From positions 1,469,001-1,533,000 of the forward strand of contig NZ_JAHRWL010000001.1 in NCBI RefSeq assembly GCF_019104745.1: DNA of 64,000 nt, read 5' to 3'. Below, piece after piece: positions 1 to 64,000 of this stretch; within the stretch, counting starts at the first letter, position 1, and each line of letters begins with the position of its first letter. The notes beneath the pieces were generated by a model. That model saw nothing but the letters and a program-made list of their open reading frames with translations. It ran no database searches and was not told the DNA's origin. Position numbers and translations under genes: made by a program. The DNA comes from Thalassococcus arenae. Lineage in GTDB: Bacteria > Pseudomonadota > Alphaproteobacteria > Rhodobacterales > Rhodobacteraceae.

Positions 1-623
1 GACCGGCCGTCCATCTTGCAGGTTTCGGGGCATTTGGTGCCCAGACAGTTGCGACAGCCGGGGACGCGTTCGATGGCGGTATGGGCATGATAGGGATGCA
101 GCCCGCTGGCGGTAAGGCTGTCCATCAAAGCGGACTCGGTCGCGGTCAGCCGGGGCGGATCGCGCAAGGGCAAGCTGTGCTCGGTACTCAGCGGATCGGG
201 TGTGCCGTAAACCCGGTACAGTCGGGCCGCGGCATCGAAATGCGGCAGGAACGCATCGAAGCCAACGGGCCAGCCGCCTGTCGGGTGCGGGTGGTCGGGA
301 AGATCGTCCAGATCGTGGCGTTCGGGCCGTTCCAGCGTGGCGGCGTAGAACACCGATGACCCGCCCAGCCCGGCGCCAAGCGGCGCGTAGAAAGCGCTGT
401 CGGCTCCGTCGAGCGTGACATGCAACTTGTCGGGCCACAGACCGCGCGTGCGTCGCGCCTCGGGCACGGAAATCTCGGACAAGCCATGTGTTTCGCGTCG
501 TCGCCCGGCGGAACCGCGTTCGACGAACAGAACCTTTTGACCGGCTTCGGACAACGCGCGACCGACCGTGCCGCCACCGATCCCGGTGCCGATGACGATC
601 ACGTCCCAGTCCTCGTTGGTCAT
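1..623 (-). CDS. GMC-family FAD oxidoreductase (partial, C-terminus beyond left edge)
   Basis: Translation of the minus strand from the ATG at 623 gives 207 residues and runs off the window without a stop. The N-terminus carries the dinucleotide-binding motif GTGIGGGTVGRALSEAG (about residues 12-28) expected for FAD. A second GMC-type glycine-rich stretch, GAGLGGSSVFYAATLERP, follows near residue 90. A cysteine cluster (CRNCLGTKCPETCK) sits near residue 195, as in gluconate/choline dehydrogenase-like GMC enzymes. The family oxidises alcohols or sugars with FAD; the substrate cannot be read from this fragment. Its ATG overlaps the stop of the upstream acyltransferase gene (ATGA), so the two are probably translated together, and a sugar-alcohol role in polysaccharide metabolism is possible. 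Confidence 0.85.
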   Translation of the reverse strand, partial: MTNEDWDVIVIGTGIGGGTVGRALSEAGQKVLFVERGSAGRRRETHGLSEISVPEARRTRGLWPDKLHVTLDGADSAFYAPLGAGLGGSSVFYAATLERPERHDLDDLPDHPHPTGGWPVGFDAFLPHFDAAARLYRVYGTPDPLSTEHSLPLRDPPRLTATESALMDSLTASGLHPYHAHTAIERVPGCRNCLGTKCPETCKMDGR

Positions 624-2701
624 CCGCGGTCGTCCTGTTCGGCGTTCGTCGGTTGTCGCAGCATCTGTCCGAACGTCGCGGCGAACAGGTCTTTGAGGCG
701 CAGGGCGGCAGTATTCGTAACGTGGTTGTTGTCGAAATACTGTCCGATGCCATCGATGACGGCATGACAGGCGCTGTCATCGCAGAAGGCCGGCCAGGGA
801 TCGATCCAGATGATGTCGCCGGTATCGGCCAAGTCGGCCCAGATGCCGTCGCCGGCTGCGGCGCGGGTTCGTGCGCCGGCAAGCGAAATCGAAGACGCGG
901 TGGTTGGCAGGGCGGCCAGCGGCCAGCCCGCATGAGCCGCTTCGCGCGCGGCGCGGCGGCTGTCGTACCGCGCGATTTCGGGCGGTTGGCGCAGAACGGC
1001 GATGGTGTCGAAGCGCTGTCGAAGCGCTGACACGGTGTCTTTCGCGGCCTGCTCCGCGATCTCGGCCTGTAATGTCCCTTGCGCGGGAATCGAGGTCAGC
1101 GGGTGCAAGGCAATGCGGTTGTGAGCATCCAGTCCGGTGCCCGATCCGGTCGCATAATAGCTCCACCGGCCGATCAGCAGAATGGTGTCGAGGCTGTCGA
1201 TGCGCGAAAAGCTTTGCGCGATTTGCGTGTTCGCCTGCGTGCATGCCGTGTCCTGAGCGGGTGTGGCGGCGCTTTCGGTCTTACGGACGCCGACAAGAGG
1301 CGGACAGCCGGCGCGCCAGAGGGTGATGCCCGGCGTGCCACTGTCCCAGGCAGCGCGATCCAGACCTTCGCGGAAGGCGCGGACGTGACTGTCGCCCCAG
1401 ATCGCCACGCGCGGCGGCCCTTCGGGGCCGATCGGACAGACATCGAGGCCCATGAGCGGGCCGCTGCCGGGAACATGGCATCGGCTCCAATCCTGCAGGA
1501 AATCACCCGAAGCGGCGATATGGGTCCGGGCCTCGGCACCGAAACGACCGGGCAATCCGTCCTGCGTGTACAAAATCGCACCCAGTGAAAGAAGAACCGC
1601 CGTTGCCGCGGCGGTTCCCGCAAAGGCGATCCCGCCAGTCAGCGTGCGCGACCGGCGCACCGGCTGTTCAACGAACCGCCAGGACAGCCAGGCGATGCCC
1701 ACCGATGCCGCAATCCAGATCAAGGACCAGGACGGGTTTCCGTGGTTGCCCTGAAGGTAGCCGGACAACACGAAGATCGGCCAGTGCCAGAGGTAAAGCG
1801 AATACGAAATCAGCCCGAAGAAAACCGAAACCGGGTGACACAAGGCCCTGTTGACCGGGTTGTCAGCGGCGCCGTTCGCCAACAGCAGCACCGTGCCCGC
1901 GACCGGCAGAATTGCGAGCAAACCGGGGAACAGCGGTCCGGCCGGGATGGCGGCGACCGAAAACACCAACAGCCCGATGCCCGACCAGCTCAGGATATCC
2001 GCTCCCCGCCAGCGCTGCCCCGTCTCGTAGCCCCAGATCGCCAGGAGAACGCCCGACAGAAGCTCCCACGCGCGCAATGGAAACAGGTAGAACGCGGCGG
2101 TCGGCTGCGACGGCGTCAGGATCACGCAGGCACCCAGCGAGACAACCCAAACCAGTACCAGACCGCTCAGCAGGCCGCTGCGCCAGCGTGCCAGGAACAG
2201 AATGAACAGCGGCAGGAAGATGTAGAACTGTTCTTCGACCGCCAGCGACCAGGTGTGCAAAAGCGGCTTTTCGTCGGACGCGCTGTCGAAATAGCCGGCG
2301 CCCCGGTAGAAGTAGACGTTGGACAGATACACCGTCGCCGCGATCAGCGACTTGCCATATTCGCGGAACTCGAACGGCAGCAGCAGAAGCCAGCTGAAGG
2401 CGGTCGTAACCAACGCCATGACGAAGTAGGCGGGCGCGAGGCGACGAATGCGCCGGGCGTAGAAATGCCTCAGCCAGATCCGGCCGGTCTGGTCGTATTC
2501 GCGCCAAAGGATGCCTCCGATCAGGAACCCCGAAATGACGAAAAAGATATCGACACCAACGAACCCGCCCCGCAACGGCAGGCCGAAATGGTAAAGAACG
2601 ACGGACAGAACCGCGAAGGCACGCAAGCCGTCGATGTCGCTGCGGTACGGCAGCGGCGCATGCGTGTCAGCCGTAATGTATGGCGTGGCTTCGCGGGCCA
2701 T
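620..2701 (-). CDS. Acyltransferase-3 / SGNH O-acetyltransferase (OafA-like)
   Basis: A 693-residue membrane protein. The N-terminal half is an acyltransferase-3 domain starting with YRSDIDGLRAFAVLSVVLYH and containing VDIFFVISGFLIGG, followed by about ten hydrophobic helices. The C-terminal half is a periplasmic SGNH esterase-like domain with the GDSH block (IWGDSHVRAF) and a late NNHVTN motif. Such fusions O-acetylate lipopolysaccharide, capsule or exopolysaccharide sugars. The ATG at 2701 was chosen over the longer frame because AAGGAAG lies 8 bases upstream and the acyltransferase core begins soon after. It lies next to glycosyltransferase and O-antigen ligase genes, which fits a polysaccharide-decorating role. 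The acceptor sugar is unknown. Confidence 0.88.
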   Translation of the reverse strand: MAREATPYITADTHAPLPYRSDIDGLRAFAVLSVVLYHFGLPLRGGFVGVDIFFVISGFLIGGILWREYDQTGRIWLRHFYARRIRRLAPAYFVMALVTTAFSWLLLLPFEFREYGKSLIAATVYLSNVYFYRGAGYFDSASDEKPLLHTWSLAVEEQFYIFLPLFILFLARWRSGLLSGLVLVWVVSLGACVILTPSQPTAAFYLFPLRAWELLSGVLLAIWGYETGQRWRGADILSWSGIGLLVFSVAAIPAGPLFPGLLAILPVAGTVLLLANGAADNPVNRALCHPVSVFFGLISYSLYLWHWPIFVLSGYLQGNHGNPSWSLIWIAASVGIAWLSWRFVEQPVRRSRTLTGGIAFAGTAAATAVLLSLGAILYTQDGLPGRFGAEARTHIAASGDFLQDWSRCHVPGSGPLMGLDVCPIGPEGPPRVAIWGDSHVRAFREGLDRAAWDSGTPGITLWRAGCPPLVGVRKTESAATPAQDTACTQANTQIAQSFSRIDSLDTILLIGRWSYYATGSGTGLDAHNRIALHPLTSIPAQGTLQAEIAEQAAKDTVSALRQRFDTIAVLRQPPEIARYDSRRAAREAAHAGWPLAALPTTASSISLAGARTRAAAGDGIWADLADTGDIIWIDPWPAFCDDSACHAVIDGIGQYFDNNHVTNTAALRLKDLFAATFGQMLRQPTNAEQDDRG

Positions 2702-2868
2702 TCCACTCACTTCCTTTCCGGCTCTCCGGACATTTCTGTGCCGTACCTGTGGCGTGACGCCGCCCGTCTGTCTTGTGCTGCGTCGCGCCGCTGCGTCAAG
2801 GCATCTCGAGACAGGCTGCTCGCACGAGTGTTGCCATACCGTCAAGGATGGCTCAAATCAGGGCGGTA

Positions 2869-3399
2869 ATGCGGCGATTTCGCGGGGTAGGCGCCTTGCC
2901 TGTGGAAAACAACATATCGGCCAGCGAACCCGATTGGTCGCGCGAGACGGTTTCTCGCTTCTGGGATCCCGGAAAGAAACTCATCCGTGCGGTGCGCCGC
3001 TACCAGGCGGCGCGCGACGTCAAGGGGCCGCTTGGCTGGGTGACCCGCAAATACTGGGTGCTGAACCATCTTTGGTGGTCGACGATCTGCCAGACGGAAC
3101 TGCATCTGAACACCGTGGTCGGCGGCGGGCTGAGACTGACCCATCCAACCGGGATCATCATCCACCCGGATGCGCGGATCGGCGTGAATTGCATGATCTT
3201 TCACCAGGTGACGCTGGCCGGGCCCGTTGTGCTGGGTGGGCATGTCGATGTCGGCGCCGGCGCAAAGCTGATCGGGCCGCTGACGGTGGGCGACCACGCG
3301 GTTATCGGCGCCAACGCGGTCGTCACCGGGGATGTTCCGGCTGGTGCAACGGTTGCCGGCATTCCGGCGAAGGTGATCGCGCAGCACAGCATCGACTGA
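2869..3399 (+). CDS. Hexapeptide-repeat O-acetyltransferase (serine acetyltransferase/WcaB-like)
   Basis: A protein of about 176 residues made largely of left-handed beta-helix hexapeptide repeats. The segment LTHPTGIIIHPDARIGVNC followed by FHQVTLAG and a late IPAKVI matches the CysE/EpsC/WcaB acyl-CoA acetyltransferase fold. It lacks the long N-terminal helical domain of housekeeping CysE. With the polysaccharide neighbours, an exopolysaccharide acetyltransferase is more likely than cysteine synthesis. The start is uncertain: ATG at 2869 has a purine-rich AGGG upstream, ATG at 2848 is also possible, and the frame is open back to 2773. It is transcribed divergently from the acyltransferase gene. 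Confidence 0.78.
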   Translation: MRRFRGVGALPVENNISASEPDWSRETVSRFWDPGKKLIRAVRRYQAARDVKGPLGWVTRKYWVLNHLWWSTICQTELHLNTVVGGGLRLTHPTGIIIHPDARIGVNCMIFHQVTLAGPVVLGGHVDVGAGAKLIGPLTVGDHAVIGANAVVTGDVPAGATVAGIPAKVIAQHSID

Positions 3400-3409
3400 C
3401 CGGCAGCGT

Positions 3410-4705
3410 TCAGAAGAATTCCGGCGCCGGCCCTTCTGCGGATCGCACCCAGCGGTAGACCTCGGCGATCTGTTCCGCTTTGCGCGACCACAGGAACAAC
3501 GCGTCCACGCGATGCCGTGCGTCTTGGGCCAGCATCGGCAGCGCGCCGCGATCCTTGCAAAGCCGTTGCAGCGCATCGCCCAGATCGGCGACGATCTCGT
3601 CCCGGCCGCGGCATGGAACCTTGATCCCGGTTCCCGGAGTGACCAGTTCGCCAGGACCGGCATAGTCGACAACCAGAGGCACGACACCCAGGGCCATCGC
3701 CTCGAGCACCACGCCGCCACCGAATTCGCGGATCGACGGAAATGCGAGGATATGGCTGTTCGCGAGGATATCCTGAACCGCGCCGTGCGCTTGCCACCCG
3801 TGAAACGTCAGCCCCTTGTCGATCCGCAGAAATCGAGCCTGTATCTGCAGATCGGACCGGGCCGGGCCGTCACCGACGATGTCCAGCACCATGCGTCCGT
3901 CGCGCAACAGGGGCGCGGCAGCATCCAGCAGCATGTCGGCGCCCTTGTAGGGCACAAGCCGTCCGACGAAAGCGGCGCGCAGAGGACCGTCTTCAGGGGG
4001 ATCGGCGATGCGGTTGAAGCGACGCGGATCAATGCCGTTCTCGGGCAGATAGATCACCTTGTCGCGGAATCGGCGGGGGATTTCCGACGCGGTATGCCAG
4101 GAGCCGGCCAGGATCGCGGCGGCACCGCGCAGGGTCGCGCCCCGGCCGGGCAGCAACTTGTAGGCGCTTCGGACATAGCTCAGCCATTCCCTTTCGGCAC
4201 GGCGTTCGGCGTCGAAACCGGGTGGCCATGGCACGCCGCCGTTCAGCGGCCCCAGGACAAAGGGCACACCCGCCTTCGCACAGCGTGAGGCCAGCGCCGA
4301 CGGTATCGTCGGCGACAGCGGCGTGATCCGATGAACGATGTCGAATTCGCCCGCTTCGATCGCCGGTCCGAACCGTTTCCAGACCAGCCGTTCGAACCAG
4401 GGATAACCGAGCGCGTTCAGCGCCTGTACCATCGTCCAGCCCTTGCCTTCGCCCATCCGCAGCCTTTCGGCCAGGGCCCAGAGCGGGCGTGCCAAGGCTT
4501 CGGAATCGATGGCGGTGAAGTCGGTGCCTTCGTGAAGCCCCGCAGCGAGGATCGCGTCGCGGTTGCGGACCTGCGTGACCAGGTGCACGTCGGCCACGTC
4601 GCGCAGCGCCTGCGACAGCGACCAACCGATCAACGGAACGCTGACCCAGTCGGGGTTGGCGGCTTCGGCGATGACGAGAACGCGGGGTCTTTTCTGTCCG
4701 GTCAT
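3410..4705 (-). CDS. Glycosyltransferase family 4 (GT-B fold)
   Basis: A 431-residue cytoplasmic GT-B glycosyltransferase. The C-terminal half has the family 4 hallmarks: FVGRLVPYKGADMLLDA, a DIVGDGPARSDL segment, and the nucleotide-sugar loop EFGGGVVLEAMALGVVPLV with the two acidic EX7E residues. It should transfer a sugar from a nucleotide donor onto a growing polysaccharide or lipid-linked oligosaccharide. The ATG at 4705 lies only 4 bases after the stop of the O-antigen ligase-like gene, so the two form an operon. Donor and acceptor cannot be assigned. Confidence 0.88.
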   Translation of the reverse strand: MTGQKRPRVLVIAEAANPDWVSVPLIGWSLSQALRDVADVHLVTQVRNRDAILAAGLHEGTDFTAIDSEALARPLWALAERLRMGEGKGWTMVQALNALGYPWFERLVWKRFGPAIEAGEFDIVHRITPLSPTIPSALASRCAKAGVPFVLGPLNGGVPWPPGFDAERRAEREWLSYVRSAYKLLPGRGATLRGAAAILAGSWHTASEIPRRFRDKVIYLPENGIDPRRFNRIADPPEDGPLRAAFVGRLVPYKGADMLLDAAAPLLRDGRMVLDIVGDGPARSDLQIQARFLRIDKGLTFHGWQAHGAVQDILANSHILAFPSIREFGGGVVLEAMALGVVPLVVDYAGPGELVTPGTGIKVPCRGRDEIVADLGDALQRLCKDRGALPMLAQDARHRVDALFLWSRKAEQIAEVYRWVRSAEGPAPEFF

Positions 4706-4709
4706 GGGG

Positions 4710-6107
4710 TCACAGGATGGAGCGCCAGCGCATCGGCAGGGGCGCTGATCGCTTGAGTTCCAGTCTTTGCGCGCGGAGCTGTTCGGCATATCCGGTCAGC
4801 GCACCCGCCACCAGCCAGGTCAGCGGCGTCAGCGTCGCGTTCGGGATCATGTCGAAGATGTTGATCGCCAGCAGCAGCGAAATCGGCGCGATGTATGGCG
4901 ACACCGGCCGGTCCGTGCCCATGAGCGCTTCGCGCCACAACAACAGTATCGGAAAGACCAGCAGGCCGAACTCGGCCAGGAAGCCAACCCAACCGTAAAC
5001 GCCGATGGCGATGATCCAGCGCCCGTCCGTCACCGTTTCGATCGCGCCGGTGACAGGGTTCAGGATGTGGTTGCGTCCCCAGCTGCCCCAGCCGAAAACC
5101 GGTTTCATCGCGGCGCGGTTCAGCAGGATGTTTTCGTTGTTGAAACGGAATTCCAGCGATGCCGCGCGGTCCGCGTCGATCTGTTGTGCCGCGGCCAGCA
5201 GCTGGTCTTCGGGCACCAGCTGCGCGCCTTTCATCAAAGGATAGCCAACCGCGAGAAACCCGATCAACAACGCCACGTTGATCTGCATGAACCGCTTGAG
5301 GAACAGCACGCACGGCACCAACGCCACCGCGAAGATCAGCGCTCCGAGCGACTTGGTCAGGATCAGGATCACCGTCAGGTACACCGCCAGCATGAGACCC
5401 AGCATTCTGGGTTGCGCGCGATGGCGCCACAAGGCCCAGGCGGCGACGACGGCCGTCACCATGTAGAACGCGACCCACAGACCGTGATACAGGAACACCA
5501 CGGGGCGGTATCCGCCAAACCGAACGGATTGGCCGAAGTAATGCTGGAAATACCCGTAGATCCAGTTGTTCAGCTGCGGCGAAAGGCGGATTTCGATCAG
5601 CATGGGCAGCGAATAGGCCAGGCCGCCCCACATCAGCGCCTTGAGCAGCATTTCCTGTGATCCGCCGGACGCCAGGAACCGCCGCGCCATGAGGAACGGC
5701 ACCAGGTAAAGTGCCTGTTGCTGTACCAGCGCCGCGGCATCTTTCCAGGTCAGGCCCGGCAGGCCGATATCGCCGAAAAAGACCGGTTCCGTATTCGTGA
5801 TCACGGTCAGGATCGGCGAGAAGACGAAAACCAGGCACAGCAGTTTTCCCAACAGCGATGCTGGCAACAAGGGCCCTTTCTGCCCGTACATCCACAACGC
5901 GATGACAAAAGCGGTCAGCGCCGGGATGTTGTGTTTGCTCAGCGGTGCCAGAAGGGGGAAGTCGAACTGTGCCGGTGGTTCCGGCAGAAAAAGATAGCCG
6001 GCCAGCATCGACAGGATCAGCGCGCGATCCGCCGGGAAACGCAGGAACAACACCAGCGTCACGATCGGCCACAAGGCCAGAACCGTATAAGCCAAGGGGT
6101 TGGGCAT
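4710..6107 (-). CDS. O-antigen ligase/polymerase-like membrane protein
   Basis: A 465-residue, highly hydrophobic protein with about ten to twelve predicted membrane segments and a larger polar loop in the second half containing FGWGSWGRNHILNP. The layout and the late periplasmic loop resemble the Wzy/WaaL (O-antigen polymerase/ligase) family, but those families diverge strongly and no strict catalytic motif can be checked by eye. It probably polymerises or ligates surface polysaccharide in the inner membrane. It is the first gene of a leftward pair with the GT4 gene. Confidence 0.7.
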   Translation of the reverse strand: MPNPLAYTVLALWPIVTLVLFLRFPADRALILSMLAGYLFLPEPPAQFDFPLLAPLSKHNIPALTAFVIALWMYGQKGPLLPASLLGKLLCLVFVFSPILTVITNTEPVFFGDIGLPGLTWKDAAALVQQQALYLVPFLMARRFLASGGSQEMLLKALMWGGLAYSLPMLIEIRLSPQLNNWIYGYFQHYFGQSVRFGGYRPVVFLYHGLWVAFYMVTAVVAAWALWRHRAQPRMLGLMLAVYLTVILILTKSLGALIFAVALVPCVLFLKRFMQINVALLIGFLAVGYPLMKGAQLVPEDQLLAAAQQIDADRAASLEFRFNNENILLNRAAMKPVFGWGSWGRNHILNPVTGAIETVTDGRWIIAIGVYGWVGFLAEFGLLVFPILLLWREALMGTDRPVSPYIAPISLLLAINIFDMIPNATLTPLTWLVAGALTGYAEQLRAQRLELKRSAPLPMRWRSIL

Positions 6108-6347
6108 GGACGGGTTCGCGACTCCCGGAGCTTGGATGCGTCACAGGCCCCCCATGCCCGACGCAATGTTTCATCTAACAGATCGATGGTGCCTTGTCTC
6201 GGGGGTGCGGGAAAAATCCTTGCCGGCGCGCCTGGCTGGCCACATCTCGATTATTGAGACGTTTCGGTGCACGCGGTTGCAAAAAACCGGTCGCACCGAT
6301 CCGGGACAAACGCTAACTTGACCTCGAGTTGCCGGTTCGGAGGAGAC

Positions 6348-9170
6348 ATGGCGCATACCCAACCTGTCCTCGATCTGTCGCCGAAAGTGTCGGACGAGGT
6401 GCGCAAGACCACGTGTTACATGTGTGCCTGCCGGTGCGGCATCAACGTGCACATGAAGGACGGCAAGGTCGCCTATATCGAAGGCAACCGCGATCACCCG
6501 GTGAACAAGGGCGTTCTTTGCGCCAAGGGCAGCGCCGGGATCATGCAGCACAATGCGCCGTCGCGGCTGCGGGCGCCGCTTAAACGGGTCGGTCCGCGAG
6601 GGTCGGGCGAGTTCGAGGAGATCAGCTGGGACGAAGCGCTTGACCTGGCCGTCAGCTGGCTGAAACCGCTGCGCAAGGCTGCGCCGGAAAAGCTGGCCTT
6701 CTTTACCGGTCGGGACCAGTCGCAAAGTTTTACCAGCTTCTGGGCGCAGAATTTCGGCACGCCGAATTATGCCGCCCATGGTGGGTTCTGCTCTGTCAAC
6801 ATGGCGGCTGGCGGCATCTACACGATGGGTGGGGCGTTCTGGGAATTCGGCGCGCCCGATTGGGACCGCACCAGGTTGTTCATGATTTTCGGCGTGGCCG
6901 AGGATCATGACAGCAACCCGATCAAGATGGGGATCGGAAAGCTCAAGGCGCGGGGCGCCAAGGTGATCGGCGTCAACCCGATCCGGTCGGGCTACAACGC
7001 CGTTGCCGACGAATGGGTGGGCATAACGCCCGGCACCGACGGGCTGTTCATCCTGTCGCTGGTGCATTGCCTGATGAAGGCCGGCAAGATCGACCTCGAC
7101 TACCTCGCGCGCTGGACGAACGCGCCGGTGATGGTGAACGGTGACCCCAAGTCACCCGATTTCGGTCTGTTTCTGCGCGATGCCGAAGGCAAGCCGCAGG
7201 TGATGGACCGTGCGACGGGAAAGCTCGAGCCATTCGACAAGCCGGGCGTCAGGCCCGATCTGACGGGGCATTTCCGCAAGGCGGGGGTCACGCATCGATC
7301 GGTGATGCATCTGATGGCCGAACGCTACCTTGATCCGAAATACGCGCCCGAAGCTGTGGCCGACACCTGCGGTATCCCGGCCGAACGCATTCACGCCATT
7401 GCGGCAGACCTGGCCCGCGCGGCCTTCGACGAGGCGATCGAGATCGCCCAGCCCTGGACCGATTTCCGCGGCGAACGGCACGAGACGATGATCGGGCGCC
7501 CGGTCAGCTTTCACGCGATGCGCGGCATCTCGGCCCATTCCAACGGGTTCCAGACCTGCCGCGCGTTGCACCTGCTGCAGATCGTTCTGGGCGCGGTGGA
7601 ATGCCCCGGCGGGTTCCGCTTCAAGCCACCCTACCCAAAGCCGCCCGAGGCGCATCCCCGACCGCACAGCAAGGTCACGCCGGACGCGCCGCTTGACGGG
7701 CCGCATCTGGGGTTTGCGATGGGTCCCGAAGACCTGGCGCTCAAGGCCGATGGCAGCCCTGCCCGTATCGACAAGGCGTTTTCTTGGGAAAACCCGATGT
7801 CGTCGCACGGGCTGATGCATATGGTCATCGCCAATGCCCATGCCGGCGATCCCTACCGGATCGATACGCTGATGCTGTACATGGCGAACATGGCATGGAA
7901 TTCGTCGATGAACACATCCGGCGTCATGCGGATGCTGACCGACAAGGACGACAACGGCGACTATGTCATTCCGCGGATCATCTATTCCGACGCCTATTCG
8001 TCCGAGATGGTCGCCTATGCCGACCTGATCCTGCCCGACACCACCTATCTCGAACGGCACGATTGCATCTCGCTGCTGGACCGGCCGATCTGCGAACCCG
8101 AGGCTGCGGCGGACGCGATCCGCTGGCCGGTGGTCGAACCCGACCGCGACGTGCGCGGCTTTCAGTCTGTGCTGATCGACCTCGGCGCAAGGCTGGGCCT
8201 GCCGGGTTTCGTCAACGAGGATGGCTCGGCGAAATACGCCGACTATGCCGATTACATCATCAACCACGAACGCAAGCCCGGCATCGGCCCGCTGGCGGGT
8301 TGGCGGATGGGTGAAAAGGGCCTGGTATCGGGCCGCGGCGGGGTGAACGCGGCGCAGATCGACAGCTACATCAGCAATGGCGGATTTCACGTCGTGCACG
8401 TTCCGGACGAAGCCGCGTTCTTCAAGCCGTGGAACAAGGCCTACCAGGACTGGGCGGTGAGCATGGGCTTTTACGACAGCCCGCAGCCCTACATCTTCAA
8501 CCTGTATTCCGAGCCGATGCGCAAATTCCAGCGCGCCGCCGAAGGCCATGGCGACCGCCAGCCGCCCGAGCATCTGCGCGCCCGGGTCAAGGCGACGATG
8601 GACCCGCTGCCGGACTGGACCCCGCCGTTCAACGCCGCCGAGGCGGCAGAGTTCCCGGTGCATGCGCTGACCCAGCGGCCCATGGCGATGTATCATTCCT
8701 GGGGCACCCAGAACGCCTGGTTGCGGCAGATCCACGGCCATAACCCGCTTTATCTGCCGACCAAGTGGTGGGCCAGGCTGGGCCTGAAAGAAGGCGACTG
8801 GGTGCGCGTGACCTCGCCGCATGGTGAAATCACCGTTCCTGCCGCCCATATGGCCGCACTGAACGAAGATACCGTCTGGACATGGAACGCAATCGGCAAG
8901 CGCAAGGGCGCCTGGGCGCTGGACACCGACGCGCCCGAGGCGACCAAGGGTTTCCTGCTGAACCATCTGATCCACGAATTGCAGCCCGAAAAGGGAGACG
9001 GTCTGCGCTGGTCCAATTCCGACCCGATCACCGGGCAGGCGGCCTGGTTCGATCTGCGCGTGCGCCTGGAAAAGGCGCCGGCCCCGTCAGAAAGCCTGCC
9101 GGCCTTTCCGCCGATCAAGTCGCCGGTGGGTACAGGGCCGGATCAGCTACGCTGGAAGGTCGGGCAATGA
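6348..9170 (+). CDS. soeA: SoeA-like molybdopterin oxidoreductase (sulfite dehydrogenase catalytic subunit)
   Basis: A 940-residue DMSO-reductase-family molybdoenzyme. Cys23, Cys26, Cys30 and Cys58 (CYMCACRC, GVLCAKGS) can hold the N-terminal 4Fe-4S cluster. Cys148 in AAHGGFCSVNMAAGG is a candidate molybdenum ligand. No twin-arginine signal peptide precedes the cluster, so the enzyme should be cytoplasmic, as known for SoeABC, which oxidises sulfite to sulfate at the inner membrane. The start is fixed by GGAGGAG 4 bases before the ATG. The next genes encode a ferredoxin subunit and a DmsC-like anchor, giving the SoeABC gene order. The sulfite assignment rests on remembered SoeA similarity and on architecture; a related reductase remains possible. 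Confidence 0.78.
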   Translation: MAHTQPVLDLSPKVSDEVRKTTCYMCACRCGINVHMKDGKVAYIEGNRDHPVNKGVLCAKGSAGIMQHNAPSRLRAPLKRVGPRGSGEFEEISWDEALDLAVSWLKPLRKAAPEKLAFFTGRDQSQSFTSFWAQNFGTPNYAAHGGFCSVNMAAGGIYTMGGAFWEFGAPDWDRTRLFMIFGVAEDHDSNPIKMGIGKLKARGAKVIGVNPIRSGYNAVADEWVGITPGTDGLFILSLVHCLMKAGKIDLDYLARWTNAPVMVNGDPKSPDFGLFLRDAEGKPQVMDRATGKLEPFDKPGVRPDLTGHFRKAGVTHRSVMHLMAERYLDPKYAPEAVADTCGIPAERIHAIAADLARAAFDEAIEIAQPWTDFRGERHETMIGRPVSFHAMRGISAHSNGFQTCRALHLLQIVLGAVECPGGFRFKPPYPKPPEAHPRPHSKVTPDAPLDGPHLGFAMGPEDLALKADGSPARIDKAFSWENPMSSHGLMHMVIANAHAGDPYRIDTLMLYMANMAWNSSMNTSGVMRMLTDKDDNGDYVIPRIIYSDAYSSEMVAYADLILPDTTYLERHDCISLLDRPICEPEAAADAIRWPVVEPDRDVRGFQSVLIDLGARLGLPGFVNEDGSAKYADYADYIINHERKPGIGPLAGWRMGEKGLVSGRGGVNAAQIDSYISNGGFHVVHVPDEAAFFKPWNKAYQDWAVSMGFYDSPQPYIFNLYSEPMRKFQRAAEGHGDRQPPEHLRARVKATMDPLPDWTPPFNAAEAAEFPVHALTQRPMAMYHSWGTQNAWLRQIHGHNPLYLPTKWWARLGLKEGDWVRVTSPHGEITVPAAHMAALNEDTVWTWNAIGKRKGAWALDTDAPEATKGFLLNHLIHELQPEKGDGLRWSNSDPITGQAAWFDLRVRLEKAPAPSESLPAFPPIKSPVGTGPDQLRWKVGQ

Positions 9171-9394
9171 AACGGGGAATGAAGCTGACCGTCCTGGCCA
9201 TCGCGGCGTTTTTCCTGGCCGTCGCCGGGTCGTTCATCTGGTTCGTGTTGACCTGGGACCCCAATGAACGTCCCGCGGTCGGCGCGGTTTCGGTGCAGAC
9301 CCTTCATCTGGCTGAATTCTCGCCGGGGGCGCACAGCCAGTCCGCGCAAGCGCCGGGCCCCGGAACCCCGCAAGCCGACAGGATCGCCGCATGA
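9167..9394 (+). CDS. Small single-pass membrane protein in the soe operon
   Basis: A 75-residue protein with one N-terminal transmembrane helix (LTVLAIAAFFLAVAGSFIWF) preceded by lysine and arginine, then a polar Pro/Gln/Ala-rich tail that should face the periplasm. Its ATG overlaps the soeA stop (ATGA), and its stop overlaps the soeB ATG in the same way, so it is translated within the operon. I recognise no family. It could assist assembly or membrane attachment of the molybdoenzyme, but this is inference from position. Confidence 0.72.
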   Translation: MKRGMKLTVLAIAAFFLAVAGSFIWFVLTWDPNERPAVGAVSVQTLHLAEFSPGAHSQSAQAPGPGTPQADRIAA

Positions 9395-10197
9395 CCCAGC
9401 TTCCCGACCGCACCGATCGCAAGCTGGGGCTGGTGATCGACCTCGACACCTGCGTCGGGTGCCATGCCTGTGTTGTTTCCTGCAAGGGCTGGAACACCGA
9501 GAACTACGGTGCACCGCTGTCGGACCAGGACGCCTATGGCGGCGATCCGACGGGCACCTTCCTGAACCGCGTGCACAGCTATGAAGTGCAGCCCGAAGCC
9601 GGGCCTGCCCAGCTGATCCATTTCCCGAAATCCTGCCTGCATTGCGAGGACGCGCCCTGCGTGACCGTCTGCCCGACCGGTGCGAGTTACAAACGGGTCG
9701 AAGACGGGATCGTGCTGGTCAACGAGAGCGACTGCATCGGCTGCGGCTTGTGCGCCTGGGCGTGCCCATACGGCGCGCGCGAACTGGACCAGGCCGAGGG
9801 CGTGATGAAGAAATGCACGTTGTGTGTCGACCGCATCTACAACGAAAATCTGCCCGAGGAAGACCGCCAGCCGGCCTGTGTGCGCACTTGCCCGGCCGGT
9901 GCCCGGCATTTCGGCGACCTTGGCGACCCGGACAGCGCGGTCAGCCAGTTGGTGGCCGAGCGCGGGGGAATCGACCTGATGCCGGAACAGGGTACAAAAC
10001 CGGTCAACAAATACCTGCCGCCGCGGCCCAAGGATGGCTGGGTCGGCGAAGTCGACGTGCTGGCGCCGTTTCTCGAACCCGTGGCGCAAGAGGCGCGGGG
10101 ATTCCTGGGCTGGCTCGACAAGACGCTGGACCGCATTCCGGGAAGCGCTAGACGCGCCACGGACCAGGATGTTCGCAACGAAAGCGAGAAGCCCTGA
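9391..10197 (+). CDS. soeB: SoeB-like 4Fe-4S electron-transfer subunit
   Basis: A 268-residue protein with four ferredoxin-type cysteine clusters: CVGCHACVVSC (residues 21-31), CLHCEDAPCVTVCP, CIGCGLCAWACP, and CTLC paired with ACVRTCP. This is the DmsB/PsrB/SoeB pattern holding four 4Fe-4S clusters. It should pass electrons from the molybdenum subunit to the membrane anchor and quinone pool. Its start overlaps the small membrane ORF (ATGA) and its stop shares one base with the soeC start (TGATG), indicating tight translational coupling. Confidence 0.88.
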   Translation: MTQLPDRTDRKLGLVIDLDTCVGCHACVVSCKGWNTENYGAPLSDQDAYGGDPTGTFLNRVHSYEVQPEAGPAQLIHFPKSCLHCEDAPCVTVCPTGASYKRVEDGIVLVNESDCIGCGLCAWACPYGARELDQAEGVMKKCTLCVDRIYNENLPEEDRQPACVRTCPAGARHFGDLGDPDSAVSQLVAERGGIDLMPEQGTKPVNKYLPPRPKDGWVGEVDVLAPFLEPVAQEARGFLGWLDKTLDRIPGSARRATDQDVRNESEKP

Positions 10198-11069
10198 TGC
10201 ATCCGGCCGCCTCGATCATCGCGTTTACGACATTTTCGGGCCTGGGCCTGGGCCTGCTGTTCTGGCTGGGGGTCGATCCGACTCCGCCGACCGGCTGGAC
10301 GGCCTTCGCCTTTTTCGCCATCGGATTCGCGCTGGCCGTCGGCGGTCTGGTGTCGTCGACATTTCACCTGGGCCGGCCGGAACGCGCGATCAAGGCGTTC
10401 ACGCAATGGCAGACAAGCTGGCTTTCGCGCGAGGCCTGGGCGGCGACCGCGACCCTGATCCTGATGGGCCTTTACGGCGCCGGGCTGGTGTTCTTCGGCA
10501 CGGCCTTGCAGCCGTTGGGCTGGCTGGGCGCGGCCGGTGCGCTTGCCACGGTATACACCACGTCGATGATCTATGCGCAGTTGCGCACCGTGCCGCGCTG
10601 GTTCCACTGGTCGACCTCGGCGCTGTTTCTTGCCCTGTCGCTGGCGGGCGGCGCGCTGCTATCGGGACGGGTGACCGTGGCGCTGGTGCTGTTGCTTGCG
10701 GCGGGCGGGTTGCAATTGTGGTGGTGGCAATCCGGCGACAGGCGGTTCGGCGCCAGCGGCACCGATCTGGGCACCGCCACGGGGCTAGGGGATCGCGGCA
10801 CCGTCCGGTCGTTCGAGCCGCCCCACACCGGCACCAATTACCTGATGCGCGAGATGGTCCACATGGTGGGCCGCAAGCACGCGCAAAAGCTGCGACTGAT
10901 CGCGCTGGCGCTGATGATGGTCCTGCCGGTCTTCCTGCTGATCCTGCCGTTCGGTCACGTGCTTGCCGCCTTCGCGGTTCTCAGCCATATCGCGGGGGTG
11001 CTTGTCGCCCGCTGGCTGTTCTTCGCCGAGGCCGAGCATGTCGTGGGGCTGTATTACGGGAAACGCTGA
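10197..11069 (+). CDS. soeC: SoeC-like membrane anchor (DmsC family)
   Basis: A 290-residue integral membrane protein with roughly eight helices, beginning MHPAASIIAFTTFSGLGLG as in the DmsC family of quinone-interacting anchors. A conserved-looking stretch near residue 50 (FHLGRPERAIKAF) and a late TNYLMREMVHMVGRKHAQKL loop fit the same family. It should bind the SoeAB dimer at the cytoplasmic face and deliver electrons to quinone. It follows soeB with a one-base overlap and precedes the SnoaL-like gene by three bases. Confidence 0.83.
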   Translation: MHPAASIIAFTTFSGLGLGLLFWLGVDPTPPTGWTAFAFFAIGFALAVGGLVSSTFHLGRPERAIKAFTQWQTSWLSREAWAATATLILMGLYGAGLVFFGTALQPLGWLGAAGALATVYTTSMIYAQLRTVPRWFHWSTSALFLALSLAGGALLSGRVTVALVLLLAAGGLQLWWWQSGDRRFGASGTDLGTATGLGDRGTVRSFEPPHTGTNYLMREMVHMVGRKHAQKLRLIALALMMVLPVFLLILPFGHVLAAFAVLSHIAGVLVARWLFFAEAEHVVGLYYGKR

Positions 11070-11072
11070 GCC

Positions 11073-12056
11073 ATGTCTTTTCTGCCGGGTTTCGACAATC
11101 GCTGGAACGACCCGGCCGATTACATCCTGGGTATCACTTTCGACATCTGGGAAGGTCGCGAGGTCGCCCGACTGACCGACTATTACGCCGACGATCTGAT
11201 CGTGCGTTCGCCCGCTTCGGTGGTGAAGGGCAATCGCGGCGTGATCGCTGCGACGCAGGCCACGCTGGCCGAATTCCCCGATCGCGAATTGCTGGGAGAG
11301 GACGTGATCTGGTGCGCGACGCCGGGTGATGCGTTTCTGTCCTCGCACCGGCTCTATTGCACCGCCACCCATGACGGCGCAGGAGTCTATGGTGCGCCCA
11401 CGGGCAAGCGGCTGGAATACCGCATCCTGGCGGATTGCTGGTGCCAGGCGAACCAGGTGCGCGACGAATGGCTGGTGCGCGATCAGGGCGCCATCGTTCG
11501 GCAACTGGGCCTGAACGTGGTCGACTGGACCCGCGACCTGATCGCACGCGAGGGCGGGGCCGAGGCCTGTGTCAAGCCGCTGACGCCCGAAACCGATCTT
11601 CCCGGTCCCTATGACGGGCACGGCAACGACGACGAATGGGGCCACACGCTGGCCGATCTGGTCAGCCGAATGATGGCGGCAGAGCTGTCGGTGATCGGCA
11701 AGCATTACGACCGCGCGGCCGAGCTGTTCTATCCTGGCCATGTCATGGGCAACGGGCGGCGTGATGCAGACCGGTTCTGGAACGGGCTGCGCGCGGCCTT
11801 TCCGTCGGCGCGCTTCTCGGTCGATCACATGATGGGCCAGCAGGATCCGCTGACCGCGCCGCGCGCCGCGCTGCGCTGGTCGCTGACCGGGCGGCATGAC
11901 GGTTGGGGAATGTTCGGCAAGCCGACGGGCGCCCAGGTGCATGTGATGGGGATCACCCATGCCGAATTCGGGCCGGACGGGCTGCGCCGGGAATGGACGC
12001 TGATCGACGAAACCGCGATTTGGAAGCAGATCCTGCTTGTAACTGGCGCGGCCTGA
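11073..12056 (+). CDS. Two-domain SnoaL-like (NTF2-fold) protein
   Basis: A 327-residue soluble protein formed by two NTF2/SnoaL-like halves. The first covers about residues 20-150 (GITFDIWEGREVARLTDYYA, then TGKRLEYRILADCW). The second covers about residues 190-325 (HYDRAAELFYPGHVMGNG, ending TLIDETAIWKQIL). SnoaL-fold proteins include polyketide cyclases, isomerases, lyases and hydratases, so the fold alone does not give a reaction. It starts 3 bases after soeC and is presumably in the same transcript. A second two-domain SnoaL-like protein and a single-domain one lie within 7 kb, suggesting a shared pathway. Confidence 0.78.
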   Translation: MSFLPGFDNRWNDPADYILGITFDIWEGREVARLTDYYADDLIVRSPASVVKGNRGVIAATQATLAEFPDRELLGEDVIWCATPGDAFLSSHRLYCTATHDGAGVYGAPTGKRLEYRILADCWCQANQVRDEWLVRDQGAIVRQLGLNVVDWTRDLIAREGGAEACVKPLTPETDLPGPYDGHGNDDEWGHTLADLVSRMMAAELSVIGKHYDRAAELFYPGHVMGNGRRDADRFWNGLRAAFPSARFSVDHMMGQQDPLTAPRAALRWSLTGRHDGWGMFGKPTGAQVHVMGITHAEFGPDGLRREWTLIDETAIWKQILLVTGAA

Positions 12057-12060
12057 TCCG

Positions 12061-13047
12061 TCAGCCGCGTGTCGAGCTGCGGACGATCAGCTCGACCGGG
12101 ATCTCGATCGTGCCCGCGGGATCGGTTTCGCCCAGCAGCGCGGCGACGGTCGCGTCCACCATGGCGGCGCTGTCCTGCCGGATCGTTGTCAGGTCATAGC
12201 CCGCCCAGGACGCTTCTGGAACGTCGTCGAAGCCGATCACCGCCACATCCTGTGGCACGCGCAGACCAAGTTCGCTGCGCAGCACGTCCATGACCGCAAA
12301 GGCCATGTGATCGTTGCCCACGAATACCGCATCGGGCGGGTCGGGCCGGTCGAACATCTGCCGCGTTGCAGTGCAGGCCTGATCGCGGTGGAAATTGCCG
12401 ACGCCGCGGGCGTACAGGTCCAGACCGGCGGCACGCAGCGTTTCGACGAACCCGGCTTCGCGTTCGATCTGGGTCGATGCCCCTTCCCACCCGGCGACAT
12501 AGCCGATCCGGCGGCGTCCAAGTGAAAGCAGGTGTTCAGCCGCCAACTGCCCGCCCCGGCGGTTTTCCGACACGACGGCCAATTCGTTGTCCACCCCCTG
12601 GCGGCGATTGAACAGCACCACCGGCACGCCCGACGCGCGACATCGCTGCGCAAGATCGGAACTGAGCGCGACCGAAGCCAGCACCAGCCCGTCGACCTGG
12701 TAGGCCAGGATGTCCTCGACGATCTCGTCCACCGTGCGATCCACGTTCGTGGCCAAAAAGACCAGGACGTGGTAGCCCTCGCTGTCCAGTGCCGCTGACA
12801 GTTGCTGCAAGGCCTGAGGGTAGAACTGGTTGTCCAGATAGCCGACCACCAGCCCGATGATGCGCGACTGCCCGGTCAGCATGGCGCGCGCCAGCACGTT
12901 GGGGCGGTAGCCCAGTTCGGTCGCGGCCTCGCGCACCTTGTCGGCGGTGGTCGGCGCCACGGATGCTCCGGGTGTGAAGGTGCGACTGACGGCGGACCGG
13001 CTGACGCCGGCGCGGCGCGCGACGTCGAGGGCGGTCACCCGGCTCAT
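12061..13047 (-). CDS. LacI-family transcriptional regulator
   Basis: A 328-residue regulator. Residues 3-24 form the LacI helix-turn-helix (VTALDVARRAGVSRSAVSRT), followed by the hinge region YRPNVLARAM. The rest is a periplasmic-binding-protein-like effector domain, with DGLVLASVAL, HLLSLGRRRIGYVAG, FVGNDHMAFAVMDVL and VIGFDDVPEASW at the usual positions. It is the last gene of the leftward ABC-transporter operon; its ATG overlaps the stop of the SnoaL-like gene (ATGA). A LacI-type palindrome lies in the promoter of the same operon (17975-17990), so autoregulation by a sugar-like inducer is likely. Confidence 0.93.
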   Translation of the reverse strand: MSRVTALDVARRAGVSRSAVSRTFTPGASVAPTTADKVREAATELGYRPNVLARAMLTGQSRIIGLVVGYLDNQFYPQALQQLSAALDSEGYHVLVFLATNVDRTVDEIVEDILAYQVDGLVLASVALSSDLAQRCRASGVPVVLFNRRQGVDNELAVVSENRRGGQLAAEHLLSLGRRRIGYVAGWEGASTQIEREAGFVETLRAAGLDLYARGVGNFHRDQACTATRQMFDRPDPPDAVFVGNDHMAFAVMDVLRSELGLRVPQDVAVIGFDDVPEASWAGYDLTTIRQDSAAMVDATVAALLGETDPAGTIEIPVELIVRSSTRG

Positions 13048-13568
13048 GGTGCGGGCGGCGTTTTTTCGCCACGGTCGAAGGCTTCCCAGCCTTCGCCGTT
13101 GAAGACGTCGACGCCCAGTTGGGCCAGCACATGCGGAAAATCGACCATAACCCAGTTGTCCGTGATCTTGCCGTTCTCGACCTTCCAGAAATCCATGTAG
13201 CGAATTTCCACGCGTTTGCCTGTAGGCGCAATGCCCATGAAGGGCCCACCGTGCGTGGCCTCCTGCCGGCCGAAGGCAGCGGCCCATTCGCCCATGTAAA
13301 GCCGCGCCTCGTCGATGCAGACCTTGTCGTGGAACGCCGCCTGAAAGGGCTTTTGCCAGTTTTCCTGGAATTCCCGCAAACCGTTTTTCGTGCCACAGCC
13401 GGCATTGCCCATCCAGCGAAAGCTTTGGGCGAAGAACGCGCCGATATCTCCGATGCGATGGTCGTTCAGACCATCAACCATACCTTCGATCACCGCGCGG
13501 GTCTCGGCGGTTTTTGACAGGTCGGTATCGCGGGTCAGCACTGCCTGTTCGGGGCGGGCACCTTTCAT
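13044..13568 (-). CDS. SnoaL-like (NTF2-fold) protein, ester-cyclase type
   Basis: A 174-residue soluble protein with a single NTF2/SnoaL fold: helical start ETRAVIEGMVDGLNDHRIGD, a core FFAQSFRWMGNAGCG, and the strand IAPTGKRVEIRYMDFWKVENGKITDNW typical of SnoaL ester-cyclase relatives. It is cotranscribed between the permease genes and the LacI gene, so it probably acts on the imported compound or a derivative. The start has an AGGAGACC stretch upstream of the ATG. The reaction is unknown. Confidence 0.83.
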   Translation of the reverse strand: MKGARPEQAVLTRDTDLSKTAETRAVIEGMVDGLNDHRIGDIGAFFAQSFRWMGNAGCGTKNGLREFQENWQKPFQAAFHDKVCIDEARLYMGEWAAAFGRQEATHGGPFMGIAPTGKRVEIRYMDFWKVENGKITDNWVMVDFPHVLAQLGVDVFNGEGWEAFDRGEKTPPAP

Positions 13569-13630
13569 GACGGTCTCCTGTGGGGGTGCGACCGGTTCGG
13601 AGGCTTGGCCGGGAAACGACTGGCCATCGC

Positions 13631-14509
13631 CTAGCCCTTCACGGCGCCGGCGGTCAGACCCGAGACGATCTGCCTCTGGAAGAACAGGACCAGCACGAAC
13701 AAGGGCGCCGTGGCGGACACGACGGCGGCGACGGCGAACATCACGTTGCCTTCGACCTGCGTCGTGCCAAGGAAACTGGCGATCTTGGGCACCATCGTCT
13801 GGTTTTCCTGGCTGAGCAGCGTCGCCGTCACGGTGAAATCGTTATAGGCCAGCAGAAAGCTGAACAGCCCGGTCGTGATAACGCCGGGCCACATCACCGG
13901 GATGATGACGTGACGAAAGGCCTGGAACCGTGTGCACCCGTCGACCATGGCGCTTTCGTCCAGATCCTTGGGGATGTTCAGAAAGAACGAATGCAACATC
14001 CACAGCGTGAAGGGCTGGTTGATCGCCACCATGACGATGATCGCCGTGGGCAGGTGCCCCCAAAGATTCCACTCGAAGAACGGCAGCAGATAGCCCGAGA
14101 CCAGCGTGATATGCGGCATGGCGCGAAAGATCAGCGCCGCCATGAGGATGTAGAACGCATAGCGAAAGCCGGAGCGCGCAAGCGCATAGCCACCAAGGGT
14201 TCCGAAGGTCAGCGAGATCACCACGACGCTGACCACGACGATCAGTGTGTTGAGCGCGGCGCGCCAGAATTCCTGTTCGACAAAGGCACCCCAGTAGCCG
14301 CGCCCGGTAAAGGCGCTGCCGGTTTCGATCTGCGTGCGGATGCCTTGCAGGGCATAGGTCCAGTCGGCTCTTGAAAAGAAATCGCCCTGCACCTTGAAGC
14401 TGCCCCACAAGGTCCAGACGAACGGAAAACCGGCGCAGATCAGCCAGACGGTGACGAAGGCCGTGGAAATCACGACCAGCGAGGGCGAGCGTTTCGTCTG
14501 GGCGGCCAT
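13631..14509 (-). CDS. Sugar-type ABC transporter permease (MalG family)
   Basis: A 292-residue permease with six hydrophobic helices. The cytoplasmic EAA loop that docks the ATPase reads DESAMVDGCTRFQAFRHVIIP, with the conserved glycine, at about two thirds of the length. This is the MalG-type half of a CUT1 carbohydrate importer. Its start lies one base after the stop of the MalF-type gene, so the two permeases are coexpressed. Confidence 0.92.
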   Translation of the reverse strand: MAAQTKRSPSLVVISTAFVTVWLICAGFPFVWTLWGSFKVQGDFFSRADWTYALQGIRTQIETGSAFTGRGYWGAFVEQEFWRAALNTLIVVVSVVVISLTFGTLGGYALARSGFRYAFYILMAALIFRAMPHITLVSGYLLPFFEWNLWGHLPTAIIVMVAINQPFTLWMLHSFFLNIPKDLDESAMVDGCTRFQAFRHVIIPVMWPGVITTGLFSFLLAYNDFTVTATLLSQENQTMVPKIASFLGTTQVEGNVMFAVAAVVSATAPLFVLVLFFQRQIVSGLTAGAVKG

Positions 14510-14510
14510 G

Positions 14511-15539
14511 TCACACGCTCTTTCGATTGAAGTCGCGCCAAGTGCGGATCAGCACCGGTGTCAGCAGGATCGCAACGCCGAGGATCGTCATCACCGATGT
14601 GGCGGCGGCCGAACCGAAGAGTTTGTTCTCCTGCGCGAGGTCGTTGTAGATGATCCAGCTGAGCGAGGTGGCGTTGGCCTCGGCCGAGAAGCCGACGATC
14701 GGCTCGAAGACGCGGAAATTGTCCATCAGCTGGATCAGCGTGATGAAAACCGTCAGCGGCATGAGGTGCGGCAGGGTGATGTGCCAGGTCCGCTGCCAGC
14801 GTGTGGCACCGTCGATCATCGCCGCTTCGGTCGCATCCTCGGGCACGGTTTGCAACCCGGCGTAAAAGACGATGAAGGCGAACGGCGCCGAGTGCCAGAC
14901 ACCGTAGACGAACAGCGTGATCCAGGTCAGCGTCTGCGATGCCTTGAGCGACAGGTTGGGATCGCCGACCAGGTTCTGCAGACCGGCGCCCAGGATACCG
15001 CGTGCATCGATCATCCAGAACAGGATCAGCGACCCGACCAGCGGCGTGACCATCATCGGCAGCAGCGACACGAAGATCGTCGGACCCTTGAGAATGCGCG
15101 GCAGGGAATTGACACCAAGCGCGATCATGAATCCCAGGATCAGCACCAGCGGCGTCACGATGAACGTGTAGGACAGGGTAAAGGCAAGTGCGGCGTAGAA
15201 AGGCAGGTTCATCAGCGCGCCCAGAAACTCGCCGATCCCGTCGCTGCTGCGCCAGGCCTGGGCGACTTCGCTGGTGGCCAGGTGCGAGCGGTTGACATAG
15301 GTGCCCAACCCGTTGAAGCGGCCCAGGGGGGCGGCTTCTTTCAGCTTGGCCGTTGCCTCGGCGTCGACCTGGGTTTCCGTGGTGCAGCCGAAAGGGCCGC
15401 AGTTTTCCACCTCGATCAGCACCTGTTCGTGTTCGACATGCAGCGACTGGATGACCACCGACACGATGGGCAACGCGATGAACAGCACCATCGCCGTCAG
15501 TGACGGCAGGATGAACCAAAAGAAGGTGCGGTGTTTCAT
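14511..15539 (-). CDS. Sugar-type ABC transporter permease (MalF family)
   Basis: A 342-residue permease. The first helix begins soon after the start (FFWFILPSLTAMVLFIALP), a periplasmic loop carrying two cysteines follows (NCGPFGCTTE), and the EAA loop reads DATEAAMIDGATRWQRTWHI. It is the MalF-type partner of the next gene. The ATG at 15539 was chosen because the first helix follows directly. A strong hairpin (15565-15589) separates it from the upstream solute-binding-protein gene. Confidence 0.92.
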   Translation of the reverse strand: MKHRTFFWFILPSLTAMVLFIALPIVSVVIQSLHVEHEQVLIEVENCGPFGCTTETQVDAEATAKLKEAAPLGRFNGLGTYVNRSHLATSEVAQAWRSSDGIGEFLGALMNLPFYAALAFTLSYTFIVTPLVLILGFMIALGVNSLPRILKGPTIFVSLLPMMVTPLVGSLILFWMIDARGILGAGLQNLVGDPNLSLKASQTLTWITLFVYGVWHSAPFAFIVFYAGLQTVPEDATEAAMIDGATRWQRTWHITLPHLMPLTVFITLIQLMDNFRVFEPIVGFSAEANATSLSWIIYNDLAQENKLFGSAAATSVMTILGVAILLTPVLIRTWRDFNRKSV

Positions 15540-15564
15540 CGATCCGGGTCGCTTGCGGGGAATG

Positions 15565-15589
15565 GCCGGGCGCCTGGCGGGCGCCCGGC
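15565..15589 (-). terminator. Intercistronic GC hairpin after the solute-binding-protein gene
   Basis: A perfect 10-base-pair inverted repeat (GCCGGGCGCC, 5-base loop, mirrored arm) lies 11 bases past the stop of the solute-binding-protein gene and 25 bases before the permease start. There is no T-run, so full termination is not expected. Such hairpins in ABC operons commonly stabilise the binding-protein mRNA or attenuate downstream genes, giving more binding protein than permease. Confidence 0.7.
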
Positions 15590-15600
15590 ACGGTTGTCGT

Positions 15601-16833
15601 TTACTGCAGGAAACCCTGTTCCTTGGCCGCGGTGGTGTAGGCCGCTTCGACATCGGCCAGTGCCTGTTCGGCGCTTTCCTTGCCCTGCAGGAAATCGGCC
15701 AGTTCGTCGCCGAGCGCGGTGTGCAGCGCGCCCATGAAGGGCACCATCGGGTAGGGTGCAGCACCGGCTTGCGCGGTGGCGGCCACGCCGGCCGAGGCCG
15801 GGCCGGGTTCGTAGCCGTCGATCAGCCAGACGGCGGCGTCGTTGTTGGCCTTGACCGTCTCGGTCGACGCGCCCTTCATCAAAGCGATGAAGGTCGCTTC
15901 GGCGTCTTCATCGGACACGTTGGTGGAAATGGTGAGACCGTCCCACCACAGCGTCGAGGCCGGGCGGGTGCCGCCGCCCCATGTGGGCGCCGCGGCCAGA
16001 ACGGTGTTGGACGTGATCTCGTCCGTCGACCCTTCGGCGTCCAGGATCGCCGCGCCGCGCGATCCCCACAGCGTTGCCAGCGCCAGGTTGCCCGCTTCCC
16101 ATTCTGCCTGGGTCGCGTTGGAATCGTAGGTCAGGAAATCGGGGTTGGAAAACTCGACCAGCGCCTTGAGCATCTCCAGCGTCTTGACGCCGTTCTCGTT
16201 GTTGATGGCGACCTCGGCGGTGCCGGGTTTGAAGAAATCGGCGCCCGTGCCCATGTACATGTTCACGAATTCCTCGCCCAGGTTCCATCCGGCCTTGGTG
16301 TTCAACGCGAACGGATATTCCATGATCCCGGCATCGCGGATCGCCTGCGCGGTCTCGAGCACCTCTTCATAGGTAGTGGGCACCGGCTTGCCGACCTGTT
16401 CGAGGATGTCGCTGCGGGCGTACAGGTGCTGCGCATTGGCCATGAACGCCACCGCCATCACCTTGCCGTCGATGGTGATCAACTGGCTCTTGTTCAGCTG
16501 CTGCCCGTGTTTGGCCACCAGATCGTCCAGCGGCCGCACCAGACCGTCATTCATCAGCGTGACCAGGGATGAATTCGCCACGATGACCGAGCTGTATTCC
16601 GCAGGGTTCGGCGTCAGCGCTGCGACCATCAGGTCCTTGTGATCCTTGTTGTGGTTCTTGTTGAAGCTCGCGGCCTCGCCGGCACAGGTTTCGGCCGCAT
16701 TGACCACGGCGTGAAGCGCCGGGAAATCGTTGGCCAGAATCGAAATGTTGCCGCCGGAAATGCCGCAATCGGCCATGGCCGCTCCACCCGTCAGGGCAAA
16801 GGCGCCGGCGATGGCTAAGGTTCTGATGGTCAT
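15601..16833 (-). CDS. ABC transporter solute-binding protein (family 1, carbohydrate type)
   Basis: A 410-residue exported protein. The first 22 residues are a Sec signal peptide (TIRTLAIAGAFALTGGAAMA) followed by a mature start at Asp. The mature protein has family 1 extracellular-binding features, including a central FMANAQHLYARSDILEQVG and a C-terminal helical lobe. It should capture the substrate in the periplasm for the MalF/MalG-type permeases. The ligand is unknown. Only 59 bases separate it from the ATPase gene upstream. Confidence 0.9.
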   Translation of the reverse strand: MTIRTLAIAGAFALTGGAAMADCGISGGNISILANDFPALHAVVNAAETCAGEAASFNKNHNKDHKDLMVAALTPNPAEYSSVIVANSSLVTLMNDGLVRPLDDLVAKHGQQLNKSQLITIDGKVMAVAFMANAQHLYARSDILEQVGKPVPTTYEEVLETAQAIRDAGIMEYPFALNTKAGWNLGEEFVNMYMGTGADFFKPGTAEVAINNENGVKTLEMLKALVEFSNPDFLTYDSNATQAEWEAGNLALATLWGSRGAAILDAEGSTDEITSNTVLAAAPTWGGGTRPASTLWWDGLTISTNVSDEDAEATFIALMKGASTETVKANNDAAVWLIDGYEPGPASAGVAATAQAGAAPYPMVPFMGALHTALGDELADFLQGKESAEQALADVEAAYTTAAKEQGFLQ

Positions 16834-16892
16834 GGTCTTGAGTCTCCCTGGTTGTTATTGCGTCGTTGCCGACGCCTTTCTTGTCTTCGGGG

Positions 16893-17942
16893 CTATGCCC
16901 CGATGCGTGCCCCGGTCTTTCTGTCGAACAGGTGGCAAATCTCGGAAGGAACGGCGATCGAGACCGGTTCGTCGATCTCGATGCGGAAATCCTTGTGTGC
17001 CTTGACGCTGACCAGTGCGCCGCCGATGCGGACGCTGATCATCGACGCGTCGCCGAGCAGTTCCATCGTGTAGACCGGCGCGGTGATCTGGCCGCCGCTT
17101 TCGACGACCTGCGCGTCCTCGGCGCGAAAGCCCAGCGTGACCGGCCCGTTGGCACCGGTCAGGCTGGCGATTTCCGTCCGGGCACAGCGAAAGGTGCCGT
17201 CCTGGATTTCACCATCGATCAGGTTCATCGCCGGGTTGCCGATGAAGCTGGCGACAAAGGTGTTGGCCGGCCGGTCGTAGATCTCGGTCGGGCTGCCGAC
17301 CTGCTGGATCACGCCCTTTTCCATCACCACAACCCGGTCGGCCAGCGTCATCGCCTCGATCTGGTCGTGGGTGACGTAGACGGTGGTCACCTTGAGTTCA
17401 TGGCTGAGGTTCTTGATCTGCGCCCGCGTCGACACACGCAGCTTGGCGTCCAGGTTCGACAGCGGTTCGTCCATCAGAAAGGCGTTGGGTTCGCGCACGA
17501 TGGCGCGGGCCAGGGCCACGCGCTGGCGTTGGCCGCCCGACAATTCCGCGGGCTTGCGGTGCAGGAACGGCTCCAGCTCGACCATCTCGGCGGCGCGCAT
17601 CACGCGGTCCTTGTGGGTGGCCGGGTCGATCTTGCGCACCTTCAGCGGAAAGCGGATGTTCTCGAACACGTTCATGTTCGGGTACAGCCCGTAGGACTGG
17701 AACACCATCGAGATATCGCGGTCCTTGGGTTCCAGATCGTTGACCCGTTTGCCGTCGATCAGGATGTCGCCCTCGGTCGCGGTTTCCAGCCCGGCGATCA
17801 TCCGCATCGTCGTGGTCTTGCCGCAGCCCGACGGCCCCAGCAGCACCAGGAATTCGCGGTCGGCAATCGTCAGGTCGAACTTGTCGACACCCACGAAATT
17901 GCCCCAGCGTTTGGACAGGTTGCGCAGCTGGATTTCGGCCAT
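16893..17942 (-). CDS. ABC transporter ATP-binding protein (MalK/UgpC type)
   Basis: A 349-residue ATPase with Walker A GPSGCGKTTT, Q-loop MVFQSYGLYPNM, signature LSGGQRQRVALARA, Walker B AFLMDEPLSNLD and switch histidine VYVTHDQIEAM. The extra C-terminal 110 residues form the regulatory TOBE/OB domain of MalK/UgpC proteins. It energises the importer encoded downstream and is the first gene of the operon. The ATG at 17942 is favoured by the conserved start AEIQLRNLSKRWG; the longer frame adds nothing recognisable. Confidence 0.93.
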   Translation of the reverse strand: MAEIQLRNLSKRWGNFVGVDKFDLTIADREFLVLLGPSGCGKTTTMRMIAGLETATEGDILIDGKRVNDLEPKDRDISMVFQSYGLYPNMNVFENIRFPLKVRKIDPATHKDRVMRAAEMVELEPFLHRKPAELSGGQRQRVALARAIVREPNAFLMDEPLSNLDAKLRVSTRAQIKNLSHELKVTTVYVTHDQIEAMTLADRVVVMEKGVIQQVGSPTEIYDRPANTFVASFIGNPAMNLIDGEIQDGTFRCARTEIASLTGANGPVTLGFRAEDAQVVESGGQITAPVYTMELLGDASMISVRIGGALVSVKAHKDFRIEIDEPVSIAVPSEICHLFDRKTGARIGA

Positions 17943-17974
17943 GCATCCCCCTTCGGAACCGGCCTGGCCCGGTA

Positions 17975-17990
17975 TTGCACACGTTTGCAA
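17975..17990. promoter_or_regulatory. LacI-type operator palindrome
   Basis: TTGCACACGTTTGCAA is a 16-base near-perfect palindrome (14 of 16 bases symmetric) centred on CG, the form expected for a LacI/GalR-family operator. It lies 33 bases upstream of the ATPase start and 68 bases upstream of the divergent SnoaL-like gene, so one repressor could control both directions. The likely ligand is the LacI protein encoded at the end of the leftward operon. Confidence 0.68.
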
Positions 17991-18057
17991 AAAAGCTAGA
18001 CGGCAGATGCATCCTTTGCCAAGACTTTTTTCAGGGCAGGGGGCGCGAGGGTTGCTG

Positions 18058-19011
18058 ATGATCGATTTTCGTTCGGAAATCCGGTTGGGACTCGACCGGT
18101 TATGGCGTCACGGCGATGCCGGAGTGCTGGCTGATCGCGCCTTTGCCGACCTCGCCTGGCCGCTGAATCGCGTCGAGGGGCGGCAGGCGATTCTCGACCG
18201 CTTCATCGCGCCGTTGCGCGCGGCGTTCACCGGGTTGCACCGCCGCGATCTGCTGTTCATCGGCGGTCGGAACATCCGCGAGACGGGGGGCACCTGGTGC
18301 GCATGCGTCACCCACTATGTCGGAACGTTCACGGCGCCGCTCTGGGGCATCGCGCCTTCGACGCATCTGGCCTTTCTGCGCGCCGGCGAATTCTATCGGG
18401 TCGAAAACGGTCGGATCGCCGAGATCAAGATCATCTTCGACCTGCCCGACCTGTTGCGGCAATGCGGCCGGATGCCATTCCCCCGGATCGGGACCGAGTT
18501 GGCCTTTCCCGCACCGGCCACCCAGGACGGGCTGCTGCCGACGATCGGCAATGGCGACGCAACCATCGGGATCATCAACGGCATGATCGCCGATCTGCAT
18601 GTCTACGACCCCAAGACCGGCGCGTCCAAGGGCCAGACCGGCACCGACGGCTACTGGCACGAGGACATGATGTGGTACGGCCCCGCCGGGATCGGTTCGA
18701 ATTTCCGGTGGGACGGCTTCGTTCAGGACCATCGCGCGTCGTTCCTGAACGCCTTTCCGGATCGCAGGGGCGGCAACCATTACTGCCGCTTTGGCGACGG
18801 CAACTACGCGGCCATCTCGGGCTGGCCGTCGATGACCATGACCTGGCAGGGCGACTATCTGGGGCTCGAGGCCGATGGGCGGGCGCTGACCCTGCGGGTG
18901 ATGGATTTCTACCGCTGCGACGGGCGGCAGATATGCGAGAACTGGGTCTGCCTGGACTACGGCGATCTCTATCGCCAGATGGGCGGGGTGATCGACGGTA
19001 TCGGCATCTAG
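18058..19011 (+). CDS. Two-domain SnoaL-like (NTF2-fold) protein
   Basis: A 317-residue soluble protein with two NTF2/SnoaL-like halves. The first covers about residues 1-140 (EGRQAILDRFIAPLRAAF, then FYRVENGRIAEIKIIFDLPD). The second covers about residues 175-310 (GYWHEDMMWYGPAGIG, then MDFYRCDGRQICENWVCLDY). It is divergent from the ABC operon and shares its presumed LacI operator. The start is the ATG at 18058, with GAGG a few bases upstream. It resembles the two-domain protein downstream of soeC in architecture, but the two are clearly diverged. Substrate unknown. Confidence 0.78.
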   Translation: MIDFRSEIRLGLDRLWRHGDAGVLADRAFADLAWPLNRVEGRQAILDRFIAPLRAAFTGLHRRDLLFIGGRNIRETGGTWCACVTHYVGTFTAPLWGIAPSTHLAFLRAGEFYRVENGRIAEIKIIFDLPDLLRQCGRMPFPRIGTELAFPAPATQDGLLPTIGNGDATIGIINGMIADLHVYDPKTGASKGQTGTDGYWHEDMMWYGPAGIGSNFRWDGFVQDHRASFLNAFPDRRGGNHYCRFGDGNYAAISGWPSMTMTWQGDYLGLEADGRALTLRVMDFYRCDGRQICENWVCLDYGDLYRQMGGVIDGIGI

Positions 19012-19020
19012 CGACTCCGC

Positions 19021-19124
19021 GCTTCTTCTCTTTTCCAAATACGCAAACCCGACGGTCTCACCGATCGCCCGATGGCCGGATTGCTCCGACCGGCGGGAAT
19101 TGCGTATTTCAGAAAGAGAAGAAG
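19021..19124. repeat. Inverted pair of a 25-bp dispersed repeat between convergent genes
   Basis: Two copies of one short element face each other: 19021-19046 (CTTCTTCTCTTTTCC, then AAATACGCAA) and 19100-19124 (TTGCGTATTTC, then AGAAAGAGAAGAAG). They match over about 25 bases with two or three differences and are separated by 53 bases, so transcripts from either strand could form a long stem. The pair lies between the convergent SnoaL-like and DUF1523 genes and may act as a bidirectional terminator. Further copies occur at 34965-34990 and 49062-49085. Confidence 0.75.
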
Positions 19125-19131
19125 ATCCGGC

Positions 19132-19743
19132 TCAGCGCCCGAATCGCCGCCGGATGCTGTCGGTGCCGTCGGCGATGCTGTCCTCGATCTGTTCCAGAGC
19201 GGGGTCGATACGGCGCGCGCGGAACCGTCTCCAGCGTACCCAGATCGCCCAGAAGGTCGCCGCGAGCAACACCAGGATCACGATGCTGGTCCAGGGGATG
19301 ATGCGCACGTCCGGCCCCGCGACGGGGCGGATCGACACGGCATTGGGAAAGATCGAGATGAACTCGTTGCGCCAGCCGTAATGCTTGATCGCCACCCATT
19401 GCGGGTCGCCGGCGACGGATTTCAGATCCGCCGCTTCGGCCTGCAGGTTCGATGTATCGAACTTGAAATAGGGTGGCCAGCTCCAGCCGGTGTCTTCGTT
19501 GCGATAGACCATCACGTCGCCCTTGGCGCGGCGGGTCTGGATGAAGAACACGTCGCGGTTGGCGGCGTTGATGTCGCTGCCGACATCGGCCTGCGCCCAG
19601 AACCAGCGGTTTTCACCCGGGTCTATGCGCTTTTCGTAGGTGTCGGTGATCCGCGCGATATCGGTCTGTGGCAGCGTGTAGTGCAGGAACGCCGCCACGA
19701 ACAACCAGAACAGCGCGATCAGCGTCCATTTCACGTATCTCAT
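19132..19743 (-). CDS. DUF1523 family membrane protein
   Basis: A 203-residue protein with an N-terminal helix (WTLIALFWLFVAAFLHYTLP) and a second helix near residue 155 (IPWTSIVILVLLAATFWAIW), leaving a periplasmic domain between them and a short basic cytoplasmic tail. The segment LHYTLPQTDIARITDTYEKR matches my recollection of the DUF1523 family found in Rhodobacterales. No function is known. It sits in a leftward row of small membrane-protein genes. Confidence 0.8.
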   Translation of the reverse strand: MRYVKWTLIALFWLFVAAFLHYTLPQTDIARITDTYEKRIDPGENRWFWAQADVGSDINAANRDVFFIQTRRAKGDVMVYRNEDTGWSWPPYFKFDTSNLQAEAADLKSVAGDPQWVAIKHYGWRNEFISIFPNAVSIRPVAGPDVRIIPWTSIVILVLLAATFWAIWVRWRRFRARRIDPALEQIEDSIADGTDSIRRRFGR

Positions 19744-19753
19744 CGGCGGGCCC

Positions 19754-20020
19754 TCAGGTGAAATTGGTCAGGTAGAGGATGAGCAGTATAAGCCCGGTGG
19801 GCACGATGTAGACGCCCAGGATCAATTTGCGGCGCAGCGACTGGTCGTAATCCTTCAGCCCTTCGCGCACGAATTCCTCCATCTCGCCCTCGCGGCCTTC
19901 GTCGTGCCATCGGCTTTCCAGCTTGGCGCGGCGCACGGCACGGGAATAGAGCGACAGCGATACGTAGATCACCGTCAGCACGACAAACCCGATAACCAAC
20001 AGACGCGCCAGGGCCAGCAT
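19754..20020 (-). CDS. Small two-helix membrane protein
   Basis: An 88-residue protein with hydrophobic segments at both ends (about residues 3-25 and 67-86) flanking a charged cytoplasmic-type middle rich in Arg, Glu and Asp. The ATG at 20020 is chosen because a strong AGGAGGG lies 7 bases upstream; the frame also opens at 20041. No family recognised. It lies 10 bases upstream of the DUF1523 gene and is probably cotranscribed with it. Confidence 0.7.
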   Translation of the reverse strand: MLALARLLVIGFVVLTVIYVSLSLYSRAVRRAKLESRWHDEGREGEMEEFVREGLKDYDQSLRRKLILGVYIVPTGLILLILYLTNFT

Positions 20021-20078
20021 CTCGACACCCTCCTCTTGCATCAGGTGACGTCTCGGAGCGGGAAAATCAACCGCGACG

Positions 20079-20411
20079 TCACCAGCGTTCGGTTTTCCAG
20101 CGTCGCGGCGCGGTCGAGACCGCCAGGATCAGCACCGGGCCCCAGATCAGCCCCGCCTTCAGGCCCAGAACCAGGAAATGCCGCGCGCCAGAGCCGGGCA
20201 GGACGCCCAGCAAATCCGCAACCTCGGGCGAGCGCCAGAGATAGGACAGCGCAAATCCTGCCGCCGAGAGCAGCCACAGCATGATAGCCGAACCGATACC
20301 GAGCGCGACCAGCCCAACCAGCGTTTCGGGAACCAGCCTTTCGCCCAGCCGCGGAACGGCGAGGGCGAGCGCCATCAGGACAAGGGTCGGCAGGGCAAGC
20401 TGGGTCAGCAC
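20079..20411 (-). CDS. Small hypothetical membrane protein
   Basis: A protein of about 110 residues with three hydrophobic stretches (LALPTLVLMALALAVP, LVGLVALGIGSAIMLWLL and AGLIWGPVLILAV). A GTG at 20411 is the best start because the hydrophobic segment begins at once; an ATG at 20474 would add a basic, unlikely N-terminus. No homologous family is recognised. It lies between the creatinase gene and the small two-helix protein gene on the same strand. Confidence 0.55.
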   Translation of the reverse strand: MLTQLALPTLVLMALALAVPRLGERLVPETLVGLVALGIGSAIMLWLLSAAGFALSYLWRSPEVADLLGVLPGSGARHFLVLGLKAGLIWGPVLILAVSTAPRRWKTERW

Positions 20412-20480
20412 GGGGCGCGGTCTCCGGCCAAGGGGGTGCGGGCGGGCATGGCACAAAGCGGCCCGTCCGCACAAGCCCGG

Positions 20481-21683
20481 CTAGCCCACCACGTTGAATT
20501 CCGGGCCGTAGGGGTAGCCGGTGATGTTCTCGTTGCCGTCCGCGGTGATGATCAGGATGTCGTGTTCGCGGTAACCGCCGGCGCCGGGCCGTCCCTCGGG
20601 GATCGTCAGCATCGGCTCCATCGAGATGACCATGCCCGGTTCGAGGACGGTGTCGATATCCTCGCGCAGCTCCAGCCCGGCCTCGCGGCCGTAGTAGTGC
20701 GACAGGATGCCGAAACTGTGGCCATAACCGAAGGTCCGGTATTGCAGCAGGTCTCGATCGGCAAGAAAATCGTTGATCCGCGCGGTGATCTCGGCGCAGG
20801 TCGCACCGGGTTTCAGCAGACCGATCCCCAATTCGTGCGCCGCCACGTTGGCCTGCCAGATCGCCAGCGAGGCCGGGTCGACATCGTCCAGGAAAAGCGT
20901 GCGTTCCAGCGCCGTGTAATACCCCGAGATCATCGGGAAGGTGTTCAGCGACAGGATGTCACCGCGCGACAGCATGCGGCTGGTGACGGGGTTATGGGCG
21001 CCATCGGTGTTGATGCCGGACTGGAACCAGACCCAGGTGTCGCGATACTCGGCATCGGGAAAGCGCCTGGCGATCTCCAATTCCATCGCGTCGCGCCCGG
21101 CCATGGCGATGTCGATCTCGCGGGCGCCCGGTTCGATCGCGTCGCGGATCGCAAAGCCGCCGATATCGGCCACCTGCGCGCCTTGGCGGATCAGGGCGAT
21201 CTCGGCCGGCGATTTGTGCATCCTCTGGCGCATCGTCGCCGGCGCGATATCGACGCTGCGAACCGGCGACAGAAACTCGGCCATAAACGCGCTTTGCGCC
21301 AGGGTCAGGTGGTCGCCCTCGTATCCGATCGCCCTGCCCTTTCCGGTGACCGAGAGGATCGCGCGCCAGTAATTGTTGCGCTGCCAGTCGGTATAGGTGA
21401 TCGCATCGCCGGCCGACCGCCGCCAGGGCTGCGCCGCGTCGATCCCGGCGCTGATGGTGACGCAGTCGCCGGCCGTAACGACACAGGCATAGGGCCGCCC
21501 GAAGGCGCAGTAGAGAAAACCCGAGTAGTAGGCGACATTGTGCATCGAGGTCAGGACACAGGCGTCCAGCCCCTGCTCGGCGAGGATCGCGCGCAGACCG
21601 CGCAACCGTGCCTCGTATTCGGATGCGTCAAATGGCAGGATCCTTTGACCCTGGTGAAAGCGGTGAAACTGGGGACGTTCCAT
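20481..21683 (-). CDS. Creatinase (creatine amidinohydrolase), M24 fold
   Basis: A 400-residue cytoplasmic enzyme of the pita-bread M24 fold that hydrolyses creatine to sarcosine and urea. Strongly diagnostic blocks are FLYCAFGRPYACVVT, DAAQPWRR, YTDWQRNNYW, WFQSGINTDGAHNPVTSR (His230 corresponds to the catalytic His232 of the Pseudomonas enzyme), YRTFGYGHSFGILSHYYGRE and LREDIDTVLEPGMV. The metal ligands of true M24 peptidases are not expected here. The ATG at 21683 follows an excellent AAGGAGGG. That ribosome-binding site is enclosed by a hairpin (21688-21708). No sarcosine oxidase or urease genes are visible in the window. Confidence 0.93.
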   Translation of the reverse strand: MERPQFHRFHQGQRILPFDASEYEARLRGLRAILAEQGLDACVLTSMHNVAYYSGFLYCAFGRPYACVVTAGDCVTISAGIDAAQPWRRSAGDAITYTDWQRNNYWRAILSVTGKGRAIGYEGDHLTLAQSAFMAEFLSPVRSVDIAPATMRQRMHKSPAEIALIRQGAQVADIGGFAIRDAIEPGAREIDIAMAGRDAMELEIARRFPDAEYRDTWVWFQSGINTDGAHNPVTSRMLSRGDILSLNTFPMISGYYTALERTLFLDDVDPASLAIWQANVAAHELGIGLLKPGATCAEITARINDFLADRDLLQYRTFGYGHSFGILSHYYGREAGLELREDIDTVLEPGMVISMEPMLTIPEGRPGAGGYREHDILIITADGNENITGYPYGPEFNVVG

Positions 21684-21687
21684 TGAA

Positions 21688-21708
21688 ACCCTCCTTTTCG
21701 CGGAGGGT
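21688..21708 (-). promoter_or_regulatory. Hairpin enclosing the creatinase Shine-Dalgarno
   Basis: On the minus strand ACCCTCC, a 7-base loop GCGAAAA and GGAGGGT form a perfect 7-base-pair stem directly upstream of the creatinase ATG. The 3' arm is the Shine-Dalgarno itself, so folding would block ribosome access. This suggests translational control by temperature, a protein or a small RNA, or simply coupling to transcription. Confidence 0.55.
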
Positions 21709-21853
21709 CGGCCAAGGCCCCTTCCCCTACCGCATCGGCAAAGCAAGGTCCCGGCGTTCAGGACGGATGGGGGCTGATAGGTGACGACGCCATCGTCGGC
21801 CCCTGTTGGGAATAGAGCCGATCACTGGCGTTTGGCAAGGGGGCGCAGGGTGT

Positions 21854-22219
21854 TCAGTCTGCCTTGGCCAGCCAGATCTTGTATTGCAAGACGACGCCAT
21901 CGCGTTGCGCCGCGCGGATCTTGGCCAGGAAAAGGGTGTAGGCGCGGCTGGGGTCGCGATGGTCGTCCCAGTTTTCGCCTGGGGGGTCGGCGCCGAGGAT
22001 TTCCCAAGACGTGTCGCGCGGCGGTTCGGTAAAGCGACGGGTCGACGCCTCCATCAACGAGATGCCCAGGCCCCGGCCCATCGCGTGACGGGCCAGGGTT
22101 TCGGCGTGGCGGGCCTGAAGCCAGGGCGTGCCGGCACCGGTACGGGCCGCCGCGACCCACGCATCCAGCGCGGTTTGCGATGGCAAATCGTCCGGGTCGT
22201 CGGGCGCGCCGCTGGCCAT
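21854..22219 (-). CDS. Hypothetical protein
   Basis: A 121-residue soluble protein without signal peptide or membrane segment. It is rich in Ala, Asp and Arg, with a tryptophan-containing core (SQTALDAWVAAARTGAGTPW) and a C-terminus AAQRDGVVLQYKIWLAKAD. I do not recognise a family. The ATG at 22219 shares one base with the stop of the succinate-semialdehyde dehydrogenase gene (TGATG), so it is translated together with that enzyme. Confidence 0.62.
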   Translation of the reverse strand: MASGAPDDPDDLPSQTALDAWVAAARTGAGTPWLQARHAETLARHAMGRGLGISLMEASTRRFTEPPRDTSWEILGADPPGENWDDHRDPSRAYTLFLAKIRAAQRDGVVLQYKIWLAKAD

Positions 22220-23694
22220 CACACCGTCATGCAGATGTATTTGAGTTCGAGATAATCCTCGATCCCGTGATGGCTGCCCTCGCGGCCCAGGCCCGATTGC
22301 TTGACCCCGCCGAACGGGGCCACCTCGGTCGAGATGATGCCGGTGTTCACGCCGACGATGCCGTATTCCAGCGCTTCGGCGACCTTGTACACGCGGCTCA
22401 GATCCTTGGCGTAGAAATAGGATGCCAGGCCGAAGATGGTGTCATTGGCCATCGCGATGACCTCGTCCTCGTCCTTGAACCGGAACAGCGGTGCCATCGG
22501 GCCAAAGGTCTCATCCGTGGCCACGGCCATGTCCTGGGTTGCGCCGGTGATGATGGTCGGCGGCAGGAAGTTGCCCGTGCCCTCCAATGGCTGGCCGCCT
22601 CCCAGGATGACCTTGCCGCCCTTGGACAGCGCGTCGGCCACATGTTCCTGCACCTTCTCGATGGCGTCGGCGTTGATCAGCGGGCCCAGGTCGGTCCCGG
22701 CTTCCAGCCCGTCGCCGACCTTCATCTTGCCCACCTTCTCGGCCAGCTTGGCTGCGAATGCGTCATAGACAGCGTCCTGAACATAAATGCGGTTCGCGCA
22801 GACGCAGGTCTGGCCGTTATTGCGGAACTTGCAGATGATCGCACCCTCGACCGCGGCATCCAGGTCGGCGTCGTCGAAGACGATGAAGGGCGCGTTGCCG
22901 CCCAGTTCCATGCTGCATTTCATCACCTGGTCGGCGGCCTGTTTCAGCAGGATGCGGCCCACTTCGGTCGAGCCGGTGAAAGTCAGCTTGCGCACCTTGG
23001 GATTTTCGCAGAACTCCTTGCCGATTTCCGAACTGGACGACGACGGCACGACGTTGAACACGCCCGCCGGGATGCCCGCGCGGTCGGCCAACACGGCCAG
23101 CGCGATGGCCGACAGCGGCGTTTCCTTGGCGGGCCGGGCGACGAAGGCACAGCCCGCTGCCAGCGCCGGACCGGCTTTGCGGGTGATCATCGCGTTGGGA
23201 AAATTCCAGGGCGTGATCGACGCGGCCACGCCCACGGGCTGTTTCAGCACCATGATGCGCTTGTCGCGCTGGTGGCCGGGAATGGTTTCACCGTAGATGC
23301 GCTTGGCCTCTTCGGCGAAGAATTCGATGAACGACGCGCCATAGGCGATCTCGCCCTTGGCCTCGGCCAGCGGCTTGCCCTGTTCGGCGGTCATGATCGT
23401 GCCCAGGTCGTCCTGGTTGGCCATCATCAGGTCGAACCACTTGCGCAGGATCGCGGCGCGTTCCTTGCCGGTCATCGCGGCCCAGGTCTTTTGCGCGGCA
23501 CAGGCGGCGTCGATCGCCTTGGCGACCTCGGCGCGGGTCAGGTCGGTGACCTGCGCGATGACATCGCCGCGGGCGGGGTTGGTGACGTCGAATGTCTTTG
23601 AGCCCTCGACCCAGGCACCGTTCACATAGGCGCGGGTTTCCAGCAGGCTGGGGTCCTTGAGCAGGCTGGCCAGGTTGGTGGCTTGATCGAGCAT
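22219..23694 (-). CDS. gabD: NAD(P)-dependent succinate-semialdehyde dehydrogenase
   Basis: A 491-residue aldehyde dehydrogenase. Visible family motifs are PWNFPNAMITRKAGPALAAGC, FTGSTEVGRILL, the catalytic glutamate in MELGGNAPFIVFDDAD, the catalytic cysteine in NNGQTCVCANRIYVQ, and the C-terminal GLGREGSHHGIEDYLELKY that is characteristic of GabD-type enzymes. It oxidises succinate semialdehyde to succinate, linking 4-aminobutyrate and related degradation to the TCA cycle. Other short semialdehydes are possible substrates. It is followed, with one base of overlap, by a hypothetical gene. Confidence 0.9.
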   Translation of the reverse strand: MLDQATNLASLLKDPSLLETRAYVNGAWVEGSKTFDVTNPARGDVIAQVTDLTRAEVAKAIDAACAAQKTWAAMTGKERAAILRKWFDLMMANQDDLGTIMTAEQGKPLAEAKGEIAYGASFIEFFAEEAKRIYGETIPGHQRDKRIMVLKQPVGVAASITPWNFPNAMITRKAGPALAAGCAFVARPAKETPLSAIALAVLADRAGIPAGVFNVVPSSSSSEIGKEFCENPKVRKLTFTGSTEVGRILLKQAADQVMKCSMELGGNAPFIVFDDADLDAAVEGAIICKFRNNGQTCVCANRIYVQDAVYDAFAAKLAEKVGKMKVGDGLEAGTDLGPLINADAIEKVQEHVADALSKGGKVILGGGQPLEGTGNFLPPTIITGATQDMAVATDETFGPMAPLFRFKDEDEVIAMANDTIFGLASYFYAKDLSRVYKVAEALEYGIVGVNTGIISTEVAPFGGVKQSGLGREGSHHGIEDYLELKYICMTV

Positions 23695-23777
23695 CGTGTC
23701 TCTCCGGGAATTGCGTGTCTGGCGACAGCCAGAGCTTCTGCTATGGAAATACTGCAGACCCGGAGGGGAGGGAAGCC

Positions 23778-24569
23778 ATGGAACTCGACGACGCCTATGC
23801 AAACGCGGCCTACATCCCGGATGCGGACGGGTTTCTCGCCCGTTGGCCGCAAGAGGCGGCGGATTTCCGCGGTCACATGGATGCCGAAGGACGCGCGCGG
23901 CTCGGGCTGATCTATGGGCCGTCGCCGCGGCAGGCGCTGGACCTGTTCCTGCCGCAGGATGATCCCGAGGGGCTGCTGATCTTCGTTCACGGCGGGTACT
24001 GGCTGCGCTTTGACCGGTCGTTCTGGTCGCATTTCGCGCAAGGGGCATTGGCGCGCGGCTGGGCGGTGGCGATGCCGTCCTACGATCTGTGCCCGGTCGT
24101 GCGCATCAGCGACATCACCCGGCAAGTGGCGCGGGCCGTGACGCTGGCCGCCGACATGGTGGCCGGTCCGATCCGGTTGGCGGGCCATTCGGCGGGTGGT
24201 CACCTGGTGGCACGGATGCTGGCAAAGGCGATGGTGCCGAAACACGTCTCGCATCGCTTTGCGCATGTGATGCCGATTTCTCCGCTTTCCGATCTGCGCC
24301 CTTTCCTCCGCACCTCGATGAACGCCGACCTGCGTCTGGACGAGGTCGAAGCCATCGCGGAAAGCCCGATGATGCAGCACGTTCCCGACATTCCGGTCAC
24401 GGTCTGGGTCGGGGCCGAAGAGCGCCCGGTCTTCCTCGATCAGGCGCAGTGGTTGGTCAAACGCTGGAACTGTGGTCACCATGTCGCGCCGGGGCGACAT
24501 CATTTCGATGTGATCGATCCGCTGCGCGACCCGGACAGCGGGATGATCGCCACGCTGCTGGACACGTGA
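23778..24569 (+). CDS. Alpha/beta-hydrolase with HGGYW motif (kynurenine formamidase-like esterase)
   Basis: A 263-residue alpha/beta-hydrolase. The oxyanion block FVHGGYWLRFD carries the HGGYW motif seen in the arylformamidase/esterase family, the nucleophile serine is in LAGHSAGGHL, and the late PGRHHFDVID supplies the histidine. Substrates of this group include N-formylkynurenine and small esters; nothing in the neighbourhood specifies tryptophan degradation. GGAGGGA lies 5 bases before the ATG at 23778. It is divergent from gabD. Confidence 0.8.
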   Translation: MELDDAYANAAYIPDADGFLARWPQEAADFRGHMDAEGRARLGLIYGPSPRQALDLFLPQDDPEGLLIFVHGGYWLRFDRSFWSHFAQGALARGWAVAMPSYDLCPVVRISDITRQVARAVTLAADMVAGPIRLAGHSAGGHLVARMLAKAMVPKHVSHRFAHVMPISPLSDLRPFLRTSMNADLRLDEVEAIAESPMMQHVPDIPVTVWVGAEERPVFLDQAQWLVKRWNCGHHVAPGRHHFDVIDPLRDPDSGMIATLLDT

Positions 24570-24624
24570 AAAAATCCTCGCCCCGCGCCAAGGATCCGTG
24601 CGCGCGCAGCGTCCAACCCGTGTG

Positions 24625-25164
24625 ATGCGCATGGATGCAAGTGACGAATCGCTGGCCAGGGCCGCGGCGCAGGGCGACCGCGCCGCCTTTGCCGCGTTGC
24701 TGGACAGGATCTATGATCCCCTGTTCCGGCTGGCCTTTCGTCTGACCGGAAGCCGGGCAGAAGCCGAAGACCTGGTGCAGGACATCTGTTGCACATTGCC
24801 GGGCAAACTGGCCGGGTTCCGCGGGCAGGCACGGCTGACAACCTGGCTGTATCGCATCGCGGTCAATGCCGCGCATGACCGGCGCCGACGCTTTGCCAGC
24901 CATGCCCGAGCCGCCGACGGCTGGGGCGAATGGGAACTGGATCGCCGCGCCGCCGAGGCCGAAGACGCCGAACGGCTGGACTGGCTGCGCCTGGCGATGG
25001 ACGCGCTGACCCCGCCCGAGTTGCGCGACACGTTGGTTCTGATGCTCGAAGGGCTGAGCCATGCCGAGATCGGCGCGGTGCTGGGCGTGTCCGAAGGCAC
25101 GGTCAGCTGGCGCCTTTCCGAAGCCCGAAAGAAACTCCGCGCGATGAAGGAGGCGGTGCTATGA
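24625..25164 (+). CDS. ECF-type RNA polymerase sigma factor
   Basis: A protein of about 179 residues with sigma region 2 (FAALLDRIYDPLFRLAFRLT, GSRAEAEDLVQDI) and region 4 helix-turn-helix (HAEIGAVLGVSEGTVSWRLS). It lacks regions 1 and 3, so it is an ECF sigma factor. Start choice is uncertain between ATG 24625, ATG 24631 and a GTG at 24598. The stop overlaps the ATG of the VWA membrane protein (ATGA), with AGGAGG inside the sigma gene serving as that start's ribosome-binding site. This suggests the VWA protein regulates the sigma factor. Confidence 0.88.
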   Translation: MRMDASDESLARAAAQGDRAAFAALLDRIYDPLFRLAFRLTGSRAEAEDLVQDICCTLPGKLAGFRGQARLTTWLYRIAVNAAHDRRRRFASHARAADGWGEWELDRRAAEAEDAERLDWLRLAMDALTPPELRDTLVLMLEGLSHAEIGAVLGVSEGTVSWRLSEARKKLRAMKEAVL

Positions 25165-27086
25165 CCGACGAATTCGACGATCTCAAGCGCGCGCTGGACG
25201 CCGCAGCGCCAAAACCCGACGCAACGCGCAAGGCCGAAACACTGGCCCGCGCGATGGAAAATTTCGACAAGGCCCAAGGAATGGCCAGGCAGGCGCGTCC
25301 CACCTCTGATCGCCCCGGTTGGGGTCTTGTCAGAGGAGTAGGACAGATGTTTGCACAAATCGGATCGCGCGGCGCTTTGGTCGCGACAACGGCGGTGGCG
25401 GCGCTGGCCATGGTCGCGCTGGTGCCGGCGTTGCGCAATGCCGGACCGGAGATGCCAGGCCTGGCCGTGACCGAAGCCGAAGCGCCCGTCCGGGAATCGG
25501 TGGTCGTCGAAGACCTGGCATATGACGGGCTGGCAGACACTTCCCTGTCGCCCGCTCCGGCGCCGACGGCGACACTGCGCAAGGCCGCTCCGGCCGAAAG
25601 CGTGCTGCAATCGTCCGACCTGGCCGGCGCGCCAAGCGGCTCCACGTCCTCGGCGGAACCCAGGCTGTGGCCGGATCGCCGGCATGGTTCGCCCGTTGCC
25701 GAAGCCGACACCGAGGCGTTTCCTGAGGTCGAACCAAACGGCCTGAAGGTGACGATCGAAGAGCCGGTTTCGACCTTCTCGATCGATGTCGACACCGCGT
25801 CGTGGTCGATCATCCGCAACTCGATCGCCAACGGCTTTCTGCCGCCGCGCGACGCCGTGCGGATCGAGGAGATGGTGAACTATTTCCCCTATGCCTATCC
25901 CGCGCCGGACGGCGATGTGCCCTTCCGTACCTCGGTCGGCATGAGCGATACCCCCTGGCGCGACGGTACGCGGATCGTCCAGATCGGGCTGCAGGGCGCC
26001 ATGCCCGCCGAACGTCCACCGCTGAACCTGGTGTTCCTGATCGACACATCGGGCAGCATGGACCAGCCGAACAAGCTGCCTCTGCTCAAGCAAAGCTTTC
26101 GCCTGTTGCTGGGCGAGCTGACCGCGCAGGACGAGGTTTCGATCGTCACCTATGCGGGCAGCGCCGGACAGGTCCTTCCGCCCACCAGCGCCGCCGACCG
26201 CGACACGATCCTGGCCGCTCTGGACCGGCTGTCGGCTGGTGGCGGGACAGCGGGACAGGAAGGGCTACAGCAGGCCTATGCCACCGCCCGCGGCATGGCC
26301 AAAGACGGCGAGGTCAGCCGGGTGATCCTCGCCACCGATGGCGATTTCAACATCGGCATCAGCGACCCCGGCGCGCTGGAGGACTACATCGCCACCGAAC
26401 GCGACAGCGGCACCTACCTGTCGGTGCTGGGTTTCGGACGTGGCAACCTGGACGATGCGACGATGCAGGCCCTGGCCCAGACCGGCAACGGCATGGCCGC
26501 CTATATCGACACGCTGGCCGAGGCGCAGAAGGTGCTGGTGGATCAGTTGACCGGCGCGTTGGTGCCCATCGCCGACGACGTGAAGATCCAGGTGGAATGG
26601 AACCCCGCCATGGTCGCCGAATACCGCCTTCTGGGCTACGAGACCCGGGCGCTGCGGCGCGAGGATTTCAACAATGATCGCGTCGACGCCGGTGAGATCG
26701 GCGCCGGCCACCAGGTGACCGCGCTTTACGAAATCACGCCGGTCGGGTCGCCTGCGCGCCTGACCGACCCCTTGCGCTATGCCGAAGCCGGGGCCGGGCA
26801 AGGTGGTGAGCTGGGCTATCTGCGGCTGCGCTACAAGGCACCGGGCGCAGAGACATCGCAGCTGATCGAAACGCCGATCCTGCCGGATGCCGCACCGCTG
26901 CCGGATGCCCGCTTCGCCATGGCAATCGCCGGGTTCGGCCAGATTCTGAGCGGGTCCGAGATGATCGGTGACTGGTCGTTTGGCGATGCGATCGCGCTGG
27001 CCTTGCAAGGCCGCGGCGAGGATCCCTATGGCTATCGGCAAGAGGCGATCACATTGATGCGACTGGCGGGCAGTCTTATGCGTTGA
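25161..27086 (+). CDS. Membrane-anchored VWA-domain protein (YfbK family)
   Basis: A 641-residue protein. About 65 cytoplasmic residues precede one transmembrane helix (GALVATTAVAALAMVALVPA, near residue 75), then a low-complexity linker and a large extracytoplasmic part. That part contains a YfbK-type N-terminal segment (FSIDVDTASWSIIRNSI), a von Willebrand A domain with the MIDAS motif DTSGSM, and a DUF3520-like C-terminus. The architecture of a cytoplasmic stub plus one helix downstream of a sigma gene resembles anti-sigma factors. MIDAS metal-dependent protein binding is expected for the VWA domain; the partner is unknown. Confidence 0.87.
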   Translation: MTDEFDDLKRALDAAAPKPDATRKAETLARAMENFDKAQGMARQARPTSDRPGWGLVRGVGQMFAQIGSRGALVATTAVAALAMVALVPALRNAGPEMPGLAVTEAEAPVRESVVVEDLAYDGLADTSLSPAPAPTATLRKAAPAESVLQSSDLAGAPSGSTSSAEPRLWPDRRHGSPVAEADTEAFPEVEPNGLKVTIEEPVSTFSIDVDTASWSIIRNSIANGFLPPRDAVRIEEMVNYFPYAYPAPDGDVPFRTSVGMSDTPWRDGTRIVQIGLQGAMPAERPPLNLVFLIDTSGSMDQPNKLPLLKQSFRLLLGELTAQDEVSIVTYAGSAGQVLPPTSAADRDTILAALDRLSAGGGTAGQEGLQQAYATARGMAKDGEVSRVILATDGDFNIGISDPGALEDYIATERDSGTYLSVLGFGRGNLDDATMQALAQTGNGMAAYIDTLAEAQKVLVDQLTGALVPIADDVKIQVEWNPAMVAEYRLLGYETRALRREDFNNDRVDAGEIGAGHQVTALYEITPVGSPARLTDPLRYAEAGAGQGGELGYLRLRYKAPGAETSQLIETPILPDAAPLPDARFAMAIAGFGQILSGSEMIGDWSFGDAIALALQGRGEDPYGYRQEAITLMRLAGSLMR

Positions 27087-27102
27087 TCCCCCGGTCGCAC
27101 CG

Positions 27103-28017
27103 TCACGATGCGCGCAACAGCCTGGGGATCGCGTCGACCAGCGTGTCGAAAACCAGACGCACACGGGGTGACGTGCGCAATTCGCGATGGGCCACCAGCC
27201 AGACCGGAAAGGTGAATTCCTTGATGTCGATCTCGACACGCTGCATGTCGGGGTCGGCATCGCCGAGCCCGCGCGGCACCACGCCAAGCCCCAGGCCGGC
27301 GCGCGCCATTTCCCAGTTGACGATGTGGTTGCCGGCGGCGACGGGAAAGCTGCTTGCGGTGACCGGGATCCCGCGTTTGACAAGCGCCTGCATGAACATC
27401 GTCTGATCGGCGAAACCGATGAACTGGGCACGACCCAGATCCTCGGCCGTGTCGAACGGGCCCGCGCGGGCGATGTAATCGCGATGCCCGTAAAAGCCGC
27501 CCTGATCTTCGGCCACCAGGCGTCCGATCAGGTCGGGCTGGTCGGGACGGGCGTTGCGTATGGCGATGTCGGCTTCTCGGCGCTTGAGATCGCGGATCTC
27601 GTTCGACGCGACCACTTCGATCGTGACCCCCGGCGCGGTGTCACGCAGAAGGCGCACCAGACGTGGCATCAGCCACCACGAGTAGATTTCGGAGGCGGTG
27701 ATCGCGACGTGGCCTTCGACCGACGTCGCCTGCCCGCTGGCGGCCAGCGAGACGCCTGCAGCCGCTTCGCCCATGGCGCGGACATGGCTCAGCAATTCCA
27801 TTCCGGCATCTGTCAGGCTCAGCCCGCGCCCGACGCGTTCGAACAACGACACGCCCAGCTCGTCCTCGAGCGCGGCCACCTGCCGCCCCAAGGTGGGCTG
27901 GGTCATGCCAAGAGCGCGCGCCGCGGCCGACAAAGACCCTTCTTCTGCGGTCACCAGAAAGGCGCGAGCCCGGTTCCAGTCGAATTTCACCGATCTCCAA
28001 TCCATGCAGATTTGCAT
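27103..28017 (-). CDS. LysR-family transcriptional regulator
   Basis: A 304-residue LysR regulator. Its N-terminal winged helix-turn-helix reads FDWNRARAFLVTAEEGSLSA, then RALGMTQPTLGRQVAALEDE. The effector domain follows, with a conserved ending HRELRTSPRVRLVFDTLVD. The ATG at 28017 is preceded by AGAGG; 28005 is an alternative. It is transcribed divergently from a quinone-oxidoreductase gene 75 bases away, the usual arrangement for a LysR protein and its target. Confidence 0.92.
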   Translation of the reverse strand: MQICMDWRSVKFDWNRARAFLVTAEEGSLSAAARALGMTQPTLGRQVAALEDELGVSLFERVGRGLSLTDAGMELLSHVRAMGEAAAGVSLAASGQATSVEGHVAITASEIYSWWLMPRLVRLLRDTAPGVTIEVVASNEIRDLKRREADIAIRNARPDQPDLIGRLVAEDQGGFYGHRDYIARAGPFDTAEDLGRAQFIGFADQTMFMQALVKRGIPVTASSFPVAAGNHIVNWEMARAGLGLGVVPRGLGDADPDMQRVEIDIKEFTFPVWLVAHRELRTSPRVRLVFDTLVDAIPRLLRAS

Positions 28018-28092
28018 AGCACCTCTGGAGATTCGGTCAATGTTCGGGAATCGCCGTATGGCGTATGTCACCCGCATTGCAGGAGAGATGCC

Positions 28093-29088
28093 ATGAAAGC
28101 CGCCATTTACACCCGGTACGGGGCGCCCCAATCCGTGTCGGTCAAGGACGTCGCCACCCCCGCGCCGGCACCGGACCAAATCCTGATCCGCGTGCGTGCC
28201 AGCACGGTGACCACCGCCGATTGGCGCCTGCGCGCATCGGCCTTTCCGGGTTTGCTGTGGCTGCCGGGGCGGCTGATGACCGGTCTTGTCGCTCCGAAGA
28301 ACCCGATCCTCGGCCTCGAGGTCGCGGGCGAGATCGTGGCGACCGGGCGAGATGTCACGAGGTTCCATATCGGCCAGCGCGTCTTCGGTTTTACCGGCGG
28401 TGGCGCGCATGCCGAATACCTGGCTCTGTCGCAGGATGCCGCTGTTCTTCCGATCCCGACGGGCATGAGCGATGCCGAGGCCGCGGCCTTGCCCTGGGGC
28501 GCGGTCGCCGCGCTGGTCTTTTTGCGCGATGTGGCGCGTGTGAAACCGGGACAGGACGTGCTGATCGTCGGGGCATCGGGTGGCGTCGGCGTTTATGCCG
28601 TGCAGATCGCCAAGGCGATGGGGGCGACGGTGACTGGTGTGTGCAGCGCCGCCAATGTCGATCTGGTCCGTGACCTGGGTGCCGATACGGTGCTCGATTA
28701 CCGCAAGACGGACATCAGGGCGGCACGCAACGCCTATGATCTGGTCTTTGATACGGTCGGCGCCACACGCTACCCGAAGATGATCGGCGCACTGCGCAAG
28801 AACGGGCTGTTCCTGCCGCTCAATTTCGGCGGGCGCGAATTGTGGCACCTGGTGCTGTCGCGCTTGATCCGCGGACCGCGGATCAAGCTGTTCGTGAACG
28901 GCGACAGCGCCGAGGATCTTCGGGCCGTGCTTGCGATGGTCGCAAACGGGCAGCTTCGCCCTGTCGTCGACCGGCACTTCGCTCTGGACGACATCGTTTC
29001 TGCCCATGCCTATGTCGAGGCACGGCATCGCAAGGGCGCGGTGATCGTCGACATGGCCCGGGCGGGAGACGCCCGCGCCATCGCCTGA
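28093..29088 (+). CDS. NAD(P)-dependent zinc-free alcohol dehydrogenase/quinone oxidoreductase (MDR)
   Basis: A 331-residue medium-chain reductase. The N-terminal GroES-like domain (MKAAIYTRYGAPQSVSVKDV) is followed by a Rossmann domain with VLIVGASGGVGVYAVQIAKA. Catalytic zinc cysteines are absent, so it resembles quinone oxidoreductases or enoyl reductases of the QOR group, using NADPH. AGGAGAG lies 5 bases before the ATG. The divergent LysR gene is the probable regulator. Its specific substrate is unknown. Confidence 0.88.
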   Translation: MKAAIYTRYGAPQSVSVKDVATPAPAPDQILIRVRASTVTTADWRLRASAFPGLLWLPGRLMTGLVAPKNPILGLEVAGEIVATGRDVTRFHIGQRVFGFTGGGAHAEYLALSQDAAVLPIPTGMSDAEAAALPWGAVAALVFLRDVARVKPGQDVLIVGASGGVGVYAVQIAKAMGATVTGVCSAANVDLVRDLGADTVLDYRKTDIRAARNAYDLVFDTVGATRYPKMIGALRKNGLFLPLNFGGRELWHLVLSRLIRGPRIKLFVNGDSAEDLRAVLAMVANGQLRPVVDRHFALDDIVSAHAYVEARHRKGAVIVDMARAGDARAIA

Positions 29089-29093
29089 GCCTG

Positions 29094-30047
29094 TCAGCCG
29101 CGTGGCTTGGTGCGGTCGAGATCCGGGCCGATCGGGATGAATTCATCCGCGTCACCGGGTGGTAGACGAAAAGGGCCATGATCCCAATCGGCGCGTTTCC
29201 AGGCTTCTTTTGCCTCTTCGATCCGGTCCTTGGATGACGATACGAAGTTCCACCAGATGTAGCGCGGCCCGTTCAGCGTTTCGCCGCCAAGCGCCATAAG
29301 CCGCGCGCCCTGCGATCCGGCCCTGACCGAGACCCGGTCTCCGGGGCGGAAAACCATCATGCGGCCGGCGTCGAACGTGTCGCCGGCGATCTCGACCGAG
29401 CCCTGTACCACGTAAAGCCCGCGATCCTCGTGATCGTCGGGCAAAGGAAAATGCGCGCCCGGCATCAGAGTGACATCGGAATAGAAAATCTCGGATTGCA
29501 TGGTGACCGGGCTGGCCTGGCCCCAGCCGGTTCCCAGGATCAACCGCGCGGTCGCGCCTTCGGACTCGATCACCGGCAACGCCGCCTGCTTGTGATGTTC
29601 GAAGTCCGGCGCCATGTCTTCGCGATCCTCGGGCAGGGCGACCCAGGTCTGGATGCCGAACAGCTTGTGCCGCGTGGCGCGGGTTTCGGCGCTGGTGCGT
29701 TCGGAATGGGTGACGCCGCGCCCGGCCAGCATCCAGTTGACCTCTCCGGGATAGATCATCTGGTGGGTGCCCAGGCTGTCGCGATGCTCGAATTCGCCCT
29801 GATACAGGTAGGTCACCGTGCCCAGCCCGATATGCGGATGCGGGCGCACATCGATGCCGCCATCGGTGATGAACTCGGCCGGGCCCATCTGGTCGAAGAA
29901 GATGAACGGCCCGACCATCTGGCGTTTCGGCGAAGGCAGGGCGCGCCGCACCTCGAAACCGCCCAGGTCGCGGGCCCGGGGAATGATCAGGGTTTCCACC
30001 GCGCCGGTCTCGGGGCAATCGGGCGTATGGGTCGGGTTCCAACTCAT
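29094..30047 (-). CDS. Pirin family protein
   Basis: A 317-residue bicupin. The N-terminal cupin holds the pirin metal site: HPHIGLGTVTYLYQGEFEHRD supplies histidines, and GVTHSERTS supplies the other ligand region. The C-terminal cupin and RYIWWNFVSSSKDRI are typical of the YhhW/pirin family. Bacterial pirins include quercetin 2,3-dioxygenases and modulators of pyruvate metabolism. It converges with the quinone-oxidoreductase gene, with 5 bases between their stops. Confidence 0.93.
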   Translation of the reverse strand: MSWNPTHTPDCPETGAVETLIIPRARDLGGFEVRRALPSPKRQMVGPFIFFDQMGPAEFITDGGIDVRPHPHIGLGTVTYLYQGEFEHRDSLGTHQMIYPGEVNWMLAGRGVTHSERTSAETRATRHKLFGIQTWVALPEDREDMAPDFEHHKQAALPVIESEGATARLILGTGWGQASPVTMQSEIFYSDVTLMPGAHFPLPDDHEDRGLYVVQGSVEIAGDTFDAGRMMVFRPGDRVSVRAGSQGARLMALGGETLNGPRYIWWNFVSSSKDRIEEAKEAWKRADWDHGPFRLPPGDADEFIPIGPDLDRTKPRG

Positions 30048-30090
30048 GGCAGGGCTCCTGTCTGTCGCACAACGATATAGGATCGCGACG

Positions 30091-30120
30091 CAAAAAGGCC
30101 CCGGAATTCACCGGGGCCTT
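30091..30120 (-). terminator. Rho-independent terminator of hsp20
   Basis: On the minus strand AAGGCCCCGG, a 6-base loop and CCGGGGCCTT form a perfect 10-base-pair stem followed by TTTTTG. It lies 25 bases past the hsp20 stop and upstream of the pirin start, so it should end the heat-shock transcript. Confidence 0.88.
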
Positions 30121-30144
30121 CGACTCGTCGCGATGTCAGGCGCT

Positions 30145-30618
30145 TCAGTTGACGGCTTCGGCGTCGACCACGTCTTTGTCCACGGCGGTCGTCGCGGCCT
30201 TGGCGATCGCGATCCGGCGCGGTTTCAGCGCCTCGGGAATCTCGCGGACCAGGTCGACATGCAACATGCCGTTTTCATGGGTCGCACCGGTGACGCGGAC
30301 ATGGTCGGCCAGCGCGAACTTGCGCTCGAACGCGCGGGTTGCGATGCCGCGATGCAGGTAGGTCTTGCCGGTCTCTTCCTCGGCCTTGCGGGCCGAGACG
30401 ACCAGCGCCTGTTCCTTGACCTCGACCGACAGGTCGTCATCCGAGAACCCGGCGACGGCGATCGAGATGCGATAGGCATCGTCGGCGGTCTTTTCGATGT
30501 TGTAGGGCGGATAGGTCTGGGTCTGCACGTCGTTGGTCAGCACCCGGTCCATCAGGTCGGCGATCTGGTCGAAGCCGACGGTTGCGCGGTAGAGCGGCGC
30601 AAAATCAAGGGTTCGCAT
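30145..30618 (-). CDS. Small heat-shock protein Hsp20 (IbpA-like)
   Basis: A 157-residue alpha-crystallin-domain chaperone. The N-terminus MRTLDFAPLYRATVGFDQIA and PPYNIEKTADDAYRISIAVAGF are typical of class A bacterial Hsp20/IbpA. The core ends with the HENGMLHVDL strand before REIPEALKPRRIAI. It binds unfolding proteins without ATP and hands them to DnaK/ClpB. AGGAGG lies 7 bases before the ATG. A sigma-32-type promoter and a long structured leader lie upstream, and a strong terminator downstream, so it is a single-gene heat-shock transcript. Confidence 0.95.
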   Translation of the reverse strand: MRTLDFAPLYRATVGFDQIADLMDRVLTNDVQTQTYPPYNIEKTADDAYRISIAVAGFSDDDLSVEVKEQALVVSARKAEEETGKTYLHRGIATRAFERKFALADHVRVTGATHENGMLHVDLVREIPEALKPRRIAIAKAATTAVDKDVVDAEAVN

Positions 30619-30713
30619 GGGTCATCCTCCTAGAAGCGATACCGTTATGTGCGGCGCCTTCCCATCCGGGACAGGCGTCTTGGATCACCGGAACCCTGAC
30701 AGGCGTCCCGGTG
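30619..30713 (-). promoter_or_regulatory. Candidate ROSE-like RNA thermometer in the hsp20 5' leader
   Basis: The leader from the predicted transcription start to the hsp20 ATG is about 95 bases. Its 5' part folds into a hairpin with stem CCGGGAC/GTCCCGG (30666-30672 with 30705-30711). Just upstream of the Shine-Dalgarno it contains UCGCU, matching the conserved UYGCU anti-Shine-Dalgarno element of ROSE thermometers, with AGGAGG following after five bases. ROSE leaders are known for alphaproteobacterial hsp20 genes. Folding was judged by eye only. Confidence 0.55.
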
Positions 30714-30719
30714 CGAACG

Positions 30720-30748
30720 ATGTGGGGGCGGAGAATCCGGGTTTCAAG
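30720..30748 (-). promoter_or_regulatory. Sigma-32 (RpoH) promoter of hsp20
   Basis: On the minus strand the -35 element CTTGAAA (30742-30748) and the -10 element CCCACAT (30720-30726) are spaced by 15 bases, close to the known heat-shock consensus CTTGAAA and CCCATNT. Transcription would start near 30713. The -35 box overlaps the last codons of the upstream protease gene. Confidence 0.75.
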
Positions 30749-31568
30749 ACCCGCCGGGGCGGACGAACCGGGCCCCTCCCGATGCGCGTTCGCCGACCGT
30801 GATCCGGCGCGCTCCCGCGCCTGGCTGCGGACGCGCCGCATCCCGACGCAAGATGCGCATCAAGGCCGTGACCTGCTCGGGCAGGACCATGCCATAGGCG
30901 GTGCGGCGACCCTCGCGAACGTCGCCGACGGCCGAGATCACCGACACGATCCGCAAGCGGTCGTCGATGCGGGCAAAGACCGGCGCGCCGGAAGATCCGA
31001 AGGTGACGTCGCAGTCGAAGCCGAACACCCCGCCATGATAGCGGTGGGTGATTTCGCAGGATGGCTCGCGCGACAAGGCCTGGTCGCGGCCCTGGCCATA
31101 AGACAGAACGCTGACGCGCGCGCCGTCGGGCAGAGTGTCGGCGACCTGGAACGGATCCGCCTCGGCGCTGAAGATGTCGTGGTCCAGTTGCAACAGCGCG
31201 ATGTCACGGGCGATCATCGTGCCGGTGTTGCGGCCATCGGAACCGGGTGTGTAGCCATCCGAGACGATCCAGCGGGTTACACGACGGTCGGCGATCTGCT
31301 GGCCGTGGTGATACCCGGCGCGGAACCGGATCGCGGTGGCCGGCACCGGTGCCGCGCTGGCCCTGTCGAACAGGCAATGCGCTGCAGTCAGAACGATATC
31401 GCGGGCGATCAGCGTACCCGTGCAATAGCCGGTCGGGGTGTCGATGCGGCCCACCGCTTCCCATCCCAGCAACGCCCCGCGCCCATCCAGGACGTCGAAG
31501 GCGGTTTGCGACTGGCCCGGTGCCGACCCGGCAGCAAGGCTCAGCCAAACCGCTGCGAGATATGTCAG
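30744..31568 (-). CDS. Trypsin-like serine protease, exported (tandem paralogue 2)
   Basis: A chymotrypsin-fold protease: histidine in LTAAHCLFD, aspartate in MIARDIALLQLD and serine in TFGSSGAPVF form the triad. In frame upstream of the core lies an evident signal peptide (TYLAAVWLSLAAGSAPGQS), but it has no ATG, GTG or TTG ahead of it. The best candidate is the CTG at 31568, which overlaps the stop of the upstream protease gene as CTGA; the nearest TTG, at 31472, would delete the signal peptide. It shares overall layout and the C-terminal ARFVRP with the neighbouring protease, so the pair arose by tandem duplication. Confidence 0.72.
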   Translation of the reverse strand: MTYLAAVWLSLAAGSAPGQSQTAFDVLDGRGALLGWEAVGRIDTPTGYCTGTLIARDIVLTAAHCLFDRASAAPVPATAIRFRAGYHHGQQIADRRVTRWIVSDGYTPGSDGRNTGTMIARDIALLQLDHDIFSAEADPFQVADTLPDGARVSVLSYGQGRDQALSREPSCEITHRYHGGVFGFDCDVTFGSSGAPVFARIDDRLRIVSVISAVGDVREGRRTAYGMVLPEQVTALMRILRRDAARPQPGAGARRITVGERASGGARFVRPGGS

Positions 31569-32371
31569 GGCCGGACGAATTTCGCGCCCGTCTCGTTGCG
31601 GTTGCCCGCCTGCATCCGCGCCAGGCCGGGCGCAAGGCCCGCACCCCGTGCCAACGCGCCGCGCAGGTCGCGCAAGGGCGCTTCCAACGCGGTGCCCAGA
31701 GAAACCGGCCGGCCGTCGGCTTCGGCCTTGGCGGAAACGACCGATACGATCTGCGGCGTGCCGTCATCGCCAAAGCTGAAAACCGGCGATCCCGAGGCGC
31801 CGAAATCCACCGAGCAAGACAGGATGAGCACGCCGTCCTGGCGCGACATCACCTCGCAGGTTTCCTGCAGCGACGGTGCTTCGGACCGGTCGAAGGCATA
31901 GGACACGACCCCGACATTGTCGCCCACGTCGGGGCGATGATCGGTGACGAACGGCTTGATGGCATTGTTGCGGATGGGGTGCTGCAGCTCGATCAGGGCG
32001 ATGTCGTTGCGAACCCGCGAGGCGTCTGGCGGGCCGTTGAAATCATAGGCCGGATGCGAAACAGCGCGGCGAACACGCCGATAGGCGGCGGCGCGGCCAT
32101 TGCGCCACCCGGCCAGGAACTGGATGTCCTCGGTCGGCACGGCGGCTCCGGTGGCGGGATCGAACAGGCAATGCGCCGCGGTCAATACCAGATCGGGCTC
32201 GATCAGGGCTCCGGTGCAAAAGGCCACGCCAGAGATCTCCAGCCGCCCGACCGCTTCCCATCGCCGGCCGTCTTCGCGGCTCTGCATGGAAAACAGGCCT
32301 TGCGCCTGTGCCACGCCGCCCCAAAGGACAGCGGCTATCACCAACCAACGCACGTGTTTTTGCTCCGCCAC
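31565..32371 (-). CDS. Trypsin-like serine protease, exported (tandem paralogue 1)
   Basis: A 268-residue protein starting at a GTG, with a signal peptide (HVRWLVIAAVLWGGVAQAQ) and a chymotrypsin-fold domain. The triad is histidine in LTAAHCLFD, aspartate in RNDIALIELQ and serine in DFGASGSPVF. Four cysteines allow disulfides, which fits the periplasm or outside. Its C-terminus (AKFVRP) matches that of the next gene, to which it is translationally joined. Substrates are unknown. Confidence 0.87.
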   Translation of the reverse strand: MAEQKHVRWLVIAAVLWGGVAQAQGLFSMQSREDGRRWEAVGRLEISGVAFCTGALIEPDLVLTAAHCLFDPATGAAVPTEDIQFLAGWRNGRAAAYRRVRRAVSHPAYDFNGPPDASRVRNDIALIELQHPIRNNAIKPFVTDHRPDVGDNVGVVSYAFDRSEAPSLQETCEVMSRQDGVLILSCSVDFGASGSPVFSFGDDGTPQIVSVVSAKAEADGRPVSLGTALEAPLRDLRGALARGAGLAPGLARMQAGNRNETGAKFVRP

Positions 32372-32436
32372 TTCGGTGCCCTTGATAGTCGGAAGTTTCG
32401 GCGAAATTGGGGCAAATCGGAAAAGAAATCGTTACG

Positions 32437-33729
32437 TCACGTCGTTTCCACCAAGGCGCGAGGCTTTGGTCCCCCGGTTGCCCAATCCAAAAGCTCGACC
32501 GTGTGCACGATCGGAATCGCCGTGCCCGACCCGATCTGCATCATGCAGCCGATATTGCCGGCCGCGATCACGTCGGGCTGTCTGGCCTCCAGCGTGCGCA
32601 CCTTGCGGTCCTTCAGCTTGGCGGAAATCTCGGGTTGCATCAGGTTGTAGGTGCCGGCCGACCCGCAGCAAAGATGGCTGTCGGCGGGCTCCACCACCTC
32701 GAACCCCGCCTTTTTCAGCAGGTCCTTGGGATAGGTCTTGATCTGCTGGCCGTGTTGCAGCGAACAGGCGGCGTGATAAGCGACCCTGATGCCCTTCGCC
32801 GCGCCCTGCGGCAGGTCGAGCTTCATCAGCACCTCGCTTACATCCATCGCGATGTCCGCCACCTTTTTCGCGCCCTCGGCCAGCCCCTCGGCGCGGAACA
32901 TGTGGCCGTAATCCTTGACCGTCGTGCCGCAACCGCTGGTGTTGATGACGATGGCATCCAGCCCGTCGGCATCCATCTCGCGGTTCCAGGCGCGGATGTT
33001 CCTGGCGGCGGTGGCGTGGCTTTCGGCGGTCTTGCCCATGTGATGGGTCAGCGCTCCGCAGCACCCCGCACCCTCGGCCACCACCACTTCGCAGCCGAGC
33101 CGCGTCAGCAGCCGGATCGTCGCGTCGTTGATGTCGGTGTTGAGCGCCTTCTGCGCGCAGCCGGTCATCAGCGCCACGCGCATCTTCTTCTCTGCGACCG
33201 GAGCGAACGTTTGCGGATCGTCGTTGCGGCTGACCGGTGGAATGCGCTTGGGTGCCATGGCCAGCATCGCGCGCAGCCGCGCATCCGGGATCAGCGGGGC
33301 AAAGGGCTTGGCGATCTTCGCCCCCAGCATCGCTACGCGGAACCGGTAGGGATAGGGCAGGATCCGCGCCAGTATCCAGCGCAGGGCCTTGTCGTGCCAG
33401 GGCCGGTCGTAATGCTTCTCGATATATTCGCGGGCATGATCGACAAGATGCATGTAATGCACGCCGGACGGGCAGGTCGTCATACAGGCCAGGCAAGACA
33501 GGCAGCGGTCGATGTGCTTGACGGTCCTGGCGTCCGGCTTGCGCTCGTTCTCGAGCATGTCCTTGATCAGGTAGATGCGCCCGCGCGGGCTGTCCAACTC
33601 GTCGCCCAGAACCTGGTAGGTCGGACAGGTCGCGGTGCAGAACCCGCAATGCACGCAGGTGCGCAAGATCTCGTTCGCCCGCGCAGTGCCCGGATCTTTC
33701 AACTGCTCTTCGGTAAAGGTCGTCTGCAT
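32437..33729 (-). CDS. glcF: Glycolate oxidase iron-sulfur subunit
   Basis: A 430-residue protein with two ferredoxin clusters near the N-terminus, CVHCGFCTATCPTYQ and CLSCLACMTTCPSG, and two CCG domains (EGAGCCGALTHHMG and DSHLCCGSAGTYNL). This is the GlcF arrangement, which takes electrons from GlcD/GlcE for glycolate oxidation to glyoxylate at the inner membrane. It is the last gene of glcDEF; the 110 bases between glcE and glcF hold no other gene. Confidence 0.93.
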   Translation of the reverse strand: MQTTFTEEQLKDPGTARANEILRTCVHCGFCTATCPTYQVLGDELDSPRGRIYLIKDMLENERKPDARTVKHIDRCLSCLACMTTCPSGVHYMHLVDHAREYIEKHYDRPWHDKALRWILARILPYPYRFRVAMLGAKIAKPFAPLIPDARLRAMLAMAPKRIPPVSRNDDPQTFAPVAEKKMRVALMTGCAQKALNTDINDATIRLLTRLGCEVVVAEGAGCCGALTHHMGKTAESHATAARNIRAWNREMDADGLDAIVINTSGCGTTVKDYGHMFRAEGLAEGAKKVADIAMDVSEVLMKLDLPQGAAKGIRVAYHAACSLQHGQQIKTYPKDLLKKAGFEVVEPADSHLCCGSAGTYNLMQPEISAKLKDRKVRTLEARQPDVIAAGNIGCMMQIGSGTAIPIVHTVELLDWATGGPKPRALVETT

Positions 33730-33839
33730 GAAAAGCCTCGGTGATTGGGCCTATCGTCGATCAAGCGCGCCGTGGCTCTAAGGCGGGCAGCGCCGGCGAT
33801 TGGCAAAGAACGAAGGTGCGGGGTCGAGAGGGCATCCGG

Positions 33840-34964
33840 CTAGGCCATCAGGCCGGGGTTGAGAATGCCGCGCGGGTCGAACCGAGTTCGCAATCCCCGG
33901 CCAATGGCGGCGACAGGGGCCGGTTCGGGGTGAAAGACCGCAAGCGCGGCGCGCGCCGCGTCGCTGCCGCGGATCAGCGTGGCATGGCCGTCGAAGGCGC
34001 CCAGCCGGGCACGGGCATCGGCGCCGTCCGGCAACTCGGCCCAGATCAACCCGCCGCCCCAATCCAGCAGCAGCGCATCCGCGTTCAACCGGTCACACAG
34101 CGCCGGCGCGTCCGACGGCCTACACGAGATCCGCCAGACCGCGCCGTCGCTGCCGTGCATCGGCGCCACGTCGCGCACCCATCGCCAGCCTTCGGCGACC
34201 TTCTCCGCATCGGTTTCGACGCGCACTGCCAGATCCGGGAACAACGCTTTGACCTGCTTCGCGCGATAGGCCACCGATTGCTCAAAGCCTTCGATCCGCA
34301 GCATCGTCACCGCTGTACCGTCCAGCCCCCGCGGTGTATGCGCCGCGCCGGAAATGTCGAAGGGCGATCCCAGGGCGCGCGCCATCGCCGCGACGGCATC
34401 GGCGATCGACAAGCCGTCGATCAGCACGCAGGCCGCAGCATCGGGCTTTGGCAGCACCTTGAGGCTCACCTCGGTCAGCACGCCCAGAGTGCCCCAACTG
34501 CCGGTCAGCAGCTTGACCAGGTCGTAGCCGGTGACGTTCTTCATCACCCGGCCGCCGTTCTTCAGCACGGTGCCCTGTCCGTCGACGAACCGCACGCCCA
34601 GCATCTGGTCGCGGCAAGCGCCCGACTGGATGCGGCGCGGCCCGCTGACATTGCCGGCCACCACGCCGCCGATCGTCGGCTCGCCCTCGGTGCCCAGCAA
34701 TCCGCGGTGGTCCATCGGCTCGAAGGGCAGGCGCTGGCCTTCGGCATCCAGCGCCGTTTCCAGTTCGGCCAGCGGCGTGCCGGCCTGCGCCACCACGGTC
34801 AGCGCACCGGGTTCATAAAGCGTGATTCCCGACAGCCCGCCGGATTCCAGAACCTCGCCCGCCACCGGCTTGCCGATCCGGCGCGTGCCGCCGCCGCGGA
34901 TATGCAAGGGGCCCTTGGCGGCCGCGATCATCTCGGCCAGTTCGGCCTCTGTCCCAGGTCTCAT
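33840..34964 (-). CDS. glcE: Glycolate oxidase FAD-binding subunit
   Basis: A 374-residue FAD-binding protein of the PCMH/VAO type, with LHIRGGGTRRIGKPV, the FAD-contact GEPTIGGVVAGNVSGPRR and VMKNVTGYDLVKLLTGS. GlcE is shorter than GlcD and lacks part of its C-terminal substrate domain, as here. The ATG at 34964 is preceded directly by a copy of the dispersed 25-bp repeat, whose GAGAAGAAG acts as Shine-Dalgarno. Confidence 0.92.
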   Translation of the reverse strand: MRPGTEAELAEMIAAAKGPLHIRGGGTRRIGKPVAGEVLESGGLSGITLYEPGALTVVAQAGTPLAELETALDAEGQRLPFEPMDHRGLLGTEGEPTIGGVVAGNVSGPRRIQSGACRDQMLGVRFVDGQGTVLKNGGRVMKNVTGYDLVKLLTGSWGTLGVLTEVSLKVLPKPDAAACVLIDGLSIADAVAAMARALGSPFDISGAAHTPRGLDGTAVTMLRIEGFEQSVAYRAKQVKALFPDLAVRVETDAEKVAEGWRWVRDVAPMHGSDGAVWRISCRPSDAPALCDRLNADALLLDWGGGLIWAELPDGADARARLGAFDGHATLIRGSDAARAALAVFHPEPAPVAAIGRGLRTRFDPRGILNPGLMA

Positions 34965-34990
34965 GCTTCTTCTCTTTGAAAAATACGCAA
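34965..34990. repeat. Copy of the dispersed 25-bp repeat at the glcE start
   Basis: GCTTCTTCTCTTTG followed by AAAAATACGCAA; on the minus strand it reads TTGCGTATTTTTC, then AAAGAGAAGAAGC, and ends at the base before the glcE ATG. The purine-rich end can serve as ribosome-binding site. It is the same element as at 19021-19046, 19100-19124 and 49062-49085. Confidence 0.72.
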
Positions 34991-34996
34991 ATGCGC

Positions 34997-36445
34997 TCAC
35001 TCGGCCGCAAGCGCCATCGCGCGGCGGCTTTCGGACGAGGCCAGCGGAAACACCTTGGCCGGATTCAGCAACCATTTCGGGTCGAACACATCCTTGACCG
35101 CCATCTGCACTTCGAGGTCCGCGGGCGCGAACTGGTCGATCATCAGGTCGCGTTTTTCGATCCCCACACCGTGTTCGCCGGTCAGACAGCCGCCGACCTC
35201 GACGCACAGCTTGAGGATCGCGGCACCGAACGCTTCGCAGGTTTCCAGGTCGCCGGGCTTGTTGGCGTCGAACAGGATCAGCGGGTGCATGTTGCCGTCG
35301 CCGGCATGGAACACGTTGGCGACGTCCAGTCCGTACTCCTTCGACATCTCTCCGATGCGTTTGAGCACATGCGGCAGCGAAGAGACCGGGATCGTGCCGT
35401 CGAGGCACATGTAGTCGTTGATCTGTCCCATCGCGCCGAAGGCGGATTTCCGCCCCAGCCAGATGCGCCCCGCTTCGTCCGCATCCCGGGCCTCGCGCAG
35501 CTCGACCGGATTGTGCCTGCGCGCGATCTGCAGAATCAGTCCCAGCTGTTCATCGATCTCGGCCTCGCTGCCCTCGACTTCGACGATCAAGAGTGCCTCG
35601 CACATCGGGTAGCCGGCCTTGGCGAACGCCTCGGTCGCTTCGATGCAGGGACGGTCCATGAATTCGATCGCGACGGGCAGAACGCCCGCCTTGATGATGT
35701 CGGCCACGCAGGCGCCTGCGACCTCGTTGTCGTCAAAACCCATCAGCACCGGCCGCGCGCCCTCGGGCTTGCGCAGAATGCGCAGCGTCGCCTCGGTCAC
35801 CACGCCCAGCTGGCCTTCGGACCCACAGATCAACCCCAGCAGGTCATAGCCGCCCGCATCCAGATGCGCGCCGCCCAGTTCCATCACGGTGCCGTCCATC
35901 GTCACCAAGGTGACACCCAGCAGGTTGTTGGTGGTCACGCCGTATTTCAGGCAATGCGCCCCGCCGGAATTCATCGCGATGTTGCCCGCGATGGCGCAGG
36001 CCAGTTGCGACGATGGGTCGGGCGCGTAGAAGAAATCGTTCTCTTCGACCGCGCCGGTGACCGACAGGTTGGTGCGCCCGGTCTGCACGCGAATGATGCG
36101 GTTGTCGTAATCGGTTTCCAGAACCGCGTTCATGCGCGCCACGCCGAGGATCACCGAATCCGCCGTTGGCAGCGCCCCGCCCGCCAGCGACGTGCCGGAC
36201 CCGCGCGGCACCACCGGCACGCCTTCCTCGTGGCAGATCTTGAGCACCGCCGCGACCTCTTCGGTCGAGGAGGGCAGCACCGCCGCCAATGGCGGGCACT
36301 TGTAGGCGGTTAGCGCGTCGCATTCATAGGCACGCGTCTCGGCTTCGTCGTCGATCACCGCGTCGGCGGGCAGGACGGTGCGCAGGCGGTTCACGATCCT
36401 GGCCTTCTTCGACAGGATCCGGGCGTTCGGTTTGGGCATCTGCAT
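34997..36445 (-). CDS. glcD: Glycolate oxidase FAD-linked subunit
   Basis: A 482-residue FAD-linked oxidase. The PCMH-type FAD domain has VVPRGSGTSLAGGALP and CAIAGNIAMNSGGAHCLKYGVT. The C-terminal cap domain has FHAGDGNMHPLILFD and GCLTGEHGVGIEKRD, which carry the substrate-binding histidines. It oxidises glycolate (some relatives take D-lactate) and works with GlcE and GlcF. GGAGAT lies 6 bases before the ATG at 36445. It is the first gene of the operon and has an AT-rich promoter. Confidence 0.94.
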   Translation of the reverse strand: MQMPKPNARILSKKARIVNRLRTVLPADAVIDDEAETRAYECDALTAYKCPPLAAVLPSSTEEVAAVLKICHEEGVPVVPRGSGTSLAGGALPTADSVILGVARMNAVLETDYDNRIIRVQTGRTNLSVTGAVEENDFFYAPDPSSQLACAIAGNIAMNSGGAHCLKYGVTTNNLLGVTLVTMDGTVMELGGAHLDAGGYDLLGLICGSEGQLGVVTEATLRILRKPEGARPVLMGFDDNEVAGACVADIIKAGVLPVAIEFMDRPCIEATEAFAKAGYPMCEALLIVEVEGSEAEIDEQLGLILQIARRHNPVELREARDADEAGRIWLGRKSAFGAMGQINDYMCLDGTIPVSSLPHVLKRIGEMSKEYGLDVANVFHAGDGNMHPLILFDANKPGDLETCEAFGAAILKLCVEVGGCLTGEHGVGIEKRDLMIDQFAPADLEVQMAVKDVFDPKWLLNPAKVFPLASSESRRAMALAAE

Positions 36446-36463
36446 CGGGGCATCTCCGCTTAA

Positions 36464-36484
36464 TTGGTAAGATTATATAACCAA
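36464..36484 (-). promoter_or_regulatory. Putative glcDEF promoter and operator
   Basis: An AT-rich island in otherwise GC-rich DNA. On the minus strand TATAAT (36472-36477) forms a perfect -10 box about 27 bases before the glcD ATG. The flanking TTGGT and ACCAA (36464-36468, 36480-36484) make an inverted repeat like the half-sites of GntR-type regulators such as GlcC/PdhR. No clear -35 box was found. Confidence 0.45.
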
Positions 36485-36564
36485 AGTACCCATGTGGCGA
36501 GTCTTAAACTGCCTCACTTGCCGCGATATCTTGCGCTTTTTCGCGTCGCAGGGCAGGTCGGGGC

Positions 36565-36975
36565 ATGGCCTGGGTCAAGATCATACACATTCTGTGCGTC
36601 ATGGGTTGGATGACCTCGATTTTCGCGGTTCCCCGCGCGCTGATCTACTGGAAACGCGAATGGGCCCGGCTGGGCGAATTCGGCCCGCTGGGCGACCTGA
36701 CGATCCGGCTTTACCGGTTCTCTGCCGGGCTCGCGGTGATCGCGGTGCTCACCGGGCTCTGGCTGGGGTGGTGGCTGGGCTGGCCGGGCTGGGTGCATCT
36801 GAAACTGGCGCTCGTTGTGGCGCTGGCGGTGCACTACGCCTGGACCGGCCGTCTGGTGCTGCGCGCCCGCAAGGGCGTTTTCGACGAATCCGACCTGTTC
36901 CTGCGCATCTTCAACGAGATCAGCGTGATCGGCGCCATCGCCGTGCTCTGGGTCGTCGTCGTGCAGCCGTTCTGA
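36565..36975 (+). CDS. CopD/HemJ-like four-helix membrane protein
   Basis: A 136-residue integral membrane protein with four helices. MAWVKIIHILCVMGWMTSIF with His8 and the following VPRALIYW, and the third-helix motif WVHLKLALVVALAVHYAW, resemble the HemJ (UPF0093) protoporphyrinogen oxidase and related CopD proteins. HemJ needs the first-helix histidine and the helix-3 lysine, both present in equivalent places. Since it is not beside other haem genes, CopD-like protein is the safer name. It is followed 3 bases later by the DUF599 gene. Confidence 0.65.
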   Translation: MAWVKIIHILCVMGWMTSIFAVPRALIYWKREWARLGEFGPLGDLTIRLYRFSAGLAVIAVLTGLWLGWWLGWPGWVHLKLALVVALAVHYAWTGRLVLRARKGVFDESDLFLRIFNEISVIGAIAVLWVVVVQPF

Positions 36976-36978
36976 GTC

Positions 36979-37689
36979 ATGACCTGGATCGACCGCCTGT
37001 CGCTGTTTTCGCCGCTGGACTATGTCGCCCTCGCGCTGCTTGTCTGCTGCTGGCTGGGCGTGTCCTGGCTGATCGAGCATCCGCCCGGCGCGCGGCCCTC
37101 TACCGCGCATCTCATGGCGGATTACCGCCGCGAATGGATGCGGCATTTCCTGACCCGCGATCCGCGGATCTTCGACAGCCAGATCATCGGCAACCTGCGT
37201 CAAGGCACGGCATTCTTTGCGTCGGCCTGCATGATCGCCATCGGCGGCGGGGTCGCGCTGCTGGGCAATGCCGAGCGGCTGGCAGGTGTCGCCGGAGATC
37301 TGACACTGGACCAGGCACCGATCTTCGTCTGGGAGGTGAAGGTGATCGCGATCCTGCTGCTGACCACCAACGCCTTTCTGAAATTCGTCTGGGCGCACCG
37401 GTTGTTCGGCTACGGCGCGGTGCTCATGGCGGCGGTCCCGAATGACCCCAACGATCCGGTCGCCAGGGCGCGGGCAAACAAGGCGGGCGAGATCAACGTG
37501 CTGGCGGCCCGCAGCTACAACCGCGGCCTGCGGTCGGTTTATTTCGGCATCGCTGCGATCGCCTGGCTTGCCGGGGCCTGGGTTCTGGTGGTCGCGACGC
37601 TGTTTACCCTGTCGGTCGTCTTGCGGCGCGAATTCGGTTCGCATTCCCGCGCCGTCCTGCTGGACGACAGCGACCGCACAAAGCTGTGA
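36979..37689 (+). CDS. DUF599 family membrane protein
   Basis: A 236-residue protein with four hydrophobic segments and internal stretches typical of DUF599: REWMRHFLTRDPRIFDSQII, NLRQGTAFFASACMIAIGGG, and FLKFVWAHRLFGYGAVLMAA. The function of the family is unknown. It starts 3 bases after the CopD/HemJ-like gene, so the two form a small membrane-protein operon. Confidence 0.83.
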   Translation: MTWIDRLSLFSPLDYVALALLVCCWLGVSWLIEHPPGARPSTAHLMADYRREWMRHFLTRDPRIFDSQIIGNLRQGTAFFASACMIAIGGGVALLGNAERLAGVAGDLTLDQAPIFVWEVKVIAILLLTTNAFLKFVWAHRLFGYGAVLMAAVPNDPNDPVARARANKAGEINVLAARSYNRGLRSVYFGIAAIAWLAGAWVLVVATLFTLSVVLRREFGSHSRAVLLDDSDRTKL

Positions 37690-37724
37690 CCCCGCCGCCG
37701 CGCGCCCCGTGCTAGCCTCGCCGC

Positions 37725-38078
37725 ATGAGACAGCTTGCCCTTCTTTTCCTGTGTTTCGGGGTTCCGGCGCTGGCCGATCCCCCGCAGATCACCGCCGCGC
37801 AGGCCGATTTCGATGGGTCGAACTGGCGGTTTTCCGTAACGCTGGCCCATCCCGACACCGGCTGGGATCACTATGCCGACGGCTGGCGCATCGAGGATGC
37901 CGACGGCGCGATCCTCGGCACGCGGGAATTGCTGCATCCGCATGTCAACGAACAGCCCTTCACCCGCAACCTGACCGGCGTTGCGGTTCCGGGCGATCTG
38001 CAGACGGTGTTCATCCGCGCCAAATGCAGTGTCGACGGGTGGTCGGATAGGCGGCTGGAAATCCCGCTTTCGCGCTAG
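37725..38078 (+). CDS. Small exported protein of unknown function
   Basis: A 117-residue protein with a short signal peptide (RQLALLFLCFGVPALA) and a mature beta-rich domain (DGSNWRFSVTLAHPDTGWDH, ADGWRIEDADG). A single cysteine is present near the C-terminus. I recognise no named family. It lies 35 bases after the DUF599 gene and may be cotranscribed, and converges with the DUF4159-cluster gene. Confidence 0.72.
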   Translation: MRQLALLFLCFGVPALADPPQITAAQADFDGSNWRFSVTLAHPDTGWDHYADGWRIEDADGAILGTRELLHPHVNEQPFTRNLTGVAVPGDLQTVFIRAKCSVDGWSDRRLEIPLSR

Positions 38079-38081
38079 CCC

Positions 38082-40121
38082 TCAGCGCCGTCCTTCGCGC
38101 AGCCAGGCCGCGAGGATCATCGCCGAGGCCAGCAAAAGCGTCAGCCAGGCGGGCAACAGCGGCGTCTGGCGCACGTCCACGGTTTCGAAAGCCTCGCGCG
38201 GTGTGATGCCGATCCAGCCGCGACCTGCGGCGGGCCGTCCTTCGGACACCGCGCGGATCGCCGGAACGCCGTCCTCGAGCCGCGGAATACCGCCGCGCAG
38301 GCTGTCGATCAGCGGCTCCAGTGCCTCGCCGCTGGCGATGGTCTGTTCGAATTCCCGCGGTGCTGACGGGCCCAGGCCGACCACCGCCGACATCGCATCG
38401 TCCGCCAGCCGGTAAAGCCCGATTTCGGGGCCGTCATACACTGTTTCGAACCGGCCCGGGGACACCTCTTCGAGCGTCACGATTTCGGTTTCGCCGTCGG
38501 GGCGGGTGACCGTCACCGATCCCGCCTCGTCCGACAGCGACCGGCGGATGATGCGCATGGTCTGGCCGGTCGGTTCGGCCCACAGCGCCTCTTCCTCCAG
38601 GTCGGGCTCTTTCATCATCCAATGCGCCAGCCGCCGCAGCAATTCCAGCTGCGGTCCGCCGCCTTCGTAGCCGCGGCTCCAAAGCCAGGCATGGTCGGAT
38701 GCCAGCAGGGCAACGCGGCCTTCGCCAACGCGGTCCAGGATAAGCAGCGGGCGGTCGTCGATCCCCGACATCACCACGTCGCCATCCCGCGGATCGACCT
38801 CGACCTGGCGCAGCCAGCGCCCCCAGCTTTCGGCGCCCAGCAAACCGGCCGTCACGGGGTGCCGCTGGCCCAGATCGGTCACGGCCGGGCGATAGCCCTG
38901 TTCGACCACCCGGGCGGTCGGCTCTGCGGGCAGAATGTCGGCAAGCGGAGAGCGGTAAAGCGAGTCCGCGCTTGCGAAATCCGGACCCGCGGCGATCAGC
39001 ACCGCGCCGCCGTTTTCGACATAGGCGCGCACGTTGTCCAGGTAGATCGCGGGCAGGATGCCGCGGCGCTTGTAGCGGTCGAAGATGATCAGGTCGAAAT
39101 CCTCGATCTTCTCCAGGAACAGTTCGCGCGTGGGGAAGGCAATCAGCGACAGTTCCGTTACCGGCACACCGTCTTGTTTTTCCGGCGGGCGCAGGATGGT
39201 GAAATGCACCAGATCGACCGAGCTGTCGGATTTCAGCAGGTTCCGCCAGGTGCGGCTGCCGGCATGCGGCTCGCCCGAGACCAGCAGCACGCTCAGCCGG
39301 TCGCGCACACCGTTGATCTGCACCAGCGCGGTGTTGTTGCGATCGGTCAGTTCGTCCTCGGCCGCCGGGACCGAGAACTGGATCACGTTCAAACCGCCAT
39401 GCGGCAGGGTGATCGGCAGGTCCATGTCGGCGCCGATGGGCACGGTGAATTGCTGCGGCGTCTCGCCGTCGACCGAAATCAGCAGATCGGTGCTGACCAC
39501 GCCAGGTGCGGCGCCGTCATCCTCGACCCGGATGGTCAGGGTCACCGGTTCGCCCAGGATGGCGAACGCCGGGGCGTTGCGCACGATCAGGCGGCGGTCC
39601 CAGTCGGTCTCGCGCCCGGTCAACAGCAGATGCAGCGGCGCAGGCAGGTTCGGCGCCCGTTCGAGATCGTGAAGCCGACCGTCGGACAGCAGGAAGATAC
39701 CGGCAATGCGGCCGCTGGGTTCCTCGGCCAGCGCCGAAGACAAGGCGGTCATCAATTGAGTTCCGGCATCGCCGTCGCCATCGCCGACGCTGATCCGGCG
39801 CAGTTCGGTATTGGGCCGCGCGGCGATCCGCGCCTCGAGCGCTTCGGCGGCCTGCTGGGTTTCCGCAATGCGGTCGCCCAGTTTCTGCGAAGCACTTTCG
39901 TCCACCAGCATCAGCACGATGTCCGACAGCGGTGCGCGGTCCTCGACCTGGTAGGACGGCTGGGTCAGCGCCAGAACCAGCACAAGGCCTGCCAGCGCCC
40001 GGAACGCCCAGCCCGGCAGGCCGCGCCACAGCGCCAGCGCCACGCCCAGAAACGCGACGCCCGCAAGCGCCCAGATCGCGGGCCAGGGCAGCAGCGGGTC
40101 GAAGATCACCGTTCCGGTCAT
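38082..40121 (-). CDS. Membrane protein with VWA-like and glutamine-amidotransferase-like domains
   Basis: A 679-residue protein with two N-terminal helices (PAIWALAGVAFLGVALALW and FRALAGLVLVLALTQ), a large extracytoplasmic region and one C-terminal helix. The first part is VWA-like (IVLMLVDESASQKL), and a later class I glutamine-amidotransferase-like fold has FDLIIFDRYKRRGILPAIYL and GGAVLIAAGPDFAS. It is the last gene of the moxR operon, overlapping the preceding gene by ATGA. Such proteins accompany BatA-like partners in alphaproteobacteria; their role in envelope integrity is an inference. Confidence 0.75.
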   Translation of the reverse strand: MTGTVIFDPLLPWPAIWALAGVAFLGVALALWRGLPGWAFRALAGLVLVLALTQPSYQVEDRAPLSDIVLMLVDESASQKLGDRIAETQQAAEALEARIAARPNTELRRISVGDGDGDAGTQLMTALSSALAEEPSGRIAGIFLLSDGRLHDLERAPNLPAPLHLLLTGRETDWDRRLIVRNAPAFAILGEPVTLTIRVEDDGAAPGVVSTDLLISVDGETPQQFTVPIGADMDLPITLPHGGLNVIQFSVPAAEDELTDRNNTALVQINGVRDRLSVLLVSGEPHAGSRTWRNLLKSDSSVDLVHFTILRPPEKQDGVPVTELSLIAFPTRELFLEKIEDFDLIIFDRYKRRGILPAIYLDNVRAYVENGGAVLIAAGPDFASADSLYRSPLADILPAEPTARVVEQGYRPAVTDLGQRHPVTAGLLGAESWGRWLRQVEVDPRDGDVVMSGIDDRPLLILDRVGEGRVALLASDHAWLWSRGYEGGGPQLELLRRLAHWMMKEPDLEEEALWAEPTGQTMRIIRRSLSDEAGSVTVTRPDGETEIVTLEEVSPGRFETVYDGPEIGLYRLADDAMSAVVGLGPSAPREFEQTIASGEALEPLIDSLRGGIPRLEDGVPAIRAVSEGRPAAGRGWIGITPREAFETVDVRQTPLLPAWLTLLLASAMILAAWLREGRR

Positions 40122-42874
40122 TGGCCCAACCTGTCTAGCAACGCAGGCACGTGGACCTGGTCGGATTTGTAGTTCCCGGTCAGCACATGCATTACCAGGT
40201 TCACGCCGAACCGGTAGGCGATCTCGCGTTGGCGTTCGCCGGTAAAGCCGCGCCCCACGGGCACCAGCGGGTTGCCGCGCTCATCCATCGCCCAGGCCGC
40301 GGCCCAGTCGTTGCCGCCGATCACCACCGGGGTGACGTTGTCGTTGAGGTTGCGGAACGGCATGCCCTCGACCAGTTCGGCATCGGGGGGCGCGGCTTCG
40401 ACCCACACGTCGCGGCCGGTGAAGCGTCCTGGGAAATCCTGCAGCAGATAGAAGGTGCGGGTCAGCACGTGGTCGGCCGGCACCGGTTCCAGCGGCGGGA
40501 TGTCCAGCGGTGCCGCCAGTGCCTGCAGCTTGCGGCCGTTGGGGCTGGAGGTGCCGAACCCGGCGATATCGGCGTCGCGGGTGTCGAACAGGATCATGCC
40601 GCCCGACCGCAGGTAGGTGTTCAGCTTGGCATAAGCCTCGGCCGAGGGCGTGGTCTGCCCGCTGGTGATCGGCCAGTAGAGGAACGGGTAGAAGGCCAGT
40701 TCGTCGCGTTCCAGGTCGACGCCTTGCGGGTCTGCCGGTTCGACCGAGGTGCGAAAGAACAGTGTCTCGCTCAGACCGCGCAGACCGGCCTGAGAAAGCG
40801 CATCGATGCTGTCATCGCCGGTGATGACGTAGGCCAGAACCACCTCACCCGTGGCGTCGATCGCCTGCTGGTCGGCCTGGGCGGCACCCTCGGTGGGTGC
40901 CAAAGCCAGGGCGCCCAGAACGATCGCCGCGGCGCGTGCGCCCCGCAGACGACCGGACAAGGCCAGCGTGGCCAGCACATCGGCCAGCAACAGCGCGATC
41001 GCCAGGCCCAGCAACCAGCCCGCCAGCGGTTGTTCCTGCGGGCGCGAGAACCCCTCGATCCGCAGCCGCGACGGCCACACCGCCGGTTCGAACACCATGT
41101 CGGGCGTGACGACGTTGCGGGCAAGGCTGCGATCCTCGCCGGAATAGATGCCCGGTCGCAGGTCCGGACCAAGCGTGCCCTCCACCAGTTGCGGGCCCGG
41201 CACTCCGGGCAGCGTGCCCGCGTCGCGCAACGTGCCGAAAGCGTCCAGCACCTGTTCCGGTTGCCAAATCGTGCCTTCCAGTTCGTCGGCTTCCGGCGTG
41301 GTTACCGCCGACGACACCGCCAGCCGTTCCAGCATCTGCACGAACAGGCCCGACAAGGGCAGGCTGGACCATTCGGCATTCGCGGTGACGTGGAACAGCA
41401 CGATCTGGCCCAGACCGACCTGTTTGCGCGTGACCAGCGGCGTGCCATCCGCCAACTGCGCGATCACCCGGTCGGCCAGTGTCGGATCGGGTTGCGCCAT
41501 GACCTGGCTGTTGACCGTGACATCGGCGGGGATGGGCAGTCCGGCGAAGGGGCTATCTTCGGCGAACGGCGCCAGCGCCTTGGGCTCGCCCCAGCTCATC
41601 GCGCCGCCGACACTGCGGCCGCCGGCGCGCAGGCGCACGGGCATCAGCGGGTCCTCCTCGGCGCGGCTGACATCCGACGCCGCCAGCCGAGGCCCCGCAA
41701 AGCGCAACAGCGTTCCGCCGGCCTCCAGCCAGTCGGTCACCGCCTGCTGTTCCCCGTCGCTCAGCGTGGCGACATCGGCCAGCACGATCACGTCAGGGTT
41801 GGCTGGCAGAACATCGCTCAACGCGCCATCCAGCAGTTCGGCGGTCGGGATCAACGCCTTTTCCAGGAAATGCAAAGGCGACAGCAGTTCCAGCCCTTCG
41901 CGATTGTCGCGGGCGGCGATCAAGGCCACCTCGCGTCGGCGCAGGCTGTCATCGGGCAGGGTCACTGCCCCGGCGCTGCGGGCGCCTTCGACTTCGAACC
42001 GGGTAACGCGGGCGCGCAGTTCCGACGGCAGGCTCAGCTCGACGCTGGCCTGCAGGGCATCGGCTTCGAAGCGCAGCGGCACGCGCGCCAGAACGGCGGG
42101 GTTGCCTGCCGGGTCGCGGCCATGCACGGCCAGCGATGCATCCGCCGCCGGGCCCGGGCGCAGGCGGCGGGCGTCAAGAACGATCACGCCATCCTCGACC
42201 CGGGCAGGCGACAGCGCGTATTGGGTGCGCGGGCTTTCGAAAATCGTCACCGTGCCCCGATCTTCAAGCACGGCCAGCAGTGCTGCGCGGTCCTCGCGCG
42301 CCAGCCCGTCCGAAAGCCAATGCGTGTCGAAACCGCTGTCGGGCAAGGCAGCGATGGCGGCGGCAGTGCGGTCGGCATCGGGCGCCCAGGGTTCGGGCTG
42401 GATGCCGGACAGGCGGCTGCGCAAGATGTCGGCGCTCTGGAACTGCGGAGCTTCGGGCGCGGTCAACCGCATCAGCGCCACCGGGCGGCTTTCGCGCGCG
42501 GCGCGGGTCAACACCGCGTCCAGCGCGGTTTCCTGTGCGCGCCAGTCACCGGCGCTGGCCCAACTGGCGTCCATCACGATCAGCAGCGGCCCGTCACCAG
42601 CGGTGGCATCCTCGGGCTCGGGGTTCAGCACCGGTCCGGCAAGTCCGACGATAACCGCTGCGGCCGCCAGCATCCGCAGAAGCAGCAGCCACCATGGCGT
42701 GCGGTCGGTGACCTGTTCATCGTCCTTCAGACCCAGCAGCAGCACGACGCCGGGAAACAATCGTCGGATCGGCGCGGGCGGCACGGCGCGCAGCAGCAGC
42801 CACAGGATGGGCAGCGCCAAAAGTCCCAGCAGCAGCCAGGGCGCGGTAAAGCCGATTGTTCCGAACAACGTCAT
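40118..42874 (-). CDS. BatA-like/DUF4159 membrane protein
   Basis: A 918-residue protein. The N-terminus is a BatA-type two-helix anchor (TAPWLLLGLLALPILWLLLR, RRLFPGVVLLLGLKDDEQV, WWLLLLRMLAAAAVIVGLAG), followed by a VWA-like domain (PLLIVMDASWASAGDWR) and a long extracytoplasmic part. A later hydrophobic region near residue 640 precedes a C-terminal DUF4159 domain (RDELAFYPFLYWPI, MILFDTRDAD). It partners with MoxR and DUF58 proteins, probably as a membrane-associated chaperone complex. Its ATG overlaps the DUF58 stop (ATGA). Confidence 0.82.
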   Translation of the reverse strand: MTLFGTIGFTAPWLLLGLLALPILWLLLRAVPPAPIRRLFPGVVLLLGLKDDEQVTDRTPWWLLLLRMLAAAAVIVGLAGPVLNPEPEDATAGDGPLLIVMDASWASAGDWRAQETALDAVLTRAARESRPVALMRLTAPEAPQFQSADILRSRLSGIQPEPWAPDADRTAAAIAALPDSGFDTHWLSDGLAREDRAALLAVLEDRGTVTIFESPRTQYALSPARVEDGVIVLDARRLRPGPAADASLAVHGRDPAGNPAVLARVPLRFEADALQASVELSLPSELRARVTRFEVEGARSAGAVTLPDDSLRRREVALIAARDNREGLELLSPLHFLEKALIPTAELLDGALSDVLPANPDVIVLADVATLSDGEQQAVTDWLEAGGTLLRFAGPRLAASDVSRAEEDPLMPVRLRAGGRSVGGAMSWGEPKALAPFAEDSPFAGLPIPADVTVNSQVMAQPDPTLADRVIAQLADGTPLVTRKQVGLGQIVLFHVTANAEWSSLPLSGLFVQMLERLAVSSAVTTPEADELEGTIWQPEQVLDAFGTLRDAGTLPGVPGPQLVEGTLGPDLRPGIYSGEDRSLARNVVTPDMVFEPAVWPSRLRIEGFSRPQEQPLAGWLLGLAIALLLADVLATLALSGRLRGARAAAIVLGALALAPTEGAAQADQQAIDATGEVVLAYVITGDDSIDALSQAGLRGLSETLFFRTSVEPADPQGVDLERDELAFYPFLYWPITSGQTTPSAEAYAKLNTYLRSGGMILFDTRDADIAGFGTSSPNGRKLQALAAPLDIPPLEPVPADHVLTRTFYLLQDFPGRFTGRDVWVEAAPPDAELVEGMPFRNLNDNVTPVVIGGNDWAAAWAMDERGNPLVPVGRGFTGERQREIAYRFGVNLVMHVLTGNYKSDQVHVPALLDRLGQ

Positions 42875-43749
42875 GTGCGTCCGCCCTCCAGCGCCCGGAA
42901 TATCCATAGCAGGGCGACTTGCGCGCTGTCCGATGTGTGATGACACAGGTATTGCCATCCGGTCGTCTCAGTCAGCGCCCGCAACCGCGCCTTGCGCTCG
43001 GCCAGTCGGGCCAGATATCGCTTGCGCAGATCGGCGGCTTTCAGCGTCTCATGGGCGAGCGTGCCGCCGACGCTTTGAAAGATCGTGCGCCCGTCGAAGG
43101 GAAAGCTTTCCTCGCTGGGGTCGAGCACCTGCACAATGACACCGCGCACGCCGCGGTCTGCGGCCTTGGTCAGCGCCGCTTCGACAGGACCGATATCGGC
43201 AAGGAAATCGGACACGAACATGGCGCGGGCATGGGGCAGCATGCCGCGTGCCTCGGGTTCGGCGTAATCGGCCTCGCCGTCTTCGGAAAACATCTCGGCC
43301 AGGCGCAGGGTCTGGATGTCGCCCCGGCGCGGCGGCAGGCGCCATCCGGTCAGGCCCACCCGTTCACCGCCGCGGATCAGCAGGATCGCCGTGGCCAGCG
43401 CAATCAGCCGGGCGCGGTCGGCCTTGGTCGGCAGGTTCTTAGACGACGAAAACCGCATCGAGGCGCCCGGATCGACCCAAAGCTGCACGCTTTGGGCCAC
43501 CTGCCATTCGCGTTCCCGGACAAAGCGGTCATCGCCCTTGGCTGACCGCCGCCAGTCGATCTGGCGATAGCTGTCCCCGGCCCGCAGCGGGCGATATTGC
43601 CAGAAATCGTCGCCCAGCCCCGCACGCCGCCGCCCGTGTTCACCCAGCAGGACAGTGCCCGCAAGGTGTTCGGCCCGGGCCAGAAGCGCCGGAAAACGAC
43701 TGGCTTCATCCTGGGCGCGGGACCGAAGCTGGGCGACGGTGTCGGTCAA
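42871..43749 (-). CDS. DUF58 domain protein
   Basis: A 292-residue protein containing the DUF58 signature FWQYRPLRAGDSYRQIDWRRSAKGD, plus REREWQVAQSVQLWVDPGAS, the start of a VWA-like fold. The start is a TTG at 43749 that overlaps the moxR stop as TTGA; the frame upstream is the moxR gene's shadow. DUF58 proteins work with MoxR AAA+ ATPases in complex assembly. Confidence 0.87.
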   Translation of the reverse strand: MTDTVAQLRSRAQDEASRFPALLARAEHLAGTVLLGEHGRRRAGLGDDFWQYRPLRAGDSYRQIDWRRSAKGDDRFVREREWQVAQSVQLWVDPGASMRFSSSKNLPTKADRARLIALATAILLIRGGERVGLTGWRLPPRRGDIQTLRLAEMFSEDGEADYAEPEARGMLPHARAMFVSDFLADIGPVEAALTKAADRGVRGVIVQVLDPSEESFPFDGRTIFQSVGGTLAHETLKAADLRKRYLARLAERKARLRALTETTGWQYLCHHTSDSAQVALLWIFRALEGGRT

Positions 43750-44747
43750 GCGGCGGCCTCGCTGGCCGCGAACCCGGCCGCCACTTCGTCGATCAGTTTG
43801 CCCAGATTTTCGCCGCGGGCCCGCGACGAGAAGGTCAGCGCCATCCGGTGCACCAGCACCGGCCGCGCCATCGCGATCACGTCCTCGGGCGCGGGAGCCA
43901 ACCGGCCCTGCAGCATGGCCCGGGCGCGCACGGTCAGCATCAGCGCCTGCGCGGCGCGTGGTCCGGGGCCCCAGGCGACGGTGTCGCGCACGCGCTGGCT
44001 GGACGACGGGTCTTCCGGACGGAAGGCGCGCACAAGGTCCAGGATCATTTCGACCACCGCATCGCCCACCGGCATCCGCCTGAGCAACACCTGCGCCTGC
44101 ATCAGAGTGGTAGGATCGAACACCTGATGGCTGATGTCTTCTTCCACGCCGGTGGTGGCCAACAGGATGTCCTTTTCGGTGCCGCGGTCGGGATAGGGCA
44201 CGTCGATCTGCACCAGGAACCGGTCCAGCTGCGCTTCGGGAAGCGGGTAGGTGCCCTCCTGTTCGATCGGGTTCTGCGTGGCCAGCACGTGGAATGGCGT
44301 GTCCAGCTTGCGGGTCTCGCCGGCCACCGTGACCTGCTTTTCCTGCATTGCCTGCAAAAGCGCCGACTGTGTCCGCGGGCTGGCGCGGTTGATTTCGTCG
44401 GCCATCAGCAACTGGCAGAAGATCGGGCCTTCGATGAACTTGAAGGCCCGGCTGCCGTCCTTGCCGGTCTCCAGCACTTCGGAGCCAAGGATATCGGCCG
44501 GCATCAGGTCGGGCGTGAATTGGATCCGGTTGCCACGCAGGCCCATGACCGTCGACAGCGTCTCGACCAGCCGTGTCTTGCCCAGGCCGGGAAGGCCGAT
44601 CAGCAAAGCGTGGCCACCGCACAGCAGTGCCGACAGCGTCAGGTCGACGACGCGTTCCTGGCCGATGAAGCGTTTCGTGATCGAGGCGCGCGCCTCGGCC
44701 AGCTTGTCCTCCAGTGCCTCGATGTCGGCAACCAGGTCTTCGGCCAT
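43746..44747 (-). CDS. MoxR-type AAA+ ATPase
   Basis: A 333-residue AAA+ ATPase with Walker A GLPGLGKTRLVE, Walker B LLMADEINRASPRTQSALLQ and sensor FHVLATQNPIEQEGTYPLPE, as in the MoxR family. MoxR proteins act as chaperones in assembly or activation of metal- or VWA-containing complexes. GGAGG lies upstream of the ATG at 44747. It is the first gene of an operon in which all four genes overlap by 4 bases. Confidence 0.94.
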   Translation of the reverse strand: MAEDLVADIEALEDKLAEARASITKRFIGQERVVDLTLSALLCGGHALLIGLPGLGKTRLVETLSTVMGLRGNRIQFTPDLMPADILGSEVLETGKDGSRAFKFIEGPIFCQLLMADEINRASPRTQSALLQAMQEKQVTVAGETRKLDTPFHVLATQNPIEQEGTYPLPEAQLDRFLVQIDVPYPDRGTEKDILLATTGVEEDISHQVFDPTTLMQAQVLLRRMPVGDAVVEMILDLVRAFRPEDPSSSQRVRDTVAWGPGPRAAQALMLTVRARAMLQGRLAPAPEDVIAMARPVLVHRMALTFSSRARGENLGKLIDEVAAGFAASEAAA

Positions 44748-44816
44748 GACGGACCTCCCTTGAATTCTATGTCTTGAGATAGGAGTGTATCGCGCGGTTT
44801 GAAATTGGCAAAAGTT

Positions 44817-45398
44817 ATGAGCGCACAAAAATCCGTGACACCGTCCGCCGAAGGGCTTGCCGCATCGGTTCGCGCCGCAGGCAAGAAAGGCCCGCCGCCT
44901 GTGCATTTGTGGAATCCCCCGTTTTGCGGCGACCTGGACATGCGGATCGCCCGCGACGGCACGTGGTTCTACCTGGGCACGCCGATCGGGCGGTTCGAAC
45001 TCGTGCGTTTGTTCTCGTCGATCCTGCGCAAGGACGGCGACCGCTATTTCCTTGTCACACCAGTGGAAAAGGTCGGGATCACGGTGGATGACGCGCCTTT
45101 CGTGGCCACGGATTTCACGGTGCAGGGCGCGGGCAAGGAACAGGTTCTGACCTTCACCACCCATGTCGGGGACAGCACCATCGCCGGGGCGGAAAACCCG
45201 ATCCGCGTCGAACGTGACGCCGAGACCGGCGAGCCATCGCCCTATGTGCATGTCCGCGCCGGGCTGGAGGCGCTGATCGACCGAAAGAGTTTTTATCGCC
45301 TGGTCGACCGGGGCGCCCATCACGACGGCTGGTTCGGGGTTTGGTCGTCCGGTGTTTTCTTCCGGATCATCCCGTCGGACGAACTGCCCGATTCCTGA
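44817..45398 (+). CDS. DUF1285 family protein
   Basis: A 193-residue soluble protein. The segment PPVHLWNPPFCGDLDMRIAR, followed by DGTWFYLGTPIGRFELVRLF, matches the DUF1285 family of alphaproteobacteria. No function is established. It is divergent from the moxR operon, with 69 bases between them. The ATG at 44817 begins the conserved part soon after; an in-frame TTG lies 18 bases upstream. Confidence 0.85.
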   Translation: MSAQKSVTPSAEGLAASVRAAGKKGPPPVHLWNPPFCGDLDMRIARDGTWFYLGTPIGRFELVRLFSSILRKDGDRYFLVTPVEKVGITVDDAPFVATDFTVQGAGKEQVLTFTTHVGDSTIAGAENPIRVERDAETGEPSPYVHVRAGLEALIDRKSFYRLVDRGAHHDGWFGVWSSGVFFRIIPSDELPDS

Positions 45399-45473
45399 CC
45401 TGCGACGCCCGGGCGCGTTGATGTCGCATTCCGATTCGCAGATATAAGAGCTGCCTTTGTAACGGAGCCTGCC

Positions 45474-45704
45474 ATGATCCCGCCCCGCCTTGCCCCTGTC
45501 GCCTTCGGCTTTCTGGTTTCGGGGTTGATGTCGTTCATCGTGTCGCTGGTCGCCACCCTGCGCGCGGTCGGACTGGCCGACGGGATCATCGGTTTGTGGA
45601 TCACGGCGTGGCTGGCCGCCTGGGCGGTGGCGTTTCCCACCATTCTGGTCGTCGCGCCGCTGGTCCGCCGATTCGTGGAGCGCAATACGCGAAAACCGGC
45701 CTAG
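45474..45704 (+). CDS. DUF2798 small membrane protein
   Basis: A 76-residue protein with two transmembrane helices (APVAFGFLVSGLMSFIVSLV and WITAWLAAWAVAFPTILVVA), the length and layout of DUF2798 proteins, ending in a basic tail. AACGGAG precedes the ATG. Function unknown. It converges with the sulfotransferase gene. Confidence 0.82.
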   Translation: MIPPRLAPVAFGFLVSGLMSFIVSLVATLRAVGLADGIIGLWITAWLAAWAVAFPTILVVAPLVRRFVERNTRKPA

Positions 45705-45710
45705 CGGCGC

Positions 45711-46529
45711 TCAGTCGCCCAGCTTGGCGTGGACCTCGTCCAGGTCGATCTCTCCGGTCGGCATCTTGTTCGACGGGTCGTCGAAATCGTATTTGAACAG
45801 CTGGAAGTCGCGCCAGTAGATTTCCTTGATCAGATGCATCGACAAGTCGTCGAAGTAGTCTTCGACCGGATGCGCGCGCTTGGGGCCGTGACCTTCGGAT
45901 TCGTTGAAGCGCGGGATCTTGGCCAGGTCGATCGCGTGTGGCGTTTCAACGGCATCCAGAACCTGCTGCATGCCGTCGTTGAATTGCTCGGTCCAGAAGA
46001 TCTTGTTGTAGCGGCCGCCGTTGACGATGAAGGTGCTGACATGGCCCGACATGGCCGACCAGTGGATGTCAGGCTCCATCGGGCGGCGCCAGCGGATGGT
46101 GTCCCGGGTAAAGAGCAGGAAGCGCCGGAACGACTTGATCTGGTCGAAATCGTCCTTGCCGTCCTCACCGCCCACTTCGATCCCGTATTTCTGGATCAGC
46201 AGGGGCACCAGGTTGCCGCGATAGCGCCGCCCGTTGCGCTGGATGCCGCAGATCTTGTCGAAGAAGGATGACAGGATGCGGGTATAGGGGTTGCGCACGC
46301 AGGTGAAAGCATAGGTCGTCTGTGTCTTGACGTTGGCCTTGATGGCGTCCTGGCTGTCCTCGCGCGCCCATTTGTGCAGCCCGCTGGTGGCATCGTGGAT
46401 GTCGCCATCGAAGAACGCGCCATGGTCCGAGTAATAGAGAATTTGACCGATGGTCGAACAGGCGCATTTCGGCACCACCCGATACACCATGCTCTGGCTT
46501 TCGGTCATCCATGTGCCCGGGAAACCCAT
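45711..46529 (-). CDS. Sulfotransferase family 2 domain protein
   Basis: A 272-residue protein. Near the N-terminus VYRVVPKCACSTIGQILYY is the 5'-phosphosulfate-binding loop of carbohydrate sulfotransferases, and YAFTCVRNPYTRILSSFFDK is the 3'-phosphate-binding segment with its Arg and Ser. These bind PAPS, so the protein should sulfate a glycan. The ATG at 46529 was chosen because GGAGG lies 8 bases upstream; a TTG at 46613 would add a less convincing N-terminus. It is divergent from a GT14-type glycosyltransferase gene. Confidence 0.83.
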   Translation of the reverse strand: MGFPGTWMTESQSMVYRVVPKCACSTIGQILYYSDHGAFFDGDIHDATSGLHKWAREDSQDAIKANVKTQTTYAFTCVRNPYTRILSSFFDKICGIQRNGRRYRGNLVPLLIQKYGIEVGGEDGKDDFDQIKSFRRFLLFTRDTIRWRRPMEPDIHWSAMSGHVSTFIVNGGRYNKIFWTEQFNDGMQQVLDAVETPHAIDLAKIPRFNESEGHGPKRAHPVEDYFDDLSMHLIKEIYWRDFQLFKYDFDDPSNKMPTGEIDLDEVHAKLGD

Positions 46530-46613
46530 GCCTGCCGCCTCCGAACCCTGCCCGTCTGTTGTTGTATTGCGTCGACGCGCTTTACAAAAAGCAAAGAAAG
46601 CCGGTTTATTCAA

Positions 46614-46649
46614 CGCCCGATCGCCACTATCAACATAATCAATCGGGCG
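46614..46649. promoter_or_regulatory. Inverted repeat between the sulfotransferase and glycosyltransferase genes
   Basis: CGCCCGAT (46614-46621) and ATCGGGCG (46642-46649) form a perfect 8-base inverted repeat separated by a 20-base AT-rich spacer, in the divergent promoter region. The spacing of two to three helical turns between half-site centres suits a dimeric regulator acting on both genes. Confidence 0.4.
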
Positions 46650-46672
46650 AAAATAGGGCCGTTGTTTCCCCT

Positions 46673-48250
46673 ATGGCAAAAATTGCCTTCATCTTGCTGT
46701 GCCACAAGGACCCTGACGCCATCATCAAGCAGGCGCAGAGCCTGACCGCCGTCGGCGACTACATGGCGATCCATTTCGACGCCCGCGCCAAGCCCCAGCA
46801 CTACAAGAAAATCCGCGCCGCGCTGGACGACAACCCCAACGTGGTCTTCGCCCAGAAGCGCATCAAATGCGGCTGGGGCGAATGGAGCCTGGTGCAGGCG
46901 ACCATCCAGGCGGTCCGCGCCGCGGTCGACGCCTTCCCGCGCGCGACGCATTTCTACATGTTGTCGGGCGACTGCATGGCGATCAAGTCGGCGGAATACG
47001 CCCATGAATTCCTGGACCGGCGCGACTGCGACTACATCGAAAGCTTCGACTACTTCCAATCCGACTGGATCAAGACGGGGTGGAAGGAAGAACGCCTGAT
47101 CTACCGCCACTGGTTCAACGAGCGCACGCAGAAGCGCCGGTTCTACGCGATGTTCGAGATGCAGAAGCGGTTGGGGCTGAAGCGCGCGATCCCGGATGAT
47201 CTCGAGATCATGATCGGCTCGCAATGGTGGTGTCTGCGACGGCGCACCGTCGAATGGATCCTGGATTTCATCGGCCGCCGCCCGGACGTGATGCGCTTCT
47301 TCCGCACCACCTGGATTCCGGACGAGACGTTCTTCCAGACGCTGGTGCGGCATCTTGTGCCCAGCCACGAGATCCAGAGCCGCACGCTGACCTTCCTGAT
47401 GTTCACCGATTACGGCATGCCGGTGACCTTCTACAACGACCACTACGACCTGCTGCTCAGCCAGGATTTCCTGTTCGCGCGCAAGATCAGCCCCGAGGCG
47501 ACCGAACTGAAACGCCGCCTTGGCGTGCTGTATTCCTCCGAAGGCGCGCGGTTCCAGATTTCCAACGAAGGCCGGTCGCTGTTCAAGTTCCTGACCCAGA
47601 AGGGGCGCATCGGCAGGCGCTTCGCCACGCGCTTCTGGGAAACCGAAAGCACGCTGGGCCGCGAACGGGAATTGCTGATCGTGGTCTGCAAGAAATGGCA
47701 CGTCGCCAAACGTCTTCTGGACCGCATTCGCCAGATGACCAACATCCCCGCCATCGAATACCTCTTCAACGAGGAAACCTGCCTGCTGCCGGATCTGGGC
47801 GGCATCCAGTCGACCATGGGCAAACGTCACCGGCACCGCCGTGCGCTTATGCGGATGCTGTTCGACTATTACGAGACCGACCGCTTGATCGTCTGCATGG
47901 ACCCGGCGAACCTGGACCTGCTCGAGGATTTCGGCCGCGACCGGTCGGTCACGCGACTTCTCGAGATCGAGTGCCAGTTCAGCGACGACTACCTGATCGG
48001 CCATGCGATGCGGGTGGGCCTGGCGGGTGACCGGACGCCGTCGGAAACGATCCAGCGCCTGCTGCCCACGGTGCGCAACGACATGGTGCACGAAAGCGAC
48101 CGCATCCGTGACGCCGATTTCGCCAATCACAACCGCATGCGCGAAGCCGACACGCCCGAACAGAACGCCAAGGCCATCGCCGCCTTTCTGTCGCTGCCGG
48201 AAGACAAGGCGCTGGAGCTTGCCAAGACCGAGTATCTGTTCGCCGATTGA
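46673..48250 (+). CDS. GT14-type beta-1,6-N-acetylglucosaminyltransferase-like protein (DUF5928 C-terminus)
   Basis: A 525-residue protein. The N-terminal 290 residues resemble core-2/I-branching glycosyltransferases: AFILLCHKDPDAIIKQAQSL, YMLSGDCMAIKSAEY, GSQWWCLRRRTVEWIL and WIPDETFFQTLVRH, which holds the catalytic-type acidic residue. The C-terminal 230 residues look like the DUF5928 region that accompanies these enzymes in Rhodobacterales. It should add GlcNAc (or xylose) to a glycan acceptor from a UDP-sugar. The divergent sulfotransferase suggests the product is sulfated. The ATG at 46673 starts at the first strand of the domain. Confidence 0.82.
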   Translation: MAKIAFILLCHKDPDAIIKQAQSLTAVGDYMAIHFDARAKPQHYKKIRAALDDNPNVVFAQKRIKCGWGEWSLVQATIQAVRAAVDAFPRATHFYMLSGDCMAIKSAEYAHEFLDRRDCDYIESFDYFQSDWIKTGWKEERLIYRHWFNERTQKRRFYAMFEMQKRLGLKRAIPDDLEIMIGSQWWCLRRRTVEWILDFIGRRPDVMRFFRTTWIPDETFFQTLVRHLVPSHEIQSRTLTFLMFTDYGMPVTFYNDHYDLLLSQDFLFARKISPEATELKRRLGVLYSSEGARFQISNEGRSLFKFLTQKGRIGRRFATRFWETESTLGRERELLIVVCKKWHVAKRLLDRIRQMTNIPAIEYLFNEETCLLPDLGGIQSTMGKRHRHRRALMRMLFDYYETDRLIVCMDPANLDLLEDFGRDRSVTRLLEIECQFSDDYLIGHAMRVGLAGDRTPSETIQRLLPTVRNDMVHESDRIRDADFANHNRMREADTPEQNAKAIAAFLSLPEDKALELAKTEYLFAD

Positions 48251-48342
48251 TCCGGTTTCCCTTGCCGCCGGTTGCCGCTATGGCTGGAGCGACCGCGACC
48301 GGACGGCGACGCGGCGGCGAGTATCGGAACAGGGCGGAGACC

Positions 48343-48711
48343 ATGGCCTACAGCTACGACGACCAGAACATCTTTGCGAAGATCCTGCGCGGCGAAATCC
48401 CCAACAGCACGGTGCTGGAAACCGAGCACAGCCTGGCCTTTCGCGACATCCAGCCCCAGGCGCCGACGCATGTGCTGGTGATTCCGAAAGGCCCCTATGT
48501 CTGTTTCGACCATTTCGCGCAGGCGGCGTCGGATGCCGAGATCGTCGACTACGTCCGCGCCGTGGGCGAGGTCTGCAAGATGGAAGGGCTGGAAGCGGAC
48601 GGTTTCCGCCTGATCGCCAATGCCGGCCGCGACGGCGTCCAGGAAGTGCCGCATCTGCACGTCCATATCCTGGCGGGCCGGCCGTTGGGCCGGATGCTGA
48701 GCCGCGCCTGA
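48343..48711 (+). CDS. HIT family (histidine triad) nucleotide-binding protein
   Basis: A 122-residue HIT protein: NIFAKILRGEIPNSTVLET at the start and the triad HLHVHILAGRPLG near the end. This Hint-type group hydrolyses AMP-lysine and other aminoacyl- or nucleotidyl-phosphoramidates. The ATG at 48343 was chosen because the conserved MAYSYDDQNIFAKI starts there; the longer frame adds a basic unconserved stretch. Confidence 0.93.
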   Translation: MAYSYDDQNIFAKILRGEIPNSTVLETEHSLAFRDIQPQAPTHVLVIPKGPYVCFDHFAQAASDAEIVDYVRAVGEVCKMEGLEADGFRLIANAGRDGVQEVPHLHVHILAGRPLGRMLSRA

Positions 48712-48727
48712 CCACATCGTGCGGGCT

Positions 48728-48784
48728 GGCGCCCGCGCAGGGTTTCTCGGGTTTGGCCCGGGCCAAACCCTGCGGGTGGGCGCC
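48728..48784. repeat. Long inverted repeat with two possible folds after the HIT gene
   Basis: A 57-base palindromic region. The outer arms GGCGCCC (48728-48734) and GGGCGCC (48778-48784) frame CGCAGGGTTT (48736-48745) and its complement (48765-48774). Inside lies a 22-base perfect palindrome (48749-48770, GGGTTTGGCCC mirrored), which competes with the outer stem for the same AAACCC bases. There is no T-run. It may be a factor-assisted terminator for the HIT gene or a REP-like element. Confidence 0.6.
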
Positions 48785-48864
48785 ATGCGGCACGCCGTCC
48801 CTTGCCCCCGGCGCGGGGCTGTCGCATAACGCGCCAGCGTCCGCACCTGCCCGAAGAGACTGTC

Positions 48865-49044
48865 ATGACCATCGAAGCACCTGAGACCCGGATCGTCGAC
48901 AGCTACCGCATCGCCTGTGACGGTGGCGAGGGGGCGCTTGGCCACCCGCGCGTCTGGCTGCAGATTCCGCTCGACGAAGGCTGGGTCGAATGCCCCTATT
49001 GCGACTGCAAGTTCGTGCACCGCGATTTCGAGGGCAAGGTCTGA
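48865..49044 (+). CDS. Small zinc-finger protein (zf-CHCC type)
   Basis: A 59-residue protein. The histidine in [13 protein letters not shown], with the Cys pair and following cysteine in [12 protein letters not shown], matches the CHCC zinc finger found in the 13-kDa complex I accessory subunit (NDUFS6) and its alphaproteobacterial relatives. It may bind zinc as a complex I accessory protein. It precedes polA with about 105 bases between them. Confidence 0.8.
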
Positions 49045-49061
49045 AGGCAGCCGCCGGACCG

Positions 49062-49085
49062 GCGTATTTTCAAAAGAGAAGAAGC
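49062..49085. repeat. Copy of the dispersed 25-bp repeat upstream of polA
   Basis: GCGTATTTTC followed by AAAAGAGAAGAAGC, in the gap between the zinc-finger gene and polA, 17 bases after the stop codon and 64 bases before the polA ATG. It has the same sequence core as the other three copies in the window. Confidence 0.72.
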
Positions 49086-49149
49086 GACAGGCTGGCGCAG
49101 GGCGGCCGGTCGTGGCACATCTGAACGCGGGTCCGAGGGAGGGAAAGGC

Positions 49150-51951
49150 ATGGCGTTCGGCAAAGGCTGTCATCTGCATCTGATCGACGGGTCGGCCTAT
49201 ATCTTTCGGGCCTACCACGCGCTGCCGCCGCTGACCCGCAAGTCCGACGGCCTGCCGATCGGAGCGGTCAGCGGTTTCTGCAACATGCTGCAGCGCTACA
49301 TCGACGGCAATTCCGGAGCGGATGCCCCGACCCACGTCGCGGTGGTGTTCGACAAGGGCAGCCACACGTTCCGCAACGAGCTTTTCGAGGACTACAAGGC
49401 CAACCGAGAAGCGATGCCCGAGGATCTGCGCCCGCAGATCCCCCTGACCCGGCGCGCGACCGAGGCGTTCAACATCGCCTGCAAGGAAATCGAGGGCTAC
49501 GAGGCCGACGACATCATCGCGACGCTGGCCTGCCAGGCGCGCGAGGCCGGTGGGCGGGTGACGATCCTGTCGTCGGACAAGGATCTGATGCAGCTGGTGG
49601 GCGACGGCGTCGAGATGCTGGACCCGATGAAGAACCGCCGCATCGACCGCGACGGCGTTGTCGAGAAATTCGGCGTGCCGCCGGAACGGGTGGTGGATGT
49701 GCAGGCGCTGGCCGGCGACAGCGTCGACAACGTGCCGGGTGCGCCGGGCATCGGGATCAAGACCGCGGCACTGCTGATCAACGAGTTCGGTTCACTCGAG
49801 GAATTGCTGGACCGCGCAGAAGAGATCCCCCAGCCCAAGCGGCGCGAGACGCTGACCACGATGCGGGCGCAGATCGAGCTGTCGAAAAAGCTGGTGATGC
49901 TCGATTGCGAGACCCCGCTGGACTTTACGCTGGACGATCTGGAGGTGCGCGACCCCGACCCGGACAAGCTGATGCCGTTCCTGGCCGAGATGGAATTCCG
50001 CACCCTGACCAAGCGTGTCGCCGAAGCGCTGGGGGTCGAGCCGCCGGCCATTCCCGACACCACGCCCGAGGGCGCCAACCCCGACGACAGCACGGCCGAG
50101 GCGCCGCCGATCCGGCCCGAAGCCTACGAGACGGTGCGCGATGCCAGGGCGCTGCAAGATTGGATCGCCCAGGCGCAGGACCGCGGCTGGGTCGCGGTGG
50201 ACACCGAGACCACCGGGTTGAACGAGATGACCTGCGACCTTGTCGGGATCTCGCTCTGTGTCGAGGTGGGCCGCGCCTGCTATGTCCCGCTGACCCATCG
50301 CGCCGCGGCGACGGACGACCTGTTCGGATCGGACGACCTGGCCGACGGTCAGATGAAGCTGGACGAGGCGTTGGCCCTGATCAAGCCGCTGCTCGAGGAC
50401 CCGGCGGTGATGAAGATCGGCCAGAACATGAAATACGACGCCAAGGTTCTGGCCCGCTACGGCATCGACATCGCGCCGATCGACGACACGATGCTGATGT
50501 CCTATGCGATGAATGCCGGGCTGCATGGCCACGGCATGGATACCCTGGCCGAGCGCTATCTGAGCCACACGCCGATCCCGATCAAGGACCTGCTGGGCAG
50601 CGGCAAGGCGCAGGTCACGTTCGACCGGGTACCGGTCGACGAGGCCACGCGTTATGCCGCCGAGGATGCCGACATCACGCTGCGGCTTTGGCAGATGTTC
50701 AAGCCGCAATTGCACCGCACCCAAGTGACGCGGGTCTACGAAGGGCTGGAGCGTCCGCTGGTTCCGGTTCTGGCGCAGATGGAGAGGGCCGGGATCCGCG
50801 TGGACCGTGACGCGCTCAGCCGGATGTCCAACGCGTTCAGCCAGAAGATGGCGGGGCTCGAGGCCGAGATTCACGAACTGGCCGGCGAGACCTTCAATGT
50901 CGGCAGCCCCAAGCAACTGGGCGAGATCCTGTTCGACAAGATGGGAATCGAGGGCGGCAAGAAGGGCAAGACCGGCGCCTATGCCACCGGCGCCGACGTG
51001 CTCGAAGACCTGGCGACCGAGCATGAATTGCCGCGCAAGGTGCTGGATTGGCGGCAGTTGTCCAAGCTCAAGTCCACTTATACCGATGCGCTGCAGGAAC
51101 ACATCAATCCTGATACACATCGTGTACACACATCGTATTCCATTGCGGGCGCCAATACCGGCCGCCTCGCCTCGACCGATCCGAACTTGCAGAACATCCC
51201 CGTGCGCACCGAGGAAGGTCGCCGCATCCGCGAAGCCTTTGTCGCCGAGCCGGGCAAGGTGCTGGTGTCTCTCGACTACAGCCAGATCGAGCTGCGCATC
51301 CTGGCGCATATGGCCGGGATCGACGCGCTGAAACAGGCCTTCCGCGAAGGCCACGACATCCACGCCCTGACCGCGTCCGAGATGTTCAACGTGCCGCTGG
51401 ACCAGATGACGCCGGATGTGCGGCGGCAGGCCAAGGCGATCAATTTCGGGGTGATCTACGGCATTTCCGGCTTTGGACTGGCGCGCAACCTGCGCATCCC
51501 GCGGGCCGAGGCGCAGGGTTTCATCGACCGTTATTTCGAACGCTTCCCCGGCATCAAGACCTATATGGATGACACCGTGGCCTTCGCCAAGGAACACGGA
51601 CATGTCGAAACGCTGTTCGGGCGCAAGATCCACACGCCCGAGATCGGTGCCAAGGGCCCGCGGGCGGGCTTTGCCTGGCGCGCGGCGATCAATGCGCCGA
51701 TCCAGGGCACTGCGGCCGACATCATCCGCCGCGCGATGATCCGCATGCCCGACGCGATCGACGGCTTGCCGGCCAAGATGCTGCTGCAGGTGCATGACGA
51801 ATTGCTGTTCGAGGTCGAAACCGGTGCGGTGGACGACCTGATCGGCGTGGCGCGCGACATCATGGAGGGCGCCGCAGACCCGGTGGTCAAGCTGGATGTG
51901 CCACTGGTGGTCGATGCCGGGCAGGGGGCGAACTGGGCCGAGGCGCATTGA
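49150..51951 (+). CDS. polA: DNA polymerase I
   Basis: A 933-residue polymerase with three domains. Residues 1-290 form the 5'-3' flap nuclease (LIDGSAYIFRAYHAL, YEADDIIATLA, GDSVDNVPGAPGIGIKTA). About residues 330-530 form the 3'-5' exonuclease, whose acidic residues are retained (VDTETTGLNE, GQNMKYDAKV, YAAEDADITL). The rest is the family A polymerase, with motif A DYSQIELRILAH, motif B RRQAKAINFGVIYGIS and motif C QVHDELLFEV. The enzyme acts in Okazaki-fragment processing and repair synthesis. GGGAGGGA lies just upstream of the ATG. Confidence 0.97.
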   Translation: MAFGKGCHLHLIDGSAYIFRAYHALPPLTRKSDGLPIGAVSGFCNMLQRYIDGNSGADAPTHVAVVFDKGSHTFRNELFEDYKANREAMPEDLRPQIPLTRRATEAFNIACKEIEGYEADDIIATLACQAREAGGRVTILSSDKDLMQLVGDGVEMLDPMKNRRIDRDGVVEKFGVPPERVVDVQALAGDSVDNVPGAPGIGIKTAALLINEFGSLEELLDRAEEIPQPKRRETLTTMRAQIELSKKLVMLDCETPLDFTLDDLEVRDPDPDKLMPFLAEMEFRTLTKRVAEALGVEPPAIPDTTPEGANPDDSTAEAPPIRPEAYETVRDARALQDWIAQAQDRGWVAVDTETTGLNEMTCDLVGISLCVEVGRACYVPLTHRAAATDDLFGSDDLADGQMKLDEALALIKPLLEDPAVMKIGQNMKYDAKVLARYGIDIAPIDDTMLMSYAMNAGLHGHGMDTLAERYLSHTPIPIKDLLGSGKAQVTFDRVPVDEATRYAAEDADITLRLWQMFKPQLHRTQVTRVYEGLERPLVPVLAQMERAGIRVDRDALSRMSNAFSQKMAGLEAEIHELAGETFNVGSPKQLGEILFDKMGIEGGKKGKTGAYATGADVLEDLATEHELPRKVLDWRQLSKLKSTYTDALQEHINPDTHRVHTSYSIAGANTGRLASTDPNLQNIPVRTEEGRRIREAFVAEPGKVLVSLDYSQIELRILAHMAGIDALKQAFREGHDIHALTASEMFNVPLDQMTPDVRRQAKAINFGVIYGISGFGLARNLRIPRAEAQGFIDRYFERFPGIKTYMDDTVAFAKEHGHVETLFGRKIHTPEIGAKGPRAGFAWRAAINAPIQGTAADIIRRAMIRMPDAIDGLPAKMLLQVHDELLFEVETGAVDDLIGVARDIMEGAADPVVKLDVPLVVDAGQGANWAEAH

Positions 51952-52042
51952 TCGACGCCTTCACCGAAATGCCCAGTTTTCGCCACGGGCGTTTCGCACA
52001 CCATCCGCAAGCTGGACGCACCCGCAATCCCAACGGCCCGCC

Positions 52043-52723
52043 ATGTTCCGCCGTCTGATTTCCCTTGCCCTTGCCCTGTGCCTGCTGGTCCCGTCACCCG
52101 TGGCGGCCGAAGTGCCCCGGGTGCTCCTGATCGGCGACTCCCTTCTGGCCAGTCACAAGGTGTCGGGGCGGTCAGTGGCGCATTACCTGGAACGCTATCT
52201 CGAGGCGCCGGTTCGCAACCGGTCGGTTCTGGGTGCCCGCATGATCTACAAGTTGCCGGTCACTGGTGCGCTTGGTCTGTCGATTCCGGCGCAATTCCGC
52301 ACGGACGAGGATTGGGACATCGTCATCGTGAACGGCGGCGGCAACGATTTGTGGATGGGCTGCGCCTGCCGCCGCTGCGACCGCAAGATGAACCGCCTGA
52401 TCAGCGAAAGCGGCACGCGCGGCGAAGTGCCCAAACTGCTGGCCCGCATCCACAAGACAGGGGCGCGGATCATCTATGTCGGCTATCTGCGCAGTCCGGG
52501 CATCGTCACGCCGATCGAGGCCTGCAAGGATGAAGGCGACGCCTTCGAGGCCCGGATCGCGACGCTGGCAGGCAAGGTGCAAGGGATCGACTACCTGTCG
52601 CTGCAGGATCTGGTGCCGCATGGCGATGCCTCGTGGCTGGCGCTGGACGGTGTGCATCCGGCGACCAAGACAAGCCGCGAGATCGCGCGCCGCCTGGCGG
52701 ACATGATCAAGCCGGTGGACTGA
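52043..52723 (+). CDS. Exported SGNH/GDSL hydrolase
   Basis: A 226-residue protein with a signal peptide (LISLALALCLLVPSPVAA) and an SGNH fold: block I LLIGDSLLAS with the nucleophile serine, block III VIVNGGGNDLWMG with the asparagine, and block V DGVHPATKTS with the catalytic Asp and His. A cysteine group (GCACRRCDRK) follows block III. The family acts on esters, acylated sugars or peptidoglycan acetyl groups. It starts 91 bases after polA. Confidence 0.85.
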   Translation: MFRRLISLALALCLLVPSPVAAEVPRVLLIGDSLLASHKVSGRSVAHYLERYLEAPVRNRSVLGARMIYKLPVTGALGLSIPAQFRTDEDWDIVIVNGGGNDLWMGCACRRCDRKMNRLISESGTRGEVPKLLARIHKTGARIIYVGYLRSPGIVTPIEACKDEGDAFEARIATLAGKVQGIDYLSLQDLVPHGDASWLALDGVHPATKTSREIARRLADMIKPVD

Positions 52724-52840
52724 CGGCCAAGGCGCATCGGGGCCGACGCAAGACCGCGGCAGGCCACCGACCCGCGACAAGCGGATCGCCGACATCATGT
52801 CCTTGGCGGGCCGGGGTCTGCGCCCCAGCCCGTTCCTGGG

Positions 52841-54067
52841 TCAGCCCACCAGCGGCTGCGGCGACTGCACCAGCCCGTGCCCCACATCCGCCAGGTCGAC
52901 CGCAGGGGCCAGCCCGGTGCGCGTGGCGGTGGCGCGCAACTGCGCCGTGACCGCTGCGGCGTTGCGCGGACGGCCGGTCTGCGCCTGCGCCTCCCACCAC
53001 AGGGCGGCGACACCGGCGACATGGGGACAGGCCATCGACGTGCCCCGCAACGGCCTGAGGCCACCGCCGGTCTTGGCCGACACGATCCCGACACCCGGCG
53101 CCGCGATCACCGGGTTGGTGTTGGAAAACTCCGCCACGTTCAGCCCGTTCGGCGTCTGACCCAAGGCCCCCACCGAGATCACACCGAAGGCCGCCGCCGG
53201 CACCGAGGCACTGACCTCGAATTGCGGGTCGATTTCGCGGCGGCTTTCATTGCCCGCCGCGGCCACGACCACCGTCCCGCCATCGAACGCCGCCTGGGCG
53301 CGGAACATGTCCATCAGCGCATCGAACATCCGCAGGTTGGTGCGGTAGCCTTCCAGCGCGATCGAGGTGGCCAGTAGCTCGGGCAGGCCGTCGCGGATCA
53401 GGTCTTCGGCGAATCCGGGAAAGTCGAAGCCCAGCGACATCGAGATCACCTGCGAGCCTTCCGAGGCCGCCCACCGCATCGCGTCGAACAGCATGTCGGA
53501 CGACCCCGACCCGTCATCGCCCAGAACCTTGCCGATCAGCGCCGTCGTGACGCCGCGCGCCACCCCGATCCGCGTCCCGTCCACGTCGCGACCAAAGACC
53601 GTGCCGGCGCAGTGGGTGCCGTGGCCGTTGGCATCCTCGATACCCGATCCGGAAAAGTCGCGGGTGATCAGCGACACGCCGGCAAAGGCGGGGTGGTCGG
53701 TGTCGATCCCGGTATCCAGCACCGCCACGCGCACCCCCGCGCCGGTGGCCGAAGACGTGTCGGCCCCCACCGCCGTGATGCCCCAGGCCGGCGTGGCGGC
53801 CGCAGCATCCGCATCGTCCAGCGGTTCCGGCGCGATCAGCCGTGTCGGCATGACCCGCGCCATGCCCAGGATGCTGGGATCGCGCATGGCAGAGCGCATG
53901 TCGGCGGGGCTCATGTCGCCCACTTCCAGCATCGGATCGGGCGGCAGGGATGTGCCGATGGTTTCCTCGCCCAGAATCGCCGGTCCCATCGGACGCCGCC
54001 CGGACGGTGACAGCGGCGCGTTCCGCCAGACGGCATTCGCGTCGCGTAAAACAACATACTTGGTCAT
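52841..54067 (-). CDS. S8 family (subtilisin-like) serine peptidase without signal peptide
   Basis: A 408-residue protein with the subtilisin triad: aspartate in VAVLDTGIDTDHP, histidine in NGHGTHCAGT and serine in RGTSMACPHVAG; the oxyanion asparagine is in VVAAAGNESRRE. About 90 residues precede the catalytic domain, but they begin MTKYVVLRDANAVWRN and show no signal peptide. It may be cytoplasmic, or leave the cell by a C-terminal or type I route; no repeats are visible at the C-terminus. It converges with the SGNH gene across 117 bases containing nothing recognisable. Confidence 0.88.
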   Translation of the reverse strand: MTKYVVLRDANAVWRNAPLSPSGRRPMGPAILGEETIGTSLPPDPMLEVGDMSPADMRSAMRDPSILGMARVMPTRLIAPEPLDDADAAAATPAWGITAVGADTSSATGAGVRVAVLDTGIDTDHPAFAGVSLITRDFSGSGIEDANGHGTHCAGTVFGRDVDGTRIGVARGVTTALIGKVLGDDGSGSSDMLFDAMRWAASEGSQVISMSLGFDFPGFAEDLIRDGLPELLATSIALEGYRTNLRMFDALMDMFRAQAAFDGGTVVVAAAGNESRREIDPQFEVSASVPAAAFGVISVGALGQTPNGLNVAEFSNTNPVIAAPGVGIVSAKTGGGLRPLRGTSMACPHVAGVAALWWEAQAQTGRPRNAAAVTAQLRATATRTGLAPAVDLADVGHGLVQSPQPLVG

Positions 54068-54155
54068 GAAATCCCCCTTGGTTTGCTCGTCGGCGCCGAA
54101 ATAAACGCCCAGGGACAGGATACACCCTTGAGTTGCATCACCAGAGGAGTTTTTC

Positions 54156-54178
54156 GTGAAAACCGCGTAATTCGCGGT
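54156..54178 (-). terminator. Rho-independent terminator of the adenosine-kinase operon
   Basis: On the minus strand ACCGCG, loop AATTA and CGCGGT form a 6-base-pair stem followed by TTTC, starting 3 bases after the adenosine-kinase stop. It should end the nth-adenosine-kinase transcript. The T-run is short, so efficiency is uncertain. Confidence 0.62.
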
Positions 54179-54180
54179 GA

Positions 54181-55176
54181 TCAGCCGATCGGCAGGCCGT
54201 TTTCGGCAAACAACCGTTTCAGATCGGCTTCGGGGCGCGGCCCCAGATGCCCGATCACTTCCTGGGCGGCCAGGCAGCCCATGCGCCCGGCCGTGGCCAT
54301 GTCCCGGCCGGTCACCAGCCCATAGAGGAACCCCGCCGCGAACTGGTCGCCCGCGCCGGTGGCGTCGACCGGCACGACCTTGCGCACCGGCACGTCGGTG
54401 CGTTCACCGTTGCGAATGATCGTCACCCCGTCGCCCGAACGGGTGCAGACCACCAGCGGGCAGATCGCGGCAACGGCGGCCAGGTCGTCCTCCAGCGTGC
54501 CGTTCTCGAACAACGACCGGATCTCGGCCTCGTTGCCGATGACATAGTCCATCTCGTTCTCGATCAGCGCCAGGAAATCGCCGCGGTGGCGTTCCACGCA
54601 GAACGGATCGGAAATCGCGATTCCGGTCTTGCCGCCCGCCGCCCGGCAGGCGCGCGCGGCCTTGAGAAACGCGTGTTTTCCCTTGTCCTTGTCGAACAGG
54701 TAACCCTCGAGAAAGATCGCTTCGGCCTGCGCTGCGACGGCCTCGGTCACATCGTCGGGGCCCAGTTCGGCCGAGATGCCCAGATAGGTGTTCATCGACC
54801 GCTCGCCATCGGGCGAGACAAAGATCATCGACCGCGAGGTCGGCAATTCGCCCCCCGCGACCGGTGCATTCACGAAGTCGATGCCGTCATTGACCATCGC
54901 CTCGGCATAGAAACGGCCCAGATCGTCATCGCGCACCCGGCCGATAAAGGCGGTCCGCAGCCCCAGGTTGCCGCCGCCCGCGATGGTGTTGGCGACCGAC
55001 CCGCCGGGCGTCTGCACCCGGTTGCCCATGGCGTGATACAACGCCTCGCCGCGGTCCTGTTCGACCAGCTGCATGATGCCCTTTTCGATGCCCATTCGGG
55101 TCAGAAACGCATCGTCCGCGCGCGCGATCACGTCGACAACGGCATTGCCGATGCCCACCAGCTGATATTTCTTCAT
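54181..55176 (-). CDS. Adenosine kinase, PfkB (ribokinase) family
   Basis: A 331-residue sugar/nucleoside kinase. The N-terminal YQLVGIGNAVVDVIARADD, GGSVANTIAGGGNLGLRTAF and the C-terminal catalytic VDATGAGDQFAAGFLYGL are the PfkB family motifs, with the aspartate base in GAGD. Length and the NAVVDV start fit the adenosine-kinase group of alphaproteobacteria, which phosphorylates adenosine to AMP; another nucleoside or sugar is possible. The ATG overlaps the nth stop (ATGA). Confidence 0.88.
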   Translation of the reverse strand: MKKYQLVGIGNAVVDVIARADDAFLTRMGIEKGIMQLVEQDRGEALYHAMGNRVQTPGGSVANTIAGGGNLGLRTAFIGRVRDDDLGRFYAEAMVNDGIDFVNAPVAGGELPTSRSMIFVSPDGERSMNTYLGISAELGPDDVTEAVAAQAEAIFLEGYLFDKDKGKHAFLKAARACRAAGGKTGIAISDPFCVERHRGDFLALIENEMDYVIGNEAEIRSLFENGTLEDDLAAVAAICPLVVCTRSGDGVTIIRNGERTDVPVRKVVPVDATGAGDQFAAGFLYGLVTGRDMATAGRMGCLAAQEVIGHLGPRPEADLKRLFAENGLPIG

Positions 55177-55817
55177 TCGGTCTTGTCCTCGAACTGGCAC
55201 AGGTCGGCGATCAGGCAGGCCTTGCATTTCGGTTTCCGCGCGACGCAGGTGTAGCGGCCGTGCAGGATCAGCCAGTGATGCGCGTGCTGCTGGTAGTCGA
55301 CGGGGATGTTGTCTTCGATGGCGCGTTCCACCGCGACCACGTCCTTGCCGGGGCAGATGCCGGTGCGGTTGCCGACGCGAAAGATATGCGTGTCGACCGC
55401 CTGCGCCGGGTAATGCCACCACATGTTCAGCACCACATTGGCGGTCTTGCGCCCGACGCCGGGCAGGCTTTCCAGCGCGGCGCGCGAATTCGGCACCTCG
55501 CCGCCATATTCTTCGACAAGGATGCGGCTCAGCTTGATGACGTTCTTGGCCTTGTTGCGGAACAGGCCGATCGTCTTGATGTGTTCGATGACGCCGTCTT
55601 CGCCCAGGGCCAGCATCTTTTCCGGCGTGTCGGCCACCGCGAACAGCCCGCGGGTGGCCTTGTTGACGCCGGCATCGGTGGCCTGCGCCGACAGTGCCAC
55701 CGCCACCACCAGCGTGTAGGCGTTGACATGCTCCAGCTCGCCCTTGGGTTCGGGCTCGGCTTCGTGGAAGCGGTCAAAGATTCGGCGGATCGTGTGATAA
55801 TCAAGCTGCTTGGCCAT
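55173..55817 (-). CDS. nth: Endonuclease III (DNA glycosylase/AP lyase)
   Basis: A 214-residue repair enzyme. The helix-hairpin-helix LPGVGRKTANVVLN carries the catalytic lysine, VDTHIFRVGNR the catalytic aspartate, and the C-terminal cysteine loop follows C-x6-C-x2-C-x5-C, which binds the 4Fe-4S cluster. It removes oxidised pyrimidines from DNA. It is the first gene of an operon with adenosine kinase and diverges from an Ada/Ogt-like gene, giving a small DNA-repair neighbourhood. Confidence 0.95.
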   Translation of the reverse strand: MAKQLDYHTIRRIFDRFHEAEPEPKGELEHVNAYTLVVAVALSAQATDAGVNKATRGLFAVADTPEKMLALGEDGVIEHIKTIGLFRNKAKNVIKLSRILVEEYGGEVPNSRAALESLPGVGRKTANVVLNMWWHYPAQAVDTHIFRVGNRTGICPGKDVVAVERAIEDNIPVDYQQHAHHWLILHGRYTCVARKPKCKACLIADLCQFEDKTE

Positions 55818-55910
55818 GATCCGCTTTTGCCTCGGCTCTGCGGGATGCGCAACAATCGGGTCGTGCGGTCGCCCGCCCGGCGTTACATTTGCGCCAACAG
55901 GAGAGACCCG

Positions 55911-56753
55911 ATGCCCAAGGATGACACCGATAGCTATCATTTCCACGTCATGCGCCGTGCCATCGACCTGATCGACGGGCTGGGCGAACAGGCGACGCTG
56001 GACCGACTGGCGGCCGAGATGAACATGAGCCCCGCGCATTTCCAGCGCCTGTTCACCCAATGGGCGGGCGTGTCGCCCAAGCGCTACCAGCAATACCTGA
56101 CATTGGGCCACGCCAAGGCGCTGTTGCGCGATCGCTTCACCACGCTCGAGACCGCCCATTCCGCCGGCCTGTCCGGCGGCGGGCGGCTGCACGACCTGTT
56201 CCTGCGGTGGGAAGCGATGAGCCCCGGCGACTATGCCCGCGAAGGCGCCGGGCTGACGATCTACTGGGGCTGGTTCGAAAGCCCCTTCGGCCCGGCCCTG
56301 GTGACCGGCACCGACAAGGGTATCTGCGGTATCGCCTTTGCGTCCGAGACCGGTGAAGAGGCGGCCTTTGACGACCTGATGGGGCGGTGGCCGCGCGCCG
56401 CCTTCGTCGAAGACCCGATGCGCCTGCGGCCCTGGGCGCTGACCGCCTTCGGTGTCGAACAGCAGGGCGAGGTGCCGCTGTACCTGATCGGCGCGCCGTT
56501 CCAGATCAAGGTCTGGGAGGCGCTGATGCACATCCCGTCGGGCCATGTGACCACCTATTCCGAGATCGCCGAATCCATCGGCAATCCCAGGGCCGTGCGC
56601 GCCGTCGGAACCGCGGTCGGGCGCAACCCGATTTCCTACCTGATTCCGTGCCACCGGGCGCTGCGCAAATCCGGCGGTCTTGGCGGCTATCACTGGGGGT
56701 TGCCCGTCAAGCGCGCGCTGCTGGCCTGGGAAGCGGCGCGGGCCGAGGCCTGA
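55911..56753 (+). CDS. Ada-like protein: AraC domain fused to O6-alkylguanine-DNA methyltransferase
   Basis: A 280-residue fusion. Residues 20-105 form an AraC-type helix-turn-helix (LAAEMNMSPAHFQRLFTQWA), and residues 115-275 form the methyltransferase, with GRNPISYLIPCHRALRKSGG carrying the acceptor cysteine in PCHR. The N-terminal zinc/methyl-phosphotriester domain of classic Ada is missing, as in Ada-type Ogt proteins. AGGAGAG lies before the ATG. It should repair O6-methylguanine and may activate its own promoter. Confidence 0.93.
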   Translation: MPKDDTDSYHFHVMRRAIDLIDGLGEQATLDRLAAEMNMSPAHFQRLFTQWAGVSPKRYQQYLTLGHAKALLRDRFTTLETAHSAGLSGGGRLHDLFLRWEAMSPGDYAREGAGLTIYWGWFESPFGPALVTGTDKGICGIAFASETGEEAAFDDLMGRWPRAAFVEDPMRLRPWALTAFGVEQQGEVPLYLIGAPFQIKVWEALMHIPSGHVTTYSEIAESIGNPRAVRAVGTAVGRNPISYLIPCHRALRKSGGLGGYHWGLPVKRALLAWEAARAEA

Positions 56754-56873
56754 GCAGGGGGCTTTTCCGGCTATGAGCGATCCTCCGCCGATTTTTCGGG
56801 AACTCCCGGGCGGTTTCGTGCATTGTTTTTGAATATCAACCGACAATCCCCCATGAAACGGGGGCAACTAATC

Positions 56874-57551
56874 ATGAGGCAAACCATGATCCGGGCTAAA
56901 CTTCCCGTTCTTCTTTCCGTCGCCGTGCTGGGCCTTTCGGCCTGTACCACCGGTCCCATGTTCGATCAGAACGATCCCAACCAGCGGGCCAAGACCGGCG
57001 CTTTGGTCGGCGCCGCCACCGGCGCGATCGCCGGGCGTATCGTTGGCGGTGACGACAAGGGCGAACGCAACCGCGCCACCGTGGCCGGCGCGCTTGTCGG
57101 CGCCGCGGCGGGCGCCGCCATCGGCAACCAGCTGGACAAGCAGGCCGCCGAACTGCGCCAGCAGCTAGGCAACGACGTGTCGGTGCGCAACACCGGCGAT
57201 CGCCTGATCGTGACCATGCCGCAGGACATCCTGTTCGCGACCGACAGCGCCACGCTTCGTCCCGACCTGGTCGGCGATCTGCGCGACGTCGCCGCCAGCC
57301 TGCAGGCCTATCCCAACACCACGGTTCAGGTCATCGGCCACACGGACAACACCGGCGGTGCGGCCTACAATCTCGACCTGTCGCAGCGCCGCGCGCAATC
57401 GGTCGCCAACGTGCTGATCGGACAGGGCGTGCCGTCCTTCCGCATCGCCACCTTCGGCCGCGGCGAAGACCAACCCATCGCGTCCAACCTGACGCCGGAA
57501 GGCCGCGCGCAGAACCGCCGGGTGGAAATCGTGATCCTGCCCAACGCCTGA
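56874..57551 (+). CDS. OmpA-family lipoprotein with glycine zipper (YiaD-like)
   Basis: A protein of about 225 residues. The lipoprotein signal ends VLGLSACTTG, so the Cys would be lipidated. A glycine zipper follows (GALVGAATGAIAGRIVGG, GALVGAAAGAAIGNQLDK). The C-terminal OmpA domain has LFATDSATLRPDLVGDLRDV, VIGHTDNTGGAAYN and the peptidoglycan-contact Arg in GRAQNRRVEIVI. It should anchor the outer membrane to peptidoglycan. Start choice lies between ATG 56874 and ATG 56886. Confidence 0.9.
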   Translation: MRQTMIRAKLPVLLSVAVLGLSACTTGPMFDQNDPNQRAKTGALVGAATGAIAGRIVGGDDKGERNRATVAGALVGAAAGAAIGNQLDKQAAELRQQLGNDVSVRNTGDRLIVTMPQDILFATDSATLRPDLVGDLRDVAASLQAYPNTTVQVIGHTDNTGGAAYNLDLSQRRAQSVANVLIGQGVPSFRIATFGRGEDQPIASNLTPEGRAQNRRVEIVILPNA

Positions 57552-57580
57552 TCTGCGCATCCGCGCACAGGACATGGGGA

Positions 57581-57607
57581 AACGCCGCGGGTTGCCGCGG
57601 CGTTTTT
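57581..57607 (+). terminator. Rho-independent terminator of the OmpA lipoprotein gene
   Basis: AACGCCGCGG, loop GTTG and CCGCGGCGTT form a perfect 10-base-pair stem that runs into TTTTT. It begins 29 bases after the stop of the OmpA-family gene. Confidence 0.88.
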
Positions 57608-57647
57608 CCGTTGTAGGTCTTGGCAAACGCAAGACACGGAGTTTCTC

Positions 57648-58193
57648 ATGCCCGCCTACACTCTCGTCGGCCTGTGCGGATCGCTGCGCGCAGGGTCCAC
57701 CAACCGCCTGCTGCTGAACGAAGCCGCGCGGCTTTTCGACCCCATCCGCTACACCGAAGGCGACCTCCGCCTGCCGCTGATGGATGCCGATCTGCAAGAC
57801 CGCGACGGAATCCCGGCATCGGTGCAGGCGCTGGCCGATCTGATCGCCGGGGCCGATGCGGTGATCGTGGCCACGCCCGAATACAACAAGGGCATTTCGG
57901 GCGTGCTCAAGAACGCGCTCGACTGGATCAGCCGGGTCGACGGCAATCCCTGGCGCGACAAGCCCGTGGCGCTGATGTCGGCTGCGGCGGGCCGCGCCGG
58001 GGGCGAGCGTGCGCAGAACATGGCGCGGCTGTGCCTGAACCCGTTTCGTCCGCGCCTGCTGAGCGGACCCGAGGTGTTCATCGCCGCCACCGCCCAGCAA
58101 TGGGGCGAAGACGGGCGGCTGACCAACGAATTCGGCGCCAAGCTGCTGGGCGAATTGATGGACGGGCTGCGGGCCGAGATCGGGCGGTCGTAG
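57648..58193 (+). CDS. NADPH-dependent FMN reductase-like flavoprotein
   Basis: A 181-residue flavodoxin-fold reductase: VGLCGSLRAGSTNRLLLNEA supplies the phosphate-binding loop and VIVATPEYNKGISGVLKNAL is the YieF/ChrR-family motif. It reduces FMN, quinones or metal ions with NAD(P)H. The start has ACGGAG about 7 bases upstream. Confidence 0.9.
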   Translation: MPAYTLVGLCGSLRAGSTNRLLLNEAARLFDPIRYTEGDLRLPLMDADLQDRDGIPASVQALADLIAGADAVIVATPEYNKGISGVLKNALDWISRVDGNPWRDKPVALMSAAAGRAGGERAQNMARLCLNPFRPRLLSGPEVFIAATAQQWGEDGRLTNEFGAKLLGELMDGLRAEIGRS

Positions 58194-58201
58194 GCTGCCG
58201 C

Positions 58202-58597
58202 TCAAACCCGGTTGGATATCTCGATCAGGTTGCCGTCGGGATCGCGGACATAGAGCGACCGGATCGGTCCGGTCGCCCCGGTCCGGCCCACCGGCCCTTC
58301 GATGACCGCGATCCCGGCCTGCGCCAGGTGCGCCTGCCAGTCCTCCAGCGGCGTCTCGCTCAGGAAACACAGATCGGCGCTGCCGGGTGCCGCGTGTCGG
58401 GCCCTGGGCTCGAATTCGCGTCCCTGAACATGCAGGTTGATCTTCTGCACGCCGAAAACCAGCGCCCAGCGGGTGCTGCCATCGGCCGGCCGGAACACCT
58501 CGGCCCGCATCCCGAGCACGCCGTAGAACGCCGCCGTCGCGTCGATATCGGCGACGGTCAGAACCAGGTGGTCGAGCGACTGGACGGCGGGCGGCAA
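58202..58597 (-). CDS. VOC family (glyoxalase-fold) protein
   Basis: A 131-residue protein: LDHLVLTVADIDATAAFYG at the start and RSLYVRDPDGNLIEISN at the end are the two halves of a VOC metal site (His and Glu). A TTG at 58597 is the most plausible start, with CGAGGT about 8 bases upstream; the frame opens further up but overlaps the divergent hydratase gene. Such proteins include glyoxalases and dioxygenases; substrate unknown. Confidence 0.78.
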   Translation of the reverse strand: MPPAVQSLDHLVLTVADIDATAAFYGVLGMRAEVFRPADGSTRWALVFGVQKINLHVQGREFEPRARHAAPGSADLCFLSETPLEDWQAHLAQAGIAVIEGPVGRTGATGPIRSLYVRDPDGNLIEISNRV

Positions 58598-58632
58598 GAC
58601 GGCGATACCTCGGGCAGGACAGGAGACGACCG

Positions 58633-59433
58633 ATGCAGGATGCCGCAGCCACCCAGACCCGTCAAACCGACATCCTCGATCCCGCCCGCGCCCGGGCCTT
58701 TCAGGTCGCGCTTGGCGATGCCGCCACGATCGACACCGGCGCGCCGCTGCCGCCGTTTTTCCACCAGCTCTATTTCTGGGATCCGCAGCCACCGTCCGGC
58801 CTGGGCCGCGACGGGCATCCGAAGGTGGGCGGGCTGATCCCCGATCTGGGCCTGCCGCGACGGATGTGGGCCGGCGGTTCGCTGCGCTTCCACGCCGCCT
58901 TGCACGCGGGGCGACCCGCGGAAAAAACCAGCCGCGTAACACAGGTCACCCGCAAGGATGGCCGCACCGGCCCGCTGGGTTTCGTTACCCTGACGCACGA
59001 GATCACCCAAGGCGGGACGCTTTGCGTGACCGAACGGCAGGATCTGGTCTATCGCCAGGATCCCGACCCGGCCGCGCCGCGCCCCGTGGCACCGCAGGCC
59101 CGCACCGATGAAACCGACCTGGCCCAGGCCGCGTTCACCTCGACCTTGCTGTTCCGCTACTCCGCGCTGACCTTCAACGGCCACCGGATTCACTACGATC
59201 TGGACTATTCCCGCGACGTCGAAGGCTATGCCGGTCTTGTGGTCCACGGCCCGCTTCTGGCCCAGCAATTGATGCTGATGGCCGAACGCCAGGGGCCGAT
59301 CCGAAGCTTTTCGTTTCGGGCCGCCTCGCCGCTGATGCATTTCGAGACCGCCGCGCTGTGCCGGAACGGTGCGGATATGTGGGTGCGCGGCCCGGACGGG
59401 CGGCTGGTCATGTCGGCCGAAGTGACGGGCTGA
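58633..59433 (+). CDS. MaoC/FAS1-like hydratase (mesaconyl-C4-CoA hydratase-like)
   Basis: A 266-residue hot-dog hydratase. The N-terminal part has PPFFHQLYFWDPQPPSGLGR, RRMWAGGSLRFHAALHAG and EKTSRVTQVTRKDG, as in the 3-methylfumaryl/mesaconyl-C4-CoA hydratase family. The C-terminal FSALTFNGHRIHYD-like segment (here RYSALTFNGHRIHYDLDYSR) and GLVVHGPLLAQQL hold the hydratase Asp/His pair. It could hydrate mesaconyl- or itaconyl-CoA-like substrates. It is divergent from the VOC gene. Confidence 0.8.
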   Translation: MQDAAATQTRQTDILDPARARAFQVALGDAATIDTGAPLPPFFHQLYFWDPQPPSGLGRDGHPKVGGLIPDLGLPRRMWAGGSLRFHAALHAGRPAEKTSRVTQVTRKDGRTGPLGFVTLTHEITQGGTLCVTERQDLVYRQDPDPAAPRPVAPQARTDETDLAQAAFTSTLLFRYSALTFNGHRIHYDLDYSRDVEGYAGLVVHGPLLAQQLMLMAERQGPIRSFSFRAASPLMHFETAALCRNGADMWVRGPDGRLVMSAEVTG

Positions 59434-59440
59434 GCGGGTA

Positions 59441-60130
59441 TCAGCAGCCCGTGCCGCGCAGCACCACCTGCACCGTCTTGAACAGGACCTTCAGATCGGT
59501 CTTGAAGCTCAGTTCGCGCAGATAGGCCGTGTCGAAATTCGCCCGCTCGGCAAAGCTCGACTCGTTGCGCACCGATACCTGCCAGAACCCGGTGACGCCG
59601 GGCCGAAGCGCGTAGTAGGCGGTGCCGGGATAGATGTCCTGTTGATCGAGCATCATCGGGCGCGGCCCGACCAGCGACATGTCGCCCCGCAGCACGTTCC
59701 AAAGTTGCGGCAGTTCGTCGATCGACGATTTCCGGATGAACCGGCCGATCGCCGTGATCCGCGGATCTCTCCGCAGCTTCTGGGTACGGTTCCATTCGGC
59801 GCGCGCCTCGGGATCGGCGGCCAGATGCGCCTCGAGCAGGCGGTCGGCGTCCTGCACCATGCTGCGCAGCTTGAACATGTCAAAGCTGCGACCACCGCGG
59901 CCCACGCGTTTCTGGATGTAGAACGGCGATCGTCCGTCGCGCGCCACCAGGATCGCAACGACGCAGACGACGATCAGGACGGGAAGCGCAGCCAGCAGGA
60001 CCAGCACGATGTCCAGCGCGCGTTTCAGAAATTCACGATAAAGACCCGATGTCGGAGCGTAGCTCAGCGCGTCGTCGATCAGCTTGTCGAGTTCGGCCGA
60101 TGGCAGCGGCTGGCGAATATGTAACGTCAA
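59441..60130 (-). CDS. Polyprenyl-phosphate sugar transferase (ExoY/WcaJ type)
   Basis: A 229-residue membrane enzyme with one hydrophobic anchor (ALDIVLVLLAALPVLIVVCVV) and the catalytic domain of initiating sugar transferases: PFYIQKRVGRGGRSFDMFKLRSM (broken here at PFYIQKRVG and FDMFKLRSMV), KSSIDELPQLWNVLRGDMSL and VGPRP. It transfers the first sugar-1-phosphate onto undecaprenyl phosphate, starting exopolysaccharide synthesis. No other exopolysaccharide gene is adjacent; a gene-poor AT-richer region lies upstream. Confidence 0.93.
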   Translation of the reverse strand: MTLHIRQPLPSAELDKLIDDALSYAPTSGLYREFLKRALDIVLVLLAALPVLIVVCVVAILVARDGRSPFYIQKRVGRGGRSFDMFKLRSMVQDADRLLEAHLAADPEARAEWNRTQKLRRDPRITAIGRFIRKSSIDELPQLWNVLRGDMSLVGPRPMMLDQQDIYPGTAYYALRPGVTGFWQVSVRNESSFAERANFDTAYLRELSFKTDLKVLFKTVQVVLRGTGC

Positions 60131-60206
60131 AACGACCTCCCGAAGGACGCATTGCAGCGGGTCACGTGCATGCAGGTCTGGAACCCGAACAACACAAATC
60201 TACTGT

Positions 60207-60250
60207 GTGCAAACCATTGGCTTGCTTCAAAAAATTCTCTGGGTTTGCAC
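60207..60250. promoter_or_regulatory. Inverted repeat upstream of the exoY-like gene
   Basis: GTGCAAACC and its exact complement GGTTTGCAC are separated by 26 bases, the last of which (AAAAAATTCTCT) are AT-rich. It lies about 77-120 bases upstream of the exoY-like start, suitable for a transcription-factor pair of half-sites or a hairpin in the leader. Confidence 0.4.
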
Positions 60251-60444
60251 CCGCACAGCGTAGTGAGTTGTTTACGTCCGATCAGAACTCAGCAGACTTA
60301 CCAGTTACCCCTAGGTGAACGCACCAACCCCCCAGTGCCGTGTATCGAAATACGGCAAGATTGTGTCCCACCGACCGACAGATCGGTTATGCGCGTCTGT
60401 CTTCGTTCCGTCAATGAGCCGCGCGCGACACAACTTAGGGTAGA

Positions 60445-60705
60445 TTACACCTGTTCGTTCACTGCGTGAATCGTGATGCCGAAGCTGTATTTTTCCCCGT
60501 TCGCGGGATATGCGGACAGCTGCGTTTTCGATGCGTCCGGTCCTGGGGCATGCTGCGCTTTGTGACCTGCAAAGGCTGCGGCGATCGCGAAACACAAGAA
60601 ACAATGTCGACGAGTCAACAGGTTAATTGTTTCCTGAAGGCGAACAAAATTTCGCGTTCGATGCTTTCGGTCGCCGGTCGCATGGAATTGTAGCAATTTT
60701 TCCAT
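60445..60705 (-). CDS. Possible small protein of unknown function
   Basis: An 86-residue open frame starting at an ATG preceded by a good AAGGGCGAG. It has a hydrophobic segment (HCFLCFAIAAAFAGH) and a polar C-terminus, so it could be a small membrane or exported protein. Codon use lacks the usual GC bias of neighbouring genes and no family is recognised, so it may be chance. Confidence 0.25.
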   Translation of the reverse strand: MEKLLQFHATGDRKHRTRNFVRLQETINLLTRRHCFLCFAIAAAFAGHKAQHAPGPDASKTQLSAYPANGEKYSFGITIHAVNEQV

Positions 60706-61096
60706 CTCGCCCTTTCCCACGAACCGCGAATGCGCGAAACAATCGTGCGATGGTTGACTCGCGCGAATTGGTGAATGGATCGGCCCTTTTTTGCGGATAT
60801 CCCGCGCTGTTCCGCACCTTGTGACGTTGCGTCGGATTTCGCGTAATCGCCGCCGCGGTGACACGTCTAGGACGAATGGCCGTGTTCACGCATTGTATCA
60901 TTTTGAAACCTTGCGTGAGGCGGTTGTCCGAATTCCGGCGAATTGATGCCACGCGATTGCCATAATTCCGCCGAATCGCGGCAGGATTGGGGCGGATCTC
61001 CGCCGAAAGCAGCCCGGGCCGCGCTTTGCGGGCTTGGTTGCGTGGCACGGTGGGGGCGGATATGCCATCGCTCAGTTCCATGACCCGAGGCCGACC

Positions 61097-61711
61097 ATGA
61101 CGATACACCTGCATCAGCGCGATCTCCCCGCCGGGCTCGATCTCGGGCCGGCCGTGGCGATCGATTGCGAGACCATGGGCCTCGACCCGCAGCGCGACCG
61201 GCTGTGCGTGGTGCAGCTGTCGTCCGGCGACGGCGATGCGCATCTGGTGCAGATCGCGCGCGGTCAGACCGAGGCTCCGAACCTGACCCGGCTGCTGACC
61301 GACCCGTCGGTCCTCAAGCTGTTCCATTTCGGCCGGTTCGACATCGCCGCGCTCTACCACGCCTTCGGCGCGCTGGCTGCGCCGGTCTACTGCACCAAGA
61401 TCGCCAGCCGGCTGGTCCGCACCTATACCGACCGCCACGGGCTCAAGGTGCTGACCAGCGAATTGCTGGGCGTCGACATTTCCAAGCAGCAGCAGTCCAG
61501 CGATTGGGGGGCCGAGACGCTGACCGAGGCGCAAAAGGAATACGCGGCCTCGGACGTTCTGTATCTGCACCGGCTGCGCATGGCGCTGGACGCCATGCTG
61601 GCGCGCGAAGGCCGGACCGACCTGGCGCAGGCCTGCTTCGATTTCCTGCCGGTGCGCGCGCAGCTCGACCTGGCCGGCTGGCCCGAAACCGACATCTTCG
61701 CGCATGCCTGA
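61097..61711 (+). CDS. RNase D-like 3'-5' exonuclease (single-domain)
   Basis: A 204-residue DEDD exonuclease: AIDCETMGLDPQRDRL has the DxE motif, FHFGRFDIAALYHAF holds the second aspartate, and AASDVLYLHRLRM holds the last acidic residue and tyrosine region. It is about half the length of classic RNase D, because the two HRDC domains are missing. It should trim structured RNA 3' ends. It is followed 19 bases later by lptC. Confidence 0.9.
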   Translation: MTIHLHQRDLPAGLDLGPAVAIDCETMGLDPQRDRLCVVQLSSGDGDAHLVQIARGQTEAPNLTRLLTDPSVLKLFHFGRFDIAALYHAFGALAAPVYCTKIASRLVRTYTDRHGLKVLTSELLGVDISKQQQSSDWGAETLTEAQKEYAASDVLYLHRLRMALDAMLAREGRTDLAQACFDFLPVRAQLDLAGWPETDIFAHA

Positions 61712-61730
61712 CAGCGGGACATCCTGAGCC

Positions 61731-62336
61731 ATGGCGCGTGCCGAAGGGGCCTATTCCAGCTTCATCGCCTGGCTCAAGATCCTGCTGCCGATCGCCGCTC
61801 TGGCTCTGTTGTCGACGATCTTTCTGTTTTCCCGCAGCACCGAGCCGGTGTTCAACGTGCCCTTCGCCAGTCAGCTCGAACTGGGTGAAACCGCGCAGGA
61901 ACAGGTCAGGGCACCATATTTCGCGGGTACGACGCAGCGCGGCGACGTGGTGACGATGACCGCAGAAAGCGCGCGCCCCGTGGACGCCAGGACAATCGAA
62001 GCCGATGCCCTGTCGGCCCGGATGGTCCTGGCGGACGGCAGCACCATCGACCTGCGCGCCGACAAGGCCACATTGCGCAACGACAGCCAGAACATACGCC
62101 TGCAAGGCGGCGTCGAGGTCGTCAGCAGCACCGGCTACGTGATCGCCACCGAAACGCTGGTCACCGCCATCGACCGGATACACGGCGAAAGCGAAGGGCC
62201 GGTGACCGCCACCGGCCCGGCGGGCACGCTGGAAGCCGGGCGCATGGTCATCACCGCCGAAGACGGCGACGCTGACGTGCATTTGCTTTTCACCGAAGGC
62301 GTAAAGCTGGTATACGACCCGCAAGATCAAGAGTGA
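61731..62336 (+). CDS. lptC: LPS export protein LptC
   Basis: A 201-residue protein with one N-terminal anchor (WLKILLPIAALALLSTIFLF) and a periplasmic beta-jellyroll domain, including the strand region QLELGETAQEQVRAPYFAG. LptC connects the LptBFG transporter to LptA in the LPS bridge. Its position before lptA and lptB supports the call. Confidence 0.88.
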   Translation: MARAEGAYSSFIAWLKILLPIAALALLSTIFLFSRSTEPVFNVPFASQLELGETAQEQVRAPYFAGTTQRGDVVTMTAESARPVDARTIEADALSARMVLADGSTIDLRADKATLRNDSQNIRLQGGVEVVSSTGYVIATETLVTAIDRIHGESEGPVTATGPAGTLEAGRMVITAEDGDADVHLLFTEGVKLVYDPQDQE

Positions 62337-62343
62337 CCTTTCG

Positions 62344-62850
62344 ATGACCCGCACCATTTCGCTTGCCTTCGCGCTTTGCGCGTGCACCTCGCTTGCCACG
62401 GCACAGGGCGCCCAGGTCGCCTTCGGCACGATGCAGCAGGACACCAGCGCCCCGGTCGAGGTCGTCGCCGACAGCCTGTCGGTCAATCAGAAGGACGGCA
62501 CCGCGCTCTATTCCGGCAACGTGGTGATCGCGCAGGGCGACATGCGGCTGGCCGCGCCGCGGGTGCTGATCGTCTACGCCGAAGAGGCCGGTCGCATCGA
62601 ACGGATGGAAGCCACCGGCGGCGTGACCCTGGTCAGCGGCGAAGAGGCGGCCGAAGCCGAGCGTGCCGATTACGACATCGACGACGGCATCGTGGTGATG
62701 TCGGGCAACGTGCTCTTGACGCAGGGCGGCAACGCGCTGACGGCGGAACGCATGAATGTCGACCTGGAAAACGGCACGGCGCAGATGTCGGGTCGCGTGC
62801 GCACCGTGCTCCAGCCGCAGGACGATGCCGCGCCGGGTGGAAACCGCTGA
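62344..62850 (+). CDS. lptA: LPS periplasmic bridge protein LptA
   Basis: A 168-residue periplasmic protein with signal peptide ([18 protein letters not shown]) and a beta-jellyroll core ([33 protein letters not shown]) typical of the OstA/LptA family. It forms the bridge carrying LPS to the outer membrane. It ends with TGATG, sharing one base with the lptB start. Confidence 0.92.
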
Positions 62851-63608
62851 TGGTCCGCCCCCAGCTCAGCGTCACCGAAGGCAGCAGCGGCCTGCGCGTC
62901 ACCCATCTGCGCAAAAGCTATCGCAAGCGCGTGGTCATCCGCGACGTCACCATGACGCTTGACCGCGGCGAGGTCGTGGCGCTTCTGGGCCCGAACGGGT
63001 CGGGCAAGACGACGTCGTTCTACGCCATCGCCGGCCTGGTGAACCCCGATGCCGGCCAAGTCACGATCGACGGCCGCGACGCCACCTTTCTGCCGATGTA
63101 TCGCCGCGCCCGCCTGGGCATCGGGTACCTGCCGCAGGAAATGTCGATCTTCCGCGGTCTCACGGTCGAGGACAACATCGCCGCGGTGCTGGACATCGCG
63201 GTGTCCGACCTGCACCGCCGGCGCGAGCGGCTGGAGGAACTGCTGGGCGAGTTTTCCATCGAACACCTGCGCCGCGCCCCGGCGCTGGCCCTGTCGGGCG
63301 GGGAAAGACGCCGCGTGGAAATCGCCCGCTGTCTCGCGGCCGACCCGAAATACCTGTTGCTGGACGAACCCTTCGCGGGTGTCGATCCGATCAGCGTGGG
63401 CGATATCCGCCACCTTGTGGCCGATCTCAAGACCCGCGGGATCGGCGTTCTGATCACCGATCACAACGTCCGCGAGACGCTGGAAATCGTCGACCGCGCC
63501 TATATCCTGCATGACGGCCAGGTGCTGATGTCCGGCACCCCGGACGAGGTGGTGCGCAACGAAAACGTGCGCCGCGTCTACCTCGGGGACAACTTCCGCA
63601 TCGGCTGA
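62850..63608 (+). CDS. lptB: LPS export ABC transporter ATP-binding protein LptB
   Basis: A 252-residue ATPase: Walker [20 protein letters not shown]-loop [12 protein letters not shown], signature [15 protein letters not shown], Walker [16 protein letters not shown] and switch histidine [13 protein letters not shown]. These fit LptB, which powers LPS extraction with LptFG (not in this window). The first residues follow the lptA stop with one base of overlap. Confidence 0.95.
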
Positions 63609-63663
63609 CGCGGATCGGCGTCAATCCTTTCCTGTTTTCCGCGCGGCGCGGCGCCGGTTTCAA

Positions 63664-63692
63664 TTGACAGCATCCCGCCGCTTTCATCAAAT
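63664..63692 (+). promoter_or_regulatory. Putative promoter of hpf
   Basis: TTGACA (63664-63669) and TCAAAT (63687-63692), spaced by 17 bases, form a good sigma-70-type promoter in an AT-rich patch of the 251-base gap between lptB and hpf. The predicted transcription start lies about 160 bases upstream of the hpf ATG. Confidence 0.5.
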
Positions 63693-63859
63693 AAAGCCAT
63701 GACGCTCTGCTCTACCGCAGTTCACAGTGCGATTCCCCGCCGTTGGAGGGTTTTTGCGGCGAACGGTCAGACAGACATGTCATTCCCCATCCGGTAAACC
63801 AGACAGAAAAGGGTGCAGACCCTTCGTGGTGCCGGGCCATAACAAGAGAAGGATACACC

Positions 63860-64000
63860 ATGCGCTACCAGATCACGGGAAAGCACATCGACATCGGCGA
63901 GGCGCTGCAGAGTCACGTGAAGACCGAACTGGGCGAAATGATGAGCAAGTACGCCGGCCGTCCGACCGACGCGACCGTCGTTTTTTCCAAAAGCGCGCAT
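63860..64000 (+). CDS. hpf: Ribosome hibernation-promoting factor (partial, continues past right edge)
   Basis: The first 47 residues, MRYQITGKHIDIGEALQSHV and onward, are the conserved start of HPF/RaiA, which dimerises or silences 70S ribosomes in stationary phase. AGAAGGAT lies 5 bases before the ATG. The window ends inside the domain. In many proteobacteria lptB is followed by rpoN and then hpf; no rpoN is present here. Confidence 0.9.
   Translation, partial: MRYQITGKHIDIGEALQSHVKTELGEMMSKYAGRPTDATVVFSKSAH

Follow-up and report, generated by a model that had tools for sequence, protein, structure and literature searches.

A SnoaL-like gene behind a predicted SoeABC sulfite dehydrogenase operon in Thalassococcus arenae, next to a LacI/ABC importer block

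The window analysed here, a 64,000-nucleotide stretch of the Thalassococcus arenae genome, carries at 6348–12056 a soeABC-like operon running into the gene of a SnoaL-like protein (SnA) and, directly 3′ of SnA at 12061–19011, a LacI/SnoaL/ABC block. What does a SnoaL-like protein do behind a sulfite dehydrogenase, and does the neighbouring importer feed it? The answer that we favour, and hold to be probable, is that the genes at 6348–12056 form an operon for sulfite oxidation that also encodes an additional enzyme, SnA, and that the LacI/ABC/SnoaL block is a second module.

Layout and identity of the soe operon

From soeA to SnA all genes lie on the plus strand and, judged by their reading frames and translations, are packed as the preliminary description stated, with overlaps of 4, 4 and 1 bases and then a 3-base gap. 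The features are as follows.

6267–6282, plus: degenerate site resembling the LacI operator at 11/14 positions, 65 bp 5′ of soeA (consensus scoring)
6348–9170, plus: soeA, molybdopterin/4Fe-4S subunit of the predicted sulfite dehydrogenase (ORF, Pfam)
9167–9394, plus: small ORF with a single hydrophobic stretch, judged by eye (ORF call)
9391–10197, plus: soeB, 4Fe-4S electron-transfer subunit (ORF, Pfam)
10197–11069, plus: soeC, DmsC-type membrane anchor (ORF, Pfam)
11073–12056, plus: SnA, SnoaL-like, two domains, directly 3′ of soeC (ORF, Pfam)
12061–13047, minus: LacI-family regulator (family models)
13044–13568, minus: SnB, SnoaL-like, single domain (ORF, Pfam)
13631–14509, minus: PermB, ABC permease (ORF, conserved in related clusters)
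14511–15539, minus: PermA, ABC permease (ORF, conserved in related clusters)
15601–16833, minus: extracellular solute-binding protein (SBP_bac_1, Pfam)
16893–17942, minus: ABC ATPase, UgpC/MalK type (Pfam, NCBIfam)
17975–17990, plus: LacI-type operator TTGCACACGTTTGCAA, between the ATPase and SnC genes (16-mer search)
18058–19011, plus: SnC, SnoaL-like, two domains (ORF)

The three Soe subunits occur in the order A-B-C and comprise a molybdopterin and 4Fe-4S protein, a 4Fe-4S ferredoxin and a DmsC/NrfD-type anchor (Pfam). SoeA shows no Tat leader by eye, in keeping with a cytoplasmic enzyme, and its other matches in the same genome share just 26–28% identity over part of the length. At E ≤ 1e-100 SoeA was found in 73 of the 147 genomes searched, its own included, and its identity to homologues is 58–81%; SoeC was found in 283 of 394 family genomes at E ≤ 1e-40. 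A search of the whole T. arenae genome with the NrfD_2 family gave 0 matches and was uninformative. Homologues of SoeA with 77–79% identity lie directly 3′ of pta and of xsc, the gene of sulfoacetaldehyde acetyltransferase (L077, L078, L082, L086, L091, L097), and an Azospirillum homologue (60%) has xsc downstream. By a loose tally of 80 soe loci, 31 encode Xsc, Pta or TauE within the first three genes upstream on the same strand; the tally leaves out L120, L131 and L142, where the gene caller found no soeA. Xsc at above 55% identity occurs in 20 of 83 soe stretches, with examples confirmed by family models; both frequencies, like those of the SoeA and SnA trees below, are biased by 13 loci picked for linkage or closeness. 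In Ruegeria pomeroyi, soeC-soeB-soeA-pta correspond to SPO3557–3560 and tauR to SPO3562, according to excerpts of PMC4334477. TauR regulons of some Rhodobacterales include bisC, dmsC and hybA, for which excerpts of PMC5320631 give a role other than that of soeABC; in our own reading these genes fit soeABC.

The subunit make-up, the xsc/pta/tauE synteny of homologues and the result that no NCBIfam molybdoenzyme model matches SoeA above its cut-off support the SoeABC assignment made earlier from the letters. The complex looks like an ordinary roseobacter cytoplasmic sulfite dehydrogenase and is predicted to act as one, oxidising sulfite, which is toxic, in the cytoplasm and passing the electrons to the membrane via SoeC. 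It shares with the R. pomeroyi system (SPO3559–3557) the three subunits, their order and the DmsC-type anchor, but here a small ORF separates soeA from soeB, a SnoaL gene directly follows soeC, and the genes upstream resemble, by eye, surface-polysaccharide genes instead of xsc/pta/tauE; xsc lies about 490 kb from soe. The small ORF matches no Pfam or NCBIfam family; relatives were found in 5 of 70 soe loci (tblastn, E < 0.02) and are also labelled in L191, L193 and L219, the gene caller producing spurious ORFs between soeA and soeB and sometimes misplacing starts (e.g. L184, L189, L217).

Fold, recurrence and lineage of SnA

SnA contains two SnoaL stretches (PF07366; 76.7 bits against a cut-off of 28.4), and in the predicted structure both domains adopt the alpha+beta barrel of the SnoaL fold, with VIA Z scores of 16.2 to AclR and 14.5 to SnoaL (1sjw); the matches listed are SnoaL/KSI/NTF2-like folds. 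Against solved structures, SnA, the solute-binding protein and a bicupin of the system give weak, generic matches only. SnA shares the fold of SnoaL-type polyketide cyclases/SnoaL2, IdmH and KSI in both domains, but differs in its tandem two-domain build, in an identity of at most about 25% to the structures listed and in its own conserved His/Asp/Glu/Arg set. Reading through the gene lists brought no polyketide gene to notice. By analogy with SnoaL/KSI folds, it would most likely perform acid-base chemistry of the aldol, isomerase or hydrolase type.

The preliminary placement of a SnoaL gene in the soe operon is supported by recurrence. At least 12 of the 394 family genomes, the window genome included, have SnA immediately 3′ of soeC in the same orientation; the 12 carry different genus codes, the 11 other junctions were confirmed on the DNA, and the soeC–SnA gap ranges from −32 to +3 in 13 other loci. 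Three other genomes (L189 = L217; L215; L216) carry SnA behind xsc-pta-tauE. In the SnA tree, from which copies below about 40% identity or about 850 bases were left out, a supported branch (95/93) has 11 of the 12 copies linked to soe, together with one linked to xsc, on the same side; the basal copies just across it (G063, G228, G081) have no sulfur genes nearby, and the soe-linked copy G058 pairs with G063. SnA matches occur in 168 of the 394 family genomes. The soe genes are present in 30 of 34 SnA-positive and 35 of 56 SnA-negative family genomes (Fisher P 0.008, kinship ignored; G018, G042 and G077, with SnA matches of only ~30%, counted as negative), and four family genomes have SnA without soe. 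The linkage is real and sulfur-associated as read from these genomes, and SnA is no chance neighbour of soeC. SnA is absent from most of the soe operons examined. An 80-row SoeA tree shows the link dispersed, with 11 changes of which at least 8 are forced, and its clustering does not exceed that of shuffled labels (218 of 500 shuffles gave a count as low). In a tally of 82 SnA loci, which leaves out separately fetched soe-linked or near-soe stretches and loci with no labelled SnA, such as the A+T-rich L233 and L244 where almost no genes were called, and which counts some genomes twice, 75 have no soe, xsc or tauE, and 67 of those 75 carry a HisD-like or MetE-like gene.

In our limited literature collection we found no paper that treats SnoaL and soeC together. 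A paper with an 'ester cyclase' (PMC11423573) deals, in its excerpts, with chlorophyll enzymes.

The site at 6267 is one of two scoring at least 11/14 in the 64-kb window (P 0.005 in shuffles preserving single-base composition only). Operator-like sites do not differ between the regions 5′ of soeA in 10 linked loci and in 67 unlinked ones (P 0.12; two linked loci with less than 60 bases of upstream dropped), and this comparison yielded no convincing regulatory site joining soeA to the LacI regulon. A TauR half-site was not found 5′ of soeA, its matches in the window being at chance level. Scans of 6000–13700 gave 2 promoter-like sites against 1.0 expected, which does not decide whether SnA has its own promoter, and 3 terminator-like sites against 5.5 expected.

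The LacI regulon and its HisD-like enzyme

An exact search of the 3.7-Mb genome for the 16-bp operator gives only three copies, one beside the importer and the other two at a distant second locus of HisD-like, SDR, SnoaL, cupin, MetE-like and hydrolase genes; the reversed pattern used as a control has 0 occurrences. The LacI/ABC/SnoaL block appears to be a regulon separate from soe, in which the LacI protein would control importer and second locus through this one operator. The operator common to both suggests that the regulon serves to import and oxidise a single organic compound. Across related stretches the operator is mostly absent 5′ of the bicupin (0/12), SnE (0/3), SnB (2/9) and separate LacI stretches (1/9), counts that are partly circular since the consensus was taken from the stretches scored, with ATPase and SnC stretches often being the same intergenic DNA. 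The block shares binding protein, two permeases, ATPase and palindromic operator with UgpC/MalK-type carbohydrate importers under LacI control, but is set among SnoaL-like proteins. The PermB counterpart in Ruegeria conchae is annotated 'carbohydrate ABC transporter permease', and the PDB matches of the solute-binding protein are weak, to sugar-binding proteins, with SmoF third. In plasmid records, regulon genes are annotated 'histidinol dehydrogenase' and 'ester cyclase'. We found no literature on this cluster when searching HisD/SnoaL/LacI/xsc combinations in the same limited collection, and excerpts of the LacI-regulon paper PMC4052901 and the DHPS paper PMC11131964 mention neither this operator nor SnoaL.

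The HisD-like enzyme scores 388 bits to DHPS dehydrogenase versus 252 to histidinol dehydrogenase, and the Lys of its GDK motif is conserved in 25 of the 26 copies. Its nearest solved relative is HpsN, the DHPS 3-dehydrogenase, whose HisD fold family and GDK motif it shares. However, the DHPS dehydrogenase motif GRY[AS]H, which contains the sulfonate-contacting His126 (excerpts of PMC11382572), is replaced by GKFPM in 25 of the 26 copies printed by the scan and by GKFPL in one, so that His126 is missing. The identification as HpsN raised by the PDB match is thereby ruled out, and a GRYSH-type HpsN is encoded elsewhere in the genome. The same genome has Xsc (928 bits), hpsN and hpsO (774 and 403 bits to solved DHPS dehydrogenases), comE over its cut-off and comD 0.5 bit under; this separate hpsNO-comDE and xsc route, as predicted from these matches, can supply sulfite.

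One substrate or two modules

It had been proposed that the importer takes up a sulfonated, sugar-like compound, that the LacI regulon degrades it and that SoeABC oxidises the freed sulfite. We regard this as possible but doubtful. It would account for the recurrence of LacI, with or without SnB/ABC, behind soeABC-SnA (L181–L186, L214, L265) and behind xsc-pta-tauE-SnA (in the three genomes named above), for the co-occurrence of SnA with soe, and for a HisD-like enzyme closer to DHPS than to histidinol dehydrogenase with its GDK Lys kept. Against it stand the missing His126 motif, the other sulfite source in the genome, the 75 of 82 SnA loci outside soe/xsc/tauE contexts, most of them with HisD-like or MetE-like genes, and the four genomes with SnA without soe. 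The HisD-like/SDR pair also adjoins TRAP transporter, 'aldolase/citrate lyase family' or lactonase genes elsewhere, and family models run on genes of the regulon and its second locus (10 second-locus proteins, one of them from L157) recognised none of the known desulfonating enzymes. A bolder and somewhat less likely idea makes SnA an unrecognised sulfonate-breakdown enzyme and the regulon a new route for an undescribed marine organosulfonate; SnA may then be, for example, a lyase that releases sulfite from an aldehyde-bisulfite adduct or converts an imported sulfonate to sulfoacetaldehyde.

It is improbable that two unrelated modules were merely brought together, a SnoaL/LacI/ABC island having been inserted into an old soeABC-DUF1523 neighbourhood and kept by descent without a functional tie. 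Elsewhere soeC is followed directly by a DUF1523 gene, often with its neighbours (L191, L192, L194, L195, L079, L101), these genes resume past the island at 19132 in the window, and an operator and a partner locus of its own set the importer regulon apart; but SnA sits few bases from soeC on the same strand in those at least 12 genomes, three of which have no LacI or importer adjoining it (L094, L102, L187; L188 ends at a contig end), and it forms a separate lineage that also follows xsc-pta-tauE. It is very unlikely that SoeA should instead be a different molybdoenzyme from the PsrA/PhsA branch, such as a thiosulfate or polysulfide reductase: its best named models are PhsA/PsrA-like and its PDB match is 2vpw, 'thiosulfate reductase', but its 191 bits fall short of the 694 that the PhsA model requires, it has no leader by eye, and its homologues lie behind xsc and pta as in the R. 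pomeroyi pta-soeABC order (from the excerpts cited) or, in Azospirillum, near xsc.

In the two-module reading that we favour, sulfite would come mainly from Xsc, which the DHPS route could feed here; SnA would represent a branch of SnoaL-like proteins associated with operons for sulfite or sulfonate metabolism (soeABC or xsc-pta-tauE) and most likely act on some small compound formed as sulfonates are broken down; and the LacI/ABC/SnoaL block would be a second module, one that often lies next to soe-SnA.

Taurine, DHPS and other organosulfonates are important currencies in which phytoplankton and roseobacters exchange carbon and sulfur. The operator result joins scattered importer, HisD-like, SDR, cupin, MetE-like and hydrolase genes into one testable regulon. 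That several related genera retain SnA as the last gene of the sulfite operon, while others have it behind xsc-pta-tauE, suggests that the breakdown of organosulfur compounds includes a missing step not yet described.

The soe operon and its counterparts in relatives

The predicted sulfite dehydrogenase operon of the window is composed of five genes, and re-reading of the open reading frames matched exactly the order and positions (6348–12056) given in the preliminary description.

Genes of the soe operon
6348–9170, plus strand: soeA, molybdopterin oxidoreductase with a 4Fe-4S domain
9167–9394, plus strand: small ORF of 75 residues, lying between soeA and soeB and containing a single hydrophobic segment
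9391–10197, plus strand: soeB, 4Fe-4S dicluster protein
10197–11069, plus strand: soeC, DmsC-type anchor
11073–12056, plus strand: SnA, protein with two SnoaL domains

None of the NCBIfam molybdoenzyme models matches SoeA at its cut-off; the best, PhsA, scores 191 bits against a cut-off of 694. Matches to SoeA at E ≤ 1e-100 are found in 73 of 147 genomes, including that of T. arenae, and the full-length matches in relatives are 58–81% identical. SoeABC of the window looks like an ordinary sulfite dehydrogenase of a known kind. The four other SoeA matches in the T. arenae genome are partial in length with 26–28% identity, and its single Mo-co_dimer protein has, by eye, a Tat-like N-terminus, with a cytochrome-like gene next downstream, an arrangement that we take to resemble SoxCD; SoeABC is therefore the sole candidate found in this genome for a cytoplasmic sulfite dehydrogenase.

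At 31 of 80 soe loci, xsc, pta or tauE lies within the three nearest upstream same-strand genes, and 20 of 83 soe stretches encode a protein more than 55% identical to Xsc. Family models exceeded their cut-offs for Xsc and Pta in locus L189, Xsc in L083 and Pta in L094, and confirmed TauE in three loci. On an Azospirillum plasmid, soeABC is followed by a small gene and then xsc. SPO3561 of R. pomeroyi is presumably also xsc. The genes around it are soeC-soeB-soeA-pta (SPO3557–3560) and tauR (SPO3562), according to an excerpt of PMC4334477. Some Rhodobacterales TauR regulons include bisC, dmsC and hybA, for which an excerpt of PMC5320631 proposes an electron-acceptor role for taurine dehydrogenase; our own reading, which differs from this proposal, is that these genes are soeABC.

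The small ORF between soeA and soeB recurs in part of the soe operons (L075, L083, L087, L093, L111, L191, L193 and L219). The position directly upstream of soeA is held by tauE, pta or xsc in many relatives and by surface-polysaccharide-like genes in the window (620–6107; acyltransferase, transferase, glycosyltransferase and polymerase-like, by eye). Two adjacent trypsin-like serine protease genes (by eye) lie at 30744–32287 on the minus strand.

The LacI block and the second locus

The usual SnA cluster is made up of an ABC importer, the single-domain SnoaL protein SnB, a HisD-like dehydrogenase, another two-domain SnoaL protein, an SDR and LacI, and further holds a bicupin, a MetE-like protein, an alpha/beta hydrolase and an RraA-like protein. 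A HisD-like or MetE-like gene is present in 67 of the 75 SnA loci that have no soe, xsc or tauE. In T. arenae this cluster is split: the importer, with its solute-binding protein gene at 15601–16833, LacI, SnB and the two-domain SnoaL protein SnC lie in the window, while the enzymes and a second SnA lie at a second locus (L145), at about 183–192 kb of the same contig, where no RraA-like gene was seen. The predicted operator, TTGCACACGTTTGCAA, has exactly three copies in the 3,706,450 bases of the genome.

Exact matches to TTGCACACGTTTGCAA
17975–17990 of the window
in front of the HisD-like gene of the second locus
in front of the SDR gene of the second locus

Since this operator is common to both halves of the cluster, they would form one regulon, and the LacI block is predicted to be a second module with a separate regulon. 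In relatives, at least 11 of the 14 motif positions are matched in 6 of 6 SnC, 8 of 11 ATPase, 6 of 20 binding-protein and 3 of 5 HisD-like upstream stretches; 0.6% of shuffled stretches reach 11/14, the motif being derived from the very stretches scored. The sole operator-like site upstream of soeA, at 6267, matches 11/14 positions, and such sites are no commoner upstream of soeA in genomes with SnA directly behind soeC than in those without (P 0.12).

A DUF1523 gene and its neighbours stand immediately behind soeC in several relatives. In the window these genes pick up again at 19132, past the LacI/ABC island, which therefore seems to have been inserted between SnA and DUF1523. SnA alone stands at this place in L094 and L102.

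A perfect palindrome, TTGCAACCGGTTGCAA, occurs twice within 5 kb on a second T. arenae contig, C2, at 241102 and 245678 (L207, L208), and may be bound by a further LacI-type regulator. Three soe-SnA loci (L183, L185 and L129) carry a second carbohydrate-type ABC system beyond the ABC/SnoaL block, accompanied in L183 by an IclR-like gene (by eye). A Vibrio pelagius plasmid (L180) has the same importer type with four 'ester cyclase' (SnoaL) genes and nearby sarcosine oxidase genes, HisD and SDR being absent from the 29 kb shown.

Sulfite sources and the importer substrate

The T. arenae genome encodes HpsN (774 bits to 8wwe, GRYSH motif), HpsO (403 bits to 8wwf) and the sulfopyruvate decarboxylase subunits, beta over the cut-off and alpha 0.5 bit under it. 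Their genes form one cluster with those of an alcohol-dehydrogenase-like, a UspA-like (by eye) and an LldD-like protein, in the order hpsN-hpsO-ADH-UspA-comDE-LldD-like (L268 9444–15120; about 637–643 kb of contig C1), with a LacI-like gene beside it; inspection of the surrounding 20 kb by eye showed no recognisable TRAP transporter genes. Because the genome holds this cluster and also xsc-ackA, sulfite is predicted to have a source of known type. A sulfite-releasing sulfonate, earlier proposed as the substrate of the importer, is consequently not needed to explain SoeABC; it is nevertheless possible, since the SnA-LacI-ABC block is found repeatedly next to soe as well as next to xsc-pta-tauE.

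No known desulfonating enzymes were recognised among the genes scanned at the importer and second loci. The nearest solved relatives of the HisD-like enzyme are DHPS dehydrogenases (388 bits, versus 252 for histidinol dehydrogenase). The GRY[AS]H motif, which bears the sulfonate-contacting His126 according to an excerpt of PMC11382572, is replaced at its position by GKFPM in 25 of 26 copies and by GKFPL in one. Judged by this motif, the GKFPM proteins would be a third HisD-type subfamily, neither histidinol dehydrogenase nor HpsN. The HisD-like/SDR pair also adjoins TRAP transporters, an 'aldolase/citrate lyase family' gene or a lactonase.

The HisD-like gene of the second locus lies at L145 12430–13755 (about 190 kb of C1). 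Relatives at E ≤ 1e-120 occur in 127 plasmid records; among the records listed they are labelled 'hisD' or 'histidinol dehydrogenase' where annotated, and in the four regions inspected they stand with an SDR and with transporters of differing kinds.

SnA behind soeC

The AlphaFold model of SnA (38 sequences in the alignment, pLDDT 95.5) consists of two SnoaL barrels in tandem, with matches that include AclR, IdmH, SnoaL2, KSI and limonene-epoxide-hydrolase folds; the modelled fold alone does not reveal its reaction. The residues invariant in the same alignment include D70, R71, E76, D77, H92, R93, H100, D121, D131, E132, R136, D137, H252, H275, H296 and E307, a set that suggests a working acid-base enzyme.

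Comparison of the places of SnA and SoeC located SnA directly behind soeC, on the same strand, in at least 12 of 394 family genomes, a lower bound that includes the window genome. Eleven other junctions were checked on DNA (L094, L102, L129 and L181–L188); together with contigs L219 and L265 they make 13 loci, across which the gap ranges from −32 to +3 bases and, L184 excepted, stays between −4 and +3. In three genomes, SnA instead follows xsc-pta-tauE: L215, L216 and L189, the last being one and the same contig as L217 of Cognatishimia; the genome of L189 carries soeC on a different contig. Two cultured relatives show these arrangements, Marivita hallyeonensis DSM 29431 (L214) with soe-SnA-LacI-SnB and Cognatishimia sp. 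MH4019 (L217) with xsc-pta-tauE-SnA-LacI-ABC. Among family genomes, soe is present in 30 of 34 SnA-positive versus 35 of 56 SnA-negative ones (Fisher P 0.008, uncorrected for kinship).

A tree built from 51 SnA proteins places 11 of the 12 soe-linked copies, along with the xsc-linked copy G162, on the same side of a branch supported at 95/93; the remaining soe-linked copy, G058, is paired with an unlinked one. Mapped on the SoeA tree (80 rows), the link appears in scattered places, with 11 changes, at least 8 of them forced, and shows no more clustering than shuffled labels; SnA would therefore either be an ancient partner that was lost on many occasions or have been acquired several times. 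No description of a soe-SnoaL link was found in the limited paper collection searched. Going by its genomic placement, SnA appears to belong to the sulfite operon as a recurrent fourth gene in a number of genera.
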